DNA from: Niabella beijingensis
GTDB taxonomy: Bacteria > Bacteroidota > Bacteroidia > Chitinophagales > Chitinophagaceae
Direction: 5' to 3'
DNA length: 64,000 bases
Assembly (NCBI RefSeq): GCF_020034665.1
Contig: NZ_JAIQDI010000001.1
Coordinates: 2,046,001 to 2,110,000 of the forward strand
The notes beneath the pieces were generated by a model. That model ran no database searches, was not told the DNA's origin, and saw nothing but the letters and a program-made list of their open reading frames with translations. Positions 1 through 64,000 of the stretch are shown piece after piece. Position numbers and translations under genes: made by a program. The first letter of the stretch is position 1; each line of letters begins with the position of its first letter.

Positions 1-527
1 GTCAACCTCGAGTAATGATCTTTTAAAAGTTCATAGGCATGAAATCTTGCAACGACTGCACTCATTGGAGTGTTAGACTTACTGTCATAATGAATTTGCT
101 GTTCATCCAGGAAAAGCGGTTCCTCGCCTCCCTTTCTAGTAAAATAATGTTCGTCAAGATCAGATAGTCCCATCTTATAATACTGCCAAAATGAATATTG
201 GCTCTGATAAAACACTTCAGCATGTTGTAATTCCTTTTCATAAGATAAAGAACGATCAGAAGAAAAGGATTTTGTTTGCATCCGGAGTTGCATCAGGTAA
301 AAAATAAGCCTGCCATCAAACTGGGGTTTTAACTTTTTGAAGAAGCGAATTTCTGCTGTTATTGAATCAAAATCAGATTTTGTTAGCATGGACTTTAGCT
401 GGGCAATCGATTCAGAAGTAATTAGAATTGCCTGTTGAATACTAAATAAATCATCTTCAGCAAGACCTGAAAGTGCAGACAATTTGTTATTCATTTCTTC
501 CAGGAGTTTGAGGGTTTCTATTATCAT
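1..527 (-). CDS. RteC-like element regulator (5' part only)
   Basis: The reading frame runs off the left edge of the window, so only the N-terminal 175 residues are visible. It starts at an ATG at 527. The protein is helical and hydrophilic. It contains the stretch EIRFFKKLKPQFDGRLIFY at about residues 62-80, which I recognise as typical of RteC. RteC is the regulator that controls excision and transfer genes of CTnDOT-type conjugative transposons. This fits a mobile element and suggests that element genes continue to the left of the window. No DNA-binding domain is visible in the part present. The upstream region carries an imperfect direct repeat (593-637) that could be a control site. The family call is by motif only and the C-terminal half is unseen. 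Confidence 0.7.
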   Translation of the reverse strand, partial: MIIETLKLLEEMNNKLSALSGLAEDDLFSIQQAILITSESIAQLKSMLTKSDFDSITAEIRFFKKLKPQFDGRLIFYLMQLRMQTKSFSSDRSLSYEKELQHAEVFYQSQYSFWQYYKMGLSDLDEHYFTRKGGEEPLFLDEQQIHYDSKSNTPMSAVVARFHAYELLKDHYSRL

Positions 528-592
528 GTTTGTTGGTTTGAGGTGGACAAATGTTTTACAACATCTGTAGCCCCAAAGACTAAGCCTACCAT

Positions 593-637
593 GCTACGTA
601 AAAACCACTATTTTGCTACGCAAAAATGACTAATTTT
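593..637. repeat. Imperfect tandem direct repeat upstream of the rteC-like gene
   Basis: Two adjacent copies of about 22 bases, at 593-614 and 615-637, share the pattern GCTACG-AAAAA--ACTA-TTTT. They lie in the 134-base gap between the rteC-like start (527) and the 3' end of the LuxR-type gene (662). The position is suitable for regulator binding sites or a promoter. There is no direct evidence of function. Confidence 0.45.
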
Positions 638-661
638 CTTACCGGTCATTAAATACGTAGG

Positions 662-1639
662 TCACAAACCTAATTTTTGGCAGAGTTCAACACGGTTTGA
701 TACCCTTATTTTATAGAAAATGTTTTGGAGATGCTTTGCCACAGTCCGCTCCGCTATAGATAATCTCCCCGCGACCCCTTTGTATGTTTCCCCCATAAAC
801 ACCAAAAATGCAATTTCCTTTTCTCTGCTGGTAAGCTGATACTGGGAACAGTTAAGCCTGAATTTTTCTTCCCTGTTTAACTGTTCAATTTCCCGTGTCC
901 GCTTTTCAACTTCCTGCTGTAGGATCAGGTTCCACTTCTTTAGGTATAGCTCGGATTCAAGTAGGCGTTTATGTTCCTGTCTCAATTGAACTATGTTGCG
1001 TTTTAAGTGAAGGGCAAGCAACAATAAAAATCCGGTATTAGTGGCAGTCGCTTCTATCGCTTGGCCCAAATCGAAGTAAGTAATTAAAGGGAGCATAAGC
1101 CAGGGACTTAAGCAGAACGCCAGAACAATTAGCTCTTCCCTCGCTTCCCTGGATTTGATCTGATTGTTATATTTAAGACGTATTGCCCGGTGTACCGAAT
1201 ACAAAACCCATATAGAATATAAAGTTGGTACAATAAGAATATTTTTGGCAACACCTATATCTCCTGTTAGGCCAAAAACAATTACAAAAACAAGATAGGA
1301 GGTCGCAAGGAAAACGAAAACCCCAACTTTCGCATGAAATTTCATTAGTTTTAGGTCGAACCCTTTATATACGTAGTACGGGAAATAACAAGGGGTGAAA
1401 AAGCCTGTTGCATATGCAATACATTCCTGAAGAAAAAAACCTCCGGGGAGTTTTGCATCTGGCAGCAGCCCGCCGGAAACGTTATACGCCAAAAGGAACA
1501 GACATAGGTACAGGTCAAGAATAATCGTTTTGTCGTCTTTCCTTGCCAGGCGATATATGCATAGGTAAGACAGGATAACGAATTCGATACAAACAAAACA
1601 GAATGTAATCAAATGCATTTCTGTGCCTGGAATAAGCAT
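662..1639 (-). CDS. Membrane-bound LuxR-type transcriptional regulator
   Basis: This 325-residue protein has about seven hydrophobic segments in residues 1-220, then a charged, probably coiled-coil linker (about 222-262), then a LuxR/GerE-type helix-turn-helix at the C-terminus (about 268-325). The HTH shows the usual features: LTSREKEIAFLV, then SIAERTVAKHLQNIFYKI. It is probably an inner-membrane one-component sensor that binds DNA through the C-terminal domain. The signal is unknown. It is followed upstream on the same strand by the GNAT gene (start 2222, end 1650), only 10 bases away, so the two are probably cotranscribed. A second ATG seven codons in is possible. The domain architecture is clear; the target genes are not. 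Confidence 0.75.
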   Translation of the reverse strand: MLIPGTEMHLITFCFVCIEFVILSYLCIYRLARKDDKTIILDLYLCLFLLAYNVSGGLLPDAKLPGGFFLQECIAYATGFFTPCYFPYYVYKGFDLKLMKFHAKVGVFVFLATSYLVFVIVFGLTGDIGVAKNILIVPTLYSIWVLYSVHRAIRLKYNNQIKSREAREELIVLAFCLSPWLMLPLITYFDLGQAIEATATNTGFLLLLALHLKRNIVQLRQEHKRLLESELYLKKWNLILQQEVEKRTREIEQLNREEKFRLNCSQYQLTSREKEIAFLVFMGETYKGVAGRLSIAERTVAKHLQNIFYKIRVSNRVELCQKLGL

Positions 1640-1649
1640 AACCCAACTT

Positions 1650-2222
1650 TTATCGCTGATGCTTCAAAAAATATAATGGATACCCCAAATCAATAGTTTT
1701 ATATGTTGCAAATCCATTTTCTTTATACCACGGCAGATTTATTTCGGTGGAAGTCTCAAGGCAGATTGTCCTTCCTAATGCCTGACCCCGCTGGATAAGT
1801 TCGCTGAGTAATACAGTGCCGATGCCATTTCCTTGCGCCAATGGATCTACTCCTATATACCACAGGTAGTATAATTTCGAGTTAGGATGATGTCTTTTTA
1901 TTATTGATTCACGTTTTATTGCTTTCGAAAGGTTTTTCAAACCGATGCACGTAAAAACCAGGCGGAGGTCCTGAAATATGCTTAAAAGGGTTGTCCTCTT
2001 TTCGTCGGGCATAACAATAAGGGCACATCCACTGCCATCTTCAGATAAAAATACTTCGCCATTGCGTTTACAGAAATCGTAAGAATAGGCCATAAGCGCA
2101 TTAAGCCTTCTCGTTCGTTTTTTACCGTCGCCGATGATATAATTGACACTTTTGTTTGTTGCAAATGACCTCGCTAAGATCTCGACAACGGAACTCTTAT
2201 CGGTATTTTGGGCTTCACGCAT
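1650..2222 (-). CDS. GNAT-family N-acetyltransferase
   Basis: This is a 190-residue GNAT protein. Acetyl-CoA-binding motif A is visible at about residues 124-140: IGVDPLAQGNGIGTVLLSEL, which contains the Q-x-x-G-x-G signature. Near the C-terminus is the usual ...LPWYKENGFATYKTI segment, where an aromatic residue precedes an NGF turn. Such enzymes transfer an acetyl group from acetyl-CoA to an amine. The substrate cannot be read from the sequence. It sits 10 bases upstream of the membrane LuxR-type gene on the same strand. It resembles the GNATs often found beside AraC and LuxR regulators in Bacteroidota. Confidence in the fold is high; the substrate is unknown. Confidence 0.85.
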   Translation of the reverse strand: MREAQNTDKSSVVEILARSFATNKSVNYIIGDGKKRTRRLNALMAYSYDFCKRNGEVFLSEDGSGCALIVMPDEKRTTLLSIFQDLRLVFTCIGLKNLSKAIKRESIIKRHHPNSKLYYLWYIGVDPLAQGNGIGTVLLSELIQRGQALGRTICLETSTEINLPWYKENGFATYKTIDLGYPLYFLKHQR

Positions 2223-2344
2223 TTCGCAGTCTTTGATTGGAATAATTCAATATCTATGCCCAATCAAAAAAATGTGTTGTGATTTTGGGAGCAATAGTTG
2301 TGATTTCTGTAGTATTTTCTTACGATTAATGACTGAAATGTTAG

Positions 2345-2608
2345 TTACTTGTTTTGGATATCCTTGAAAAAATCCGACCAGGAAATGTTCATAACCTCTA
2401 AAATACGAAAGAGGCTGCTCAACCGCATATCTTCAGTACCACGTTCATATTTTCCATACTGTGCGCGGCCAAAATTATGATCGTAAGCAAAGTGCTCGTA
2501 GCTCGTATAGCCAGCCTTTTCTCGTAATTCCTTCAATTTTGAGCCAATAGCGTTCAAAAAGTCGGTAAATTGTTCTTCTCTATTTTGCTCTTTTTTATTT
2601 GATACCAT
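2345..2608 (-). CDS. Small XRE-family HTH regulator
   Basis: This 87-residue protein is almost entirely one helix-turn-helix (about residues 18-80). It includes SYEHFAYDHNFGRAQYGKYERG, in which the second and third helices and the Y-E-x-G end of an XRE domain are visible. It is clearly paralogous to the XRE gene at 29653-29928, sharing SSYEHFAY, KYE-G--DM and SDFFK. Both are probably repressors inside the element. It is transcribed away from the FecR-like fragment on the other strand. The intervening 220 bases are AT-rich and probably contain its promoter. No operator palindrome comparable to the one at 29963-30012 is visible here. Confidence 0.75.
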   Translation of the reverse strand: MVSNKKEQNREEQFTDFLNAIGSKLKELREKAGYTSYEHFAYDHNFGRAQYGKYERGTEDMRLSSLFRILEVMNISWSDFFKDIQNK

Positions 2609-2828
2609 CCGGAAAATAAAATAAAATCCATTGTTTTAATTACTCCTAATAGGCACCACATTAATTAAATCGTCTTAAATAATAGCTTTTTTTGTAAATT
2701 TATAGTCACAATCGAATATCTGAAAAGGACATGGAATTTTACGCGCGTTATAAATTATTAGGACTCGTTTCTAAAATTCACTTTTATTGAATATCGTTGT
2801 CTTAGAAGCTAAAGCTAATACATTGATT

Positions 2829-3050
2829 ATGAATAGCTCACAGATTGATATTACAAATGATCATGCATATCGAATTGCTTACTTAATTGCTGGATATATT
2901 AAAGGAACATTGACGGAGAAGGGTCATATTGAGTTAGACGAATGGATCAACAGCAGCGATTGGAATATGCAGATTTTTGAGAAATTGACAGATGAGAAAT
3001 ATTTGTCGCAGGTCCAAAAAAACGTACCTCCTACACCTGATTGCAACTAA
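2829..3050 (+). CDS. FecR-like N-terminal fragment, orphan
   Basis: This frame encodes 73 residues from the ATG at 2829. A TTG at 2787 would add 14 residues. Residues 11-50 (RIAYLIAGYIKGTLTEKGHIELDEWI) look like the N-terminal cytoplasmic domain of Bacteroidota FecR-type anti-sigma factors, which normally have over 300 residues, a membrane segment and a periplasmic domain. Those parts are absent here, and there is no ECF sigma gene next to it. It is either a remnant of a FecR gene or a free-standing sigma-binding domain. The frame ends just before the 3' end of the convergent AraC gene at 3065. Confidence 0.5.
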   Translation: MNSSQIDITNDHAYRIAYLIAGYIKGTLTEKGHIELDEWINSSDWNMQIFEKLTDEKYLSQVQKNVPPTPDCN

Positions 3051-3064
3051 AATTGCCGGTGTTT

Positions 3065-4051
3065 TTATCTTCTCAAGGCGCCTGGAGGAACACCAAAATG
3101 CTTTCTGAATGCATGCACAAAGTTTGAAGTAAAAGGGAAGCCGGTTAGCGCTGCGATCTCTTTAATTGTTCGATCACTGGTAAGGATCAGCTCCTTTGCC
3201 TTTACCATTCGCCGATCACTGACCCACTTATAAACACTCCTGTCAAAAAAACGCTTGAACCCTTGCTTTAGCTTCACTTCATTGATTCCAACCATCCTTG
3301 ATAAAGTCTTTGACGAAGGAGGTCTGTCTGCTATGCTACGTTCCAGAATTTCCTTTGCCCTGTGGATCATTGAGATTTCAAAATTCGTGAACTTCACCGA
3401 CTCCTGCTCTTCGTTGAAAGCCACCCGCAAGAGTATAAACAAAAACTCTTTGATTTTAAGTTCCAAATAATACTGTCTGGCGGCCTCTCCGGCTGGCAGG
3501 CACCGGATCTGTTGCCAGATTTTCAATACCGTGGGAGGTAACATCTTGAGGCGATGCCATAATACTTTGTCTTCAGAGCCCTTTAAGATATCTTTTAATT
3601 GTGGATATATTCCATGCAATTGCTTAACCAACGCAGCAGAAAGAAAAACATCCACTATTTCGAATGTTCCTGGCCGCTTCACCGAGTACGTGTATTTAGT
3701 ACTGCCCCCATAAAAAATAAGATAGGAATTGGAGTACAAAGAGAATCTGCCAAAATTGTCGATTTCCTTAATTGTTGAATTAGTAAGCATTAGGGTAATA
3801 TAAATACCTCGGTCTTTAAAATTGCCCACAGCAGTCATTCTAGAAGAAAGATTTCCGGAAATCAATCGATACCGAAAATCTATTTCATCAATCTCCTGCA
3901 CTAATATTTGATTCGCTTCCTTTTTAAAAAACTTAAAGGAAGCACCATTTATTAGCGGTATACGGAACGAGTACGGAATTTCATTTTCAGCGTTCAATGC
4001 AATGTTATCAGATAAAAGAAATTGTATGCTCATCTTTTGGAAATTGATCAT
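3065..4051 (-). CDS. AraC-family transcriptional regulator
   Basis: This 328-residue protein has an unassigned N-terminal region. Residues about 225-328 are an AraC-type double helix-turn-helix: MVGINEVKLKQGFKRFF for the first helix pair and IKEIAALTGFPFTSNFVHAF with HFGVPPGALR for the second. It is transcribed toward the FecR-like fragment. A second AraC-type gene of exactly the same predicted length lies divergently at 4418. The N-terminal domain carries no recognisable cupin or sensor motif. It is a confident AraC-type DNA-binding protein with an unknown ligand. Confidence 0.85.
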   Translation of the reverse strand: MINFQKMSIQFLLSDNIALNAENEIPYSFRIPLINGASFKFFKKEANQILVQEIDEIDFRYRLISGNLSSRMTAVGNFKDRGIYITLMLTNSTIKEIDNFGRFSLYSNSYLIFYGGSTKYTYSVKRPGTFEIVDVFLSAALVKQLHGIYPQLKDILKGSEDKVLWHRLKMLPPTVLKIWQQIRCLPAGEAARQYYLELKIKEFLFILLRVAFNEEQESVKFTNFEISMIHRAKEILERSIADRPPSSKTLSRMVGINEVKLKQGFKRFFDRSVYKWVSDRRMVKAKELILTSDRTIKEIAALTGFPFTSNFVHAFRKHFGVPPGALRR

Positions 4052-4417
4052 TCTTGACCGACTAAGTTTAAATTAACAAAACCAGCCCATGCATAAAACT
4101 ATATTTGGCGAAAGGCACGATTCGCAGTGCAAACGTTCAAATTCTCAGTGTGTATTACAACCTAATATAGACCAGTCAGCACAATACCCGCTAATAAAAA
4201 AAATCCCAAATTCACAATTATTATTCCCAAATTCAATACAAGGTTCTTTTGTAATAAAATACTTTTGAAAGCAAAAATTAATCAGCTCTCCATAGGCTAA
4301 ATGTATTTCAGAATTGTAGCAACACATAAATAACGATAGACCTAAACCTGCATTTCATATTCCTGATTGTTGAGCCTGACATCGGGATCTGATAAAAGTG
4401 CAAATCCGCCCAACGTA
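4052..4417. other. Intergenic region between divergent AraC genes
   Basis: These 366 AT-rich bases separate two divergent AraC-type genes and should contain both promoters. A 60-codon minus-strand frame inside it (4145-4327) has no family features, so I do not call it a gene. I found no convincing palindrome or TAnnTTTG box. Confidence 0.4.
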
Positions 4418-5404
4418 ATGATCCCCCTTGAATTTATACCCCCTAAATCCGCATATTATAGTATTCAGAAAAGCACGGCTATACCAGCCGATCAGGAATT
4501 TGCTATCCAGTTGGCAAAAGTGCAGCTCCTGGAATGGAAATTTAGTGGAGTAAATTACATTCTGCAGCAGGCATATAATACAGAAGGATCTTTTGTCGTT
4601 TTTCTAACTGTCCAAATTTCAGATTACACCATTATAAAGGTTAAATGTAATAGAGCCATAACAGTATTTCAATATACAATAAAGGGAAACAGTTTTGGTT
4701 ACTTAAAAGGACATGGATGCCTGCCTCTTTTTCACGACACTTATACCTTACAATATATTCCTGAAGGAGCGCATCAGGTACTATTTGCCCCGGGAACATT
4801 TCATTACTTGTATTTGGACCCAGGGCCTGCAATTACCTCACTTTCATCCGTTGATGAAGGAATCAAAAAAGTATTATTGGGGCTTAATGATTTCCAGGAA
4901 GCAGGAAGCCTGGCAGAAAGGCTTCCATTTGATCAAAAGGTGCTTTTCCTGATTTCCAAATTGAAGAGTCTCGCACCAGACAACGTGTATTCTCCATTTA
5001 CTATAAGAACCATAATTAACGAGTTTGTACTTCACTACTACGAACAACTTCACTATGAAAAATCAAACCCCGAAGGAACCAAATTAATTGCGGAGCTCAA
5101 CGCCTTTATTGCTAACAATATAGAACTTCCTGTTCCGGAATTGATTACCAGGATTAAAAAGCTATTTTTTATATCGGGGAAACACTTGCGTACCCAATGG
5201 AAAAAAATAGACCTCAAAAATCTACGCGACTCGTTCAATCAATTGAGAATGCATTTTGCACTTTATCTGCTGGTAATAGAAAAATTAACCATTTCAGAAG
5301 TAGCACATAGATTAAACTATGCCGATCAATATAATTTTAGCAAACTTTTCTCGCGCTTCTATAAAGTATCTCCCAAAATGGCCAAAACGCTGGTCAAAAT
5401 TTAA
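4418..5404 (+). CDS. AraC-type regulator, second copy
   Basis: The start is taken at the ATG at 4418, giving 328 residues. A TTG at 4367 would add 17. The C-terminal region has a diverged AraC-type HTH: LTISEVAHRLNYADQYNFSKLFSRFYKVSPKM, which matches the second helix-turn-helix of the family. The first HTH is weak but plausible (LITRIKKLFFISGKHLRTQW). The N-terminal two-thirds is of unknown function. It is followed by a strong terminator (5403-5471), so it is probably monocistronic. With the divergent gene at 3065-4051 it forms a regulator pair just upstream of the MauE/SusC/SusD/TlpA genes, which they might control. Confidence 0.7.
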   Translation: MIPLEFIPPKSAYYSIQKSTAIPADQEFAIQLAKVQLLEWKFSGVNYILQQAYNTEGSFVVFLTVQISDYTIIKVKCNRAITVFQYTIKGNSFGYLKGHGCLPLFHDTYTLQYIPEGAHQVLFAPGTFHYLYLDPGPAITSLSSVDEGIKKVLLGLNDFQEAGSLAERLPFDQKVLFLISKLKSLAPDNVYSPFTIRTIINEFVLHYYEQLHYEKSNPEGTKLIAELNAFIANNIELPVPELITRIKKLFFISGKHLRTQWKKIDLKNLRDSFNQLRMHFALYLLVIEKLTISEVAHRLNYADQYNFSKLFSRFYKVSPKMAKTLVKI

Positions 5405-5471
5405 AAAATGGACTGAAGTGACCAATTGTGAGATTTTCAGTACCAAAAAAGTCACTTCGGTCCATTTTTTT
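5403..5471. terminator. Strong, probably bidirectional hairpin terminator
   Basis: The arms at 5403-5422 and 5451-5470 are complementary over 20 bases with a single G-T pair (core TGGACTGAAGTGAC against GTCACTTCGGTCCA). They are flanked by A- and T-runs on both sides. It begins at the stop codon of the AraC gene. Confidence 0.85.
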
Positions 5472-5749
5472 GAGGCTTCTGGAAACGCATCTTTGTATTG
5501 ACAAACGAACGGAAAAAAATCCTACAAGCCCGGACCTATAACCCTTTAGCCTGGATATTTCTAAGCTCGCCACTAAAATAAAACCAATCGCTTGTTAACT
5601 GCAATTATATGCAGAATTTCTTCAGTAATTAAATAGCCATATAGCGGTACGAAATGGTCGTAATCTTTTTTACACGAGCAGAACCGTTAATTAATAAAAT
5701 GAGTATATGGGGCACCAGCTAAGACCCGCATGGTAAAAAGGGCAAACAG

Positions 5750-5783
5750 GCAACCCTTCATATGGTTTAGCATGAGGGGTTGC
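5750..5783 (+). promoter_or_regulatory. Hairpin in the leader of the MauE gene
   Basis: The arms GCAACCCTTCAT (5750-5761) and ATGAGGGGTTGC (5772-5783) pair over 12 bases with one G-T pair. They are followed by TTTAAAAAAC and, 16 bases later, the MauE start. It could be a weak terminator/attenuator or a leader structure affecting expression of the downstream genes. Seen in sequence only. Confidence 0.5.
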
Positions 5784-5799
5784 TTTAAAAAACAAATCA

Positions 5800-6288
5800 A
5801 TGGAAAAGAAAATAAATACTCCACTGCGTCGGACATTAATTGAAGTCATAATTATTCTATTGCTGTTGCTTTGGATTCCCGTAGCCTACGAAAAAATCAT
5901 AAAATTCGGAGAATTTAAAAATAGCGTCTTCAGGCAACCCATACCGCTGTGGTTAAAAAATCCAGTGGCTCATTTAGTGCCGGTAGCAGAGGCCACGACG
6001 GTTGTGTTATTAATATTCCGCAGAACCAGGCTTTGGGGGCTTTATTGCTCTCTTGTGCTAATGATCATATTCACCTGTTTCATTGGCCTGGCGTTAGTCG
6101 GCGGGTACAAAAACGCGCTTTGTCACTGCGGCGCGGTTATAACCGGCATGAGTTGGCCGATGCACTTTTTCTTTAATTTTTTCCTCTTAATATTAAGTGC
6201 CTATGGTATTTATCTAACAAAAAACAACAAAGTGCAAATCCCCAGCGGGGAACTGCACCGAGGGCTTGTCGGCCAAAAGACTGTTTAA
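5800..6288 (+). CDS. MauE/DoxX-type redox-associated membrane protein
   Basis: This 162-residue protein has four predicted membrane segments (about residues 12-32, 48-70, 78-100 and 118-140). The CHCG pair at about residues 108-111 is followed by W-P-M-H-F-FFN. This matches the MauE/DoxX-like family, which is thought to pass reducing equivalents across the membrane to periplasmic thioredoxin-like proteins. Context supports this: a small exported protein with two cysteines follows, and a TlpA-like thioredoxin is encoded in the convergent operon (11437-12732). The partner is inferred from neighbourhood. No other pathway genes are seen. Confidence 0.75.
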   Translation: MEKKINTPLRRTLIEVIIILLLLLWIPVAYEKIIKFGEFKNSVFRQPIPLWLKNPVAHLVPVAEATTVVLLIFRRTRLWGLYCSLVLMIIFTCFIGLALVGGYKNALCHCGAVITGMSWPMHFFFNFFLLILSAYGIYLTKNNKVQIPSGELHRGLVGQKTV

Positions 6289-6353
6289 ATTATACTCTCA
6301 AAACTCAAGTTTTTTAAGGGAATCTTTTTTTGAACCAAAAAAAGACCAGCCAT

Positions 6354-6731
6354 ATGTCCATAAGACAAATTGTAAAAACTAATGTCGTTGCAATTGCCGC
6401 TCTCGGTATTGTTGCTTTAACAAGCGCGTTTAAAGCAAAATTCGCCACTGACACTTACCACTATACCGGACCAGATTTCAGTGTTGCTAATCTTCAGACA
6501 GAAAGCAACTGGCAAATTGGTGGTTCTCAAACCGCGCTTAATTGCGGAACTGTTAACCAGGTAGATTGCTCAATGGACCTCCCTACCGGCTTAAACAGCG
6601 GAACACAATTAGATCCTGCAAAAGCAACCGTTCAGGCAGGTGCCATTTCAGGTTTTAACAGAGTGACTGCTGTAAAAGATCCATCCAATAACAATATCCA
6701 GTATTCAGAAACATTGGGAGAAGAGCCTTAA
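6354..6731 (+). CDS. Small exported protein of unknown function
   Basis: The ATG at 6354 gives 125 residues. A TTG at 6330 is also open. The N-terminus is a signal-like hydrophobic stretch (VVAIAALGIVALTSAFKA, about residues 12-29). The mature part is polar, rich in N, T, S and Q, and contains a cysteine pair (LNCGTVNQVDCSM). It resembles the short secreted proteins that accompany MauE and SusC/SusD genes in Bacteroidota, possibly DUF6520-like, but I cannot confirm the family. It is 65 bases downstream of MauE and probably cotranscribed. The cysteines could be a substrate for the nearby TlpA/MauE redox proteins; this is inference. Confidence 0.6.
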   Translation: MSIRQIVKTNVVAIAALGIVALTSAFKAKFATDTYHYTGPDFSVANLQTESNWQIGGSQTALNCGTVNQVDCSMDLPTGLNSGTQLDPAKATVQAGAISGFNRVTAVKDPSNNNIQYSETLGEEP

Positions 6732-6762
6732 TAAATTACGGCATATTGTTTTCTAGTTAATT

Positions 6763-6783
6763 GCGGCAGGAAGTTCCTGCCGC
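6763..6783. terminator. Palindromic terminator between convergent genes
   Basis: GCGGCAGGAA (6763-6772) and TTCCTGCCGC (6774-6783) form a near-perfect palindrome followed by TTTCC. It lies between the convergent ends of the small exported protein gene and susD, so it may serve both. Confidence 0.65.
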
Positions 6784-6799
6784 TTTCCTAATAGGAATT

Positions 6800-8143
6800 T
6801 TATGGGTTCTGCTCAATACCTGATATTTCTATGATATCTGTTGGCAAAGGCAACGCAAAATAATTATCATTTGCCTTTAAATTGTAGGTTATTCCATTTA
6901 GAACTCGTTCCAAATTAATATCTGCGCCTTCCAGGTTCAGCCGCTTTATATCCATCCAGCGCAGCCCCCTTCGTAACAGTTCCTTTCTTCGTTCTTGTAA
7001 TATAATCGGCAGGATGGAGTCCTTCGAAACAGTTGAAGGAATATAAGGTTGCAGATACCTGTTTTTCAATAATTCGTTTAGATCGTTTTGCGCGGACTGA
7101 TCATTGCCCATTCTTGCATTGCATTCCGCCCGGATCAGGTATAATTCATCTGTGGCAATTCCTGTAAAAAATCCACTGGTAGCATAGCTGCCCTTATAGG
7201 CATAATACCCGCTCTTTGCTCTGAAAAAAGCTGTCTTCCTTAAATCATTTGCTTCATAGGATTTATACAATAAAGTATCCATTAAGCCTAACCCTACTAC
7301 TGAGACAACTGGGAACATTTCGGTATAGAAAATAATTTCATTGTTAAAGGCTGGGAAAGGCTGGTTAGAAGAACTGCTGATACTGTTATAGTCGAGTAGA
7401 TCTCTTTTTATAGAAAGGCAGAGATCCGCATATCTGTGTGCACTGTCGTACTCTCGCATGGAAAGATAAATCCTTGCCAGCAATCCATAAGCCGCACACT
7501 TAGAGGGGCGATAAACGTGAGTGTTAAGGTTCGGCAATAGTGTAATAGATGCCTTAGCATCGTCTATTACCTGCTGATAGCATTCCTTCACACTCGATCT
7601 AACTGAGGGTACGTTGAAATCTGAACCGTCGCGCAACACGATTCCCAGATCACTTTCCGATGTTTGGTTGTTATAAGCTTTTGAATAGTTCCAAAGAAGG
7701 TTTAAAAAACAGTATGCCCGGTAAAAAAGGGCTGTACCCTTTACCAAGTCCCAGGCGCTGGCATTTGCCACCCTCCGCTCTATTTTGGTTAAACCGTCCA
7801 AACAAAAATTGGCGTTGTAAACCGCCGCATAGCTTTTTGACCAGTCATTTTCAAAATAGTAAGGCGTTTTTTGCCATAGGTAAAAATGCTGGTCAAGTGT
7901 TATCAGGTTGGCGAACGTTGAGGGTAACATAAACTGATCATCTGTTGATGCTTCTCCAAGAGATGGAGTTAATCTCTTGTTCATAACGCCTGCCCCATCG
8001 TCAAGCAAACCTTGAAGGTCTTCGAGCGTTTGAGGCGAAACAAAACTGGTGGATGATTTTTTTTCAAGATACTTTTTGCACGCTGTTCCTGTAAAAATGA
8101 TCAGAAGCAGAAGGGAGTATAAAATATTTATAGGTTTCATCAT
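6800..8143 (-). CDS. SusD/RagB-family surface lipoprotein
   Basis: This 447-residue protein has a lipoprotein signal (SLLLLIIFTGTAC, Cys at about residue 22) and SusD/RagB features. The N-terminal helical repeats include a YAAVYNANFCLDGL region, and the C-terminus has the usual ...ERRKELLRRGLRWMDIKRL, a strongly conserved SusD motif. SusD proteins cap the SusC channel on the outer membrane and bind the ligand. It is encoded 31 bases after susC in the tlpA-susC-susD operon. The ligand is unknown. No glycoside hydrolase is in the operon, so a peptide or other nutrient is as likely as a glycan. Confidence 0.93.
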   Translation of the reverse strand: MMKPINILYSLLLLIIFTGTACKKYLEKKSSTSFVSPQTLEDLQGLLDDGAGVMNKRLTPSLGEASTDDQFMLPSTFANLITLDQHFYLWQKTPYYFENDWSKSYAAVYNANFCLDGLTKIERRVANASAWDLVKGTALFYRAYCFLNLLWNYSKAYNNQTSESDLGIVLRDGSDFNVPSVRSSVKECYQQVIDDAKASITLLPNLNTHVYRPSKCAAYGLLARIYLSMREYDSAHRYADLCLSIKRDLLDYNSISSSSNQPFPAFNNEIIFYTEMFPVVSVVGLGLMDTLLYKSYEANDLRKTAFFRAKSGYYAYKGSYATSGFFTGIATDELYLIRAECNARMGNDQSAQNDLNELLKNRYLQPYIPSTVSKDSILPIILQERRKELLRRGLRWMDIKRLNLEGADINLERVLNGITYNLKANDNYFALPLPTDIIEISGIEQNP

Positions 8144-8174
8144 TGCTTTAAAATTTTAAGGGTATTTTGGATAA

Positions 8175-11100
8175 TTAAAAAGTAGCACGCAAGCTCAGAC
8201 TGTATTGGCGTGGCGGCATATTCGTATAGTAATAATCCGGATCTAAGTGCTCTTTGTTTTTTCGCCAGATTATCCCCAAATTGGTTATATTACTGTTGAC
8301 AGATAGTTCTTTAAAAAAGGAGTGACCTTTGCCGTCATGAGGGAATGAATAGCCTAGATTGATGTACTCCAGCCGAACATGATCAGCTCTTAAATAACTA
8401 ATTTCCGAAGCGGTATAAAAAGCATCCCTTCCAGAGAAACTGGGATAATCTGTATATACCATTGCCGGCACATTAGTTCTCGTTTCATCGGCTGGCTGTT
8501 GCCAGCGGTTTTCGTATTCACTATTGCCTGTTCCGGTTGCGTATAGAGTATTGTAGTTTAATGCAGGCCGCTGGAAATAATGCCCTAACTTATAGGATAG
8601 ATTAAAAGACAACTGCCAGGATTTATACCCAAAACTATTGTTCAAGGCTCCGAAAAACTTTGGATCCTGCTGTCCAATATATACAATACCGCTTTGGTCT
8701 CCATTATAGGCACTTTCTCTTATTTTATCATAATCCGTACTTAGCTCCCCGTTTATATAGCCCTGCGGATCTCCTTTGCTGTCAAGACCACCCCATTTAT
8801 ACGCCGCAATGGCGTATAACGGTTTGCCAACAACCGGCGCTATTTCGCCTCCACTCAAAATAAAGTAATAAACATTTGAAGCATTACTTTGATAATAGTC
8901 CGTGGTTGTGCTTTGATTGTAGTTGAACAGTAGACTGCTGGTCCATACAAATGGTCCAGTTAAATTTTTGCTTTGTAATGAAAGTTCTATACCACTTCCT
9001 TTCATTGCCGCAACGTTCTTTATCACGGTATTTGTTTTACCCCAGGCCGTATAATCTATTGAAGATGGACCGTAAAGGTTAGTGCCTTTCTTCAGATAAA
9101 AATCAGCAGATCCGGAAATGCGTTGGTTCAATATTTCAAAATCGGCGCCAAAATTTATTTGTCTTGACTGTTCCCATTTTAAGGAAGGATTATTGATCTG
9201 GAAAATATTCAAAGAATAATAGTTGGTTACCGGGTCATTCCAGCTGGTTGCAACCGGTAATGCCGTTCGGGTAGGATCTACATTACCACCGATGCCAATA
9301 GTAGCTCTCAATTTAAAAAATGAAAAGACTTTCTTTGAGAAAAAACTTTCGTTTGCTATGTTCCATGCAACACCGCCCGACCAAAACGGATTCCATTTGT
9401 CATTAGCGCTAAGTCCGAACAAATTGGAAGCATCGCTCCTGAGGCTGGCATTAATAATATACCGCTGCTTAAACGTGAATTCATGGTTCATAAAGCCACT
9501 TATAAAGCGATTAAAGTTTGAACTGTTTAACTTGGGAGCTCCGGGAATAAACTGCAAACTACCATCAATATAGGTAGGGTAATAGGTATTAAAACTCAGA
9601 GTGGCAAATGACAAAGGATCCTCCTTATATCCATAATACGTAGACGCATCCTGGTTGTACAATTTTGTTTCACTTACTTCGGCGCCAGTAAACCCGGTAT
9701 AATTAAACTCCTCCCATGCATTTTGGTAGCTAAGTTGCACCCTCCCGTATCGAGCCAACCGCTTCTGGCTACTTCGGTTGAGAATGTCTCCCAAGGGTAT
9801 ATTATAAGTTAAAGGGTTGCTGGAAAGTGTAGCTGGCATTGTAAAAAGGTTGATTAGGTTGCGGGTATAATAACTTTCCTTTTCATGTATTTCTTTGATG
9901 TCGGACTGCTGTCCCTCCTGCTGATAATTCAAAGAAAGGTTGAAGTGCTTTAAAAAGTTATAGTTAATTGTAAGACCCATCAGAAGGTTTTGCATGCTGC
10001 TAATGGATTGGTTATATCGATAATCAGTTAGGGGATAATAATGCCAGTCCAGTAAGCGTCCACCGCCCAATGTGTCTATAAACTCTCCCCTATAATATTG
10101 GTCAATGGCAGCCGGACTGCCTTGTGCATCTGTAAAACTCAGATATGGTACTGTTTTAGAGCCGATTTTTATGCTATTATAGCTCGGTGTTGGGTGGGTA
10201 TTGACGTTGGTTTGGGTATAAAATAAATTTAAACCCACTTCAAGCCCTTTTACAGGTTTAAACCGGTTTTCCAGCCGGAGGTTCTTTTTGTCACTGTTAT
10301 TCAGCAGGAGCGTACTTGCCATTTTATTATACCCGCCTGAAATAGCCCATGTATAATTTTTCCCACCTCCCCTTAATCCAATGCTGTACTGTTGTGTAAT
10401 GGCTTTCCGGTAAAACGCGTTTCTATATTGATCTTGCGTGTTTACATTTAATAAGTTTTGAATAAAAGCTGCCGAATCTGACTCTGAAATTAACCCCTTC
10501 TGTTTTTGCAACAGCATCTCATAAACCGGTGTAAAAGGCGGGTGGATTGAGGAAGATGTGTCGGATAATTTATATCCTTTTTTATATAGATACTCCTCAA
10601 CAGCTATATAATCACTCCTCCTCATATCATACGGTTTTGTGAACGAAGGCAATTCACTGACAGAAACGGTTGTAGAGAAGTCTACCGCAATCGGCTGATC
10701 ATAACGCCCCTTTTTGGTGGTAATTACAATAACCCCGTTTGCTGATTTTGCTCCCCAGATGGAAGCTGCTGTAGCATCCTTTAACAGCGTGATACTTTCT
10801 ACATCTTCCGGGTTTATATCCGATATTTTACCGTTATAGGGAAAATTGTCCAGCACAATTAAAGGGGCCATATTACCGTTTATCGTGCTTAATCCCCTCA
10901 ATGTTATATTGGTATTTCGGTCGCTTAGGTTTTTAGTGTCAAAATACACATTGGATACATTCTTTAATCGGTCCAAAATATTCGGGCTAACCTGTTCCCT
11001 TAATACAGCTTCATTTATTTTGGAAAAGGCTCCGGTTGTCCGCGCCTTAGAGATCCGCTGATAACCACTGCTGACAAATACTTCTTCTTCCAATCCATTT

Positions 11101-11432
11101 CGTTCTATTAAGTGGATATATAGTTTGTACACAGAAGTAATAACGATTGTTTGTGGTAAATAATTGGTATGACTGATAAGCAGGGAATCTTCGAGTGAAG
11201 CAGCTATTTGGAAGTGGCCTATCTTGTTACTAAAAGTCATTTGACCATTTTTTTTATTTTGAATGGTGCAACCCGCTATGGCTGTTCCTAAGGAATCACT
11301 AATGACCCCTTCAATATTGCTAACCGTTGAGGCATCATTTTTTGTGCCTCTGTCAATCTGTGCAAAAAGCACTACGGGAAATACAAACAACAGAACAACT
11401 GAAATGTAAAATTTATATAGATTATGCAGCAT
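8175..11432 (-). CDS. SusC/RagA-family TonB-dependent outer-membrane transporter
   Basis: This 1085-residue protein has a signal peptide (residues 1-25, ending VLFAQ) and a carboxypeptidase-like N-terminal domain (about 38-112). The plug domain has the SusC signature: VLDNFPYNGKISDINPEDVE and then LLKDATAASIWGAKSANGVI. The beta-barrel follows to the C-terminus (SLSLRATF, ending in an aromatic residue). It imports ligands captured by SusD, driven by TonB. It lies between tlpA (4-base gap) and susD. No FecR/sigma pair is linked to it, so regulation may instead come from the AraC or LuxR genes upstream; this is inference. Confidence 0.95.
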   Translation of the reverse strand: MLHNLYKFYISVVLLFVFPVVLFAQIDRGTKNDASTVSNIEGVISDSLGTAIAGCTIQNKKNGQMTFSNKIGHFQIAASLEDSLLISHTNYLPQTIVITSVYKLYIHLIERNGLEEEVFVSSGYQRISKARTTGAFSKINEAVLREQVSPNILDRLKNVSNVYFDTKNLSDRNTNITLRGLSTINGNMAPLIVLDNFPYNGKISDINPEDVESITLLKDATAASIWGAKSANGVIVITTKKGRYDQPIAVDFSTTVSVSELPSFTKPYDMRRSDYIAVEEYLYKKGYKLSDTSSSIHPPFTPVYEMLLQKQKGLISESDSAAFIQNLLNVNTQDQYRNAFYRKAITQQYSIGLRGGGKNYTWAISGGYNKMASTLLLNNSDKKNLRLENRFKPVKGLEVGLNLFYTQTNVNTHPTPSYNSIKIGSKTVPYLSFTDAQGSPAAIDQYYRGEFIDTLGGGRLLDWHYYPLTDYRYNQSISSMQNLLMGLTINYNFLKHFNLSLNYQQEGQQSDIKEIHEKESYYTRNLINLFTMPATLSSNPLTYNIPLGDILNRSSQKRLARYGRVQLSYQNAWEEFNYTGFTGAEVSETKLYNQDASTYYGYKEDPLSFATLSFNTYYPTYIDGSLQFIPGAPKLNSSNFNRFISGFMNHEFTFKQRYIINASLRSDASNLFGLSANDKWNPFWSGGVAWNIANESFFSKKVFSFFKLRATIGIGGNVDPTRTALPVATSWNDPVTNYYSLNIFQINNPSLKWEQSRQINFGADFEILNQRISGSADFYLKKGTNLYGPSSIDYTAWGKTNTVIKNVAAMKGSGIELSLQSKNLTGPFVWTSSLLFNYNQSTTTDYYQSNASNVYYFILSGGEIAPVVGKPLYAIAAYKWGGLDSKGDPQGYINGELSTDYDKIRESAYNGDQSGIVYIGQQDPKFFGALNNSFGYKSWQLSFNLSYKLGHYFQRPALNYNTLYATGTGNSEYENRWQQPADETRTNVPAMVYTDYPSFSGRDAFYTASEISYLRADHVRLEYINLGYSFPHDGKGHSFFKELSVNSNITNLGIIWRKNKEHLDPDYYYTNMPPRQYSLSLRATF

Positions 11433-11436
11433 AGCA

Positions 11437-12732
11437 TTAAAGTTTAGGTTTACTTGTAATGATCATCAGAGGCAGCGCCAGCTGCTCTTCAGTTATTTTT
11501 AAATTATTCCCTGCCAGCACTTTTTGGGCGTCATAAATGCCTAACGGATATTTATCGGGCTTAAAGTAACGATCACCCTTTAAGCCACTGCGATCTACAA
11601 AGGGCATGCGCCCATTTAGCCAATCTTTATAAATTGATTTAATATCAGAAATGGCAACGGTTCGTTGTTGTCCATTATATTGAATTGTAGTATAATTTTT
11701 ATTACCGCATTCCTTAGCGGTATCTATTCTCCGTAATACCAGGCAGGTAGTTTTTCGAATTACAATCTCTGCATTAAAAGGTGTTCCTTCGTTTAATAAC
11801 CATAGCGCTTTTTTAAACAATTCCTTATGGTTGGTAGGTGGGCCATAAAAATCAAGTGTATAGCCATTTTTATTATACCATCGAATCAGTGAATCTGTAT
11901 CCGGGTAATGCCAGAGCCCCAATAGATTACTGTCTGCTGCGGGAAATACTATTCTTGCAAAATCGCCATCAAAATCGTTGATGGTTTCTCCGGCTATCTG
12001 GTTGTAAATTGAAATTAAAGAAGCATTAGCAAAAAAGTAGCCATAATAACTGTTATCCCGCTGCCTATAATATCCAAATCCACCACCTCCGTTCAGATTC
12101 GTCATTCGGCCTTTTATTAAAATAGAATACCCTTCAATTTTCTTTAATGGTACAATTGACGAATCCAGTCCGAATAGATTGTTTTTGTTAAAATCCTTTT
12201 TTTGTCCAACTTCCAAAGCCCCCTTGGTAAGTGCTGTTTTTATATTATCCGTCGTTACCTCGTCAGCACCAGTGATGGCAAGCACTCGGCCATCTCTTTC
12301 TATCCAAACATAGTGGGGTAGAGCAGTATGCGGAAATAATGTTGTTGCCTCACTGTTGATCGTAATCGGCAGGTTTACCGCTTTATTGTTTTTTTTAAGG
12401 CGGTTTAAAAGAGAAGAAATTTTTGGGAAGTCATCTCCACTTTCTGGAGATGCTATCATTAGCACTTGTAGATCCTTTTTATAATCTTCCTGCAGTTTTT
12501 GGAGTTTCGGAAATGCTGCAATGCAGCTCGCGCACCAGGTGGCCCAAAAGTCAAGAATAACCAGTTTGCCACGGAAGTCAGATAGTTTGGCTGTTTTAGC
12601 AGGGTAATTAAGCAGGTTGTTAAACGTTATATCCGGTACGGTATCGCCTATAGTTAATGGACGTATACCACCTTGGGCCTGCGCGTATAGGCATGCCCCT
12701 GCCAGGGCATACGCCAGCAAATATTTTTTCAT
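11437..12732 (-). CDS. TlpA-like thioredoxin-fold exported protein
   Basis: This 431-residue protein has a signal peptide (residues 1-20, ending AQAQ). A TlpA/AhpC-TSA-like thioredoxin domain spans about residues 25-170, with the redox motif W-C-A-S-C (Cys67 and Cys70) after LVILDFWAT. The C-terminal 250 residues are unassigned and include a glycine-tyrosine-rich patch. It is probably periplasmic and reduces or isomerises disulphides. It is the first gene of the operon with susC and susD. This pairing, together with the nearby MauE homologue, suggests a transport system whose cargo or components need disulphide reduction. It is longer than typical TlpA because of the C-terminal extension. Confidence 0.85.
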   Translation of the reverse strand: MKKYLLAYALAGACLYAQAQGGIRPLTIGDTVPDITFNNLLNYPAKTAKLSDFRGKLVILDFWATWCASCIAAFPKLQKLQEDYKKDLQVLMIASPESGDDFPKISSLLNRLKKNNKAVNLPITINSEATTLFPHTALPHYVWIERDGRVLAITGADEVTTDNIKTALTKGALEVGQKKDFNKNNLFGLDSSIVPLKKIEGYSILIKGRMTNLNGGGGFGYYRQRDNSYYGYFFANASLISIYNQIAGETINDFDGDFARIVFPAADSNLLGLWHYPDTDSLIRWYNKNGYTLDFYGPPTNHKELFKKALWLLNEGTPFNAEIVIRKTTCLVLRRIDTAKECGNKNYTTIQYNGQQRTVAISDIKSIYKDWLNGRMPFVDRSGLKGDRYFKPDKYPLGIYDAQKVLAGNNLKITEEQLALPLMIITSKPKL

Positions 12733-13394
12733 GTAATAGCATTTTAGGAATTAAGCAATGTTGTAGGAGAAGTTGGCCATTGGGGAAGGAGGTTAGCTAA
12801 ATGAGGTGCATATGCACTTTATGGCCGTGGCAGATGCCGGAGCAGGCGAGGCCGCAATGATGGTATCAAACAAAAAAGCAGCCTGCCTGTCCGGCAATAA
12901 CCTATTGTGGTTGCCGTGGCTTACAGGCATACAAAAATAAAAGCTTTGCGTTGCAAGAATTATATGTAGGCGATATGTAGAAGATCCCCCGCTGCATCAA
13001 GCATAATTAGAATCGTTTTAGAATGCAGCAAGGAAAAAAGCACGGGCCGCTGCAACTCGCCCCCCTCCCCAGCCAGGTTCGGAAAGACGAGTGAGCTGCC
13101 CATGCTTTTGTCCATAAATATATTACAAATATTTACAAACTCCGACATGGGGCTACACTCGATACGTTTGGTTCCATTCTCTTGGCTGGGGAGGGCCAAA
13201 CGTAATCATATTGCCTTATTTATGAAGGCTCAATTTTATTATGTCACTCTTTTTTAGTTTTTCCATAATAAATCGATTGTTGCTTATCACAAATGTATGT
13301 AAATTAATTAAAACCTCCAAATATTTATGTTTTTTATCCAAAATACGGAGGTTGTCGAGGGCTGTGGTAATCTAACTTATTGAAACATTTGTAA
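12733..13394. other. Long intergenic region upstream of tlpA
   Basis: These 662 bases lie between divergent genes and presumably hold the promoter of the tlpA-susC-susD operon. Inside is a perfect 13-base inverted repeat (13063-13075 and 13183-13195). A 79-codon minus-strand frame (12960-13199) covers it but has no recognisable family, no good upstream context and a composition unlike its neighbours. I regard it as doubtful. Confidence 0.4.
13063..13195. repeat. 133-base segment bounded by 13-base inverted repeats
   Basis: CCCTCCCCAGCCA at 13063-13075 is perfectly complementary to TGGCTGGGGAGGG at 13183-13195. The segment is more G/C-rich than its AT-rich surroundings. It could be a miniature inverted-repeat element or a remnant of a transposon end. 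No target-site duplication is evident. Confidence 0.4.
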
Positions 13395-13772
13395 ATGAGC
13401 GAATCAATAGGTCAGCACATACGAAAATGGTTACGATTTAAAGATATTTCCAACAAACAGGCAGGAAATGTTATTGGATTATCAGAATCAGCCTTTGAAA
13501 AACTTCTAACAAAAGATGACATTTTAATAGGTAGAATATTATTGCTTTCCACTAAAGCTAATCAGAATTTTCTGGAATATTACTATGATAAAGAGCCTTT
13601 AAATTCATTCCGGCAAAAAGAAGTTGATGAATGGAATGCAAAAATTGAACAGCTTCAAAATCAGCTAAAAGAAAAAGAGGAATTGCTGGCCACCAAGGTT
13701 GAATTGGTAGAAACACAAAGAAAATTGATTAATGAGCTGGAGGAAAAGGTTAAACGCTTAGGCGGGCAATAA
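13395..13772 (+). CDS. Small protein with HTH-like N-terminus and coiled coil
   Basis: The 125 residues fall into two parts. Residues 1-65 (IGQHIRKWLRFKDISNKQAGNVIGLSESAFEKLL) look like a degenerate XRE-type helix-turn-helix. Residues about 72-122 are strongly heptad-like and charged (EQLQNQLKEKEELLATKVELVETQ), predicting a dimeric coiled coil. Such proteins are common and uncharacterised in Bacteroidota. It is about 130 bases upstream of the toxin-antitoxin-like pair but separated from it by a probable promoter. It is probably a DNA-binding regulator; this is not certain. Confidence 0.6.
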   Translation: MSESIGQHIRKWLRFKDISNKQAGNVIGLSESAFEKLLTKDDILIGRILLLSTKANQNFLEYYYDKEPLNSFRQKEVDEWNAKIEQLQNQLKEKEELLATKVELVETQRKLINELEEKVKRLGGQ

Positions 13773-13814
13773 GTTGTAATCGTCTTATACCGTTAATCTC
13801 TCTTTTATTTTACG

Positions 13815-13822
13815 TACCTTTG
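13815..13822 (+). promoter_or_regulatory. TAnnTTTG -7 box (TACCTTTG)
   Basis: A match to the Bacteroidota -7 consensus, about 80 bases upstream of the small basic protein at 13905. No clear -33 TTTG was seen. It is probably the promoter of the two-gene toxin-like operon. Confidence 0.45.
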
Positions 13823-13904
13823 ATGTGGATAAAACCTAAAAACATTTTAACCGTTCTTAAATAAATTGAAGGACGAGGCAATTGACCATAAAAATGGAGG
13901 TTGT

Positions 13905-14117
13905 ATGAGTACAATTAGTAAAACTAGAGCAATTACAAAAAAAGCACTTGTGGCAGCTGCAAAAAGAGGCACCAAAAAAGCAGCAGCAGTTGGGATGAAC
14001 ATAGATGGGTATAATATTGTGGCCAAAAATGGGTGGATTGTAAAACTTTATCAGAGTGGAAGAGTAGAAAGATTATCTAAAATTGCAAGATACCATGTAT
14101 CCGTACTCTTTGATTAA
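13905..14117 (+). CDS. Small basic protein, putative antitoxin partner
   Basis: The start is taken at the ATG at 13905, which has a good GGAGG ribosome-binding site at 13895-13899; a TTG at 13866 is in frame. The 70-residue product has a lysine/alanine-rich N-terminus (KKALVAAAKRGTKKAAAVG) followed by a compact GYNIVAKNGWIVKLYQSGRVERL, which looks like a small beta-structure. It ends 6 bases before a zeta-toxin-like kinase gene, the usual antitoxin-first arrangement. The antitoxin role is inferred from size and position. It is unlike the classical epsilon antitoxin. Confidence 0.6.
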   Translation: MSTISKTRAITKKALVAAAKRGTKKAAAVGMNIDGYNIVAKNGWIVKLYQSGRVERLSKIARYHVSVLFD

Positions 14118-14123
14118 GAAAAT

Positions 14124-14894
14124 ATGCCTGCTGAAAAACCCCTTCGCCTAAGGGTGTTTGCCGGGCCAAATGGCTCAGGGAAAAGCACCATTTTAAAAGA
14201 ATTAGCCAACTACGATATTGGGCACTATGTTAATGCAGATGATCTTGCAACTTTACTAAGGAAAAGTTACTGTGATTTTACAAAATATAAACTATCTGTT
14301 ACCCCAACAACGTTTAAACAAATAGCTCTCGAATCAGGACTGGTAAACGATGATTTTTCATCAACTCTGTTCCTTAAAAGTTATTCTCTTCGAAAAAACA
14401 TTTTCAGAGTAAAAACAACCGACGACCAGGTAATTCAAAGGATTGCCCAAATTTTAGCAGACGCTTTACGCAAACTACTTTTAGAAAGTCGTCAGCGCTT
14501 TTCGTTTGAAACAGTATTTTCCCATTCGAGTAAGCTGGATATAATGAAAGCAGCTGCTGCTGCCGGCTATAAAGTTTATCTGTATTTCATATCCACAAGC
14601 GGGCCTACAGTTAATGTTGACCGCGTAAAAAAAAGAGTTGCACAAAATGGGCATGGAGTTCCGGAAGAAAAAATAATCAGCAGGTATTTTAGGTCAATGG
14701 AACTGCTGTATGATGCCAGTCAGATTGCTTATCAAGCCTATTTTTTTGACAATTCGCAGGAAGAAGGAGAATCTAAAATGTTTGCTCATTTCAAAAAGAC
14801 AAACAACAAAAAGATCTGGGATAAAGCAAACAAGGCCAATATTCCCGAATGGTTTAAAAAATACTATTCTTCAAAAATTTCTAAAAACCCTTAA
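14124..14894 (+). CDS. Zeta-toxin-like P-loop kinase
   Basis: This 256-residue protein begins with a P-loop, FAGPNGSGKST (about residues 12-22). VNADDLA follows at about 36-42, and FETVFSHSSKLDIMKAAAAAGY at about 130-150 corresponds to the substrate-binding FExT-S region of zeta toxins. Zeta toxins phosphorylate UDP-N-acetylglucosamine and block wall synthesis. Bacteroidota relatives are less well characterised and may act on other substrates. It follows its small partner by 6 bases, so together they look like a toxin-antitoxin module, as often carried by mobile elements. The C-terminal part is diverged. Confidence 0.8.
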   Translation: MPAEKPLRLRVFAGPNGSGKSTILKELANYDIGHYVNADDLATLLRKSYCDFTKYKLSVTPTTFKQIALESGLVNDDFSSTLFLKSYSLRKNIFRVKTTDDQVIQRIAQILADALRKLLLESRQRFSFETVFSHSSKLDIMKAAAAAGYKVYLYFISTSGPTVNVDRVKKRVAQNGHGVPEEKIISRYFRSMELLYDASQIAYQAYFFDNSQEEGESKMFAHFKKTNNKKIWDKANKANIPEWFKKYYSSKISKNP

Positions 14895-15041
14895 TTCCAG
14901 TTTGACAACCGGCTTTTGAATTATAAAGAAGTATTAAACTAACAAGAAATTAATTATTGTGTACCAGTTTGAAATTTAACCATTGAATAAGTACCAATAT
15001 GCCAAGTACAAATGATCTGCTTTAAAACCGGAAAACATTTT

Positions 15042-15344
15042 ATGAGAAGTCTATTTCTTTCTATTCTTATAATATCACTTCTAGCAACATGTTCTAAGAA
15101 AAAACAACCCCTCTTGGAGCAGGATAAAATTGAGGTCACTTCCATAAAAGTGGAAGATAACGTTGCACTTAATCAAAATATCAATGTAGAAATTAACGCA
15201 AGCGGCACTGGAACTCATTATACCTATATTTATCATTTAGAGCAGCTTGGTGTAGACAAAGGAACAATTGCCAATACAAACAGCAAGGCCGCAATCAGCA
15301 CTAAGGAGCTAGCCAATACTTCTCCCATTTATGCAGGCTTTTGA
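15042..15344 (+). CDS. Small lipoprotein, possibly truncated
   Basis: The ATG at 15042 gives 100 residues. The N-terminus is a lipoprotein signal (LSILIISLLATC, Cys at about residue 17). The remainder (EVTSIKVEDNVALNQNINVEIN) looks like the first strands of an Ig-like domain and stops abruptly at SPIYAGF. The 311 non-coding bases that follow suggest decay of a longer gene. Function unknown. Confidence 0.5.
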   Translation: MRSLFLSILIISLLATCSKKKQPLLEQDKIEVTSIKVEDNVALNQNINVEINASGTGTHYTYIYHLEQLGVDKGTIANTNSKAAISTKELANTSPIYAGF

Positions 15345-15655
15345 ATTGCATATTTACAATAACGAAAGCACGGAAATTTGATTTTTTTATCAGCCCGAGT
15401 TTACCGGAGCATCAGTATATGGATAAGTATAAAAAGTCCCGTTTAAAAAAACAGGCCGTTGCTAACCTATGAAAAACACCATAATTAAATTACAAAAATT
15501 TTATTACTTCAAAAAAATATGTTGAAAACGCTAAAAATGATTTGAAAAATATCCCAAAACCACAAACCTATGGCTGAGTATTTAATTAAATTATTACATT
15601 TATACCAAATATGTATTGAACCTGAAAGCAGCCAGCAACCAAAAATTAAAAATAC
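15345..15655. other. AT-rich gap with no recognisable gene
   Basis: No frame with family features, strong hairpin or promoter box was seen here. It may contain remnants of the truncated lipoprotein gene. Confidence 0.35.
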
Positions 15656-15853
15656 ATGAAGGACCCAAGCTATTTTCCCGGGTTTAAATATCCGTCATCA
15701 GAGCTTAAGAAATTTGTATTCGCTTCTGAAATATTTTCGATAATGCTTTCATCGGGAGACGTTGTTCATTTCAAGCCAGATGATGTTGTAAAATTTAGAA
15801 AATGGTTATGGTGCCACAATATTGAAGAGATCCGCACGAAAAACGGCAAATAG
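15656..15853 (+). CDS. Small hypothetical protein
   Basis: This frame encodes 65 residues. The core IMLSSGDVVHFKPDDVVKFRKWLWCHNIEEIR looks like a small strand-turn-helix fold, similar to short proteins seen in Bacteroidota accessory regions. It is followed about 120 bases later by a clear terminator (15970-15999), which supports its being transcribed. No function can be assigned. Confidence 0.55.
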   Translation: MKDPSYFPGFKYPSSELKKFVFASEIFSIMLSSGDVVHFKPDDVVKFRKWLWCHNIEEIRTKNGK

Positions 15854-15969
15854 AGTTTGGAATACATTTTTTTTTCACAAATGCCGTTATAATGGTATTG
15901 TCTTAAAAATGTGAATTAAGATATAATAAAGAAATTTAAAATTTCTCATAAGCAGTTAGTTTTGGTTAC

Positions 15970-15999
15970 GCCCCTTGTTTCTACAAGGGGCTATTTTTT
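15970..15999 (+). terminator. Rho-independent terminator
   Basis: GCCCCTTGT (15970-15978), loop TTCT and ACAAGGGGC (15983-15991) are followed by TATTTTTT. It ends transcription of the small gene at 15656 and insulates the peptide cluster downstream. Confidence 0.85.
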
Positions 16000-16253
16000 A
16001 CCTTTATTCTTTCAATTCATTTCAAGAGCATACAAAGATTAACTGCATATCTAAAAATTTAACACGCTAACCCCAAAGTTGAAAATTGGCGGGTAAATTT
16101 TCGAAATGTAGGGTTCAATTAATCAGTCATTCACAACTCTAATAAAGGTGTGTGCATAGAGCATCATTGCTTTCACGTAACACATTTTTTATGGGCTTCA
16201 AAACTTTAGAAGTTTGGGTGCAAACAAAATTCTAAACCATAAAAAAAAGTACT
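16000..16253 (+). promoter_or_regulatory. Upstream region of the short peptide gene
   Basis: These 254 bases lie between a strong terminator and the 32-residue peptide gene and should contain its promoter. No exact TAnnTTTG box was found. TAGAAGTTTG near 16208 is a near match with wider internal spacing. LytTR-type regulators bind imperfect direct repeats, but I cannot pick out a convincing pair by eye. Confidence 0.3.
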
Positions 16254-16352
16254 ATGCCAACACTTACAACAATCTTTGAAAATGGAATGAGCATGGACGA
16301 GATTCCCGGATCGGATATCCCAATCGAAACATCCTGTTACCCTCAAACCTAA
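16254..16352 (+). CDS. Short peptide gene, candidate precursor peptide
   Basis: An ATG frame encodes 32 residues: MPTLTTIFENGMSMDEIPGS then DIPIETSCYPQT, then a TAA. The N-terminal half is acidic and leader-like. The last 12 residues contain Ser, Thr, Cys and Tyr and no Lys, and could be the core. It lies between a strong terminator (15970-15999) and an attenuator-like hairpin (16381-16405), so it has its own transcription unit with partial read-through into the acyltransferase operon. That is the usual way precursor peptides are over-expressed relative to their enzymes. Reality as a gene and role as a modified or signalling peptide are inferred from position. The frame is short enough that chance cannot be excluded. 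Confidence 0.5.
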   Translation: MPTLTTIFENGMSMDEIPGSDIPIETSCYPQT

Positions 16353-16380
16353 ATCAGAGAAATCAATTTCAAGTAAAACT

Positions 16381-16405
16381 AAGGAGCCCTAATGGTTCCT
16401 TTTTT
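16381..16405 (+). terminator. Attenuator-like hairpin after the peptide gene
   Basis: AAGGAGCC (16381-16388) pairs with GGTTCCTT (16394-16401) around a 5-base loop, with one G-T pair, followed by TTTT. It sits between the peptide gene and the acyltransferase start at 16425. It covers an upstream ATG at 16392, so that ATG is unlikely to be used. Confidence 0.65.
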
Positions 16406-16424
16406 AATCCATAAATCTTGCGAC

Positions 16425-17552
16425 ATGAATGACATTTTAAAACAACATTATCTGCGCTTATTTAAAATAATGGCAGAATACGAAAGACTCGATATAAATA
16501 TAGATGCTCATTTATTAAGACTTTTTCACCTGGTCAGCGCAGAGTTATTAAACTATTTACCGTCAATCGATTACAAAGATCACAGTCATCTTTTTAAAAA
16601 GATTCTCTTTAATCAAAAACTCAGCCTACTAGAGCAGGAACTACCCGAATTGTTGCATGCAGTTCGATATGAAAATAAGTTTAGTGCTATTAATTTATTA
16701 AAAAGAACCCCTTCTATTATATGCACCTTTCATCTCGGATCCTACAGACTAATAAATCTGTTTTTGGCTGAAAATCAAATTCCATTTTCCCTGGTTGTCT
16801 CAAGAAACGTTATTCAAAAGCAGACAGAATTGATCCAGGAGGCTTTTCGTTCTAGCAATTTGACAAAGCACGCGCAATTGGACCTAATCGACGCTGAGCA
16901 GTCATCTGCGGGATTAAAGATGATAAAGGCCCTCAGATCAAATAAAAGCCTCGTTGTATATCTTGATGGGAACACAGGTGCAGGAAAGCCTTCAATTCTA
17001 AATGAAAACTGCTGCGAAGTAAGTTTCCTGAATAACAAAATTTTTGTGCGCAAAGGAGTAGGGGTTTTATCTCATGCAGCAAGGGTGCCAGTACTGCCTG
17101 TCATTTGCTACCGGAAAAGCCTAACCTCAATAAACATCAAATTCAAGGATCCCATATTCCCTGACAATGGTATGGATCGCGGACGGTTTTCATCACAACT
17201 AATGCAGCAGATATATGACTTTGCCAGCGATTATATAAAAAAATACCCAGGGCAATGGGAGGCCTGGCTTTACTTGTATAAAGTAGCTGTACAAACAGAA
17301 AGAAACAAGGAAATCCCGGAACATTTGCATGAAATGCCTAAAGTGCTAACTTTCAATAGTAAGTGGTATGGCCTATTTACCCTGGACAACAACAATTATA
17401 TCTTTGATAAAAAGGATCTCCTTTCTTACAAAATTCAACCACAGCTGTACGCTTTATTAAACAAATTTCAAAATCGAGCCGCAAAATCAAAAACTATTGA
17501 TGTAATTTTATTGCAGGACCTATATAAAAAGGGTGTATTAATAGCTTCTTAA
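16425..17552 (+). CDS. LpxL/HtrB-fold acyltransferase-like protein with extra C-terminal domain
   Basis: The start is placed at the ATG at 16425 because the upstream ATG (16392) lies in a hairpin; this gives 375 residues. Residues about 95-285 match the LpxL/HtrB lysophospholipid-acyltransferase fold. SIICTFHLGSYRLINLFL holds the family His (His103), SLVVYLDGNTGAG corresponds to the second block, and SFLNNKIFVRKGVGVLSHAA with VPVLPVICYR to the third. The family HX4D/E motif reads His103-LGSY-Arg108, so the acidic partner is replaced by Arg. Residues about 305-375 (WYGLFTLDNNNYIFDKKDLL) form a separate small domain resembling PqqD-like peptide-recognition domains; this is tentative. It starts the operon with the LytS/LytTR pair and follows the short peptide gene. 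It may acylate or otherwise process that peptide. Confidence 0.65.
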   Translation: MNDILKQHYLRLFKIMAEYERLDINIDAHLLRLFHLVSAELLNYLPSIDYKDHSHLFKKILFNQKLSLLEQELPELLHAVRYENKFSAINLLKRTPSIICTFHLGSYRLINLFLAENQIPFSLVVSRNVIQKQTELIQEAFRSSNLTKHAQLDLIDAEQSSAGLKMIKALRSNKSLVVYLDGNTGAGKPSILNENCCEVSFLNNKIFVRKGVGVLSHAARVPVLPVICYRKSLTSINIKFKDPIFPDNGMDRGRFSSQLMQQIYDFASDYIKKYPGQWEAWLYLYKVAVQTERNKEIPEHLHEMPKVLTFNSKWYGLFTLDNNNYIFDKKDLLSYKIQPQLYALLNKFQNRAAKSKTIDVILLQDLYKKGVLIAS

Positions 17553-17562
17553 CCTCTAGTTT

Positions 17563-18657
17563 GTGCCCAACTCATCTCTTTTAATAAATAAAAAAGCGAC
17601 AAAGCTCTTGGGCTGGCATTTTCTTGCCTGGCTTCTTTACACTATATTTCTCCATATAGCAGCGATGCTAACTAAGCCAGATATTTCTATAATCAATACT
17701 TTATTGTACCTGCTTCCATTTTGTTTTACTTTTTATATAAGCATATACGTCCTTGGAATTAATAAGAAAAAAGGAGTCGCTTGGACCATTGCCTCGTTTT
17801 TTATCGTTTTCATATTCATGGCATCCCTGGGATATTTCTATGTGTACTTTATTCTTCCGGAGTTTGGTATTGTAGTATATACATCAAAACAATTTAAACC
17901 ATTTATTCAAGAAGCCGTTCTTGGCTACGTCCGCTTCTTCTCATTTGCTATGCTTTATTTCTATATTCGGGAATCAATACGGAAAGAAAAAAATCTTAGA
18001 TTGCTGCAGCAGGAAAAGTCCCAACGAGAGCTGGAGAACGAACGACTAAAACAGCAGGAGCTTAAAGCCCAACAAGAAAAACTTCAGTACGAATATGCAT
18101 TTTTAAGATCTCAGATAAACCCACATTTTCTGCATAATACTTTGAATACCTTCTTCTCACAAGCCATGCAATACTCCCCGGAATTTGCTGATAACATACT
18201 TAAACTGGCCTCCATTATGAGATACTCGATGGAAGCGCTGGAATTTGACAGTGGAAAAGTTTCCGTTCAGAAGGAGTTGACGCATCTCCAAAACCTTATA
18301 GATATTCATAATCTTCGCTTTGGGGAAAGAAAGATGATTGTCTATGAAATAGAAGGCAATATAAACGGTCATATGGTCCCTCCGCTTTCATTCATAACTA
18401 TTGTGGAGAACGCTTTTAAATATGGCGATTTAACCGACCCAAACTGTCCTATGACGATTAAGGTGGGTCTAACTCCAGGAGAAGTTTCTTTTTACTGTTC
18501 CAATAAGATTAAAAAAAGTAGTGTTCAGATTTCGTCATCCAATATCGGCATTTCCAACCTAAGTAAAAGGCTTGATGTCGCATTTAGCAACCGGTATAAA
18601 ATGAATGCAGAAAAAAAGGGCGAAATGTACTTTTTCTATTTAACGATAAAAGCTTAA
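17563..18657 (+). CDS. LytS-type membrane histidine kinase
   Basis: The 364-residue product starts with GTG, 10 bases after the acyltransferase gene. Four hydrophobic segments occupy residues about 15-135, followed by a coiled coil (about 142-178). The His_kinase domain of the LytS/YehU class follows: LRSQINPHFLHNTLNTFF, with His188 the expected phosphorylation site. A reduced HATPase region has VENAFKYG as the N box. Such kinases signal to LytTR response regulators, and one is encoded 3 bases downstream. There is no extracellular domain beyond short loops, so the signal would have to be small or membrane-associated, for example a peptide or lipid. That would fit the neighbouring genes but is inference. 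Confidence 0.88.
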   Translation: MPNSSLLINKKATKLLGWHFLAWLLYTIFLHIAAMLTKPDISIINTLLYLLPFCFTFYISIYVLGINKKKGVAWTIASFFIVFIFMASLGYFYVYFILPEFGIVVYTSKQFKPFIQEAVLGYVRFFSFAMLYFYIRESIRKEKNLRLLQQEKSQRELENERLKQQELKAQQEKLQYEYAFLRSQINPHFLHNTLNTFFSQAMQYSPEFADNILKLASIMRYSMEALEFDSGKVSVQKELTHLQNLIDIHNLRFGERKMIVYEIEGNINGHMVPPLSFITIVENAFKYGDLTDPNCPMTIKVGLTPGEVSFYCSNKIKKSSVQISSSNIGISNLSKRLDVAFSNRYKMNAEKKGEMYFFYLTIKA

Positions 18658-18660
18658 TTT

Positions 18661-19407
18661 ATGATTAAATGCGTCGTAATTGATGATGAGCAGGCTGCCA
18701 TTGATGTATTAATAAACTACATCAGGCGAGTTTCTGATTTGGAATTGGTTGGAACTTCTACGGACCCCATCAAAGGATTTGATTTGATAAAAAGCACCAA
18801 TCCGGATGTGATATTTCTCGATATCCAAATGGATGAACTTTCTGGAATCGAACTTATGAGTATGCTGAGCCACGAAATTCAAGTGATTTTTTGCACGGCA
18901 TTTTCCGATTTTGCAGTAGAAAGTTATGATCTTGAAGCTCTTGACTACCTTATGAAACCAATACCATTTGACCGTTTCATGAAAGCAGTAAAGAAAATCC
19001 GAAAGTTCCCAAGCAGTTCGGAAAAAATTGGACCGGATGAAATAGCTGACGATTACATCTATGTAAAAACAGAATCTAAGGGTAAAATACTCAGGGTAAA
19101 TTTTGTTGATATCGATTTCGTTGAAGCTAAGAACAATTACATTGCATTCCATTGTGGTAAGAAAATAATTATGGTCTATTCAACAATGAATTACATTGAA
19201 ACATCCCTTTCCTCATCAAACTTTAAAAGAATACATAAATCATACATTATCCCGATTTCAAAAATAGCGCTGATTCAAAACAATTTTTTAATGCTTAAAA
19301 ACTGCGGAGATCAGATACCTATTGGAAAAACTTACAAAACAGATTTGCTTAACCTTGTCAACCATAAGTTACTAAGCGATGGAAATAATTATAAATTTGA
19401 TTGTTGA
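18661..19407 (+). CDS. LytTR-family response regulator
   Basis: This 248-residue protein has a receiver domain at residues 1-120 (VVIDDE acidic pocket, phospho-acceptor Asp54 in IFLDIQMDELSG, K at about 98 in YLMKPI). A LytTR DNA-binding domain spans about 140-245 (IYVKTESKGKILRVNFVDID, FKRIHKSYIIPISKI, and PIGKTYK at the end). It is cognate to the LytS-type kinase immediately upstream. LytTR regulators commonly control peptide-signalling and bacteriocin genes, and the likely target here is the peptide/acyltransferase operon. The target is inferred, not seen. Confidence 0.9.
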   Translation: MIKCVVIDDEQAAIDVLINYIRRVSDLELVGTSTDPIKGFDLIKSTNPDVIFLDIQMDELSGIELMSMLSHEIQVIFCTAFSDFAVESYDLEALDYLMKPIPFDRFMKAVKKIRKFPSSSEKIGPDEIADDYIYVKTESKGKILRVNFVDIDFVEAKNNYIAFHCGKKIIMVYSTMNYIETSLSSSNFKRIHKSYIIPISKIALIQNNFLMLKNCGDQIPIGKTYKTDLLNLVNHKLLSDGNNYKFDC

Positions 19408-19430
19408 AGAACTGCGGGTCTGACGATTGC

Positions 19431-20060
19431 ATGAATAAATATCGTAAATTTAAAAGCCGGAGGGTCAAATATGAAAAAAATTGCCAAATGGAACATCAAA
19501 AAACCAGTACAAAAGTATATCTGCTCGGATCAAAACTAAATGATATTGATTCGTTAATTGTGAGAGATAGTAATGTTTCAGAACTGATCCATTTCAGTTC
19601 TCTAAATGACGCTAAGAATAGGTTTAATTTTCTTTACAAGATTTTACTTTCTCCTTCATTCAAACCCTCAATTCCACCAAGTACCGAAGAACTCCACTAT
19701 CATCAACATTTTATGATGCTAGTCGCGTTTAATCCCGTAGTACTTGAGTTTGAATTAGCAGACTATAAAAATCACTTATTATCCTGGCGAAATGAGAAAG
19801 AATCTACATTCTATACACAAGAAAAGTTTTTCACTACTGACTATTGGTACTGTCCAATGAAAACTGGTTTTATCCAAAAATTCGGAGTCTTAGATATTGC
19901 TGAAGAAATCGAAAAGACTCCATTTATAGACCCCGATGGAAAAATGGTAATCAGGATAAGCGAAATTTCAAGATCAACACCAGGTACGCCAACAGAGCAA
20001 CCTAAGCCAAATATCCAGGAAAAGATTGACAAAATACTGAGAGATCGGGGATTCAAATAA
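19431..20060 (+). CDS. Unknown protein, last gene of the peptide-cluster operon
   Basis: The ATG at 19431 gives 209 residues; a later ATG at 19488 is possible. It begins 23 bases after the response regulator, so it is probably cotranscribed. No signal peptide, membrane segment or known motif is visible. Features include a basic N-terminus (NKYRKFKSRRVKYEKN), a middle section rich in aromatic residues (YHQHFMMLVAFNPVVLEFEL) and a proline/threonine-rich linker (STPGTPTEQPKPNIQEK) before a helical C-terminus. I do not recognise the family. Its link to the peptide system is by position only. It is convergent with the coupling-protein gene. Confidence 0.6.
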   Translation: MNKYRKFKSRRVKYEKNCQMEHQKTSTKVYLLGSKLNDIDSLIVRDSNVSELIHFSSLNDAKNRFNFLYKILLSPSFKPSIPPSTEELHYHQHFMMLVAFNPVVLEFELADYKNHLLSWRNEKESTFYTQEKFFTTDYWYCPMKTGFIQKFGVLDIAEEIEKTPFIDPDGKMVIRISEISRSTPGTPTEQPKPNIQEKIDKILRDRGFK

Positions 20061-20119
20061 CTACTAGCAAATCTGAACGCCCAATAGAGACGGCACTATT
20101 ACAGCGAACCAGTACTGGA

Positions 20120-22123
20120 CTATTCGGATGGAGGGGATTGTGAATCCTTACCAGGTTTTACAAACAGCAAATGGGCAAGTTCTGGGTCCTTTCTAATTCT
20201 TTCTATTTCTGACTCAATAATCTCAGTAATATCATTTTTAATCCTTATGTAATTGTTTTGAATCTCACGTGCTGACACTTTCCCTTTAGGCAGGGGCTTG
20301 TAGCTACGAGCCTCAGCATTTATAGATGCTGGATCGTTTACAATTGTGCAATGAAACGCCTTTCGTTTGATTTTCTGGTCCGGATTGTCAGAGACAATTC
20401 CTACAAATTCTCCGGCACTCAATCCCGCAATTCTTGAAGTAGGTACTGCAAAATCCAGTTGCGTATTTCTGCTGACACTGGTGTCGTTACGATTTATGGA
20501 GACGCTCTCCCGCTCTTGTACAATTTTTCCAATGGATTCAGAAACCGCTTTTGCTGTGTCTCCGGTTGATTGACCACAGATAATATTCCCAGCAAGATTG
20601 AATATAACATCGGCTTGCTCCCGGCCATAAGATTTTCTTAATTGAGCCACATTCTGGATCGCCAAAAAAGTTGCCAATAAATATCCCCTCGCAATTGATA
20701 AGTATTCCTGGATGCCATTGGCGAAAAAAGATGCTGCTTCATCAGCGATGATCGCCGTATGTTGCCGCCCCTTTTTTGGGAGGATTCTAAATAGCCGATT
20801 TATATATAATGATATAACTGCGCCATAGACCTGGGTCTTTTCAGGATTATTAGCCAGGGCCACAATCTTCGGTTCTTTTGGATTGTTTACGTCTAAAGAA
20901 AAATCACTTCCCGACAAAACATAATAAAGCAATGGTGAGGACAGCCTCGCCAGTGCAATTTTCGCCGATGCAACCTGTCCTTCCAATTGCTCCATTGCCC
21001 GGTTCATATAAGCGCTGATAAAAGGATTAATCAATACTTCGATTTCCGGTTCAGTAGAGAGAACCGGGAAAAGATCGTCATAATTTGCCTGCATTAACTC
21101 TATAGCATGAGGGAGTGTGCAGTACAGTCCATCTTTATATTTTTTTAAAAACCAAATGATGGCGGTAAAGAAATTTATTGGGGATTCCACGAAAAAATCC
21201 CCGGTTTTCTGGATCCATTGCATGTTCAATCCAAGCAAAATAGTACGAGAACTTTCTGTTGCATCCGTAATATCCAAAAGGGTAGAAGGCTCTAAAGGAT
21301 TACACCGGTTAATAGGATCATCGAAGTTAATAATATAGAACTTAGGCTCAACAGGATAGCTGCCTTTGTATTTGAGCCAGGCATTATATGCAATGATCGT
21401 CAGGTCATCATACTTGAAATCATAAAGTACGATGCAGTATTTTTTCTTAATACACTGCAAAATTATCTCACGAACAAGGTAGAACGTCTTACCTGCTCCA
21501 GGCGAGCCGATTATGAGCACCATTCTAAAACAGTTAATCAGATTAAGATACATTTGCCGGATTTTTCCTCTTAGATTATAAACTCCCGGAAGGTTGATGC
21601 TGTATTTGTTTTCCAATAGCTGTTCCTCCTGCGGAAACGTTTCGTTCTCCTCGTTGAATATGTCCCTGGTTAGATTCAGTTTAATCAACCGGGACAAGCG
21701 GGCGCCACCAGCCAGGAAAAGAAGAAACCCAAATGAAGTCAGGGTAATATAACATACTGCCAAAGGCTCTGCGGGCAGTACAGTATAGAAAAGTAAACCA
21801 GAAGAAAAATAAAGTAATAGCCCGGATAAAATGAAAACAATAATAGCCGATACATTAATTTTTTCATCCTTTTTCCCTTTTACACCTAGCAGGGACAATA
21901 TGAGAAGCCCGAGCGCGAAAAGTTTACTATATATCGAATGATTAAAAAGACCGATACCCGAAAAACCCAAGAGTATTGATTTCAAAATTGAAAATGTCAA
22001 TCCCCATTTTTCAAAGGTTCCATAACAGAAAATGTAGAAGTGAAGGATAAGTATCACAATACTTCCTTTTCTGACAAAGTCCAAAATTACTCTTAATCCT
22101 TGTTCGTTTTCCCCCGTGCTCAT
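20120..22123 (-). CDS. mobC: VirD4/TraG-type conjugative coupling protein (MobC)
   Basis: This 667-residue protein has four to five N-terminal membrane segments (residues about 15-150), then an ATPase domain. The Walker A motif is IIGSPGAGKTF (about 203-213) and Walker B is TAIIADEAASFF (about 453-464). A TraG-like ...ATFLAIQNVAQLRKSYG follows, and QSTGDTAKAVSESIGK sits toward the end. These proteins bring the relaxosome to the type IV secretion channel. It is the last of three mob genes on the minus strand and follows the relaxase by 26 bases. No other tra genes are in the window, so the element either carries them to the left or borrows a helper's channel. Confidence 0.88.
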   Translation of the reverse strand: MSTGENEQGLRVILDFVRKGSIVILILHFYIFCYGTFEKWGLTFSILKSILLGFSGIGLFNHSIYSKLFALGLLILSLLGVKGKKDEKINVSAIIVFILSGLLLYFSSGLLFYTVLPAEPLAVCYITLTSFGFLLFLAGGARLSRLIKLNLTRDIFNEENETFPQEEQLLENKYSINLPGVYNLRGKIRQMYLNLINCFRMVLIIGSPGAGKTFYLVREIILQCIKKKYCIVLYDFKYDDLTIIAYNAWLKYKGSYPVEPKFYIINFDDPINRCNPLEPSTLLDITDATESSRTILLGLNMQWIQKTGDFFVESPINFFTAIIWFLKKYKDGLYCTLPHAIELMQANYDDLFPVLSTEPEIEVLINPFISAYMNRAMEQLEGQVASAKIALARLSSPLLYYVLSGSDFSLDVNNPKEPKIVALANNPEKTQVYGAVISLYINRLFRILPKKGRQHTAIIADEAASFFANGIQEYLSIARGYLLATFLAIQNVAQLRKSYGREQADVIFNLAGNIICGQSTGDTAKAVSESIGKIVQERESVSINRNDTSVSRNTQLDFAVPTSRIAGLSAGEFVGIVSDNPDQKIKRKAFHCTIVNDPASINAEARSYKPLPKGKVSAREIQNNYIRIKNDITEIIESEIERIRKDPELAHLLFVKPGKDSQSPPSE

Positions 22124-22149
22124 AGGTGTTTTTTATTTAGGTAAATTTG

Positions 22150-23664
22150 TTAATATCTTCTGCGTTTCTTTTTCCTACGGGATTCCCGGATAAGTTCTAC
22201 CGGCAATGACTGGTTGGTATAGACCGGATCCCATAAGCCTTGGATAATTGAGAATAGCTCATGCTCCATTTTTGAAAATATATTCTTCCATTCATGATCA
22301 TTTCCCCGAAATAATTCTGAAGGGAAAATATGGGTCATTACATAATCCAATACAGTACTTGCCGCAGATACGTCAAGCCGATTTGCCCGTAAATAACCAG
22401 TCAACTTTGAATTTACAGGAAGCCAGGATTCTTTTGCTGTTTGTAAATTCCCCATTTTATAATGAGTTTCTCCATCCCCGGACTCGAACGCTTCTATCAG
22501 TGCTCCTGTTCGCATCCAGTCATAAAGAACCTCTTTAAAATCTTTGGAGAAGTCCGTTTCTGAGATTAGTTTCCCCACAAAGTCCCTGTTTTGAGCATTT
22601 TCGTTTGACGTCCCAGTTTGCAACCGATCAAGAACAGCCTTAGCACTGTAAGATTTTCCAAGATCACTCCCATTAAAAAAACAACAGGAGGTTTTATCCA
22701 AATAGGTAATGCCATAGATATATCCGCTTTCATTTCTCTTAAACGTTGCTATAATATTTTCAGATTTTAATGCTTCAAGAAAAGAGGTTTTATCTGTGTA
22801 CTTTTCTAAAACACCATCGATTGTTTGCTGTGCTCTTTGGCGGTACCTTTTTCGGATCTGTTCATTTCTTTCGTATTGGGCTTCTATATTTTTTAATGTT
22901 GGCTTTTCGTAAATACTACTCGATTTAACTGGAACTCCTACGACATTCCCGGTCTTTCTATCCATCATCTGATAAACCATACCGCCATTTTTATGCATAC
23001 GGGTACCCGGTTCCCCACGATTTGCCAGGATATTATATTCCTTTAAGATTGCCTGGTATTGCTCGAAATTGGCATATCTATAAAATTTTGCAACAGTGCG
23101 AACGATATTGGAAATCTCATTTTTAGTGGGTCGTTTCCCATATTCCGCAACGGAAATATCAGCAGGCTTTAATCCGGAATCTCCATTTTCTTTTTGCTCG
23201 TCCGCCTTAACCAATCCGAACATCTCTTCTATTTCCCTCCGGGCCTTCGTCGATTCATTCCTGCCAATATCATGTATATCTATGCGATCCCCGTTGGATT
23301 GAATATTAACTGTGACAATATGAATATGGGGATGAGCAGCATCATTATGCCGGTAAACAAGATACGGCTGATCCCCGAAGCCAATCTTTTCCATGTAAGT
23401 TCCGGCAATATCCCTGAGCACTTTATCCTCCAGCTTTTCATCAGGATGGAAATTCAGTGAGATATGAATTGTATTAGTTTTGGCAATTCTATTGCGCTCA
23501 GTCAAACCTATAAAGCGGTTCAATTTATTAGCAAAGCTCAGTTCTTCCAGCAGGCAACCAAAGCCAACCGCATCAATACACAATGCGGCTCCTTCCTTTA
23601 CTTTGTTCTCATTATAGCTAAGAACACCTCTTATATTTTTACCACTTGTTATCCTCGCAACCAT
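22150..23664 (-). CDS. mobB: Relaxase/mobilization nuclease (MobB type)
   Basis: This 504-residue protein has an N-terminal relaxase domain: MVARITSGKNIRGVLSYNENK, SLNFHPDEKL, and the metal-binding histidine motif HNDAAHPHIHIVTVNI at about residues 105-120. An N-terminal tyrosine nicking residue is expected; Tyr17 (LSYNENK) is the obvious candidate. The C-terminal half is helical and basic (ending RESRRKKKRRRY). Relaxases of this Bacteroidota family nick at oriT and lead the strand into the recipient. It overlaps the accessory gene (23649-24050) by 16 bases. The candidate oriT lies immediately upstream at 24082-24240. Confidence 0.93.
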   Translation of the reverse strand: MVARITSGKNIRGVLSYNENKVKEGAALCIDAVGFGCLLEELSFANKLNRFIGLTERNRIAKTNTIHISLNFHPDEKLEDKVLRDIAGTYMEKIGFGDQPYLVYRHNDAAHPHIHIVTVNIQSNGDRIDIHDIGRNESTKARREIEEMFGLVKADEQKENGDSGLKPADISVAEYGKRPTKNEISNIVRTVAKFYRYANFEQYQAILKEYNILANRGEPGTRMHKNGGMVYQMMDRKTGNVVGVPVKSSSIYEKPTLKNIEAQYERNEQIRKRYRQRAQQTIDGVLEKYTDKTSFLEALKSENIIATFKRNESGYIYGITYLDKTSCCFFNGSDLGKSYSAKAVLDRLQTGTSNENAQNRDFVGKLISETDFSKDFKEVLYDWMRTGALIEAFESGDGETHYKMGNLQTAKESWLPVNSKLTGYLRANRLDVSAASTVLDYVMTHIFPSELFRGNDHEWKNIFSKMEHELFSIIQGLWDPVYTNQSLPVELIRESRRKKKRRRY

Positions 23665-24050
23665 TTTTTTGCCAGTTGAGAAATGATAGGAAATAATTGC
23701 TCCGTTAGCTGCAGCACCTGCTGATGTTGCGCTGAAAGTTCCAGCCCGAATACCAATATTTTGTTTTTATCAACAGTAGTATTAATTTGTTTTACAGCCT
23801 GATTGATATTTTGCCCAATGGCATTGAGCTCCCTGCGGATCCGGGTAAGCTCTTCCATAACAACTCCTATGGATTCGTCTCTGGTATAGATAACAACCTG
23901 CCGTTCACAAACAATATCCCGGAGTAACTCACTCATGTTTTTGTAATGTGACTCAGAAAGCAACCTGCACAAACGATCATAATGCCACTGGTTTACCCGT
24001 AGCTTTATATCATATTTAAGTGCATCCTTATCGTTCACTTTCCTTCGCAT
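23649..24050 (-). CDS. mobA: Relaxosome accessory protein (MobA, RHH type)
   Basis: This 133-residue basic protein has an N-terminal ribbon-helix-helix-like segment (YDIKLRVNQWHYDRLCRLLSESHYKNMSELLRDIV). A C-terminal helical region (VMEELTRIRRELNAIGQNINQAVKQI) contains the GxNINQ motif typical of mobilization accessory proteins of the MobC/MbeC type, called MobA in Bacteroidota elements. It probably binds oriT and recruits the relaxase, whose gene overlaps its end. Its start lies about 30 bases from the inverted-repeat region taken as oriT. Confidence 0.88.
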   Translation of the reverse strand: MRRKVNDKDALKYDIKLRVNQWHYDRLCRLLSESHYKNMSELLRDIVCERQVVIYTRDESIGVVMEELTRIRRELNAIGQNINQAVKQINTTVDKNKILVFGLELSAQHQQVLQLTEQLFPIISQLAKKWLRG

Positions 24051-24081
24051 TTGTTATATTGCATTGACTAACCCTGTCATA

Positions 24082-24240
24082 AAAGCCGACTTCGGAGGCT
24101 TTATACCGTGCCGACGCTGAAGGCACGGTATTTTAGTTGTGCACAACTATACACCTCGCTGAATGCGCCTTCGCGCGTTCGGAACCGCCGCTAAAACGAG
24201 TAAATCTGTTTTAGCTGAACAAAACTGCTATTCTGGCAGT
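24082..24240. other. Candidate origin of transfer (oriT)
   Basis: The 221-base gap upstream of the mob genes is packed with inverted repeats: AAAGCC/GGCTTT (24082-24102); ATACCGTGCC/GGCACGGTAT (24103 to about 24131, loop GACGCTGAA); a perfect 16-base palindrome TAGTTGTGCACAACTA (24134-24149); GCTAAAAC/GTTTTAGC (24190-24215); and ACTGC/GCAGT (24224-24240). Position beside mobA-mobB and density of hairpins fit an oriT. The nick site cannot be identified by eye. Some repeats could instead terminate the upstream operon. Confidence 0.6.
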
Positions 24241-24271
24241 ATTTTAGATGCAACGATAGAGCGGAACAATG

Positions 24272-25624
24272 CTATCTTTTTCGCGCCTGTTTAATAGGTT
24301 TATCAGGTAAAATCCGGCGTTTCTTAATCGATTTGCGCTCCATTTTTTTTGGGTTGTTAGCTGCTACTTCCCGACTTAGAAGAGGTGTCCAATCCGGATC
24401 AAGAAGGAAGTTTACCATAATGGGCGCCATTGTTTCCGAATAAACATTTATCGTTTTCTGCTCCGGATTAGCTTCAAGATAGATTTTCTTTTCACCATCA
24501 TATGTTACCCAGGTACGATCTCCTTTCAATAAATCGATTGCAGTGACCCAATTACACTTTGGGGGCATGGATAGGCAACCAAGTAATATTTCTACTTCTT
24601 TTCTGCCAAATCCCCGTACAACTTCAAAGGAGTATTTGCCGTTGCTACTCTTAACTGAAAAATCAAACCGCATCCATCCGGGATCATTATCCATTAAAGG
24701 ATTGATTCTTTCGCGGAATATTGCACGGCCACAAAGAGCATTAAAAGCTATTCTAACTGAATAATCGACAGGTAAAATCAGTTTTCTTTTAGACAGGTTT
24801 TTAAAATATAATAGTGCTGTTTTAGTCAGGGTGTCTTCGAGCAGCGGAATATCTTTCCAATATTTTAATTTGAGTTGGTCCGCAATAAATGCTCCCGTTG
24901 GCTCCATAGCAAGCCGATCAATTTTATCAATTATATCCAGAACCTTCAATTTGAATTCTGATCTGAGATCTCCCTGAAAAATGTGCGTTTCCCGTCTGTT
25001 ACTCCAATTAATTCTGCTCATTTCACATTCCAAAATGCTTGTATCTATGCCATTAAACACTGCATGTTCAATTGGAGGATATGGCACCAGTGTTGCGGTA
25101 TAGGTATTTAATGTGTATTGGCCATTTAGCTTTTCCACTGGAATAACGTATTGAAAAAAGCCATCCGGTTCATTTTTGGCATATCTGATCTCAAACTTAT
25201 CCGGATTAGAAGCGATATGTTCACGTAACACGGGATAGATCTCCATCCCGGGAAAATATGATAATTCCAGAGGAAAGACTTTGTCGTAAAGATCTTCAAA
25301 CCTCCCGGATAGATCATGATAAACCTGGTTTACATTATGTATCCCCCTGGCTAAAGGGCCATATTCTGCGCAAACCATTTCGGCATCAGGCGAAGCCATA
25401 TACGCTGCCAGGTATTTCACAAGTTTAAATGATTCAAATTGGTAGTCCCACCAAAAATTCAGGTCAAATTTTATTGACTCACTGTCAAATAATACAGTTT
25501 GCTCCATACTGAATTGTTGAAGTTTATTCTCAAAGGCCTGCCTTATTTTTTCTTCGAAATCCGGCTTTTCAAATCCTAATGATTTCAAATAGGTAACTAA
25601 CGCTGCAATCTTCTCTTCGTTCAT
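24272..25624 (-). CDS. Large conserved-looking element protein, unknown function
   Basis: This 450-residue soluble protein has no signal or membrane segment. The N-terminus is helical (KIAALVTYLKSLGFEKPDFEEKIRQAFENKLQQF). The middle contains aromatic-rich beta-like sequence (YVIPVEKLNGQYTLNTYTATL). The tail is extremely basic (KKMERKSIKKRRILPDKPIKQARKR), which suggests nucleic-acid binding. It is the last gene of the operon that starts at 29298 and stops 32 bases before the oriT-like region. I have seen proteins of this kind only in Bacteroidota mobile elements and cannot name a family. A role in DNA processing or transfer is possible from position. Confidence 0.7.
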   Translation of the reverse strand: MNEEKIAALVTYLKSLGFEKPDFEEKIRQAFENKLQQFSMEQTVLFDSESIKFDLNFWWDYQFESFKLVKYLAAYMASPDAEMVCAEYGPLARGIHNVNQVYHDLSGRFEDLYDKVFPLELSYFPGMEIYPVLREHIASNPDKFEIRYAKNEPDGFFQYVIPVEKLNGQYTLNTYTATLVPYPPIEHAVFNGIDTSILECEMSRINWSNRRETHIFQGDLRSEFKLKVLDIIDKIDRLAMEPTGAFIADQLKLKYWKDIPLLEDTLTKTALLYFKNLSKRKLILPVDYSVRIAFNALCGRAIFRERINPLMDNDPGWMRFDFSVKSSNGKYSFEVVRGFGRKEVEILLGCLSMPPKCNWVTAIDLLKGDRTWVTYDGEKKIYLEANPEQKTINVYSETMAPIMVNFLLDPDWTPLLSREVAANNPKKMERKSIKKRRILPDKPIKQARKR

Positions 25625-25651
25625 AAAGCTTTTATTTTACAGGATGAAGAA

Positions 25652-25960
25652 TTATTTACCACTATCGCGTATAAATACCTTTGGATTTTCAACGCCAAAT
25701 TTGCGAATATTGTCCTTTAGCTGCAGCCAGTATTGCATCATAAGATCCGCAAGTTCCATAAATTCCTCTGCTGTTAGACGATGCGCATTTTGTACTATTC
25801 TGGATTTTTCTTCCTGGTTCGTTTCATTATTTAAAGAAAAGATGTTGGGCATATAAACTTCGCCAACTTCTAAAGTTTTTCCTATTCCCACACTGTTTCC
25901 ATAAATCCGGATTTGTTTACCAGTAGAGAATAGTATTGTACGCCTTTTTATTTCTGCCAT
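25652..25960 (-). CDS. Small element protein, unknown function
   Basis: The 102 residues comprise a beta-rich first half (RRTILFSTGKQIRIYGNSVGIGKTLEVGEVYMPNI) and a helical second half (AEEFMELADLMMQYWLQLKDNIRKFG). It lies in the minus-strand operon between genes at 25991 and 24272, with gaps of about 30 bases. No known motif is seen. Confidence 0.65.
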   Translation of the reverse strand: MAEIKRRTILFSTGKQIRIYGNSVGIGKTLEVGEVYMPNIFSLNNETNQEEKSRIVQNAHRLTAEEFMELADLMMQYWLQLKDNIRKFGVENPKVFIRDSGK

Positions 25961-25990
25961 ATTTTTCTTTTTTAGATGGTGATCTTTGAT

Positions 25991-26437
25991 CTATCGTTTT
26001 TTAATGCCGCTTCCAACTTTAGTAGCATTATCTAACATCCTCTGTTTTAAATGAGGCTTGTGATTACGCTGTAGTAGTTCAAGGGCATCAGAAGAATGAG
26101 GAATATCATCTGCTGTCGTTATTGGTATTCTTGAGATCATGCCCTGGCTGAGCAGTTCAAGTTCAACCAACGAAAGGTCGATGGTGTCAGGGTTGAACAG
26201 GTAATTGAACTTAAAACAGACAATGCTTTTATGATTCTCATAAAATCCCGTTGCCCTGATCTCAAATTCTATTGAATCCTTTTCAGCAAAACTTTGGTGA
26301 AGGGCAAAAGAAAATTTTTGATGGAGTTGAGAAAACAATAAGCCCTCCCGATCCGGACTATTGATCATTTTTTCCTCGTATCCTTTCTGTTTTAATATGC
26401 TAATTTGTTCCTCAAGTAGGTTATAGAACAGACTCAT
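25991..26437 (-). CDS. Small element protein, unknown function
   Basis: The 148 residues form a soluble protein with an N-terminal helix (FYNLLEEQISILKQKGYEEKMI) followed by alternating charged and hydrophobic strands (EIRATGFYENHKSIVCFKFNYL) and a basic C-terminus (LKQRMLDNATKVGSGIKKR). It is 13 bases from its upstream neighbour. The family is not recognised. Confidence 0.65.
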   Translation of the reverse strand: MSLFYNLLEEQISILKQKGYEEKMINSPDREGLLFSQLHQKFSFALHQSFAEKDSIEFEIRATGFYENHKSIVCFKFNYLFNPDTIDLSLVELELLSQGMISRIPITTADDIPHSSDALELLQRNHKPHLKQRMLDNATKVGSGIKKR

Positions 26438-26450
26438 TTAAATACTTTTT

Positions 26451-26852
26451 TTATCTTCTTTTTAATTTATTGGTGTTATTGTGATCTCCAATAATTCTCG
26501 GCTTATTCCGGATTCGTAATAATTGGTCTTCGTGGCGTTTCTGGACAATACCACCAACATCAATGAGCTCCTTTCCAAAATGATCCTTGTGGGTAAATTC
26601 ACTGATTGGTATTTTATGCTTACCCAGAAGTGTTAGTGTTTCATAAAGAGTGCGTACATCATAAGACTTATAATAGTAAATATCCATTGGGTGATCGTGA
26701 CGGAATAGCGCTTCGTCATAAAGTCCGCAGCAGAAGTGTAGGTCTCCGGTATCAACAATTCCCTGCGGGCAAAACACAGTGTCTGAATCTATTTCAAACT
26801 TAGCCTTTACAGTCTGCACAAACTTTTTCACCGCATCTTTTTCTATTAACAT
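26451..26852 (-). CDS. Small element protein, unknown function
   Basis: The start is set at the ATG at 26852, which overlaps the end of the methyltransferase gene (26846). A longer frame to 26966 would run through it and is unlikely. The 133 residues include a conspicuous segment VFCPQGIVDTGDLHFCCGLYDEALFRHDHP, rich in Cys, His and Asp, which could bind metal, and a basic C-terminus (NKPRIIGDHNNTNKLKRR). Tight coupling to the methyltransferase suggests a shared role. No family is recognised. Confidence 0.6.
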   Translation of the reverse strand: MLIEKDAVKKFVQTVKAKFEIDSDTVFCPQGIVDTGDLHFCCGLYDEALFRHDHPMDIYYYKSYDVRTLYETLTLLGKHKIPISEFTHKDHFGKELIDVGGIVQKRHEDQLLRIRNKPRIIGDHNNTNKLKRR

Positions 26853-27814
26853 TGCGCATTTCTGTTTTGTAATGAATTGTGTATCCTGTCTATTGCAAAA
26901 AATATCTGGTAGGCGACCTGGGGTACTATTGCATTTCCAAAGGATCGCAGAGACTCTTTCCTCCATTTCGAAAAGGTAATGTCAACCAATTCAGAGGAAA
27001 TCCCATCATTTCTCCCACAAACAGGGGATTCAGAAGGCCAGTTGCTCCAAGTTGGAATCGAACCAATCCCGGAAGATTGTCCATTTGCTGCTGGTGATAA
27101 GATCGCGCCTGCGGGCCTTTCCAGTCCCGTGCTGTAGGGGTCGGCAATAATCCGGCCGCCGCCAGCTGATGCAAATCCGGCCGAAAGCGTTGGCCATTTT
27201 TGGTAACTATTACTTTCTGATTCTTTTGGAAATTCCGGGTACTGTATGATGCCATTGGAGTTGGCAATAAACCAGATTCTGTTTCGCCGATGGGGCGCGC
27301 CTGTGCCGCAAGCTGGAATAATAAACGGCTGGACCGAATATCCGATTCGCTCAATATTCTTACAGATGGTCCAGGCAATATATTCATGCTCCGTAATGAT
27401 TTCCTGATCTTCTTTTCCAAAATTGGTTTGGCCTCCCAGGCTAACCGGCACACCGGGTTGTACCATACTGAGGATTCCAGCAACATTTTCGCCAACAAAC
27501 CAAGTGGGCCGGACCTCGTCAATAACCCGGAGCATTTCCGGCCAGAGGTAACGATCATCTGACGCACCTCGTCTTTTTCCGGCAATGGAAAACGGCTGGC
27601 AGGGGAATCCCCCGGAAATAATGTCAACTGATCCATAAAACTTTCTTCCATTAAATTTTCTTATATCTTCAAACTGAGAAGCACCGGGAAAATGGAATTT
27701 CAGCACGCTCCGGCAAAATGGATCTATTTCGACATTAAAAACATTTTGCCAGCCCATCCAGGCCGCGGCCAAATCAAAGCCACCAATACCAGAAAAAAGA
27801 CTCCCGTGTCGCAT
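26846..27814 (-). CDS. DNA cytosine-5 methyltransferase (orphan)
   Basis: The 322 residues carry the C5-methyltransferase motifs in order: I (GSLFSGIGGFDLAAAWMG, residues 4-21), IV (ISGGFPCQPFS, with the catalytic Cys at about 71), VI (VGENVAGIL, about 107-115), VIII (HRRNRIWFIA, about 175), and X (SFGNAIVPQVAYQIF, about 292-306). The target-recognition region between VIII and X is short. It methylates cytosine in a sequence that cannot be read from here. No restriction endonuclease is adjacent, so it is probably an orphan enzyme that shields the element during transfer. A second long frame (26926-27651) runs in the +1 phase inside it. Confidence 0.92.
   Translation of the reverse strand: MRHGSLFSGIGGFDLAAAWMGWQNVFNVEIDPFCRSVLKFHFPGASQFEDIRKFNGRKFYGSVDIISGGFPCQPFSIAGKRRGASDDRYLWPEMLRVIDEVRPTWFVGENVAGILSMVQPGVPVSLGGQTNFGKEDQEIITEHEYIAWTICKNIERIGYSVQPFIIPACGTGAPHRRNRIWFIANSNGIIQYPEFPKESESNSYQKWPTLSAGFASAGGGRIIADPYSTGLERPAGAILSPAANGQSSGIGSIPTWSNWPSESPVCGRNDGISSELVDITFSKWRKESLRSFGNAIVPQVAYQIFFAIDRIHNSLQNRNAQC
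26926..27651 (-). CDS. Overlapping +1 frame inside the methyltransferase gene
   Basis: A 241-codon frame lies entirely within the C5-methyltransferase gene on the same strand. Its translation is not random-looking. It contains MDQLTLFPGDSPASRFPLPE, VTSGRKCSGLLTRSGPLG, LLPTPTARDWKGPQ and LNPLFVGEMMGFPLNWLTLP. I recall these phrases from proteins listed as separate products in phages and mobile elements. They lie exactly opposite methyltransferase motifs IV, VIII and X. Either this is a real overprinted gene, or the family arises from reading methyltransferase genes in the wrong phase. I list it with low confidence and discuss it in the findings. Confidence 0.3.
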   Translation of the reverse strand: MEESFMDQLTLFPGDSPASRFPLPEKDEVRQMIVTSGRKCSGLLTRSGPLGLLAKMLLESSVWYNPVCRLAWEAKPILEKKIRKSLRSMNILPGPSVRILSESDIRSSRLLFQLAAQARPIGETESGLLPTPMASYSTRNFQKNQKVIVTKNGQRFRPDLHQLAAAGLLPTPTARDWKGPQARSYHQQQMDNLPGLVRFQLGATGLLNPLFVGEMMGFPLNWLTLPFRNGGKSLCDPLEMQ

Positions 27815-27830
27815 AGTGTTTCATTGCCTG

Positions 27831-28430
27831 CTACCGGTTTAGCCCCCTTCCTCCAATATTATGGTCTGACTTCAAAATTCTGGGGCGGGCTTTAAATCTT
27901 TCCCTACGTTTTACATTCTCTTTAATTATGTCCGGAATGGTGGTTTCTTCCCACGGTACAATTCTGGCTTTTAAATTGGTTCGTATAGGATATATCTTTA
28001 AAGTCTCATTTATATCCCAGCCATTTTTTACAGCACATCCATACGGGTCCAAAAACTGAGGGTGCGGGATCTCTATTACAATCCAATCTTTCGGAATCTT
28101 ATAAAGTTGCTCAAGATTTATATCCTTAACAATTTCGCGCGACCGGGGATCATAAAACAGCCAGGCAAAATTGGCAATCATCTCAAAGTCCTTGAATTCT
28201 GAAAAGGGAATTCCCTGAGTTGAAAAGTCATCGTGCGGTCGAATTGCATTCATTCGTACATCCACATAGAATGGGTGTCCGGCGATATCAATAACCGGCA
28301 AAAGACCATTCATTCGTTCCTGCAGCAGATCTTCCTGAGTAGGGGAATTATTTCTGTTTTCCATGGTGTTATTTATTATTGAATAATCCTGTTTCGATCT
28401 CTTTGCTTTTGTTAAGCATTCCGCCATCAT
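27831..28430 (-). CDS. Unknown element protein
   Basis: The 199 residues start at an ATG that overlaps the stop of the upstream gene (ATGA at 28427-28430), suggesting translational coupling. An internal ATG at 28364 would give 177 residues. The middle (LLPVIDIAGHPFYVDVRMNAIRPHDDFSTQGIPF) resembles short segments common in Bacteroidota mobile-element proteins of unknown function. The C-terminus is basic (KENVKRRERFKARPRIL). No enzymatic motif is evident. It ends 16 bases before the methyltransferase start. Confidence 0.65.
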   Translation of the reverse strand: MMAECLTKAKRSKQDYSIINNTMENRNNSPTQEDLLQERMNGLLPVIDIAGHPFYVDVRMNAIRPHDDFSTQGIPFSEFKDFEMIANFAWLFYDPRSREIVKDINLEQLYKIPKDWIVIEIPHPQFLDPYGCAVKNGWDINETLKIYPIRTNLKARIVPWEETTIPDIIKENVKRRERFKARPRILKSDHNIGGRGLNR

Positions 28431-29068
28431 TTAGCCTTTCTGAATCTTGGCCGGTTCTCTATATCAGAATTTCCCTGTGATGGCACCTTTGGGCGCCGGA
28501 TAAGTTCTACTACTTCCTTTGGGAGGTTGGTATTTAAGATGCTTTCCCCTTCCTTCAAATATTTGCTTATCCCGTGTAAAATTTTAAATTCAATAAGCTT
28601 GATCCCGTTTTTGATATGCAGTAGTTCCTCAATGGATTTTGTTAATTGAAGACGGCGATAACTTTTGTTCTTAATACCAAATACAATACTATCCTTCTGA
28701 TCTTTTAATAGTTTTCTATTGAACTTTTTTAGCTCTGTCTTCCTCCATTGTTGATCAATTTGTTCCTCAATAAAAGTTTCGAGATCCATTGGAAAATCGG
28801 TATCAATACCCATGGAAGGATAATTCTTCAATTTATACGGAGGAAGTGTTTTACAATGATTCTCAGCCTCCCTAAGCAATTCTGCATCTTCTTTTTTTAA
28901 CAACGTATAGGTGGTGCAGCTGCCATTACCTCTGTTCATTGCAACAGCAATCTTTTTGTTATTTACATATAGTGTAGCACTGAAGGCGATTGTTTCCTCA
29001 CTGAGCTCTTTTACTATTCGGATATTTTTTAACTCCATTTTCATTTTTGCTTCATTTGCAAGTGCCAT
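28427..29068 (-). CDS. Unknown element protein
   Basis: The start is set at the ATG at 29068, whose A is shared with the stop of the upstream gene (TAATG). This gives 213 residues; the longer frame to 29125 is less likely. The N-terminal half is beta-like (IRIVKELSEETIAFSATLYVNNKKIAVAMN, then NGSCTTYTLLKKEDAELL). The rest is helical and basic. No family is recognised. Coupling at both ends ties it into the 29298-24272 operon. Confidence 0.65.
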   Translation of the reverse strand: MALANEAKMKMELKNIRIVKELSEETIAFSATLYVNNKKIAVAMNRGNGSCTTYTLLKKEDAELLREAENHCKTLPPYKLKNYPSMGIDTDFPMDLETFIEEQIDQQWRKTELKKFNRKLLKDQKDSIVFGIKNKSYRRLQLTKSIEELLHIKNGIKLIEFKILHGISKYLKEGESILNTNLPKEVVELIRRPKVPSQGNSDIENRPRFRKAK

Positions 29069-29298
29069 TAATACAAAATTTTCACTCCCTTCAACGGTCG
29101 ACTGTCTTTGAAGGACATGACCCAATTAAATGCGAGAGCCTTCCAATTTTTTACAGGTTGACCTTGCGCTATTTGCCAGTTTTTTGATTGGTAATACAGA
29201 AAGAAAGCTTCTGCATGCCGTATTCGGAGCCCCATGCGAAAGAAGTAAAGGATTACCTCTGTCCGATCTGGGATTTTTAATTTCCTCTGTGTATTCAT
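29068..29298 (-). CDS. Small replication-protein-like domain
   Basis: The 76 residues include AEAFFLYYQSKNWQIAQGQPVKNWKALAFNW. This closely resembles the C-terminal FF-x-YY-x-x-x-GW-x-x-x-x-x-x-x-x-W-K-x-A-x-x-NW motif of phage and plasmid replication-initiation or DnaD/DnaT-like proteins. Here it is free-standing. It is the first gene of the minus-strand operon and may help load replication proteins on the excised element; this is inference. Confidence 0.6.
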   Translation of the reverse strand: MNTQRKLKIPDRTEVILYFFRMGLRIRHAEAFFLYYQSKNWQIAQGQPVKNWKALAFNWVMSFKDSRPLKGVKILY

Positions 29299-29652
29299 GT
29301 CCTTGGATGTTTATTTTTTAAATAGATCCTAAGACAAAATTGAAGTTCCGAAAAAGCAGAAACGGTGATATATTGGTATATGGGAATTAATTTATCGGAT
29401 ATAGCTTGCCGGAAGTGTTAATTTATATGGGTCTTGTAAGAATGTTTTTCCTATTGTTAAAAACAAGACTTTTCTGAATTCACGCCAATTATTACCGGTA
29501 ACCAGTAACTAATTCTACAAAGGTTAGAACTCAAAAAAGGATAAAAATTTGAGCAGGTTGGCTGTTTTGGCAATATAAGCTTTACAATAGAACAATTAAA
29601 AGCATCAAATGAAGGATTGTGATCTCAATTATGGAAGGAGCACCATTTGTTT
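29299..29652. other. Intergenic region upstream of the element operon
   Basis: These 354 AT-rich bases probably contain the promoter of the 29298-24272 operon. No frame, strong hairpin or consensus promoter was seen. Confidence 0.35.
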
Positions 29653-29928
29653 TTAATCGAATCCCTTAAAAAAGTCAGACAACTTCATTCCCATTCCTTG
29701 TAATATCCGGATAAGTGTTGATACTTTCATGTCATTTCTCCCGGATTCATACTTAGCATACAGAGACCTAGCAATATCCATTTGATAAGCAAAGTGTTCA
29801 TAGCTGGAAAATCCTTGCTTTTTTCTAGTCGCTTTTAGCCTTTGACCCAACTCTTTGAGCACTTCATCTTTCGGAGTGATGTTTTCCAATTTGGCCGGTT
29901 TCCTTACTACTTTATCTCTTTTTTCCAT
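29653..29928 (-). CDS. XRE-family HTH regulator of the recombinase region
   Basis: The 91 residues hold an XRE helix-turn-helix in the C-terminal 70 (LGQRLKATRKKQGFSSYEHFAY, then KYESGRNDMKVSTLIRIL). It is paralogous to the protein at 2345-2608. It is divergent from the small gene and the serine recombinase, with a long perfect inverted repeat (29963-30012) between them that is its likely operator. It probably represses recombinase expression and so controls excision; this is inferred from arrangement. Confidence 0.8.
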   Translation of the reverse strand: MEKRDKVVRKPAKLENITPKDEVLKELGQRLKATRKKQGFSSYEHFAYQMDIARSLYAKYESGRNDMKVSTLIRILQGMGMKLSDFFKGFD

Positions 29929-29962
29929 ACTGCTAAAATAAGAATCTCAAATTGAAATAAGG

Positions 29963-30012
29963 GACCATATAAACAAGAGTATATACAAATATATATCCTT
30001 GTTTATATGGTC
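29963..30012. promoter_or_regulatory. Long inverted repeat, probable operator or recombination site
   Basis: GACCATATAAACAAG (29963-29977) is perfectly complementary to CTTGTTTATATGGTC (29998-30012), with 20 bases of mostly A/T between. It lies 35 bases from the XRE start and about 100 bases from the divergent small gene. An operator for the XRE protein is most likely. A recombinase binding site is the alternative. Confidence 0.7.
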
Positions 30013-30113
30013 AAAAATTATTATTTTAGCTATCGAAATACTATCCCATATAGCAATATCTAACAACTAAAAAAGAAGTGGTTTTTACATTTGGGGGCTT
30101 AAGTAGACACCCA

Positions 30114-30305
30114 ATGGAAAATATACTACAAAAAGAACACGACACTATAGAGAAAAAGAAGTTAATGCTTACCGAGGACGATGTCAATGCACAATTATGC
30201 TACAAACATTTGACACCAGTTCAAAAAGAGGAACTAATAAAATTGATATACGATTTGAGTTTCGTATTATATAAAAATTATTTTGATAATGATGAATCAA
30301 CTTGA
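30114..30305 (+). CDS. Small protein upstream of the recombinase
   Basis: The ATG at 30114 gives 63 residues of mostly helical, charged sequence (KKLMLTEDDVNAQLCYKHLTPVQKEELIKLIYDLSFVLYKNYF). It overlaps the recombinase start (30289) by 17 bases, so the two are translationally coupled. It may be a recombination directionality or regulatory factor, judged by position only; it lacks an obvious HTH. Confidence 0.55.
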   Translation: MENILQKEHDTIEKKKLMLTEDDVNAQLCYKHLTPVQKEELIKLIYDLSFVLYKNYFDNDEST

Positions 30306-31941
30306 CTATTTCAAACAATTTGTCCCCAGGCAGTCAGAGCAACCAAAAATGGAAATGTTTGTCTGGATTTATACCCGAGTTAGCTCAAAAGAGCAATTTG
30401 AAAAAAACTCCAGTGTAGAAAATCAATTAGAGGCCAACAGATCTTATGCTAAGCAAATGAATTTTAGCATTACTGAAGAATTTGGTGGAACTTATGAAAG
30501 CGCGAAATCTGATTTTACACGAAAAGAATTTAAACGTCTTATCGACAAAGTAAAATCCAGCAGGAAAAGGCCGTATGCAATTCTTGTATATAAAATGAGC
30601 CGTTTCTCCAGATCTGGTGGTAATGCAATAGGGTTGGTCAATCGACTAGTTGAGGAGTTAGGAGTTCACTTAATTGAAGTAAGCACCGGTCTTACAACTA
30701 CTTCAGAGAGAGGCAAGGCTGCCATATATGAAAGTCTTTTTCACGCATATAAAGAAAATATCGAAAGAAAGGAAATCATAATACCTGGAATGAAAAGAAA
30801 ATTACTGAAAGGATTTTGGCTTGGAAATGTGCCGCTCGGATACGACCAATACGGACCAAGGGTAAAAAGAGAAAAATTCTTTAGCAAAGAGCAAAAAGTT
30901 GTGATCAATAACTACGGGCAATTATTGAGAGAAGCTTGGACTTGGAAAGCATCAGGAATTTATAACGATGCCCAAATATTGTCAAAACTGTCAGCTCGGG
31001 GATTAAAACTTACGCCACAAAAAATAAGCGCGATTTGGAAAAAACCATTTTATTGCGGAGTCTTAGCTCATCATCTTCTGGAAGAACCTGTCAAAGGCAA
31101 TTGGGAAGCCTTAGTCAGTATAGATGATTTTAAGAAGGTACAGGAAATTTTGAGTGGACACCATAGCGGATATAAGCATCAAAAAGAAGAAGAGAATCGC
31201 CCTTTATTGCGATTATTGCGGTGCAATAACTGTGGAAGTTATTTGGTTGGATACTACGTGTCCAAAAAGGATCTTCACTATTATAGGTGTTTAAAATGCC
31301 CGGGGGTTAGCTTAACAGCAAAAACTCCAAGTCTTAGAGCAAGACGTGTTGGAGCTTTCGAGCTATTCCAGACTTTTTTAAGAAAGTTCGAAATTCCAAA
31401 ATCAATATTTCCATTGGTTTTAAAGCAGCTTACCAAGTTGTTTAACCATCACCAAAAGGAGAATCTTGAAAATGACCATCTTTTAGAAATACGGTTAAAA
31501 GAATTTGAGAAGAAAAAAAAGGAACTGACAATTCGTCGTGGTTTGGGTGAAATCGACACCGATACCTACAATATTACTTTGGAGCACATAACAATCGAAA
31601 TGCAGTCAATTTATAAGGAATTAAACACTGTTCCTTCCAAAATATCTAACTTAGAAAAACTGCTGAATAGTGCTCTTAAAAAGTTGCAAAAACTTAGTGT
31701 TTACTGGGGTTCCAGCGATTTATCCGGCAAGCGCATGCTTCACAAAATACTGTTTCCTGAAGGAGTTTTTTATATTCCGGAAAAACACGAATATCTAACT
31801 AAGAAAATTAATGGATTTTTGCTTTTAACAAGCTCAATATTAGCAGAATACACATCAAATAAAAACCGGAACTCTCTGGATTTTTCAGAAAGTTCCGGTC
31901 TGGTAGCCCGGACAAGAATCGAACTTGTATCTAGAGTTTAG
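30289..31941 (+). CDS. Large serine recombinase (element integrase)
   Basis: The 550 residues start at the ATG at 30289. The catalytic domain (about 23-170) begins VWIYTRVSSKEQ, with nucleophile Ser32, and contains YKMSRFSR and further conserved arginines. The recombinase domain includes GFWLGNVPLGYD and GLKLTPQKISAIWKKPFYCG. A zinc ribbon (CNNC at about 311, CLKC at about 333) and a coiled coil follow. It would integrate and excise the element. Its last 13 codons lie inside the tRNA-Arg gene on the other strand (reading LVARTRIELVSRV), and the codons just before lie inside that tRNA's terminator. This places it at the element's right end. Serine enzymes rarely use tRNA genes, so the exact att site is uncertain. 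Confidence 0.92.
   Translation: MMNQLDYFKQFVPRQSEQPKMEMFVWIYTRVSSKEQFEKNSSVENQLEANRSYAKQMNFSITEEFGGTYESAKSDFTRKEFKRLIDKVKSSRKRPYAILVYKMSRFSRSGGNAIGLVNRLVEELGVHLIEVSTGLTTTSERGKAAIYESLFHAYKENIERKEIIIPGMKRKLLKGFWLGNVPLGYDQYGPRVKREKFFSKEQKVVINNYGQLLREAWTWKASGIYNDAQILSKLSARGLKLTPQKISAIWKKPFYCGVLAHHLLEEPVKGNWEALVSIDDFKKVQEILSGHHSGYKHQKEEENRPLLRLLRCNNCGSYLVGYYVSKKDLHYYRCLKCPGVSLTAKTPSLRARRVGAFELFQTFLRKFEIPKSIFPLVLKQLTKLFNHHQKENLENDHLLEIRLKEFEKKKKELTIRRGLGEIDTDTYNITLEHITIEMQSIYKELNTVPSKISNLEKLLNSALKKLQKLSVYWGSSDLSGKRMLHKILFPEGVFYIPEKHEYLTKKINGFLLLTSSILAEYTSNKNRNSLDFSESSGLVARTRIELVSRV
31859..31899 (-). terminator. Terminator of the tRNA-Arg gene
   Basis: On the minus strand ACCGGAACT and AGTTCCGGT form a 9-base stem, continued by TCTG/CAGA-type pairs around an A-rich loop. 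A TTTTTATT tract follows immediately downstream of the tRNA 3' end. It lies within the coding region of the recombinase on the plus strand. Confidence 0.8.
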
Positions 31942-31975
31942 GAAACTCCTATTCTATCCATTGAACTACCGGGCC
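31901..31975 (-). tRNA. tRNA-Arg (anticodon CCU)
   Basis: The 75 bases fold as a full cloverleaf read on the minus strand. The acceptor stem GGCCCGG pairs with CCGGGCT (first pair G-U). The D-arm is GTTC/GAAT with loop AATGGATA. The anticodon arm is GGAGT-TTCCTAA-ACTCT with CCT at positions 34-36. A 4-base variable loop follows, then T-arm ACAAG-TTCGATT-CTTGT, discriminator A and encoded CCA. It marks the change from AT-rich element to chromosome. The recombinase reading frame overlaps its 3' half by 41 bases. Confidence 0.95.
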
Positions 31976-32013
31976 AATTAATAATTTTTCAAACTAAAAG
32001 AACTGCAGGGTGG

Positions 32014-32054
32014 TATTCTATCCTCCCGATAACTATCGGGAGAACTACCGGGCC
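32014..32054 (-). pseudogene. Remnant of a second tRNA-Arg 5' half, interrupted by a palindrome
   Basis: Read on the plus strand, TATTCTATCC (32014-32023) and GAACTACCGGGCC (32042-32054) are identical to the 5' portion of tRNA-Arg at 31951-31975. The three bases ATT between them are replaced by an 18-base perfect palindrome, TCCCGATAACTATCGGGA (32024-32041). The 3' half of the tRNA is missing. A promoter box lies just upstream (32079-32086), so this was probably the original tRNA position. Confidence 0.7.
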
Positions 32055-32078
32055 GTCTTTCGATAAACTAAAGGGTGG

Positions 32079-32086
32079 CAAATATA
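32079..32086 (-). promoter_or_regulatory. TAnnTTTG -7 box (TATATTTG) for tRNA-Arg
   Basis: On the minus strand TATATTTG lies 25 bases upstream of the tRNA remnant, with a TTTG about 23 bases further upstream. The intact tRNA starts about 100 bases downstream and would be transcribed through the remnant. Confidence 0.55.
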
Positions 32087-32145
32087 GTAAAGAAATCTCA
32101 AGAATCCGGCAAATCGGCCCTGTTGCGCCGGCAGCCCGCTCCGGA

Positions 32146-32859
32146 TCATCCATACAGCTCAAAATGAATGGATTTTTTGTCAAATCCCATTTGTGCGATC
32201 CGCTGACGGGCCTCATCGATCATGTTCTTCCAGCCGCAGAGGAAAAAGCTGGCATCCTTCTTTCCCGCAGCATGTGCTTCGTAGATCGCATGTACATAGC
32301 CGGTCTTTCCCTCCCATTCCTCCCGCGACAGGGTAGGAATATAATGGAAGTATTCAAGACCAAGACCTTTCATCTCCTCATAATACAGCAGGTCCTGCTT
32401 TGTGCGGCAACCATAAATAAGATAAATATCCCGGTGCGGGATGTTTTCCCGCACCAGTGTATGCAACATGCTCCGGAATGGTGCAATGCCCGTACCGGTG
32501 CATACGAAAAACAGGTCATGCTGCAACTGCTCTTCTTTTAATGTGAACACTCCCAGCGGGCCGCGGAATGTTACTTTAGTACCCACTTCCCAGTTTTTGA
32601 ACATGTAGGGGGTGCCCAGTCCGTCCTCCACCAATACGATCAGCAGCTCGTACACCGCAGTTCCGTTGGGTGCACTGGCGATCGAGTAGCTGCGCCATCG
32701 TTTGTTGGGCTTTTCATGAATGGGAAGATCAAGCGTTACAAACTGGCCGGCGGTAAAATCAAACCGTTCGGTGGCATCAGCCTGTATAAAATACCGCCGG
32801 GTATTATAGGTCTCTTCAATAATGTCTACAATCGTTCCTGTAAGCCAAGTGAGGGACAT
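32146..32859 (-). CDS. FAD/NAD(P)-binding ferredoxin reductase-type oxidoreductase
   Basis: The start is set at the ATG at 32859 (MSLTWLTGTIVDIIEETYNTR), giving 237 residues; the longer frame to 32934 lacks family features. The FAD-binding domain has RWRSYSIASAPN, the RxYS motif that contacts the flavin, at about 55-67. The NAD(P)-binding part has FFVCTGTGIAPFRSML and a C-terminal CGWKNMIDEARQ...FELYG. This is the ferredoxin-NADP reductase superfamily, moving electrons between NAD(P)H and a one-electron carrier. The carrier is not encoded nearby. It is divergent from mfd. It is the first ordinary chromosomal gene after the tRNA. Confidence 0.88.
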   Translation of the reverse strand: MSLTWLTGTIVDIIEETYNTRRYFIQADATERFDFTAGQFVTLDLPIHEKPNKRWRSYSIASAPNGTAVYELLIVLVEDGLGTPYMFKNWEVGTKVTFRGPLGVFTLKEEQLQHDLFFVCTGTGIAPFRSMLHTLVRENIPHRDIYLIYGCRTKQDLLYYEEMKGLGLEYFHYIPTLSREEWEGKTGYVHAIYEAHAAGKKDASFFLCGWKNMIDEARQRIAQMGFDKKSIHFELYG

Positions 32860-33007
32860 GTGTTTTTCTTTGTAAGATAAAATAATTTTTAGTAAAACCC
32901 CTTCCGGCAGCACATTAATTACCACTGACGCCATGTTTTTTTGCTATGCCGGGAATGCCTGGTTTACAGCGGTTTGAAAACAAACAATTGCTCCGGTTAA
33001 GATTCGC

Positions 33008-33040
33008 TTTGGGATTTTTTTCAAACTCGTTGTATCTTTG
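33008..33040 (+). promoter_or_regulatory. Promoter of mfd (TTTG ... TATCTTTG)
   Basis: TTTG at 33008-33011 and TATCTTTG at 33033-33040 match the Bacteroidota -33/-7 elements with a 21-base spacing. The -7 box ends 7 bases before the ATG at 33048, implying a leaderless or nearly leaderless transcript. Confidence 0.7.
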
Positions 33041-33047
33041 CGCCCCG

Positions 33048-36000
33048 ATGCAAACGGAAGTGTTGAAGAATTTTTATGGTGATGACCCCCGCTGTTTACA
33101 ACTAGCGAACGAACTCTCCATGCTTCAACCCGTCCATCTGGCCTTAACCGGCGTTCAGGGCAGTGCCTCCCAGTTCATCGTTGGCGCCTGTATGGGCCAT
33201 ACACCGGAACTCAATCATGTGGTGATACTCAATGAACCGGAAGACGCCGCCTATTTTCAGAACAGCCTGGAAAACATTACCGGTGCACTGGATATTTTTT
33301 ATTTCCCCTCCTCATTTAAAACCACCCGGAATTATAAGCTGCTGAATGCGTCGCACGTTATGCTGCGCACGGAAGCCCTTACACGGCTGGCATCAGGAGG
33401 AAATAAAAAGATACTGGTTACCTATGCGGATGCCCTTTTTGAAAAGGTGGTGGTCTCTTCCGCGCTCGCACAAAACATCATCCATCTCAAAAGCGGCGAT
33501 CCGCTGGACATAGAAGGCCTGCTGCTGAAACTGGACAGCTACGGATTCGAACGCAGCGATTTTGTATACGAGCCGGGCCAGTTTGCGCTGCGCGGCGGCA
33601 TCCTGGATATTTATTCCTTTGGCAACGACAAACCCTACCGTGTTGAATTATTTGGTAACGATATCGATTCCATCCGTATCATCGACCCCGAAACCCAGCT
33701 GAGTGAACGTAAATTGCTGCAGGTTTCCATTATTCCAAATGTGGACACCCAGTTTGCAGCGGAAGCGCATGTATCCCTGCTCGATTTTTTACCGGAAAAT
33801 ACGGTCTTCTGGATCCAGGACGCTGCTTTTTGCAGCGAGCGTATGAAAGAAAATGCAACAGAACTGGAGCATTTCCTGGAGCAACAGGCTTCTGCCGATA
33901 AGCGCCCGGAAGAAAACCGCGACGACCGGCTGTTAAAGCAGCAGATCCGCAGCACCGATTTTATCACGGCCACTGATCTTGAAACCGCACTGGAATCAAG
34001 GATAGTGGTACATATCGAACAGGTACCGGCATCCGTCAGCCAGGAGTTTGAGTTTCACACCAAAGAGCAGCCTGCTTTCAACCGGCAGTTCGAATTACTG
34101 ATCAGGGACCTGAAAGCACACGAGGCGCGCGGGTTTGCCCTGTATATCTTTTCCGAGAACCCCAAGCAGCTGCAACGCCTGCAATCGATCTTCGACGATC
34201 AGAACGCCAACCTCGTATTCAACCCCGTTTCCGCAGCCATTCACCTGGGGTTTGTGGATGAAGACCGGAAGATCCTCTGTTACACCGATCATGAGATCTT
34301 CCAGCGGTATCATAAATACAGGGTCAAACAGGCCTATAACAAAAACAAGGCGATCACCCTGCGTACCTTACGGGAATTGCAGCCCGGTGATTTTGTAACG
34401 CATATCGATCACGGTGTAGGAGTCTACAGCGGCCTGCAGAAGATGGATGTAAATGGTAAAACACAGGAGGCCGTCCGTATTATTTATAAGGACAAGGATG
34501 TGCTGTATGTGAACATCAACTCGCTGCACAAGATCTCCAAATATACCGGGAAGGATGGCAGTGTGCCCAAAGTAAATAAACTGGGCAGTGAGGCCTGGAC
34601 CCGGCTGAAGGAAAAGACCAAGGCAAAGGTGAAGGAAATTGCCTTTGACCTCATCCGGCTGTACGCTCAACGGAAGGCGCAGAAGGGATTTGCCCACACT
34701 CCGGATAATTATCTTCAGACCGAACTCGAAGCCTCTTTTATTTATGAAGACACTCCGGATCAGAGCAAGGCCTCTGCCGACGTGAAAAAGGATATGGAAT
34801 CGGAATCACCTATGGACCGCCTGGTTTGCGGCGATGTGGGTTTCGGAAAGACAGAGATCGCTATCCGCGCTGCCTTTAAGACCTGTGTAGATGGCAAACA
34901 GGCCGCCATCCTGGTGCCGACCACCATCCTCGCCTTTCAGCATTATAAAACCTTCAGCGACCGTTTAAAAGAATTTCCGGTAACCGTTGATTTTATAAAC
35001 CGCTTCAAATCAGCAAAAGAAAAAAAAGAAACCCTCAAAAAGCTGGAGGAAGGAAAGGTCGACATCCTGGTAGGAACACATGGCCTGCTGGGCAAGGAAG
35101 TAAAATTCAAGGACCTGGGCATACTGGTCATCGATGAAGAACAAAAATTCGGAGTGGCCCACAAGGAAAAAATAAAAGTGCTGCGCAATACGGTGGACTG
35201 TTTGACCCTGACGGCAACTCCCATCCCCAGGACCCTGCAGTTCTCCCTGATGGGGGCAAGGGACCTCAGCATTATCAATACGCCTCCGCCCAACCGGCAG
35301 CCGATACAAACAGAAGTGCAGGTGTATAATGAGGACATCATCCGCGATGCCATTTATTTTGAAACGGAGCGCGGCGGTCAGGTGTTCTTTATTCACAACC
35401 GTGTGGCGGGGTTGAGCGAAATGGCGGCCCTGATCCAGGGGTTGTGCCCTGATCTTTCGGTGAGTTATGCGCACGGACAGATGGAAGGTTCCAAACTGGA
35501 AGAAAAGATCCTGGACTTTATCGACCATCGCTATGATGTGCTGGTATGTACCAATATCGTGGAAAGCGGTGTGGACATCCCGAATGTCAATACCATCATC
35601 ATCAATAACGCGCACCATTTCGGACTCAGCGATCTGCACCAGCTGCGGGGCCGCGTGGGCCGGAGCAATAAAAAAGCTTTCTGCTACCTCCTGGCGCCCC
35701 CCATGAGCACCCTGCCGGCCGATTCGCGCAAACGCCTGCAGACACTGGAGCAGCACAGCGAACTGGGCAGCGGTTTTCAGATCGCCATGCGCGACCTCGA
35801 TATCCGTGGTGCGGGCAACCTGCTGGGTGGCGAGCAAAGTGGTTTTATGGCGGAGATCGGTTTTGAGACCTACCAGAAGATCCTGGATGAAGCCATCAGA
35901 GAACTGAAACGCACGCAGTTCAAAGAGCTGTTCAAGGAGGAGATCAGCAGGCAGGATGATTTTGTAAGCGATTGTACCATTGATACCGACCTGGAGATAC

Positions 36001-36431
36001 TGATTCCCGATGATTATGTGGAGAACATTACCGAACGGCTCTCCCTCTACCAGCGGCTGGATAACAGCGAATCCGAAGACGAACTGGCCGAAATGCACCA
36101 GGAGCTGCAGGACCGGTTTGGCCCCGTTCCAGCTCCAGTGGACGACCTCTTTGAAACCATAAAATGCCGGAAACTGGCAGTGGACCTGGGTTTTGAGAAA
36201 ATGACCCTTAAGAACGAAACGCTGCGCTGTCATTTCATTAACCGCCCCGATTCACCCTATTTTGAAGCGGATGTTTTTCAGAAGATCATCCAGTATGTGC
36301 AGACCGGCACCAATAAGGCGCGCCTGAAACAGACGGGAAGATTGTTCCTGCTGGTGGCGGAACCGATCCCTTCAATGAAATCACTTTATGATTTTCTGAA
36401 AGACATGCATCAGTTTTGTACAGGCAGCTGA
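33048..36431 (+). CDS. mfd: Transcription-repair coupling factor Mfd
   Basis: The start at 33048 gives 1127 residues, the usual size. The N-terminal UvrB-like domains include EPGQFALRGGILDIYSF. The RNA-polymerase-interaction (CarD-like) domain is at about 440-500 (LQPGDFVTHIDHGVGVYSGL). The RecG-like helicase has Walker A CGDVGFGKTEIA (about 595-606) and motif II DEEQKFGV (about 694-701), TATPIPRTLQFSLMGARDLS and the LHQLRGRVGRS motif, followed by the C-terminal TRCF domain. Mfd removes RNA polymerase stalled at DNA damage and recruits UvrA. The upstream 34 codons of the longest frame overlap the promoter and are excluded. It stands alone with its own promoter. Confidence 0.97.
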   Translation: MQTEVLKNFYGDDPRCLQLANELSMLQPVHLALTGVQGSASQFIVGACMGHTPELNHVVILNEPEDAAYFQNSLENITGALDIFYFPSSFKTTRNYKLLNASHVMLRTEALTRLASGGNKKILVTYADALFEKVVVSSALAQNIIHLKSGDPLDIEGLLLKLDSYGFERSDFVYEPGQFALRGGILDIYSFGNDKPYRVELFGNDIDSIRIIDPETQLSERKLLQVSIIPNVDTQFAAEAHVSLLDFLPENTVFWIQDAAFCSERMKENATELEHFLEQQASADKRPEENRDDRLLKQQIRSTDFITATDLETALESRIVVHIEQVPASVSQEFEFHTKEQPAFNRQFELLIRDLKAHEARGFALYIFSENPKQLQRLQSIFDDQNANLVFNPVSAAIHLGFVDEDRKILCYTDHEIFQRYHKYRVKQAYNKNKAITLRTLRELQPGDFVTHIDHGVGVYSGLQKMDVNGKTQEAVRIIYKDKDVLYVNINSLHKISKYTGKDGSVPKVNKLGSEAWTRLKEKTKAKVKEIAFDLIRLYAQRKAQKGFAHTPDNYLQTELEASFIYEDTPDQSKASADVKKDMESESPMDRLVCGDVGFGKTEIAIRAAFKTCVDGKQAAILVPTTILAFQHYKTFSDRLKEFPVTVDFINRFKSAKEKKETLKKLEEGKVDILVGTHGLLGKEVKFKDLGILVIDEEQKFGVAHKEKIKVLRNTVDCLTLTATPIPRTLQFSLMGARDLSIINTPPPNRQPIQTEVQVYNEDIIRDAIYFETERGGQVFFIHNRVAGLSEMAALIQGLCPDLSVSYAHGQMEGSKLEEKILDFIDHRYDVLVCTNIVESGVDIPNVNTIIINNAHHFGLSDLHQLRGRVGRSNKKAFCYLLAPPMSTLPADSRKRLQTLEQHSELGSGFQIAMRDLDIRGAGNLLGGEQSGFMAEIGFETYQKILDEAIRELKRTQFKELFKEEISRQDDFVSDCTIDTDLEILIPDDYVENITERLSLYQRLDNSESEDELAEMHQELQDRFGPVPAPVDDLFETIKCRKLAVDLGFEKMTLKNETLRCHFINRPDSPYFEADVFQKIIQYVQTGTNKARLKQTGRLFLLVAEPIPSMKSLYDFLKDMHQFCTGS

Positions 36432-36483
36432 TATTGCCGGTGACAACAGCAACGGCAAAGACGATCAGAAAAAGATCGGTGCT

Positions 36484-37209
36484 TTAAAGTTCCTTAATCT
36501 TTATATTCCGGAATGCCACACCACTGGCCCAGTCCTGCAAGGCAATATGGCCGCTGGTATGTTTTCCGAATTCGGGAAAGTTTTTAAAATGCGTACGCCC
36601 CACGCTGTCCTGCCATGCAGGAGCTGTCAGATCCTGCTGCACGGTCAATATCCCGTTAAGATAAAATTCTATTTTTCCTTCTGTCTGTTTAATCCGGGAT
36701 TGGTTCCACTCACCCGCAGGTTTGGCAACTGCAGGATTTTTCTGTGCATCCAGCGCAAAAAGGGTCCCGGCTCTTTTTACAGGATTGGCATTGTCAGCAT
36801 GTGCCGGATCCAGCAGCTGGTATTCGGGACCCGATGCCCAGGCCGTTGTAAGATCCGGGCGCTCCAGCACATTTATAAATACACCGCTGTTGCCGTTCTT
36901 CGATAACTTCCACTCGAACTGCAGCTCAAAATTTTTAAATACCTTATCGCTTACCAGGTCGTTGACCTCCGTTTTGTTCACTGTATCCACCGCCAGTGTT
37001 CCGTCGCGGGCGATCCATCCGGCAGTGGTATTCTTCTTATTGTATAAATGCCAGCCATCCGCAGACCTTCCGTCAAATAATAAGGTCCATCCCTGTTCTC
37101 TTTCTTTTGTGGTTAACCGGTTGTTCTGATCGGTGTCCGCACAGGAAGCAGCCAGGATCAATATCGTGAAGTACAGGAACAGGGCATGGGGCCGGGGTTG
37201 GTTCATCAT
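36484..37209 (-). CDS. DUF1080 (3-keto-disaccharide hydrolase-type) lipoprotein
   Basis: The start at 37209 gives 241 residues with a lipoprotein signal (FTILILAASCADTD, Cys near residue 22). The rest is a DUF1080 concanavalin-like domain: GWTLLFDGRSADGWHLYNKK, FELQFEWKLSKNGNSGVFINV, and the C-terminal HIALQDWASGVAFRNIKIKEL. Members are secreted and some cleave 3-keto-disaccharides; others probably only bind carbohydrate. Here it is a single gene with no dehydrogenase or sugar isomerase next to it, so the substrate is unknown. Confidence 0.88.
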   Translation of the reverse strand: MMNQPRPHALFLYFTILILAASCADTDQNNRLTTKEREQGWTLLFDGRSADGWHLYNKKNTTAGWIARDGTLAVDTVNKTEVNDLVSDKVFKNFELQFEWKLSKNGNSGVFINVLERPDLTTAWASGPEYQLLDPAHADNANPVKRAGTLFALDAQKNPAVAKPAGEWNQSRIKQTEGKIEFYLNGILTVQQDLTAPAWQDSVGRTHFKNFPEFGKHTSGHIALQDWASGVAFRNIKIKEL

Positions 37210-37364
37210 TATTCGTTTTACTGAAGTTATACGTTGTTTTACAATAAGCAATGGTTCTTACAGTACCTCCCGTCTTCCGCGGCATCCAACAGGAGACATT
37301 GAGGGAAAATTCCTTTGTCCATATCCTGTCTTACAGGATTCGCGGCACTTCACGTTAAAGCAGC

Positions 37365-37751
37365 TCAGCGCTCCGGATAGGCATCTCCTTTATGACAGGT
37401 ATTGCAGGTCACCGTATTCAGATAGGCGGGATGGATCACCGAATCGGTACGGAAATAATTTTTATTGATATCGATCGTCATCCGCAGCATGTTCCGCGCC
37501 ACTTCTTTTGCCGGGTTCTCATCAGAGGCAAAATCAAGCCGCTCGGTGTTTTTTCCTTTGGCATGACAGAAATCACATTTTACACCCAGTGCTTTGTTGA
37601 AGGACTCCATGATACTGTCCAGCCGTTCGTGGGTAATATCCTGTGGCAATACTTTAAGATTATGCGGCGGGGTATAAAAAGAGAAGGAGGCTCCGGCGCA
37701 GATAACCAGCAAAACAGCGGAAAATACTGCTGTGATTTTTTTATACGGCAT
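37365..37751 (-). CDS. Small dihaem c-type cytochrome
   Basis: This 128-residue exported protein has an N-terminal hydrophobic signal (AVFSAVLLVICAGASFSFY). Two haem c attachment sites are visible, CDFCH (about residues 59-63) and CNTCH (about 115-119). The region between them (ENPAKEVARNMLRMTIDINKNYF) matches the small cytochrome c family related to photosynthetic reaction-centre cytochrome subunits, common in Bacteroidota. It probably carries electrons in the periplasm. It is followed downstream by the DUF1080 gene with a gap of about 155 bases, so they are not clearly cotranscribed. Confidence 0.85.
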   Translation of the reverse strand: MPYKKITAVFSAVLLVICAGASFSFYTPPHNLKVLPQDITHERLDSIMESFNKALGVKCDFCHAKGKNTERLDFASDENPAKEVARNMLRMTIDINKNYFRTDSVIHPAYLNTVTCNTCHKGDAYPER

Positions 37752-37889
37752 AAAATCCGATTTTACAATTTAATGACATGTTGCTGCAATTTAGGGAAAA
37801 TCAATAGAAACAGGGAGTTCCGGCCGGAACAAACCATAAACAGCCGTTAGCATTCGCCAAACGATGCCCGGTGCAATGTCAATAATGAT

Positions 37890-37897
37890 TAACTTTG
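37890..37897 (+). promoter_or_regulatory. TAnnTTTG -7 box (TAACTTTG) for korB
   Basis: The box lies 20 bases upstream of the korB start at 37917. No clear -33 element was seen. Confidence 0.5.
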
Positions 37898-37916
37898 CAC
37901 CCTATTTCTTAAGATC

Positions 37917-38945
37917 ATGTCAGAAGTTATCACTCCCGCCTTAACAGCCAAGGATTTTGCAACCGATCAGGAAGTGCGTTGGTGCCCGGGCTGCGGCGAC
38001 TATTCCATATTGGCACAGGTACAACGGGTAATGCCGGGCCTGGGCATTCCCAGGGAAAATATTGTTTTTATCTCCGGTATCGGCTGCAGCAGCCGCTTCC
38101 CGTATTATATGAATACCTATGGTATGCATTCGATCCATGGCCGTGCCACGGCTATTGCATCGGGTCTGAAAGCCACACGCCCGGAGCTGAGCATCTGGAT
38201 CGTTACCGGTGACGGCGACGGACTGAGCATCGGCGGTAACCATACCATCCATCTGCTGCGGAGGAACTTTGATGTAAATGTGCTGTTGTTCAACAACCAG
38301 ATCTATGGATTGACCAAGGGTCAGTACTCTCCCACTTCAGAGGAAAATAAGATCACCAAGTCCACTCCTTTTGGCAGTATCGACCACCCGTTCAATCCCC
38401 TGGCGCTTGCGCTGGGTGCAGATGCCAGCTTTGTGGCACGCACTATGGACCGGGATCCCAAGCACCTGCAGGCCATGTTGATACGGACGCACCAGCACAA
38501 AGGCGCTTCTTTCCTGGAGATCTATCAGAATTGTAATATTTTCAATGATGGCGCTTTTGAGGTATTTACTGAAAAAAGTACCAAGGCTGCAGAAACGATC
38601 TTTGTGGAACACGGTAAACCACTGACCTTTGGTGCAGACAATAATCAGGGTATCCGCCTGGACGGGTTTAAACCCCAGGTGGTAACGCTGGGCGATAACT
38701 ACAGCGCAGACGACCTCTGGGTACACGATGAGAAAGATATTTTCAAAGCACAATTGCTGACCCGCATTTTCGATAACCCCGCACTGGAAGGGCATTTGCC
38801 CCGGCCGTTCGGCGTATTTTATGAAGCAGACCGCCCCTGTTATGAAGAAATGATGGCGCTGCAACTGGAAGACGCCAAAGCACGCAAGACTCCGGACCTG
38901 GATGCCCTGCTGCGTGGTAAGGAAGTGTGGACCATACAGGACTAA
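37917..38945 (+). CDS. korB: 2-oxoacid:ferredoxin oxidoreductase beta subunit (KorB)
   Basis: The 342 residues contain the thiamine diphosphate-binding features of the beta subunit: RWCPGCGDYSILAQVQRVMP near the N-terminus, GIGCSSRFPYYMNTYGMHSIHGRA, IVTGDGDGLSIGGNH (the GDG...N motif for Mg-ThDP) and NNQIYGLTKGQYSPTSEE. With an alpha subunit it oxidises 2-oxoglutarate or another 2-oxoacid to the acyl-CoA while reducing ferredoxin. The alpha gene normally sits just upstream but is not here; upstream is a cytochrome gene on the other strand. korB therefore has its own promoter. A methyltransferase gene follows after 3 bases and is probably cotranscribed. Confidence 0.92.
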   Translation: MSEVITPALTAKDFATDQEVRWCPGCGDYSILAQVQRVMPGLGIPRENIVFISGIGCSSRFPYYMNTYGMHSIHGRATAIASGLKATRPELSIWIVTGDGDGLSIGGNHTIHLLRRNFDVNVLLFNNQIYGLTKGQYSPTSEENKITKSTPFGSIDHPFNPLALALGADASFVARTMDRDPKHLQAMLIRTHQHKGASFLEIYQNCNIFNDGAFEVFTEKSTKAAETIFVEHGKPLTFGADNNQGIRLDGFKPQVVTLGDNYSADDLWVHDEKDIFKAQLLTRIFDNPALEGHLPRPFGVFYEADRPCYEEMMALQLEDAKARKTPDLDALLRGKEVWTIQD

Positions 38946-38948
38946 ATC

Positions 38949-39776
38949 ATGAACGATCCGTCATCTTCCGGGAAACAGGATTATATCGCCGTTAACCGGG
39001 CCTCCTGGAATAATAAAGTGCGGTTTCACCTGGAATCGGATTTCTATGATGTGGCCGGTTTTCTGAAAGGCGCCTCCTCGCTGCATTCCATTGAGCTGAA
39101 CCTGCTCGGTGACATAGAAGGAAAACGCATCCTGCATTTGCAATGCCATTTCGGACAGGATACTATTTCGCTGGCACGAATGGGTGCACGGGTTACGGGG
39201 ATCGATCTTTCCGATAAAGCCATCGATGCGGCAAAAGAGCTTACGCAAAAAACAACTACAGCCGCGGATTTTATCTGCTGCGATCTTTATGAGCTGCCGC
39301 AGCACCTGAACGAAACCTTCGATATTGTTTTTACAAGTTACGGAACCATCGGATGGCTGCCCGACCTGGATAAATGGGCAGCTGTTATTTCCCGGTTCCT
39401 GAAGCCGGCAGGAACATTCGTGTTCGCCGAATTTCACCCGGTGGTATGGATGTTCGATGATGACTTTAAAAATATCGGCTATTCTTATTTTAATACCGGG
39501 GCGATTACAGAAACTTATGAGGGTACGTATGCCGACCGAAATGCGAACCTGAGCCAGTCGTATGTAATGTGGAACCACGGGCTGGGTGAGGTAATGAACA
39601 GCCTGATCCGGAATGGTCTTGAAATTACCCGCTTCGAAGAGTTTGATTATTCTCCTCACAATTGTTTCCAGGATACTGTGGAAATAGCACCCAAAAAATA
39701 CGGTATCCGGCACCTGGTAAACAAGATCCCCATGGTATATGCGCTAACGGCGGTGAAGCGTTCGTTAATTGGTTGA
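38949..39776 (+). CDS. Class I SAM-dependent methyltransferase
   Basis: The 275 residues have the Rossmann methyltransferase motif I, ILHLQCHFGQDTISLARMGA (about 56-75), then GIDLSDKAID as the acidic motif and DIVFTSYGTIGWLPDLDKW as motif II/III. The modified HLQCHFGQD in place of E/D-x-G-x-G-x-G is typical of one Bacteroidota subgroup. The substrate is unknown. It starts 3 bases after korB. The end of the gene overlaps an imperfect inverted repeat at 39772-39850. Confidence 0.85.
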   Translation: MNDPSSSGKQDYIAVNRASWNNKVRFHLESDFYDVAGFLKGASSLHSIELNLLGDIEGKRILHLQCHFGQDTISLARMGARVTGIDLSDKAIDAAKELTQKTTTAADFICCDLYELPQHLNETFDIVFTSYGTIGWLPDLDKWAAVISRFLKPAGTFVFAEFHPVVWMFDDDFKNIGYSYFNTGAITETYEGTYADRNANLSQSYVMWNHGLGEVMNSLIRNGLEITRFEEFDYSPHNCFQDTVEIAPKKYGIRHLVNKIPMVYALTAVKRSLIG

Positions 39777-39850
39777 AAAGTTTGTCGGTTGACAGGGATT
39801 ACTTCTCTGTAATATCTTATATAAACCGTCAAACCTGTTAACTTTTCAAC
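39772..39850. repeat. Imperfect long inverted repeat (GTTGAAAAGTT type)
   Basis: GTTGAAAAGTT...GGTTGAC (39772-39793) pairs imperfectly with GTCAAACC...AACTTTTCAAC (39829-39850), and further TTGTTAACTTATCAAC-like units follow. It probably acts as a terminator between the methyltransferase and yciO, or it is a dispersed repeat of this genome. Confidence 0.5.
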
Positions 39851-39879
39851 TTGTTAACTTATCAACCGATATTTGCGGT

Positions 39880-40488
39880 ATGCTTATCTCCATCCATCCC
39901 AAAGATCCCCAGCCCCGTTTGATCAAACAGGTGGCCGATACATTAAGAGAAGGAGGCATTATTGTTTATCCTACCGATACCATTTACGGACTGGGCTGTG
40001 ATATATTTCAGACCAAAGCGATCGAGCGCATCGCCTGGATAAAAAAAATTGATCCCAAAAAAGCACAATTCTCTTTTGTCTGTGCAGACCTTAGTCACCT
40101 GAGTGATTTTGCCAAACAGATCTCTAACAGTACTTACCGTGTTCTGAAAGAATACCTGCCGGGGCCTTATACTTTTATCCTCGAAGCGAGTAAGCAGGTG
40201 CCAAAAATCCTGCACAGTAAAAAGAATACCGTAGGTATCCGCGTTCCGGATAACAGGATCACCAAAGCGCTGATCGAAGAACTGGGGCACCCGATATTGA
40301 GTACCTCACTCCCCGGAGAACTGGTGGAGGATTACACCGATCCGGAGATCATTCACGATAATTATCAGAACCTGGTGGATATTGTAGTGGATGGCGGTAT
40401 CGGGGGCATGGTACCGTCTACCATTGTTGATTGTACCGGCAACGAAATGGTACTGGTGAGAAAAGGCCTGGGCCCCTGGGAAGAATGA
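39880..40488 (+). CDS. yciO: YciO/Sua5-family protein
   Basis: The 202 residues have a YrdC/Sua5 fold: ADTLREGGIIVYPTDTIYGLGCDI for the nucleotide and carbamoyl-site region, LKEYLPGPYTFILEASKQVPKIL and VGIRVPDN. The start MLISIHPKDPQPRLIKQ and the end GGMVPSTIVDCTGNEMVLVRKG match the YciO branch rather than short TsaC. TsaC makes threonylcarbamoyl-AMP for tRNA t6A; the exact activity of YciO is less certain. It could be a second TsaC-type enzyme or the only one in this genome. A near-consensus GATATTTG box lies 6 bases before the ATG. Confidence 0.88.
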   Translation: MLISIHPKDPQPRLIKQVADTLREGGIIVYPTDTIYGLGCDIFQTKAIERIAWIKKIDPKKAQFSFVCADLSHLSDFAKQISNSTYRVLKEYLPGPYTFILEASKQVPKILHSKKNTVGIRVPDNRITKALIEELGHPILSTSLPGELVEDYTDPEIIHDNYQNLVDIVVDGGIGGMVPSTIVDCTGNEMVLVRKGLGPWEE

Positions 40489-40501
40489 ACCATTGCAAAT
40501 T

Positions 40502-40529
40502 AAAAAGGGCGTGCTGGAAAACACACCCC
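40502..40529 (-). terminator. Terminator of the metal-efflux operon
   Basis: On the minus strand GGGTGTG and CACGCCC form a 7-base stem with one T-G pair around an 8-base loop, followed by TTTTTA. It lies about 28 bases beyond the pump stop codon at 40557. Confidence 0.7.
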
Positions 40530-40556
40530 GTTGATTGTCTCTGACGTAACCATTGA

Positions 40557-43500
40557 TTAAGTTAACTGTTCTTTCCTGGTTCTGTTAAATATCCAGAAGA
40601 TAACCGGAAACACCAGCAAGGTCAATACCGTCGCGGTGATAAGGCCACCGATGATCACGATCGCCAGCGGCTTCTGGGATTCCGAACCGATACCTGTTGA
40701 CAGTGCGGCGGGCAACAACCCGATCGAGGCCATCAATGCCGTCATCACCACCGGCCGCGTACGCACTTTTACACCCTGAAGGATGGCATAGTTCAACGGC
40801 ATGTTGGCCCTGATATTACTATGGAACTGGGAAATAAGAATGACCCCGTTCTGGATGCAGATGCCGAACAGGGCAATAAAACCCACACCGGCGGAGATGC
40901 CGAAATTCATACGGGTCAGATGCAGCGCAATAATACCGCCGATCAATGCAAAGGGCACATTCGCCAGCACCAGCAGGGAATCCTTCATATTACCGAAAAG
41001 AATGAACAATAAAAAAAAGATCAGCACAATGCTTACCGGTACCACCTGTGCCAGACGGTGTGACGCACGGACCTGGTTCTCAAACTGACCCGTCCAGCCA
41101 ATGCTGTATCCCTCGGGCAGGCTGATGCCTGCAACCTGTTGCTGTGCGGCTGCGATGGTACTGCCGAGATCCCGGTCGCGTATCGAAAATTTTACACCGA
41201 TGTACCGTTTGATATTGTCCCGGTAAATGAAGGCAGCACCATTACTTTTTTCAATCGTACTGATTTCCTTCAGCGGGATCTTGGCGCCTTCCCTGGTGGG
41301 CACCATCAGCCGCGCGATATCCTCTTCATTTTTCCGGTACTCGGCGGCATACCGGAGGCGGATATCGAACTTACGTTCTCCTTCATACATTTCGGATGCC
41401 GTTTTTCCGCCAAAGGCCATTTCAAGTACCGCCTGGGCATCTGCGGGCTGTACGCCGTAAGCCGCCATTTTATTACGGTCGAGCAGTACACTTACTTCAG
41501 GCTGGCCAATATTTTTTATGATCCCCGGCTCTCTTACCCCCGGCACGGACCGGATGCGTTCCAGCACCTGGCCGGCCAGCCCATCGAGTGTTTCCAGGTT
41601 ATCACCATAGATCTTGACCCCATTCTCGGCCTTGAACCCCGCCACCGCCTCCGCAACATTATCGGATATGGGTTGTGAATAATTAAAGGTGATGCCCGGG
41701 AACTGTTTCAGCTTCCGGTTCATTTCATTGATCAGCTCATCCATGGTGATCCTGCGCTTCCACTCTTCCCGGGGTTTGAGGTTCACCGCAAACTGAACGA
41801 ATCCAAAACCATTGGGATCTGTTCCGTCATTACTCCTGCCCGTCTGGGACAGTACACCTGTTACTTCCGGAAAACTGCGGATCACATTTTTCAGCTCGTC
41901 TGTGGTCTTCATCGACTCTTTTAAAGAAGTGCTCATCGGCAATTCTGCCGTTACCCATAAGGATCCTTCATTTAACTGCGGCAGGAATTCCGTTCCCAGA
42001 AATCTTGCAGAAAAAAGGGTAATTGCCAAAAACACCAATGCCGCAATAAGACTGGTACGTTTATTCCGGAAGGTAAACCGGAACCCTTTTTCAACTACCC
42101 GGTCCCAGAAGTTCACAAATACATTATGTTTTTCCCGGACGTTCTTATTTAACAGGATATGCGAAAGTACCGGTACCAGCGTCAGTGTAAACAATAATGC
42201 CCCTATCAATGCAAAACCCAGCGTAAAGGCCAGCGGAGCGAACATTTTCCCTTCCACTTTCTGAAAAGAAAAAATAGGCAGCAGGGAAGTGATGATGATC
42301 AGTTTTGAAAAGAAGATGGCTTTGCCCAGGCCGGTTCCCGTCTGACGGATCCAGCCGCCTTTTGCCAGCCGGTTGAATTTTTCCATTCCGTATTTCCGGG
42401 CTTTATGATCCAGCATTACAAAAATGCCTTCCACCATTACCACAGCGCCATCGATGATGATACCGAAGTCTACCGCCCCCAGGGAAAGCAGGTTGGCGCT
42501 CATACCTGCCATTTTTAAACAAAGGAATGCAAAAAGCAGGGCCAGGGGTATTACGACGGATACGATCAGCGTGGTCCGCCAGTCTGCCATAAAAAGGAAA
42601 ACGATCACCGTTACAAATACAATGCCCTCCAGCAGGTTGTGTAATACGGTATGCGTGGTGAAGTCCATGAGATGATCCCGGTCGTAGAACGTAACCAGTT
42701 TCACATCCCGGGGCAGCAGTTTGGTATTGAGCTCGTTGATCTTCGCCTTAACGCCATCCAGCACTTCCCGCGGGTTTTCGCCCTTTCGCATCACCACGAT
42801 CCCCTGTACCACATCCGATGCACTGTCCAGTCCTGCCTGGCCCACACGGGGCAGGGCGCTTTCCTGCACATCCGCAATATTCCTCACGAGTATCGGGTTC
42901 CCGTTCTCGGTCTCTATGGTAACATCCCCGATCTCTTCGGGACTCTTCAGCAATCCGATGCCACGCACCACATAGGATTGCCCGTTCTTCTCGATCACAT
43001 CTCCCCCAACATTTAGGTTACTGTTTGCAACAGCATCATATACCTGCAGGGGGGTAAGATTGTATTTATCCAGCTTCCGCGGATCGATGCTCAGTTCAAA
43101 TATCTTATCCTGCCCTCCAAAAACATTGATGTCCGCTACACCCGGCACTCCCCGTAATGCGCGGTCCACTACCCAGGTCTGCAAGGTCAGCAGGTCGCGC
43201 GAATCCCTTTTAGCACTTTTCAGTGTGTACCGGAATATCTCCCCGGTAGGGCCATAAGGCGGCTGCACTTCCGGTTCTGCCCCTTCCGGTAAGGTAATGG
43301 TCCGCAACTGGTTGTTCACCTGGTTCCGGGCCATCAGATCTTCGACGCCATCTTCAAAAATTATTTTTACAATGGAAAGCCCGAACATCGTGGTGCTGCG
43401 TACACTTGCCTTTTTCTGAACGGGACTCATGGCCAGTTCGACGGGTGTGGTCACAAAGCGTTCTACTTCCTCTGCACTTCTTCCACTCCATTGCGTAATG

Positions 43501-43655
43501 ATTACGATCTGGGTATTGGTAACATCCGGAAATGCTTCAATGGGCATGCTTCTGAAACTGATAAACCCTGCCACAGCCAGCAGGCCCACCCATACGAACG
43601 TAAATACCCTGTTCTTCAGCGAGAATGTGATAATGCCTTTTATAAATCTGTTCAT
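40557..43655 (-). CDS. Heavy-metal RND efflux pump (CzcA/CusA family)
   Basis: The 1032 residues form a full-length RND pump. The heavy-metal-efflux signature is in the fourth membrane helix: DFGIIIDGAVVMVEGIFVML (about 394-413). Other landmarks are the N-terminal SMPIEAFPDVTNTQIVIIT and the C-terminal helices ending VFPVIFWIFNRTRK. Such pumps take monovalent (Cu, Ag) or divalent (Zn, Co, Cd, Ni) metals from the periplasm and export them by proton antiport. Which metals are used cannot be decided by eye. It is the third gene of the operon, with adaptor and outer-membrane protein upstream and a sensor/regulator pair before them. Confidence 0.95.
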   Translation of the reverse strand: MNRFIKGIITFSLKNRVFTFVWVGLLAVAGFISFRSMPIEAFPDVTNTQIVIITQWSGRSAEEVERFVTTPVELAMSPVQKKASVRSTTMFGLSIVKIIFEDGVEDLMARNQVNNQLRTITLPEGAEPEVQPPYGPTGEIFRYTLKSAKRDSRDLLTLQTWVVDRALRGVPGVADINVFGGQDKIFELSIDPRKLDKYNLTPLQVYDAVANSNLNVGGDVIEKNGQSYVVRGIGLLKSPEEIGDVTIETENGNPILVRNIADVQESALPRVGQAGLDSASDVVQGIVVMRKGENPREVLDGVKAKINELNTKLLPRDVKLVTFYDRDHLMDFTTHTVLHNLLEGIVFVTVIVFLFMADWRTTLIVSVVIPLALLFAFLCLKMAGMSANLLSLGAVDFGIIIDGAVVMVEGIFVMLDHKARKYGMEKFNRLAKGGWIRQTGTGLGKAIFFSKLIIITSLLPIFSFQKVEGKMFAPLAFTLGFALIGALLFTLTLVPVLSHILLNKNVREKHNVFVNFWDRVVEKGFRFTFRNKRTSLIAALVFLAITLFSARFLGTEFLPQLNEGSLWVTAELPMSTSLKESMKTTDELKNVIRSFPEVTGVLSQTGRSNDGTDPNGFGFVQFAVNLKPREEWKRRITMDELINEMNRKLKQFPGITFNYSQPISDNVAEAVAGFKAENGVKIYGDNLETLDGLAGQVLERIRSVPGVREPGIIKNIGQPEVSVLLDRNKMAAYGVQPADAQAVLEMAFGGKTASEMYEGERKFDIRLRYAAEYRKNEEDIARLMVPTREGAKIPLKEISTIEKSNGAAFIYRDNIKRYIGVKFSIRDRDLGSTIAAAQQQVAGISLPEGYSIGWTGQFENQVRASHRLAQVVPVSIVLIFFLLFILFGNMKDSLLVLANVPFALIGGIIALHLTRMNFGISAGVGFIALFGICIQNGVILISQFHSNIRANMPLNYAILQGVKVRTRPVVMTALMASIGLLPAALSTGIGSESQKPLAIVIIGGLITATVLTLLVFPVIFWIFNRTRKEQLT

Positions 43656-43699
43656 TACTACCTGTATTTATTCAATCCTGTCTTCGTCATGGCTTTTTG

Positions 43700-44779
43700 T
43701 TACTGATCGTTCAGGGAACGGTAGATCAGCAGTTGGTTATGCGTCACCACCAGGTCACCTTCGCTCAGCCCTTCTATGTAAGCCAGCGCGCCGGTCTGCT
43801 GCAGCACTTTTACCTCTTTTATCTTAAGGTTTGTTTGCGTAATAAACTGTACCACATAGGTCTTGTTGTTATCAAAAATGATGGATTGGGAAGGAACTGC
43901 TATTGCGGTATGGTCCTCCGTGTTAAAAATTTTTATGGTGGCCTTACTGTCCGGGATCAGCAATCCTTCTGAATTGTTCAGCACCACGCGGGCCTGCATG
44001 GAATTGGTTTCAGGATCAATGATCCTGAAGATCTTGTCGATCTTTCCGTAAAACTTTTTATCCGGGTAACTAAGGGTTGCCACTTCCGCTTTCATTCCCA
44101 GGCCGATCTTATCGATATCCGCCTCATTCACATTTACGATCGCCCATACATTAGCGGTATTGGCCACATCAAAAATATTGTCCGAACGGTCGCTCCGCAA
44201 CTGCATATCCTTATTGATGTTCTTTTGCACGATATAGCCGCTGATGGGTGCTACAACGGAATAAATATTCCCGTTCCGGATATTATAAATCGTGCCTACG
44301 GCCTCGGCCCGTTTCAGCTGGTCCTGTGCCTTTGTAACCTGGCTCCGCGCCTCCAGCACTTCTTTTTCCGTACTCAGTTTTCCTTCGTACATTTCCTGTG
44401 CTACGCGCAAGCTGTTCTGTGCCACGGCAAGATCGGTCCTGGCATCACTGAGGTCTTTCTGCATACCGGCCATTTCCGTGCTGCGTATCGTAGCCAGTAT
44501 CCGGCCTTTACGAACGAAATCGCCCAGTTCCACATTTACACTGATCACATTACCGCCTACCAGGGGATATACATCAATATAATTGTTCTTGTCTGCGGCG
44601 ATCTTCCCAAAAAAATTCATTTCGGTCTGAACAGGTTGCAGGGTTGCTGCTGCGGTTGTGGTCGATCGCATCATCGTCTCGCTCAGTTCAAACCCCTTTA
44701 CAATGTTCTGCTGTTGCGGCTGTGGTCCGCAGCCTGCCAATACCCCCGATACTATTATTGTCAGAATCGTTCTCTTCAT
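43700..44779 (-). CDS. RND periplasmic adaptor (CzcB/CusB family) lipoprotein
   Basis: The 359 residues have a lipoprotein signal (TILTIIVSGVLAGCGPQPQQ, Cys at about 16). Membrane-fusion domains follow: GGNVISVNVELGDFVRKGRILATI for the lipoyl part, a coiled-coil hairpin (DLAVAQNSLRVAQEMYEGKLSTE), then YSVVAPISGYIVQKNINK and the beta-barrel. It connects the pump to the outer-membrane factor. It lies between the pump and the outer-membrane factor gene, with a 2-base gap to the latter. Confidence 0.92.
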   Translation of the reverse strand: MKRTILTIIVSGVLAGCGPQPQQQNIVKGFELSETMMRSTTTAAATLQPVQTEMNFFGKIAADKNNYIDVYPLVGGNVISVNVELGDFVRKGRILATIRSTEMAGMQKDLSDARTDLAVAQNSLRVAQEMYEGKLSTEKEVLEARSQVTKAQDQLKRAEAVGTIYNIRNGNIYSVVAPISGYIVQKNINKDMQLRSDRSDNIFDVANTANVWAIVNVNEADIDKIGLGMKAEVATLSYPDKKFYGKIDKIFRIIDPETNSMQARVVLNNSEGLLIPDSKATIKIFNTEDHTAIAVPSQSIIFDNNKTYVVQFITQTNLKIKEVKVLQQTGALAYIEGLSEGDLVVTHNQLLIYRSLNDQ

Positions 44780-44781
44780 AT

Positions 44782-46023
44782 TTAAAAAATTTGCGCCTGT
44801 GTCAGGCGGTTCAGTTCCTGTGCGGCGATCATAACCTGCTTTTTCATTTCATACAGCTGCAGGATCGTTTGGCGGTAACTGTCCATAAAATCCGTAAAAT
44901 CAATAAGCGTTACATTCCCTTTTCTGAAATTGGCCAGCATCCCAGCGTGTACGGTTTGCAGGTGTTGCAGGTCTTCCGGCCTTACTGCGTAGTATTGATC
45001 ATACTGATTGCGCCAGGTTGCATAGGCCATTTCAATACTGCTTTCGAGCTGCTGTTTTTTTTCTGCGCTCCCGGTCTCATTTTCTTTTATTTCATACTGC
45101 GCTTTTAATACGTTCCCTTTATTTCTTTTCCACAGCGGAAGGGGCATGGCTACTGTAAGATTGATCTCATTTTTAAAGGCTCCTCCCAGCTGGTCCCACT
45201 GACCGCCTACAGTAAGGTCCGGAACATTCTGCGCCCGTTGCCAGTTCAGGTTCACTTTGCTGGCGGCCACCTGTTTAAGGGTACGGAGGTAATCAGCGTT
45301 ATGCGTCAATGCGGTTTCCCGGATCTCTTCCAGTGAAAGCTGCGGGCGTTTCGACAGCAGAGCACCGGCTGCCTCATCGGAAATTTCCGTGTTGATATTG
45401 TCGGTAAGACCGGTGAGGAGCTTTAGTAATTGCTGCTGTTGCAAAATGGTATTGATGATGTCGGTCTTATCGTTTCCCAGCTGCAGCACCATCGATTGTA
45501 ACCGTACCTGCTCTTTAAGTGATGTATTCCCTTTGGCCGTCTGTATCCGGAGGGCTTCCAGCAGATCGGTCATATAGATCAGCTGGGTATTGATGTCTTT
45601 CAGTTTTTTTTCTTCGAAGTACAACGCATAATAGGTTTCCGCCAGCTGTGTCTTGAGTTCTGCAAGCAGCTGGTCAAATTCCAGCAGAACGATCTCTTTA
45701 TTGCTGGCGGCATATGCGATCTCCAGCTTTTTCTTTCCGCCGAGATACAGCAATTGCTGTACTTCCAGGCCGTTGGCCTTGTTCAGATCAAACGCTTTCC
45801 GGTTTTCCGGATTGTATATATTATTCTGATAGGCAGCCTGCGGCAGGTCCCAGATCCGCGCCTGAATTATATCCGCATCGGCCTGGCTGATGCGGTAACG
45901 CTGGGCCAGCAGCGGCAGATTATTGTTTAAAAATGCTGCTTCACAGGCTTCCAGTGTCATTTTCACCTGACTGAAAGCAGTACCACCAATAACCCAGCAA
46001 CAAAAAAACAATGACACCCTCAT
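44782..46023 (-). CDS. TolC-like outer-membrane factor (CzcC/CusC family)
   Basis: The 413 residues have a signal peptide (residues 1-18) and two outer-membrane efflux repeats. Long helical segments with AEL-type repeats are visible (LDINTQLIYMTDLLEALRIQTA, then RQTILQLYEMKKQVMIAAQELN), and NLTVAMPLPLWKRNKGNV is typical of metal-type TolC proteins. It forms the exit duct of the pump. It is the first structural gene of the operon, 88 bases downstream of the sensor kinase gene, which is probably cotranscribed from further upstream. Confidence 0.9.
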   Translation of the reverse strand: MRVSLFFCCWVIGGTAFSQVKMTLEACEAAFLNNNLPLLAQRYRISQADADIIQARIWDLPQAAYQNNIYNPENRKAFDLNKANGLEVQQLLYLGGKKKLEIAYAASNKEIVLLEFDQLLAELKTQLAETYYALYFEEKKLKDINTQLIYMTDLLEALRIQTAKGNTSLKEQVRLQSMVLQLGNDKTDIINTILQQQQLLKLLTGLTDNINTEISDEAAGALLSKRPQLSLEEIRETALTHNADYLRTLKQVAASKVNLNWQRAQNVPDLTVGGQWDQLGGAFKNEINLTVAMPLPLWKRNKGNVLKAQYEIKENETGSAEKKQQLESSIEMAYATWRNQYDQYYAVRPEDLQHLQTVHAGMLANFRKGNVTLIDFTDFMDSYRQTILQLYEMKKQVMIAAQELNRLTQAQIF

Positions 46024-46111
46024 ACCTGATCGATTTCGGGCAAAATTGAGCTGCCGGTCTTAAAGCCGCCTTAAGTTCAGCTTAAAATAACCTTAAAGAC
46101 CCATTTATTCT

Positions 46112-47479
46112 TTAATGCATGCCGGGAAATGTGATCCGGAAAACATGCTGGTCCGGTGCCGTTGCGATATAGGTGATCGTTCCTTTATGGTACTCCACGA
46201 TCCGCTTTACAATGCGGAGCCCGAGACCCGAGCCGGTGAGGTGATGTGCATTACGGCCTCTCATGAACGGTTCAAACAGCCGCGCCCGTTCTTCTTCCGG
46301 CAGCAGCGGGCCATGGCTGCATACATCTACTTCCATTTGCCGGTCGCTTTCTGTGATGGTGATGCTTACCACCGGTTCCGTTGCATAGACGGCTGCATTT
46401 TTCAGCAGGTTTGTAAATACGATCTCCAGCAGTGAGCGCACGCCCTTTACGGTCAGCATCGGATCTGCTTCCGCTCCTGTATCAATTGTAAAATCCATTT
46501 TTAGCAGCGGGTAGATCTTCTGCACCTGCTCATAAGCAGCAAAAATGATCTCATCGATCCGCTCTGTTTCATAGACTACGCTGATGTTCTCTTTATCAAA
46601 CTTTGAAAGCAGCATCAGCGATTTTGTGAGATCGGAAAGCTGGTGCACATCCTTGATGATATTGGAGACCGTCTGTTGTGTCGGTGCTCCCTGCCGCTCC
46701 AGGTGGTTCAGGTTCTCCAGCTGAAAGGCAATACGGGTGAGCGGTGTACGGATCTCATGTGCCGCGCTGGCGGTAAAATCTTTTTGCGACTGAAACACAT
46801 CATTGATACGCCGCATCATGGTATTGAACGAACGTGCCAGCACTGCGATCTCATTATTGGTGCCTGTTTCCGGTACCGGTTCGTTGATATTGTGCGCCGT
46901 TATATCTGCAATCTGTTGTGTAAGATGGTCCAGCGGATTCAACAGTTTCTTTACAAAAAAGTAGCTGCTGAGCCATACCACGGCCGTACTGATCAGATAA
47001 GTAAGCAGGAGGATATACCCCAGGAAACGGAGTTTCGACCGGCCGCTGATGTCTTCCGCCCTGGTAAAAATGTAATATTTATTATCCCCGATATCGATCA
47101 GCATGCCAAAATACTCGGGGGAAGTATGTTCTACATAGATCTCCTTTTTAAGATCCAGCTGCCGGAGCAGATTGGCATCCCATGAAACATTCTTGTCTTT
47201 AACAGTACTGTAGATCAGTTTTTTGTCCTGGTTGAAGATCAGGATCTCTTCTTTGTACAATCCATCGTCGGACTCGCTCAGGAACCGGGGAACCCCTTTC
47301 AGAAAATCGGGGGTCCGGGCTATAAAATGAGCGGTTACCACCGACTTGTCTTTCAGGTTCTGGCGGAATTCATCTCTTCTGAAATCATAAAACGCATAGT
47401 AGATGATTACCATCAGTATCCCGAAAAGCAGTGAGTAAGCAACGCTCCAGCTGAGTGCTATCCTTCTTTTTAATGTCAT
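46112..47479 (-). CDS. Sensor histidine kinase of the metal-efflux system
   Basis: The 455 residues have two membrane helices (about 10-30 and 152-175) enclosing a periplasmic domain of about 120 residues. A HAMP domain (about 177-230) follows, then a HisKA domain with the phospho-accepting His241 in SAAHEIRTPLTR, and an HATPase domain (VFTNLLKNAAVYA as N box, GSGLGLRIVKRIVEYH as G2 box). The architecture matches CusS-type metal sensors. It is adjacent to and downstream of its response regulator and upstream of the efflux genes. Confidence 0.92.
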   Translation of the reverse strand: MTLKRRIALSWSVAYSLLFGILMVIIYYAFYDFRRDEFRQNLKDKSVVTAHFIARTPDFLKGVPRFLSESDDGLYKEEILIFNQDKKLIYSTVKDKNVSWDANLLRQLDLKKEIYVEHTSPEYFGMLIDIGDNKYYIFTRAEDISGRSKLRFLGYILLLTYLISTAVVWLSSYFFVKKLLNPLDHLTQQIADITAHNINEPVPETGTNNEIAVLARSFNTMMRRINDVFQSQKDFTASAAHEIRTPLTRIAFQLENLNHLERQGAPTQQTVSNIIKDVHQLSDLTKSLMLLSKFDKENISVVYETERIDEIIFAAYEQVQKIYPLLKMDFTIDTGAEADPMLTVKGVRSLLEIVFTNLLKNAAVYATEPVVSITITESDRQMEVDVCSHGPLLPEEERARLFEPFMRGRNAHHLTGSGLGLRIVKRIVEYHKGTITYIATAPDQHVFRITFPGMH

Positions 47480-48154
47480 CTAAGCCGGTTTAAGATAATA
47501 GCCAAATCCCGGGCGGGTATGGATCAGCTTGACATCAAATTGCCGGTCGATCTTTTTTCTCAGGAAGTTGATGTACACCTCAATGGTATTATGGGTGGTC
47601 TGGAACTGGTTTTGCCATACTTCGTCCGAAATATACTGTTTGGAAAGCGTGCGGCCGTTCGCCCTTGCCAGCAACACCAGCAACTGAAACTCTTTCAGTG
47701 TCAGCTGGATCTCCTTCCCTGCCCGGAAAACCTTGTATTCATCCGGGTAGATCTCCAGGTCTTCGACCACTATTTTAGTGCCGCCGCCATTACGTATCGC
47801 CGTGCGCAGCCGGGTATTGATGCGCAGCAGCAGCTCCTCCAGTACAAAGGGTTTTACCAGGTAATCGTCTGCATTCCGCAGAAATGCTTCTTTTTTTTCT
47901 ACAATATCATCATAGGCGGATATAATGATGATGGGGGTCTGCGCATCCTGTTCCCGTATCTTCCGGCATACATCCAGCCCGTTCAGCAGGGGTACATTGA
48001 TGTCCAGTATATACACATCATACATCCCTTTAAATGCACGCTCCAGGAAATCCTTTCCATCTGCCGCAGTATCGCACGCAATGGCATGTGTCCGGAGATA
48101 AAATACGATCTCTGACGACAGCACCACATCATCTTCCAGTAAAAAAGCTTTCAT
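47480..48154 (-). CDS. OmpR/PhoB-family response regulator
   Basis: The 224 residues comprise a receiver domain (FLLEDD acidic pocket, phospho-acceptor Asp51 in YILDINVPLLNG, Lys in YLVKPFVLEELLLRI) and a winged-helix DNA-binding domain (TLKEFQLLVLLARANGRTLSKQYI, then NTIEVYINFLRKKID). It pairs with the kinase whose start directly abuts its stop codon. It probably activates the metal-efflux genes downstream, as CusR and CzcR do. Confidence 0.93.
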   Translation of the reverse strand: MKAFLLEDDVVLSSEIVFYLRTHAIACDTAADGKDFLERAFKGMYDVYILDINVPLLNGLDVCRKIREQDAQTPIIIISAYDDIVEKKEAFLRNADDYLVKPFVLEELLLRINTRLRTAIRNGGGTKIVVEDLEIYPDEYKVFRAGKEIQLTLKEFQLLVLLARANGRTLSKQYISDEVWQNQFQTTHNTIEVYINFLRKKIDRQFDVKLIHTRPGFGYYLKPA

Positions 48155-48233
48155 ACCTTATGAATGTAACAAAAATCAACGGTAAAGGTAGGAAACCGGT
48201 CTGTTAACTGCAGCGGGGCGGCAATACTGGTCT

Positions 48234-49418
48234 TCAGGCCTCGAGCGCGCGCCGGATGCCCAGTTCCAGTCCGCGTAATTCTGCCAGTCCTCTCAATCTA
48301 CCAATGGCCGAATAACCCGGATAGGTTGTTTTTTTGAGATCATCCAGCATCTGATGACCATGATCCGGGCGCATATGAATGGACACCTGCCGTTGCCGCA
48401 TGATCTTCACGATCTCTTTTACCACCGCATACATATCCACATCGCCGTCCAGGTGATCTGCTTCAAAAAAATTACCCTCAGCATCTCTTTTTGTGCTGCG
48501 CAGGTGCAGGAAATGGATGTATGTACCAAGACGCTCCACCATACCGGCAAGGTCATTGTCCGCACGCACCCCGTAAGAGCCGGTGCAGAAGCACAACCCG
48601 TTGGCGGGTGAAGGTGCCGCCTGGATCAGTTCCAGGGCATCGGCCTCTGTACTTACGATCCGGGGCAAGCCCAGGATCGGGAAAGGCGGGTCATCCGGAT
48701 GGATGGCCATTTTCAGGCCGGCAGCTTCAGCAACCGGCACCACTTCCCGGAGAAAATGAAACAGGTGTTGTTTTAATATTTGTGCATCAATGGCTTCATA
48801 GGTCTTCAGCGCTGCCAGGATCTCCGCTTCGGTAAAACGCTCTTCGCTTCCCGGCAACCCCAAAAGGGTATTGCGGTACAGGGTTTCCTTCTCCGTTTCG
48901 CTCAGTTTTTCCAGGCAGCTTTTGGCGCTTTCCAGCTCTTCCGTTGTATAATCTTTTTCCGCCCCGGGGCGTTTCAGTAAAAACACATCAAATGCAATGA
49001 AGGCAGCCTTCTCAAAACGCAGTGCCTTGCTGCCATCTGCAACAGTATAGTTCACATCGGTGCGCATCCAGTCCAGGATCGGCATAAAGTTATAGGTGAC
49101 TACTTTTAATCCGCAGGCCGCAACATTTTTAAGACTTTCCTTATAATTAGCAATGTATTTTTCAAAATCGCCGCTCTGCTTTTTTATATCTTCATGCACC
49201 GGCAGACTTTCAATCACCTCCCAGGTCAGCCCCGCGGCTTCCACTTCCTGCTTCCGCCTGTTGATCTCTTCAATTTCCCAGATCGCTCCTACAGGAATAT
49301 GATGCAGGGCAGTTACAATACCGGTGGCCCCGGATTGTTTTATATCACTTAAGCTTACAGGATCTTTCGGGCCATACCAACGCATGGTATGGATCATGGC
49401 AAATTGCGCTTGTTTCAT
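48234..49418 (-). CDS. uxuA: Mannonate dehydratase
   Basis: The 394 residues form a full-length Uxu[33 protein letters not shown] at the start, the metal-binding His/Cys residues in [19 protein letters not shown] and [17 protein letters not shown], and HLRSTKRD, with [13 protein letters not shown] near the C-terminus. It dehydrates D-mannonate to 2-keto-3-deoxygluconate in glucuronate breakdown. The following genes encode a LacI regulator, pectate lyase and pectinesterase, so a uronate/pectin pathway is likely, though pectin's galacturonate normally goes through altronate. UxuA points to glucuronate as well. Confidence 0.95.
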
Positions 49419-49464
49419 GCTCTTTTGTTATTTAGAAATACTGATTCGTTCAAAAATAGGTGAT

Positions 49465-50502
49465 TTATGAATGCGCAGGCGCACTACTTTTCCGGGTAAT
49501 GATCCGGGTGGACAACACCTGTTTGGTAAAACTTGTAACAGGGCGTTTGCTTTCGATGTCGGCAAGCAGGAGTGTTGCAGCTACACTGCCCATTTCCACA
49601 GAAGGCTGATAGATCACCGACAATGCGGGATCCAGTAATTCGGAGTTGTTAAAGTTGGAAAAACCCATCAGCCCGATATCTCCCGGGATCTTCATTTGTT
49701 TCTGTTTGAGGATGCGAAGGGTCTTCAGTGAAAGGGTATCGGAAAGGGTCAATAAGGCGTCCGGGCTGCTTTCCATTGCCAGCAATGAAGTGATCACCTT
49801 CTCAATTTCGCGGTCATCCGATCCGCCGGCCGCGCAGAACTGCACCCATTGAGGATGCTGCTCCAGGCCCAGTTCTTCAAAGGCTTTGATACAGCCTTCG
49901 ATACGTTCTTTGGAGATGGACAGGTTCTTATTGTTTGCGATGAGTGCTATCTTTTTATAACCGTTCCCCGCCAGGTGCTTCACGGCCTGGTAACCCCCGG
50001 TAAAATTATCTGCGGTCACCTTGTGGGTATCGATGTTTTCAGCAATACGATCGATAAAAACAAGCGGTACGCCCCGGTCGGTCATTTCTTCAAAAATGGA
50101 ATAGTCCGTTGTACCGGCCGCCAGTGAAACAATCAAGCCGTCGATGGAACGGGAGGTCAGATCCGTAACGATCATCTGCTCCCGTTCCGCCGAATCCTTG
50201 CTTTGTGTAATAATTACATTATAGCCTTTTTCATTGGCCACCGATTCAATACCTCCGATCACCTGGCTGAAATAGCTGTTGGCAATATCGGCAACGATAA
50301 CGCCGATCGATTTGGATTTACCCTTGCGCAGACTTAAAGCAGCAAGATTGGGGCGGTAATTGTTCTCATTTGCATATGCTCTTATCCGCTTCTTTGTTTC
50401 TTCGCTGATCTCATAGCTATCCCTCAACGCTCTTGAAACAGTTGAAGCGGAAAGGCCCAGCGCTTTGGCGATGTCTTTAATTGTAATGGCATCCAGTTTC
50501 AT
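49465..50502 (-). CDS. LacI-family transcriptional regulator
   Basis: The start is set at the ATG at 50502 (MKLDAITIKDIAKALGLSASTVSRAL), where the LacI HTH begins; this gives 345 residues. The longer frame adds a non-homologous N-terminus. A periplasmic-binding-like effector domain follows (IGVIVADIANSYFSQVIGGIE, PLVFIDRIAENIDTHKVTADNFTGGYQA). It probably represses uxuA and perhaps the pectin genes, with a sugar acid or its breakdown product as inducer. uxuA lies 46 bases downstream and is likely in the same transcript. Confidence 0.92.
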   Translation of the reverse strand: MKLDAITIKDIAKALGLSASTVSRALRDSYEISEETKKRIRAYANENNYRPNLAALSLRKGKSKSIGVIVADIANSYFSQVIGGIESVANEKGYNVIITQSKDSAEREQMIVTDLTSRSIDGLIVSLAAGTTDYSIFEEMTDRGVPLVFIDRIAENIDTHKVTADNFTGGYQAVKHLAGNGYKKIALIANNKNLSISKERIEGCIKAFEELGLEQHPQWVQFCAAGGSDDREIEKVITSLLAMESSPDALLTLSDTLSLKTLRILKQKQMKIPGDIGLMGFSNFNNSELLDPALSVIYQPSVEMGSVAATLLLADIESKRPVTSFTKQVLSTRIITRKSSAPAHS

Positions 50503-50770
50503 ATACCCAAATCTTAACGGTACACGAAGATACTCATTATACCATCGTCGACGGCAACGATTGCGTAAATAGTGCCCCGCCGGAGTTTTTGCCATTACCG
50601 GAATAATACTACCTTGTAATCATTCAACGGGGTAACAGAAGCACATTCTGTCATCCCTTTCCTGTCTCAAACCGCGTATGAAAAAAATAATACAATTGCG
50701 GGAATTACCGGCTTCCTCCGCATGGCGGCGACAGGCAGTTGTCCTTTATGATGCTGTTTTGCTGAAATGT

Positions 50771-52189
50771 ATGGGTATGAAGATCTGCCTTGTCTTTGCT
50801 TTTGCCGGACTGTATACCTGCTGCAGTGCTCAAAACAACACTGCCGCCGGAGTACTTCCTCTGGCCTTTCCGGGGGCAGAAGGATTCGGAAAACATACCA
50901 CGGGAGGCAGGGGCGGAAGCGTGTATATTGTAAGCAACCTGGAGGATGCGGGAGCAGGCAGCCTGCGGAAGGCCGTGAGCACTGCTGAACCACGCATTAT
51001 TGTTTTTAGCGTTGCAGGTACCATACATCTTAAAAGCAGGTTATCCATCAAAGGGGATAAGACCATTGCGGGGCAAACCGCCCCGGGAGGCGGTATTTGC
51101 CTGGCCGATCAGCCCGTAGTGCTGTCCGGTGACAATATCATTGTCCGTTTCCTGCGTTTCCGTATGGGCGACCGTTATCAGAACGGAGGAATGAAAGACG
51201 GCGCAGGCGCCAATGATGCATTCGGAGGTGCCGGCCGAAAGAATATCATCATCGACCATTGCAGCATGAGCTGGAGTACTGATGAAGTGTGTTCGGTTTA
51301 CCGGGGCGACAGCACCACCCTGCAATGGAACATTCTTTCCGAACCGCTGAATTATTCTTATCATTTTGAAAAAGGAGATACGGATTTTGAACATCATGGC
51401 TATGGCGGGATCTGGGGCGGTGCTCATTTTACGGCACACCATAACCTGTTTGCCCATTGCAACAGCCGTAATCCGCGGTTTAACGGTGCCCGGCTGGGGG
51501 CCGGTTCCGAGCTCGCCGATTTTTGTAATAATGTGATCTATAACTGGGGAGGCAACAGCATCTATGGCGGGGAAGGCGGCAGCTACAATATTGTCAACAA
51601 CTATTTTAAATATGGCCCGTCTACAAGGTCAGCGGTAAAATATCGTATCGTCAATCCCAACAAAGAAGAACAGCGGAACACTCCTTTCGGGCATTATTAC
51701 GTAGACGGAAATTTTGTGGACGGGGCATCCGAAATTACCGATGACAATTATAAAGGTATCCACATGGGAAATAACGGAACGGAAGCGGATAAAAAAGCTG
51801 CAGTACGATCGCGTCCGTTTGAAGTAATGACCTTTTCTCTTCAGTCTGCCGCTGAAGCTTATACCGCTGTACTAAAAAATGCGGGTGCCATATTGCCGGA
51901 ACGGGATACCCTGGATCAGCGCATTGTGAATGACGTGCAGCACCGCACCGGAAGCCTTATCGACGTACAGGGTGGTTACCCCCACGGAACGCCCTACGAG
52001 CAAACCATAACGGCCTGGCCCGTACTCCGGCAGGAGCAACCCGCCCCGGATGCAGATCAGGACGGGATACCGGATACATGGGAAACCGCCAATGGCTTAA
52101 ACCCCGGCAACAACCAGGATGCCGCCATTCGCACCATTGATAAAAACTATTCCAATATAGAAGTGTACATCAACAGCCTGGTAAAATAA
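50771..52189 (+). CDS. Secreted pectate lyase-type protein
   Basis: The start is set at 50771 (MGMKICLVFAFAGLYTCCSAQ, a signal peptide), giving 472 residues; an earlier ATG at 50678 would put a non-signal-like stretch in front. The parallel beta-helix of a pectate lyase is suggested by FPGAEGFGKHTTGGRGGSVYIVSNLEDAGAGSLRKAV and IIIDHCSMSWSTDE, where the HCSxSW phrase is characteristic. The C-terminus has a calcium-binding-like repeat DADQDGIPDTWE. It would cut polygalacturonate by beta-elimination outside the cell. A pectinesterase follows, giving a two-enzyme pectin unit. Confidence 0.88.
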   Translation: MGMKICLVFAFAGLYTCCSAQNNTAAGVLPLAFPGAEGFGKHTTGGRGGSVYIVSNLEDAGAGSLRKAVSTAEPRIIVFSVAGTIHLKSRLSIKGDKTIAGQTAPGGGICLADQPVVLSGDNIIVRFLRFRMGDRYQNGGMKDGAGANDAFGGAGRKNIIIDHCSMSWSTDEVCSVYRGDSTTLQWNILSEPLNYSYHFEKGDTDFEHHGYGGIWGGAHFTAHHNLFAHCNSRNPRFNGARLGAGSELADFCNNVIYNWGGNSIYGGEGGSYNIVNNYFKYGPSTRSAVKYRIVNPNKEEQRNTPFGHYYVDGNFVDGASEITDDNYKGIHMGNNGTEADKKAAVRSRPFEVMTFSLQSAAEAYTAVLKNAGAILPERDTLDQRIVNDVQHRTGSLIDVQGGYPHGTPYEQTITAWPVLRQEQPAPDADQDGIPDTWETANGLNPGNNQDAAIRTIDKNYSNIEVYINSLVK

Positions 52190-52238
52190 TACATCAGCGA
52201 TGCCGGCTGTATCATCAACCTGTTCAATAAAAATAAAA

Positions 52239-53255
52239 ATGAGATCGCTTGTTGCCCTTCTTATAGCCTGCTGCATTTTCCTGACGGTTGCAGCCCAAAC
52301 CGCAAATCCTGAAAAATACAAATATATATTTACGGTAGCTCAGGACGGAAGCGGCGACTACACAAAGATCCAGGAAGCGATTGATGCCATGCGGGCTTAT
52401 CCGCTGGCGCCCATCACCCTGTATATAAAGAACGGCGTTTATAAAGAAAAGATAACATTGCCGGCAAACAACACAGACGTGACCTTTATCGGGGAAAGCG
52501 TGGAAAATACGGTCATCACCTACGACGATTATTCGGGTAAAGGTATTATCGGGACCTTCACTTCCTATACTGCGCGGATATCGGGTAACCGTTTTACTGC
52601 AGCCAATATCACATTTGTAAATGCAGCGGGGCCTGTGGGGCAGGCAGTAGCATTATATGTAGATGCAGACCAGGCGCTGTTTAAAAACTGCCGGTTCATC
52701 GGCAACCAGGACACCCTATTCACAGGAGGGGAAAATGCGCGGCAATTCTTTTTCAACTGTTATATTGAAGGTACCACTGATTTTATTTTTGGGCCGGCTA
52801 CCGCCCTCTTCAGCAATTGTACCATAAAAGCTAAATCCGATTCGTACATTACCGCTGCCAGCACGACACAGGGGAAAAAATCCGGACTTGTCTTTGACCA
52901 CTGCAAAATACTTGCGGACCCCGGCGTGAAAAAATTATTCCTGGGCAGACCCTGGCGTGCCTTTGCACAAACGGTGTTCCTCCATTGCGAAATGGCCGCC
53001 GCCATTGCACCGGCGGGCTGGCACAACTGGAGCAATCCGGAAAACGAAAAAACTGCTTATTACGGGGAATACAGAAGCAGGGGGCCGGGCGCAGCTGCTT
53101 CAGGGCGCGTGGCCTGGGCCAGACGCATCAGCGACCAGCAAGCAAAAGATTTTGTCCCTGAAATTATTTTTGCCGCCTGCAATACGGCGATGCCGGGCGA
53201 AACGACCTGGTATAAGAACCTGCAACCCGCCGTTTTCAAATGGCCGGCAAAATGA
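52239..53255 (+). CDS. Pectinesterase (carbohydrate esterase family 8)
   Basis: The start is set at 52239 with a signal peptide (LVALLIACCIFLTVAAQ), giving 338 residues. CE8 features are in order: VAQDGSGDYTKIQEAID, GPVGQAVALYVDADQALF (catalytic Gln), RFIGNQDTLFTGG (catalytic Asp), TDFIFGPATALF (second catalytic Asp) and FLGRPWRAFAQTVF (catalytic Arg). It removes methyl esters from pectin so that the pectate lyase encoded just upstream (gap about 49 bases) can act. It is convergent with the DUF3857 gene. Confidence 0.95.
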   Translation: MRSLVALLIACCIFLTVAAQTANPEKYKYIFTVAQDGSGDYTKIQEAIDAMRAYPLAPITLYIKNGVYKEKITLPANNTDVTFIGESVENTVITYDDYSGKGIIGTFTSYTARISGNRFTAANITFVNAAGPVGQAVALYVDADQALFKNCRFIGNQDTLFTGGENARQFFFNCYIEGTTDFIFGPATALFSNCTIKAKSDSYITAASTTQGKKSGLVFDHCKILADPGVKKLFLGRPWRAFAQTVFLHCEMAAAIAPAGWHNWSNPENEKTAYYGEYRSRGPGAAASGRVAWARRISDQQAKDFVPEIIFAACNTAMPGETTWYKNLQPAVFKWPAK

Positions 53256-53262
53256 CCACCGG

Positions 53263-55188
53263 TTATTCTGATTTTTTTACCAGCACCATCTTTGCCCGGT
53301 CCGCGGCATAGATGGTGTTATAAAAAGTGACCATCTTGTTATAGTCAGCCGCGGGAAACCGGCCGCTGTTGCGCTCATACCGGCGGATCATCCGGATCTT
53401 TTCATCCTTTAATTCAAAGCGGATCTCATATACGCCGAACGCATTATCCACCTGTACGGATTTGGGCATCATTTCCACCGTATATCCCGCAGGGATCTTT
53501 ATAAGCACTGTATCCATGATCCGGAATCCGTAAGGATAAACGATCTCCTGTTCCCTCTTTTCTTCTTCGGTCAGCTTCGTTGACTGAACCGACAGGATAT
53601 TGGGTGCGATGAACAGCCTTTTTCCGGTGATGGTTGCATAGTCTTTTGATACCAGTTGTATCTTCTCGGTAATGGCAGGAAGCATATTACTGCCCGCCTC
53701 CTTATACCCGAAAGAGCTGATCTCATAACTGGGAAGCGAAAAGCTGTTGCGTAAACGCTTTTGTTTTTCCTCATCGGATAAGCCATGCACAATATGGTGC
53801 AGTTCATCCTGAAGCAGCCCGGTGCTGCTGGTTATCACGGAGGCCACCAGCGTTCCCTTTTCATCCAGGTCCGCCTCAATCATACGGCGCTGTGTATTGT
53901 CATTTTTAGCATAAACGGGAGTCCGCACGACATGGCTTTTTGCATCATCGATCAGCAGGGCTTCGCGGTCGCCGGTAAAATGGCCCATATAGCCCGGCTC
54001 TACGGTTTGACTGGTACATTCCAGCCAGACAGAATCTTTTGCCTCCGGTACACAAACAACCACGTGATTGAACTGGTTGGACGGGAAGTCGCGCACCAGG
54101 TCCTTATCCTCCGTACCGCCTGTTATCAATACGGAGTGCGCTTTAATGCCGGCCTCTTTCAGAAGCGCCACCATAAAATTCGATAGTGCTTTACAGTCAC
54201 CGTATTTTTTTTCCGCAACATAGGTCGCATCCAGTGGCTGCCACCCGCCTATTCCCAGCTGTATGCTGATGTAACGGGAATTCTGCTGCATATACTTATA
54301 AAGTATATCGATCTTCTCACGGTCCGATTTCACCCCCTGTACCAGCTCCCGTACCTTTGCTTTTGTACCGGCAGGCAGCACATCCCGGCCCGCGTACAGC
54401 AAGGTCATAAAGCGCCCGAAGTTCTGCCAGGAGTCCATGTTTCCCTTGTATCCCCCGATCTCAAAATCAGAGGGGGCCGTCAATACACGGGTCACCAGAA
54501 GATTCCATTCCGGTGCAAAAGCCTCCTTTGACTTTGCAGGAACATTCGCCAGCTCCCACGACAATGTCCGGGAGCCTTTGCCTTCCTTTATCTGCGGCGC
54601 CCCGTTATAATGAAACATCTTATAACGCAGGTTATAGTCCTTTGGCACCTCAAAACTGAGTTTGCTGCTCTCAACAGCAACCTGTGGTCCGCTCTGCGGC
54701 ATCCACTCCGGGAAATAAAAAATACCGTTGAGCTCTAATTCGATCGTATATTCTATGGTATACGGATAGTCCTTATAATAAAAATCATGGTGCTTATACC
54801 TCCCGTCTGTGATCAGGCTGGAACCATCTGTACCGCTTCCATCCTGTATGTCCTTGCGCTTCACTGATTTTAATTTCTTTCCTTCTGCATTATAAAGCGT
54901 TCCGGAAATATCCTGGATCAGCCGGAATTTATCATATCCCACCCAAAGCCCTGCGTTATCTTCTGCCGCCTCGTTCAGTATGGTATAAACATAATGCCGG
55001 CGGTATAAGGCCTTACCGTTATTGCGTACCTCAATCGAGGTCTCATCGGCACGCTTGACCAGCTTGGCTTTCTTTAACAATGCTTCGGGTATGGCACTCA
55101 CCGGATATTGCGCCTCTGCCTGCAGACAGCAGCAAAAACCCGTGATCAGCACTAAGAAAAAACTTTTCGAAAAAATAGTCTTCATCAT
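53263..55188 (-). CDS. DUF3857/transglutaminase-like exported protein, active-site intact
   Basis: The 641 residues have a signal peptide (residues about 1-26, ending AEAQ), a DUF3857 domain (about 40-230) and a transglutaminase-like domain. The latter has the expected Cys in KKYGDCKALSNFMVALLKEAG (about 332), a His in NQFNHVVVCVP (about 374) and an acidic residue following. The C-terminal beta-rich part is unassigned. The role of DUF3857 proteins is unknown; periplasmic protein processing or peptidoglycan-linked functions have been suggested. It overlaps by one base the neighbouring homologue, and the two are probably one operon. Confidence 0.88.
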   Translation of the reverse strand: MMKTIFSKSFFLVLITGFCCCLQAEAQYPVSAIPEALLKKAKLVKRADETSIEVRNNGKALYRRHYVYTILNEAAEDNAGLWVGYDKFRLIQDISGTLYNAEGKKLKSVKRKDIQDGSGTDGSSLITDGRYKHHDFYYKDYPYTIEYTIELELNGIFYFPEWMPQSGPQVAVESSKLSFEVPKDYNLRYKMFHYNGAPQIKEGKGSRTLSWELANVPAKSKEAFAPEWNLLVTRVLTAPSDFEIGGYKGNMDSWQNFGRFMTLLYAGRDVLPAGTKAKVRELVQGVKSDREKIDILYKYMQQNSRYISIQLGIGGWQPLDATYVAEKKYGDCKALSNFMVALLKEAGIKAHSVLITGGTEDKDLVRDFPSNQFNHVVVCVPEAKDSVWLECTSQTVEPGYMGHFTGDREALLIDDAKSHVVRTPVYAKNDNTQRRMIEADLDEKGTLVASVITSSTGLLQDELHHIVHGLSDEEKQKRLRNSFSLPSYEISSFGYKEAGSNMLPAITEKIQLVSKDYATITGKRLFIAPNILSVQSTKLTEEEKREQEIVYPYGFRIMDTVLIKIPAGYTVEMMPKSVQVDNAFGVYEIRFELKDEKIRMIRRYERNSGRFPAADYNKMVTFYNTIYAADRAKMVLVKKSE

Positions 55189-57206
55189 TACTTTATTTTT
55201 TTCAACACGATCTGCTCGCTGTGTTTTTTTGCAATATGGCCGAAGAATTCGCGCAGGGTCTGGTAATCTTCGGAGGGGAAGGTCGCCCTTTTTATATCGA
55301 TCTTACTCTGCAGCATGATCTTTCCACCGGCAGCATTGATGATATATTCAAACATTCCCTCATTACCGTTCAGCATTACCCGGGTCGATTTGGGCAGTTC
55401 TTCCACTTCATACCCTTTTGGTATCTCCATATTCAGTACATACAGTTCAAACATGGTACACGGCATTTCCACGGGATACTTTCTTTCAGCAGAAGCAAAG
55501 GGGTTCGTTTTAGTAGCTTCTCCAAACATCGGGTTCAGGTACACCATATCTTCGTTCCCCAGGTCAAAGTCTACCTTATACTTTACCGATACCGGATAGT
55601 CGTATTGCTTCAGCGAGTCCACTTCTATTTCCGAGAATTTTATCGGGAAAGAAAAAGACTTCTCCCCTTCTTTAACATACTCATCCTTATCCTTCTTGGC
55701 CAGCAGTTCACGGATATGCGTCGACTCGAAATAGCCGGGCGTGGTGGAAAAAGAACCGGTCAGTCCTTTACCGTCCTTTGAGTTTACCAGGAACAGCAGT
55801 GTGGTCTTGGCCTCCTTCAGCGAATCGGGTTCGAAGTTGACATTGCGCGGTGTTGTGCTGACCACAAAACCGGGACCATTATAGCACTCCGACGATAGTT
55901 TTGCAAAACCCAGGCGGGACTCAGCGGCATCCAGGTAATATTGCCGGCCATCGATCCGGGCATTGCAGATGACATAGTTGTATTTATCCAGCAGGGGATA
56001 GAACGGATTGGCCCAGCCGTGGCTGCGGGTACTGATCAGCACCGGCTCGGCAGCAATGCCTTTTTGTTTCAGCATGGCGATCAGCAGCAGGTTGATCTCA
56101 GCAGCCGTACCACTTTTCTTCTTAAAAACATCTTTTAAAGAGGTCTGATCAGAAATATAAAAACTATTTTTTCTTGTAGCGGTAAAATGATCTCTTACAA
56201 ACGCATAGATCATCCGTGCAGCGTCCAGGCTGCCGGCAGCGCTTTCCGTTATCTTTTTCACATCGTCTCCCAGCCAGAAGTTGGGGCGGGTGATTTCGGC
56301 ACCAAAATTCTCATGTTTCATCAGCTGCTCGCTGGCAGTGGCCCAGTTGCCCATTATATCTTTCACCGGTGAGTTCGGGAAACGGTATTGGGAAAGCTGA
56401 AAATCGATTTTGGAATTATGATTGTCGATGGCAGAAGTAAAGGGCTCTTCTTTTAATGCAGGAACATCCGTTGCAGTCCAGGTATTTTGTGTTTCATAAC
56501 CCGATAACGAGTACCGTTCTGTTGCCTGGGTAGTGTTTGATTCGGTGACAGACCAGGTTTTATACACATCTTTCTTGGTATTTTTCAGTGGCACATATCC
56601 CTGGGATAAAAACACATACTGGAGGAATTCCGGGATATAGACCGTATACTGTGTGTACAGCCGCGGATATTCTCCCTGGAACTCCCAGGGACGCAGGTTA
56701 AACAGGAACTCCGACTCGATGGTATAAGTGTATTCCACGATGGATCCTTCCTTCAGATTGGGAAAGGTGAATTTCTTCACCGACCAGTTCCGGCTGAGCT
56801 TTTCCTTGAAGATGCTGGACGATTCGAGCTTTGTCTGTTGTACAGTGCCACCCTCAAGGTTATAGGTGATACCCTTTATATCCGTAAGCTTTTCCTCACC
56901 ATCCTGTGAGTTGTACAAGCCGACAATAACATTTCCTGCATCAAAACCTTTTTTGTTCAGAATCTTGATCCGCGTGGTCCGTTTATGGATCAGCGAGAAC
57001 CAGCCCTTGTTATTGCCTTCGATCCGGGAAGTACCCACATCCGATAAAACCAGTGCATTGGTATTGGAGTCAATTACGGGAGATTTGGGTGTAAAGTCGG
57101 CCGCAGTTACTTTTCCAAATTTAAGCGTCTTGTTGTCCTGCGCAGTTACGGGTCCCGGTAAAATGATCGCGGCCACCAGGACCCCGATAAATAAAGTCGT
57201 TCTCAT
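55188..57206 (-). CDS. DUF3857/transglutaminase-like protein with degenerate active site
   Basis: The start at 57206 (signal peptide LFIGVLVAAIILPGPVTAQ) gives 672 residues. It is a paralogue of the next gene, with the same two-domain layout. In the transglutaminase-like domain, however, the GDC-K-A-L motif reads KSGTAAEINLL (about 363-373), so Cys is replaced by Ala. The His position reads NYVICN (about 410), so His is replaced by Tyr. It therefore lacks the catalytic pair and is probably a structural or binding partner of its active neighbour. Both genes end in the same way and overlap at 55188. Confidence 0.88.
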   Translation of the reverse strand: MRTTLFIGVLVAAIILPGPVTAQDNKTLKFGKVTAADFTPKSPVIDSNTNALVLSDVGTSRIEGNNKGWFSLIHKRTTRIKILNKKGFDAGNVIVGLYNSQDGEEKLTDIKGITYNLEGGTVQQTKLESSSIFKEKLSRNWSVKKFTFPNLKEGSIVEYTYTIESEFLFNLRPWEFQGEYPRLYTQYTVYIPEFLQYVFLSQGYVPLKNTKKDVYKTWSVTESNTTQATERYSLSGYETQNTWTATDVPALKEEPFTSAIDNHNSKIDFQLSQYRFPNSPVKDIMGNWATASEQLMKHENFGAEITRPNFWLGDDVKKITESAAGSLDAARMIYAFVRDHFTATRKNSFYISDQTSLKDVFKKKSGTAAEINLLLIAMLKQKGIAAEPVLISTRSHGWANPFYPLLDKYNYVICNARIDGRQYYLDAAESRLGFAKLSSECYNGPGFVVSTTPRNVNFEPDSLKEAKTTLLFLVNSKDGKGLTGSFSTTPGYFESTHIRELLAKKDKDEYVKEGEKSFSFPIKFSEIEVDSLKQYDYPVSVKYKVDFDLGNEDMVYLNPMFGEATKTNPFASAERKYPVEMPCTMFELYVLNMEIPKGYEVEELPKSTRVMLNGNEGMFEYIINAAGGKIMLQSKIDIKRATFPSEDYQTLREFFGHIAKKHSEQIVLKKIK

Positions 57207-57286
57207 ATTAGTTAATTTCTCGCGCAAATATAAAGAGCTCCGGCAAAAACGTAAAAATTTTTAATGTGTGGGTTTAAAGCCGGGCA

Positions 57287-57311
57287 CAAAAAAACGGGGT
57301 CAAACCCCGTT
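57287..57311 (-). terminator. Terminator of the acyl-CoA dehydrogenase gene
   Basis: On the minus strand AACGGGG, loop TTTGA and CCCCGTT are followed by TTTTTTT. It is about 22 bases past the stop codon at 57333. Confidence 0.85.
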
Positions 57312-57332
57312 CTTATCGTCCTCATGTAGGTA

Positions 57333-59126
57333 TTAAAAATAATAATAACCCGTTTCTATTAGTTTATCAGCGATACGTCGCCGTGCGTCCTTGCTGTTGA
57401 AGGGCTGAGCCTTGGTAAATCGCTTCAAACCCATCAGGATCATGCGCTGCTCATCGCCCTCCGCAAATGCGTTAATGGCATCTTTCCCGGCCTTATTGAT
57501 CTTATCGGCCGCGTCGTACAGGTAAACGCGGGTCATATCTGCATAATCCGCTGCGGCAGCTTCCCCTTTTGTTGCCGCCGTTTTCATCGTGCGCAATAAC
57601 ATGCTTTCTGCATGAAAGACTTCCATTGCCATGTCGGCAATATTCATCAGCAGTTCCTGCTCTCCTTCTATTTTTGCCATCAGCTTTTGCGCAGCGGCAC
57701 CCGCTACCATCAGGATGGCTTTTTTAAGGTTCGCGATCAGCTTCCGTTCTTCTCCGAAAGGCGTTGCTTCCTCACTGCCAAAATCCGGTATGCTCATCAA
57801 TTCCTTCTGTACTTCCATTGCGGGGCCCATCAGGTTCAGACGGCCCTGCATCGCACGTTTCAGGGTCATGTCCAGGATCAGCAGCCGGTTGATCTCATTC
57901 GTACCTTCATAAATGCGGTTAATACGGCTGTCGCGGTAGGCACGGGAAATATTATACTCGGCGCTAAACCCGTTTCCGCCGTGGATCTGTACCCCCTCAT
58001 CCACCACAAAATCCAGCAGCTCACTTCCGAAAACCTTCAGCATCGCACATTCGATGGCATATTCCTCTGCAGCGCCCAGCAGGGCTTCATTGAACGGCTT
58101 GCCCTCTTCCAGCAGCGTCTGTTCGAACTGGTCGATCCATTTTGCAGTACGGTACAGCGCCGATTCCGCAGCAAACATCCGGATGGCCATTTCCGCCAGT
58201 TTATATTTAATGGCGCCGAAATTGCTGATCGGCTGTTTGAACTGTTCACGGGTCTTTGCGTATTCCAGTGAGGTATCAAACGCTTTGCGGGCACCGCCCA
58301 GCGCTGCTGCACAGAGTTTCAACCGCCCGATATTGAGAATGTTAAAGGCGATCTTATGCCCCTTACCGATCTCGCCCAATACGTTTTCCACGGGAACCTT
58401 TGCATCCTGAAAATACAGCTGCACGGTAGAGGATCCCTTGATTCCCATTTTCTGCTCTTCGGGGCCCTGTGTAAATCCTTCTATTCCCCGCTCCACGATA
58501 AAACCGGTGAATTGATCGCCGTCCACTTTTGCAAAAACCGTATATACATCGGCAAAGCCACCGTTGGTGATCCAGCATTTCTGTCCGTTGAGCAGATAAT
58601 ACTTGCCGTCTTCACTCAGTCTGGCGGTGGTTTTGGCGCTCAGCGCATCGCTGCCGCTGTTTGGCTCTGTAAGACCGTACGCCCCCGTCCATTCGCCGGT
58701 GATCAGCTTTGGAATATACCGCTGCTTTTGCTCCGGGTTGCCAAAATATAAAATGGGAAGGGTGCCGATTCCGGTATGTGCGGCAATGGCCACCGAAAAA
58801 GAGTGTCCCGCTCCCAGGTATTCGTTGATGATGGTTGAGGTCACAAAATCTTTTCCCAGTCCGCCGTATTCCTCTGGAAACGAGGTTGCCAGCAACCCCT
58901 GTTCCCCGGCCTTTTGTACCAGCGACTTCATCAATCCCGGCTCCATACTATCGATGCGGTCGAGGATGGGCCACACTTCTGCTTCAAGGAACTGGTTGCA
59001 CAGGTCGCGTATCATGATCTGCTCCTCATCAAATTCATTGGCTATAAATGTTTGGGCCGGCACGGGTTCTTTTATCAGCCACTCGGCGCCCCTGGTGATC
59101 TCTTCTTTTTTAACAGCAGCATCCAT
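57333..59126 (-). CDS. Acyl-CoA dehydrogenase
   Basis: The start at 59126 (MDAAVKKEEITRGAEWLIKE) gives 597 residues; 59162 is an alternative. The acyl-CoA dehydrogenase core includes YGLTEPNSGSDALSAKTTA and QKCWITNGGFADVYTVFA (middle domain), and MGIKGSSTVQLYFQDAKVPVENVLGE. The C-terminal domain has VQIHGGNGFSAEYNISRAYRDSRINRIYEGTNEI, where Glu in YEGTNEI is the catalytic base, followed by an extended helical tail of about 150 residues as in the long ACAD-9/VLCAD-like class. It uses FAD and oxidises fatty acyl-CoA. A MarR regulator lies just upstream in the same direction. Confidence 0.93.
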   Translation of the reverse strand: MDAAVKKEEITRGAEWLIKEPVPAQTFIANEFDEEQIMIRDLCNQFLEAEVWPILDRIDSMEPGLMKSLVQKAGEQGLLATSFPEEYGGLGKDFVTSTIINEYLGAGHSFSVAIAAHTGIGTLPILYFGNPEQKQRYIPKLITGEWTGAYGLTEPNSGSDALSAKTTARLSEDGKYYLLNGQKCWITNGGFADVYTVFAKVDGDQFTGFIVERGIEGFTQGPEEQKMGIKGSSTVQLYFQDAKVPVENVLGEIGKGHKIAFNILNIGRLKLCAAALGGARKAFDTSLEYAKTREQFKQPISNFGAIKYKLAEMAIRMFAAESALYRTAKWIDQFEQTLLEEGKPFNEALLGAAEEYAIECAMLKVFGSELLDFVVDEGVQIHGGNGFSAEYNISRAYRDSRINRIYEGTNEINRLLILDMTLKRAMQGRLNLMGPAMEVQKELMSIPDFGSEEATPFGEERKLIANLKKAILMVAGAAAQKLMAKIEGEQELLMNIADMAMEVFHAESMLLRTMKTAATKGEAAAADYADMTRVYLYDAADKINKAGKDAINAFAEGDEQRMILMGLKRFTKAQPFNSKDARRRIADKLIETGYYYF

Positions 59127-59194
59127 TGTTTTTTGTTTTAAAAGTTTTTTAAAATCGGTCATCTGCTCCGGAAAAAACAGGCCGGCTGTTCTTC

Positions 59195-59635
59195 CTATCT
59201 CAGGTTCTCATATACAATTTTCAACACTTCTTTACAAACATCGATCTTGTCGTCGCTCACACCCGCCAGTGCTTCCTCAATGGTTTCTTCCGCAAAGCCG
59301 TAACAGGTGTCCTGCATTTCCTTGGCCTTATCGGTCAGAAAGATCAGGTTCTTCCTGCGGTCGGCTCTGGAATGGATCCGCTTTACCATATCGGCCCTTT
59401 CAAGATTATCCACCAGCCTTGTCATGCTGGGCTTATCCCGGAAGGTAGCCTTGCAAAGATCCTGCTGACTGATGCCGTCTTCCTTCCACAAATGATACAA
59501 TACACTCCATTGCTCGATGGTAAGGCTCAGGTCGGCCTGGTTGAACTTTTTTTGCAACCGCCGGGCAATTGCCGTACTTGCCACACCGGTAATGAAGCTG
59601 TACAACTCACTTTTCTTAAATTGGTTGTTTGGCAT
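59195..59635 (-). CDS. MarR-family regulator
   Basis: The start at 59635 gives 146 residues. The winged helix includes LSLTIEQWSVLYHLWKEDGISQQDLCKATFRDKPSMTRLVDNLERADMVKR and the wing RKNLIFLTDKAKEM. It precedes the acyl-CoA dehydrogenase by about 70 bases on the same strand and is divergent from an alpha/beta hydrolase. The overlapping palindromes at 59637-59666 sit at its own start and are its likely operator. It probably senses a fatty acid or aromatic compound; this is inference. Confidence 0.92.
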   Translation of the reverse strand: MPNNQFKKSELYSFITGVASTAIARRLQKKFNQADLSLTIEQWSVLYHLWKEDGISQQDLCKATFRDKPSMTRLVDNLERADMVKRIHSRADRRKNLIFLTDKAKEMQDTCYGFAEETIEEALAGVSDDKIDVCKEVLKIVYENLR

Positions 59636-59636
59636 A

Positions 59637-59666
59637 TAGTTGTTTTGACAACTAACCAAAGTTAGT
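59637..59666. promoter_or_regulatory. Overlapping palindromes, probable MarR operator
   Basis: TAGTTGTTTTGACAACTA (59637-59654) is a 7-base inverted repeat with a 4-base spacer. It overlaps ACTAAC/GTTAGT (59651-59666). They lie immediately upstream of the marR start and beside the divergent -7 box at 59668. Confidence 0.65.
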
Positions 59667-59667
59667 C

Positions 59668-59675
59668 TATTTTTG
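59668..59675 (+). promoter_or_regulatory. TAnnTTTG -7 box (TATTTTTG) for the hydrolase
   Basis: It lies directly beside the MarR operator and about 42 bases upstream of the hydrolase start at 59717, so the divergent hydrolase gene is probably under MarR control as well. Confidence 0.55.
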
Positions 59676-59716
59676 TATTAGAAGATTTATTTTCCGGTTG
59701 ATTTTAATCAAAATCG

Positions 59717-60526
59717 GTGGTTCAAAAATTTGTTACATATCAACAATCTGAAATAAGTTACCGGCACAACGGAAACGGTCCGCAGCCGGTGATCTGCCTG
59801 CACGGTTTCAACGAATCGGCAAGATCTTTTTCCGTTTTAAAAAATCCGGACAATCGTTATACATTTCTCATGATTGACGCTCCTTTTCACGGAAGCACCA
59901 ACTGGCAACAGGGGTTACATTATACACCTGATAACCTCCATGAAATTATAAATAATATTTTAAAAGCGGAAGGTTTTTCTCCGGAACAGCAACTGATCTT
60001 TGTCGGGTTCAGTCTGGGCGGGCGCATGAGCCTTTCCTATTACCAGCACTACCCCCATACCATCAGCCGCCTGATATTGCTGGCTCCGGATGGGCTGGCA
60101 TTGAATTGCTGGTACGGGTTCTCTGCTTATACCCGGGCCGGCAACCGGCTGTTTTATCTTACGATGAAGTACCCGCAATGGCTGATAAAACTGGCAGGGA
60201 TACTGAGCAGGCTGGGATTTATTAATCCCGGGATAAAAAAATTTGTTACCCACTACCTGCATGCAAAAGAAGTACGGCAGACCTTGTATAACTCCTGGAC
60301 TGCTTTTCGTTTCTTTAAACCGGATATTGCGCAGATAAAAAAAATCATTGCGGCCAACAAGACACCGGTTCAATTGTATTTTGGTAAATACGACAGGGTG
60401 ATCCCCGCAGCCCGTGGTATTGATTTTATAAAAGGTATCGAAGCCTATGCAAAAACAACCGCACTGGAAACCGGGCACCGGTTATTGCAGGACAGGACCG
60501 TACAGGCGCTCTTTGAGAACACCTAG
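59717..60526 (+). CDS. Alpha/beta hydrolase
   Basis: The GTG start gives 269 residues. Alpha/beta hydrolase features: VICLHGFNESARSF (oxyanion hole), LMIDAPFHGST, the nucleophile elbow FVGFSLGGRMSLSYY (GFSLGG, catalytic Ser at about 100), YFGKYDRVIP (probable Asp) and ETGHRLLQ (catalytic His). The substrate is unknown. Shared control region with a MarR gene and an acyl-CoA dehydrogenase suggests a lipid-related ester. Confidence 0.88.
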   Translation: MVQKFVTYQQSEISYRHNGNGPQPVICLHGFNESARSFSVLKNPDNRYTFLMIDAPFHGSTNWQQGLHYTPDNLHEIINNILKAEGFSPEQQLIFVGFSLGGRMSLSYYQHYPHTISRLILLAPDGLALNCWYGFSAYTRAGNRLFYLTMKYPQWLIKLAGILSRLGFINPGIKKFVTHYLHAKEVRQTLYNSWTAFRFFKPDIAQIKKIIAANKTPVQLYFGKYDRVIPAARGIDFIKGIEAYAKTTALETGHRLLQDRTVQALFENT

Positions 60527-60624
60527 CTCCCGGAGAAAATTATGGTTTATAGTGTGACCCATAAAGTATAGAATGCCGTATCATTCTGCACTTACCTTAC
60601 TTTCCTGTTTTCAGCCGGAACCGT

Positions 60625-60632
60625 TAGTTTTG
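60625..60632 (+). promoter_or_regulatory. TAnnTTTG -7 box (TAGTTTTG) for the glycosyltransferase
   Basis: The box ends 4 bases before the ATG at 60637, so the transcript would be leaderless. Confidence 0.55.
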
Positions 60633-60636
60633 CTGC

Positions 60637-61782
60637 ATGTGGCTGACCGGCATTGTATTGTTTTTATTGATCGTTTATGCCCTGCTCATCCTGTTTTATA
60701 CAAAAAGCTGGAAACAGATCCCCCTGCAATCCACGGAAGCTCCCGTTGCGGACAAGGGGCATCCTGTCACTTTCTCCGTCATCATTCCTGCGAGGAACGA
60801 GGAAGCAACGATCCTCCGTCTGCTGGAGTCAATAAAGAAACAGACCTACCCCTCATCGCTTTTTGAGGTCATTGTTGTAGATGACCATTCGGATGATCAG
60901 ACCGCAACCGTTGTTAAACAGTTTGCTGAAAACAACGATGCGTTTTCTGTCCGGTTGCTTTCACTCCGTAATGATGCGCTCAATTCCTACAAGAAAAAAG
61001 CCATTGAAGAAGGGATCGCTGCCGCACAAAATGCCTGGATTGTTTGCACGGATGCGGATTGCCTGGTATCTCCGGACTGGCTGCAAAGTTTTGCCCGGCT
61101 GATCACCGGAACCCGTGCGGTTTTTATAGCAGCTCCCGTTGCATTTATGGAGGAGCCTTCTCTGATCAACAGGTTCCAGGACCTGGATTTTCTTACATTA
61201 CAGGGCATCACCGGGGCTTCCGTTTATAAGAATATACACACCATGTGCAATGGTGCCAATCTCGCTTACCGGCGGTCGGTCTTCTATGATGTAAACGGCT
61301 TCGCCGGCATCGATCAGATCGCTTCCGGCGATGATATGCTTCTGATGCATAAGATCTGGAAGCGTTACCCCGAACAGGTAGCCTACCTGAAATCAAAACA
61401 GGCCATTGTAAAAACCGGTGCTGCTCCCACCTGGAACGCCTTCATTAACCAGCGCATCCGCTGGGCCAGTAAGGCCACCACGTACGATGACAAGCGGATT
61501 TTTGCAGTATTGTTCCTGGTATATCTTTTTAACCTCTCGTTTCCGGTGTTGTTCATTGCAGGGTTTATACACTTCAGTTATTTTTATGCCCTGCTTGTTT
61601 TCTGGATCTTAAAGACCATTATTGAATACCCGTTTATAAAAAGCGTGGCGCAGTTTTTTGACAAAGGAGCATTATTAAAATACTTTTTCTTTTTTCAGCC
61701 GCTGCACATCGCCTATACCGTGCTTGCCGGGTTCCTGGGCAGCTTTGGTAAATACGAGTGGAAAGGCCGGCGTGTAAAATAA
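60637..61782 (+). CDS. Membrane glycosyltransferase, family 2
   Basis: The 381 residues have one N-terminal membrane helix (residues 1-20). A GT-A domain follows: SVIIPARNEEATILRLLESI, VVDDHSDDQT, and DxD-type IVCTDADCLV. It continues with NGANLAYRRSVFYDVNGF, GDDMLLMHKI and the Q-x-x-R-W motif NQRIRWASKATTY. About three C-terminal membrane helices follow. The layout matches processive or lipid-linked family-2 enzymes, which act on the cytoplasmic face. The acceptor is unknown. It is followed by an OppC-type permease gene with its own promoter-like box. Confidence 0.88.
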   Translation: MWLTGIVLFLLIVYALLILFYTKSWKQIPLQSTEAPVADKGHPVTFSVIIPARNEEATILRLLESIKKQTYPSSLFEVIVVDDHSDDQTATVVKQFAENNDAFSVRLLSLRNDALNSYKKKAIEEGIAAAQNAWIVCTDADCLVSPDWLQSFARLITGTRAVFIAAPVAFMEEPSLINRFQDLDFLTLQGITGASVYKNIHTMCNGANLAYRRSVFYDVNGFAGIDQIASGDDMLLMHKIWKRYPEQVAYLKSKQAIVKTGAAPTWNAFINQRIRWASKATTYDDKRIFAVLFLVYLFNLSFPVLFIAGFIHFSYFYALLVFWILKTIIEYPFIKSVAQFFDKGALLKYFFFFQPLHIAYTVLAGFLGSFGKYEWKGRRVK

Positions 61783-61803
61783 GCTGCTTACCACCATTTT
61801 TCT

Positions 61804-61811
61804 TACATTTG
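61804..61811 (+). promoter_or_regulatory. TAnnTTTG -7 box (TACATTTG) for the permease
   Basis: The box lies 6 bases before the ATG at 61818, again implying a leaderless transcript. It supports that start over the earlier in-frame ATG at 61758. Confidence 0.55.
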
Positions 61812-61817
61812 AGATCC

Positions 61818-62903
61818 ATGCAATTCTTCTCAATATTCCGTCAGCCGGCCTGGAAACGGCTCAGAAAAAACAAGGGGGCGGTTATTGGTTTGTATGTGAT
61901 CCTTTTTTCGGCCCTTGTGGCGATCTTCTGTTATTTCCTGGCGCAGGACGCTTCCCCCAATGCCAACCGGATCATCCTGGAAATAGGGGGTGCCAAACCC
62001 GGCTGGAAACAATCCTTCCTCAAAGTAAAAAAAGAACAGGCACCGCCCGCTGCCGGTTTTTTTCAACGGCTGGTCAGCGGCAGCCCGGACCGCTGGGACT
62101 ATATTCCGATCACAGCACATCACTATACCGCAGACAGTATCATTGTAGAAAAGTATATTGACGAAGGCGTCACGGAACGGCTTGGGTTTGCAAAATCCCT
62201 GCTGGCCCCCGTACCCCTGGAAACAAAAACATTCTGGCTGGGTACCGACAGCTACGGCCGGGACATTTTAAGCCGGCTGATCGTAGGCACAAGAGTCAGT
62301 TTAAGTGTGGGAATGATTACCGTGCTTATTTCCATCAGCATCGGACTGATACTGGGATCACTGGCCGGATATTATCGCGGCCGGGTCGATGAAATCATTA
62401 TGTGGTTCATCAATGTGATCTGGAGCATTCCCACCCTGCTGCTGGTGTTTGCGATCACGCTGGCACTGGGAAAAGGATTCTGGCAGGTATTTATTGCAGT
62501 AGGACTTACCATGTGGGTAAACGTGGCACGGCTTGTAAGAGGGCAGGTACTCGCGGTAAGAGAACTGGAATACATCGAAGCAACAAAGGCGCTTGGTTTT
62601 AAAAATGCCCGCATCATTGCAGGTCATATCTGGCCCAATATTATGGGTCCTGTACTGGTTATTGCAGCAGCAAATTTTGCGTCCGCGATCGTTATTGAAG
62701 CCGGACTGAGTTTTTTAGGTGTGGGGGTACAACCGCCGCAACCCAGCTGGGGGCTGATGATCAAAGAGAACTACAATTTCATCATTACTCAAAACCCAAT
62801 GCTGGCACTGGCTCCGGGCTTCGCGATCATGATCCTTGTGCTGGCCTTTAATCTTTTCGGAAACGGACTGCGGGATGCGCTGAACGTAAGAGGAAAACTG
62901 TGA
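61818..62903 (+). CDS. ABC transporter permease (DppC/OppC family), single
   Basis: The start at 61818 gives 361 residues. There are about six membrane helices; the N-terminal cytoplasmic segment RLRKNKGAVIGLYVILFSALVA is typical of OppC. A large periplasmic loop (about 50-140) follows, and the binding-protein-dependent transport domain has the EAA loop EYIEATKALGFKNARIIAGHI (ATPase contact). Such permeases work with a DppB/OppB partner, ATPases and a binding protein to import peptides or nickel. No partner gene is in the window, which is unusual, as B and C are normally adjacent. Confidence 0.9.
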   Translation: MQFFSIFRQPAWKRLRKNKGAVIGLYVILFSALVAIFCYFLAQDASPNANRIILEIGGAKPGWKQSFLKVKKEQAPPAAGFFQRLVSGSPDRWDYIPITAHHYTADSIIVEKYIDEGVTERLGFAKSLLAPVPLETKTFWLGTDSYGRDILSRLIVGTRVSLSVGMITVLISISIGLILGSLAGYYRGRVDEIIMWFINVIWSIPTLLLVFAITLALGKGFWQVFIAVGLTMWVNVARLVRGQVLAVRELEYIEATKALGFKNARIIAGHIWPNIMGPVLVIAAANFASAIVIEAGLSFLGVGVQPPQPSWGLMIKENYNFIITQNPMLALAPGFAIMILVLAFNLFGNGLRDALNVRGKL

Positions 62904-62953
62904 GGGCGCCGGGCCTTTGATGCCGGATGCTCCCACCTCGATGCCCACAGCAT

Positions 62954-63421
62954 CTAATCCAGCACCCTTACATTTCTGGCAAAACTTTCCTCAAGAGAGA
63001 TCAGCGTTTCAGTTCTTTCAATGCCTTTGATCTTTTGCAGTTTCTCATGCAGTACGTTCCGCAGTTCACTGATATCCTTACAAATGATTTCCGCAAACAT
63101 ACTGTAGTTCCCGGTCGTATAGTTCAGTCGCACCACTTCTTTCAGTTTATACAACTCTTTTGCCACCGAGTCGTACAGTGAGCTTTCCTTCAGATAGATC
63201 CCGATAAAAGCAATCACATCATACCCTAACAGTTTTAAATCTGTATTTAATTTTGTACCTTTCACTATGCCGTCCTTCTGCAGTTTCTTTATCCGCACAT
63301 GTATCGTTCCTCCGGATACAAAAAGTTTTTTGCCGAGGTCGGCATAGGAAATTTCAGCATCTTCCATCATGTGCTGGATGATCTGCAGATCGAGTTTGTC
63401 TAGATTCAATTTATTGTTCAT
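62954..63421 (-). CDS. Lrp/AsnC-family regulator
   Basis: The 155 residues comprise an N-terminal winged helix (NLDKLDLQIIQHMMEDAEISYADLGKKLFVSGGTIHVRIKKLQKDGIV) and the RAM ligand-binding domain (LLGYDVIAFIGIYL, TTGNYSMFAEIICKDISEL). Such regulators bind amino acids and act on many genes or on their own operon. It is divergent from the RNA gene at 63577. Confidence 0.92.
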   Translation of the reverse strand: MNNKLNLDKLDLQIIQHMMEDAEISYADLGKKLFVSGGTIHVRIKKLQKDGIVKGTKLNTDLKLLGYDVIAFIGIYLKESSLYDSVAKELYKLKEVVRLNYTTGNYSMFAEIICKDISELRNVLHEKLQKIKGIERTETLISLEESFARNVRVLD

Positions 63422-63505
63422 TTAGGCAATATTGATTTTAAATAATTTAACAATCATTGCAAATATTTAAACATTTTCTATATTTTCAAAATTTTTATTG
63501 AATTA

Positions 63506-63538
63506 TTTGGAATGATCCCCCTGTAATGTCTATTTTTG
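63506..63538 (+). promoter_or_regulatory. Promoter of the tRNA-like RNA (TTTG ... TATTTTTG)
   Basis: TTTG at 63506-63509 and TATTTTTG at 63531-63538 match the -33/-7 elements with a 21-base gap, the same spacing as the mfd promoter. The expected start is near 63545, followed by a small hairpin AACGC...GCGTT. Confidence 0.7.
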
Positions 63539-63576
63539 TTCTATCAAACGCTGAAAAAAGCGGCGTTCTTTTACAC

Positions 63577-63750
63577 TGTGGGGTGATGAAATTTTTGGCA
63601 GACATGCCCTCTTGTCTCGGGGGTGAGGAGCACAGGATAAACACAGCATAGAGCCGGTGCTGATTTCGGTCAGGACCGACCGGGGTTGACCACCACGGAT
63701 TTTGTGTTGCGGCTAACTGCCTCGTGGAGGTTCGAGCCCTCCCCCTACAG
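63577..63750 (+). ncRNA. Structured RNA with tRNA-like ends, family not identified
   Basis: The 174 bases have a strong promoter upstream and a terminator directly after. Both ends fold like a tRNA: acceptor-like stem TGTGGGG with CCCTACA (one G-T pair); TG then a leucine-type D-arm (ATG...AAATTTTTGGCAGA...CAT); stem-loop CCCTC-TTGTCTC-GGGGG (63607-63623); and a perfect T-arm GGAGG-TTCGAGC-CCTCC (63726-63742). Instead of a variable loop there are 102 bases with further pairings (AACACA with TGTGTT, AGCCG with CGGCT) that cross each other and could be a pseudoknot. No CCA is encoded. Base 37 in the loop is T, so it is not an ordinary tRNA. 6S RNA is the main alternative by size. Confidence 0.6.
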
Positions 63751-63756
63751 CTTTTT

Positions 63757-63790
63757 AAAACCTTACAGGTAACCCCTGTAAGGTTTTTTT
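63757..63790 (+). terminator. Terminator of the structured RNA
   Basis: AAAACCTTACAGG (63757-63769) and CCTGTAAGGTTTT (63775-63787) form a long stem around a 5-base loop, ending in a run of T. It is 6 bases after the tRNA-like end. Confidence 0.9.
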
Positions 63791-63845
63791 ATTGTTCCTG
63801 GTATCCTCCCTTTCCCGCTCCAGTCCTGCCAAAGTCCATAATCGT

Positions 63846-64000
63846 TTATTGTCTGCCGCAGCACCGGTTCATTGATAACCAATCCGCTCCCTGTTTTTCC
63901 AGGCCTTTTTTTGAAGCTACTGGTTCATTGTCAATAGCAGGGAAATGCTTTAAGGTCACAAATTGCGACCGTAAAGCATCGTATTCCTCTTTTTGTAAGC
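63846..64000 (-). pseudogene. Partial frame at the right edge, possibly broken
   Basis: The reading frame enters from the right edge and stops at 63846. It encodes LQKEEYDALRSQFVTLKHFP and continues to KKGLEKQGADW. The phrase KEEY-LRSQFVTLK resembles the ORF6N/KilA-N-linked domain of phage-type proteins. A different frame just downstream (INEPVLRQTINDYGLWQDW) looks like continuing protein sequence, hinting at a frameshift. Too little is visible to be sure. Confidence 0.3.

Follow-up and report, generated by a model that had tools for sequence, protein, structure and literature searches.

The question raised by this locus is what a gene for a 32-residue peptide has to do with the lipid-A-type acyltransferase and the LytS/LytTR pair that follow it. 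The locus lies in a genome of 6.59 Mb, within a stretch of 64,000 nucleotides that is called the window here. We consider it likely that the product of the cassette is a lipidated ribosomal peptide and that the cassette governs its expression through a two-component system of its own. Its features are as follows:

15970..15991, plus strand: intrinsic-terminator-like hairpin (9-pair stem, loop of 4, T-rich tail), likely where the preceding transcript ends
16130..16138, plus strand: third, most distal and weak half-site TTCACAACT, offset -82
16151..16159, plus strand: second half-site TGTGCATAG, offset -61, 21 bases 5' of the main box
16172..16180, plus strand: main LytTR-type box TTCACGTAA, 40 bases ahead of the GTTTG in the -7 element
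16209..16216, plus strand: presumed Bacteroidetes-type -7 promoter element GAAGTTTG
16254..16352, plus strand: precursor peptide gene, 32 amino acids, ATG start, leader motif TIFENGMSMDEI, single Cys at residue 28
16381..16401, plus strand: intrinsic terminator (hairpin, T-rich tail) in the gap between the peptide and acyltransferase genes, expected to leak
16428..17552, plus strand: acyltransferase with predicted LpxM/PatA fold and C-terminal RRE-like domain (alternative ATG at 16392)
16731..16748, plus strand: motif HLGSYR (H114 to R119), HX4R replacing HX4E
17340..17549, plus strand: C-terminal RRE-like domain, residues 317-386, from fold matches of the predicted structure
17563..18657, plus strand: LytS-type histidine kinase (PF06580, 3.8e-19)
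18661..19407, plus strand: LytTR response regulator (Response_reg 1.2e-17, LytTR 1.6e-18)
19488..20060, plus strand: accessory protein, 190 amino acids, function not assigned (predicted model pLDDT 63.8)

The peptide gene sits between two hairpins, as the initial annotation had described, and each hairpin has a T-rich tail. The gaps of 10 and 3 bases that it gave between the following genes also hold, but the last gap is 80 bases rather than 23, because homologues of the fourth protein start at MEHQ (19488). Named genomes were scanned with an acyltransferase alignment, which yielded 79 loci, or 80 with the window; in the tree, the named locus nearest to the window's belongs to Niabella pedocola (L014). 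The acyltransferase match occurs in 12 of the 294 genomes searched of the same family, the window's own counted, and one of these 12 is weak (E 6e-4) with internal stops; the match is absent from the five other listed genomes of the window's genus. Among the loci listed, short plus-strand ORFs lie directly upstream of the acyltransferases, many with a near-terminal Cys as judged by eye. Three precursor profiles (of 12 Chitinophagaceae-type, 7 Spirosomataceae-type and 12 'ELEER'-type sequences) were searched against 35,789 six-frame ORFs, each locus being scored by profiles without its own sequences (jackknife, E<=0.01). A match counted as upstream if its end fell in the interval from 700 bases ahead of the estimated enzyme start to 100 bases past it. 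An upstream match was found in 50 of the 80 loci and a match anywhere in the locus in 65, those elsewhere being solely in loci that lack an upstream one. The other 15 loci fall below the threshold, the window among them (E 0.36), and 11 of the 14 besides the window (L015, L032, L039, L041, L042, L056, L081, L082, L087, L091 and L092) show by eye a short upstream ORF with Cys near its end. With the same profiles, none of 13,317 ORFs in 464 kb of control DNA reached E<=0.01. The peptide ORF therefore stands above chance, since the same ORF type recurs at homologous loci and none was found among the control ORFs; the initial annotation had named in advance the lack of such an ORF upstream of homologues as fatal to a precursor role, and this check did not refute its reading, which is supported overall. 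The precursor of L016 matches the Chitinophagaceae and ELEER profiles alike and thus bridges the peptide types. Tandem near-identical precursor genes were also seen, four in L031 (4204-4966), six in L057 (11425-12730) and four in L060 (10927-11770). Two further observations concern the enzyme homologues: L013, a second copy in genome G051, is an additional acyltransferase homologue with one internal TAA and perhaps a decayed copy, and L052 and L084, which come from MAGs labelled Pseudomonadota and fall together in the tree, could reflect horizontal transfer or mis-binning.

The control of the peptide gene was examined by aligning 16 type I promoters, one of them the window's, on the -7 element, which in the window is taken to be GAAGTTTG by the Bacteroidetes-type consensus. 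TTYRCRTAA (at most one mismatch) occurs at offset -40 in 15 of the 16 promoters, L024 being the exception, whereas no single offset exceeded 2 promoters in 300 shuffles; the consensus was derived from the same promoters, which flatters this comparison, and the fixed offset and the period are independent of that. The mean mismatch over the 16 loci is 0.5 at -40, 2.4 at -61 and 4.2 at -82 (the third lowest), as against 5.7 over all offsets, giving a box spacing of 21 bases. Of the 25 type I loci, 15 carry the composite of box and -7 element ahead of the peptide, and in L017 the box is paired with a variant -7; the box is absent from L029, L065 and six Olivibacter/Parapedobacter loci. The box was revealed by the anchored analysis only: an unanchored motif search of 17 loci returned GTTTG near -43 to -67 in most of them, the window excepted, and missed the box, and a generic count of direct repeats was positive in 6 of 19 loci, with 2.1 expected. 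Repeats of 20-22 bases show no excess in Spirosomataceae-type promoters. Downstream of the peptide, an intrinsic terminator lies within 140 bases past the stop in 16 of 17 type I loci, with 1.0 expected by shuffling.

The PF06580 kinase, which has an INPHFLHN motif and, within residues 1-90, three strongly hydrophobic stretches, and the receiver-LytTR regulator together make up a LytS/LytTR two-component pair. A kinase lies immediately 3' of the acyltransferase in 24 of the 80 loci, all within one 25-row clade (support 100/98) in which the 25th row ends at a contig edge, and the regulator follows the kinase in 22 of the 25 rows. All 37 rows of the Spirosomataceae clade have a divergent protein instead, related to an L046 protein with a Pfam LytTR domain. 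In one group of loci, the conserved promoter box points to a link between the LytS/LytTR pair and the peptide gene. There is a high probability that the cassette's LytTR protein is the binder of the boxes, and autoregulation of the peptide gene by it is just as probable. The fourth gene seems not to belong to the core of the cassette; among the matches listed for it are 8 proteins, including that of the window itself, and three of the remaining seven are on contigs that equal in length those of close homologues of the acyltransferase. No wider LytTR regulon was seen in the window's genome (110 composite matches versus 117 for the reversed pattern); the exact composite occurs six times, once at the peptide gene.

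More elaborate relatives have genes for fatty-acid synthesis and for LanB or graspetide-type enzymes. LanB lies beside the acyltransferase in L049 and L057, an arginase-family protein was found in L057 by Pfam and in other loci by similarity, and a graspetide-type ATP-grasp enzyme (TIGR04192, E 1e-45 to 3e-55, below the equivalog cut-off) occurs in L041, L048 and L066. Lanthipeptide and graspetide products are often antimicrobial, and LytS-type kinases also sense other things, so such surroundings lend something to the view of an antimicrobial or otherwise self-acting lipopeptide, with the pair responding to envelope stress or some other cue in place of the peptide. We regard this as unlikely, because the conserved boxes mark the peptide gene and are not in excess at other places in the window's genome, and because just 3 of the 25 type I rows yielded an M50 homologue. 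M50 proteins were seen in L016 (above the Pfam cut-off) and in L029 and L031 (below it), and the nearest NCBIfam models to that of L016 are the daptide and LiaK proteases, both under their cut-offs. LanB gave no match in the window's genome, but the control genomes likewise gave none. Beside the window's copy of the cassette, no protease or exporter was seen, in agreement with the initial annotation.

Alignment of homologues places the start of the acyltransferase at MNDILK (16428), later than first annotated, and the alternative ATG at 16392 sits within the terminator-like hairpin. Its assignment as LpxL-type is settled by the predicted structure, which has the LPLAT fold, since the Pfam match (Lip_A_acyltrans, PF03279) is below cut-off (16.6 versus 22.3 bits); NF006270 scores 28.6 against a cut-off of 248 bits. 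The profile of the acyltransferase against sequences of solved structures gave only matches judged spurious. Fold matches of the predicted model suggest that the C-terminal domain is RRE-like, which is consistent with the PqqD-like domain proposed at the outset. The HLGSYR motif aligns with HCGNWE of the same genome's own LpxL-type protein, so that the HX4D/E catalytic dyad of lipid A secondary acyltransferases is replaced by HX4R. A plain LpxL role in lipid A was set aside, because the genome has three further PF03279 members that keep HX4E and because the enzyme has an extra domain and a peptide gene. The H and the R are both present in all 120 listed of the 146 acyltransferase homologues, and this fixed Arg in place of the acidic residue would fit an enzyme that transfers no acyl group and serves as a leader-binding scaffold or catalyses another reaction, leaving the peptide unlipidated, which we consider improbable. 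Ketoacyl synthase, FabA-like, carrier-protein or AMP-binding genes lie near L049 and L088, from which it can be argued that the acyl chain is supplied, and with RiPP-type and fatty-acid-type neighbours acyl transfer to a RiPP is the natural reading. Fatty-acid-synthesis genes, assigned by Pfam in L049 and L088, were also noticed by eye in L034, L059 and L060. The ELEER-leader loci that combine the LpxL-like enzyme with LanB or fatty-acid-synthesis genes are candidate lipidated RiPP clusters, and L049 is a candidate lipidated lanthipeptide cluster. It is quite probable that the RRE-guided acyltransferase acts on the precursor.

The precursor itself was examined at the amino acid level. Among 16 aligned type I peptides the leader consensus is xIFxxxxSIxxL, and Met1 and the Cys, present in 16 of 16, are the only invariant positions; a Cys as such is common in short ORFs (17,546 of 24,905 in the background set), so that what carries weight is the fixed alignment column alone. 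The peptides of the window and L014 align without gaps (pS 0.79, pN 0.15). Of 13 pairs in the selection test, one is identical and two, including window/L014, have saturated dS, and dN/dS ranges from 0.03 to 0.41 in the remaining ten. The peptide frame is under purifying selection in all informative pairs, and the drift that had been named as evidence against a precursor is not what these pairs show. A public protein set yielded 43 relatives, none of which carries a Pfam domain or functional name. As in RiPP loci, a small conserved precursor gene adjoins a putative modifying enzyme, and the short ORF is almost certainly a real, conserved RiPP-type precursor. That it is an RNA leader or attenuator with incidental translation, as its place between hairpins might hint, is very improbable given the amino-acid-level conservation across genera, the invariant Cys column and a pN far under pS.

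Taken as a lipidated peptide, the product can be fitted into a mechanism that builds on what was computed: the conservation of the peptide, the folds (acyltransferase with HX4R, and RRE-like), the boxes in the promoter, the terminator and the linkage. The C-terminal RRE-like domain would bind the precursor via the leader motif, a step that is very probable, and the LpxM-like domain would then move a fatty acyl chain onto it, a transfer in which we have good confidence. The acylation site would most likely be the sole invariant residue near the C-terminus, the Cys, which we favour by a small margin over an even chance, through a thioester, or through an amide if the leader is cleaved ahead of the Cys. 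The acyl peptide may leave the cell or stay in the membrane and be sensed by the operon's LytS kinase; the chances that the kinase senses the peptide, which would give it a pheromone role, are about even. The kinase would activate the LytTR regulator, which on the tandem boxes 21 bases apart would raise the peptide transcript, and the leaky terminator would hold the enzyme and sensor genes at lower expression.

About 60 bases past the end of the window's cassette comes a coupling-protein gene in convergent orientation, with relaxase and MobC genes after it, and the cassette may lie on an integrated mobilisable element. Pfam assigns a coupling protein, a relaxase, MobC and a serine recombinase to positions 20120-31941 of the window. 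Coupling-protein and relaxase homologues lie downstream in L014 and upstream in L016, L029 and L065, so that conjugation-type neighbours occur in 5 of the 25 type I rows, L029 and L065 being near-identical. In Niabella-type genomes the cassette beside conjugation genes may tie transfer to cell density. The fullest version of the mechanism, a comQXPA-like peptide quorum sensing of Bacteroidota with S-acylation of the Cys by an LpxM-derived, RRE-guided enzyme, LytS sensing, LytTR amplification and transfer coupled to density, is offered tentatively. Elsewhere in the window, a C-5 cytosine methylase gene (PF00145; 26846-27814, minus strand) overlaps by 726 bases a 241-residue ORF in another frame (26926-27651, minus strand), a possible overlapping gene whose product by eye resembles a phage-type protein family. 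A zeta-toxin-like kinase gene (PF06414, 3.4e-8; 13395-14894) with small ORFs upstream may be a toxin-antitoxin module. Genes for MauE (Pfam), a small secreted protein, SusD, SusC and a TlpA-like protein lie by eye at 5800-12732, and this set, whole or partial, was seen near L016, L022, L026 and L082 too.

Among known systems, comQXPA of Bacillus combines the isoprenyl transferase ComQ, the Trp-bearing ComX, a histidine kinase and a NarL-type regulator. The cassette resembles it in having a small prepeptide, a lipid-modifying enzyme, a histidine kinase and a response regulator, with the lipid proposed here on the C-terminal part of the peptide, and differs in its LpxM-like acyltransferase with RRE-like domain, its Cys and its LytTR regulator. 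No homology to comQXPA was seen, and the cassette is not a member, as its enzyme has an LPLAT fold and the window's peptide has no Trp. It shares with agrBDCA of Staphylococcus a peptide, a histidine kinase, a LytTR regulator and, at the promoter of the peptide gene, tandem boxes spaced by about 21 bases, but AgrB is a membrane protease/cyclase and agr has no acyltransferase; with no AgrB-type match among its ORFs, the cassette does not belong there either. Selidamides and lipoavitides are fatty-acylated RiPPs, and in N-acylated RiPPs GNAT-fold enzymes place the acyl group on Lys/Orn side chains; the proposed product would likewise be a fatty-acylated ribosomal peptide, whereas the enzyme here is of LpxM fold and carries an RRE-like domain of its own. 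Compared with LpxL/LpxM and PatA, it has HX4R for HX4E/D, an added C-terminal domain and a peptide gene upstream. Nostolysamides are also fatty-acylated ribosomal peptides. The DAG-RiPPs or RiPP-lipoprotein hybrids of Bacteroidota undergo MNIO modification and then enter the general lipoprotein pathway (PMC12636315); the proposed product would also be a lipidated RiPP of Bacteroidota, here with a dedicated acyltransferase. In the available text of the open-licence literature, including PMC10352776, PMC12636315 and PMC10734526, neither an LpxL/LPLAT-type RiPP enzyme nor such a cassette was found, in keeping with the initial annotation, which knew of no described system with this gene set. The cassette would thus extend lipidated RiPP systems and possibly peptide signalling too. 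If the reading is true, Bacteroidota have a novel route to produce, and possibly sense, lipid-tagged peptides, and lipid-A-type acyltransferases with a built-in leader reader form a new class of RiPP-lipidation enzymes. For peptide signalling in Bacteroidota the cassette provides a candidate open to experimental test, and the family can readily be mined by its peptides, its boxes and the enzyme signature of HX4R with an RRE-like domain.
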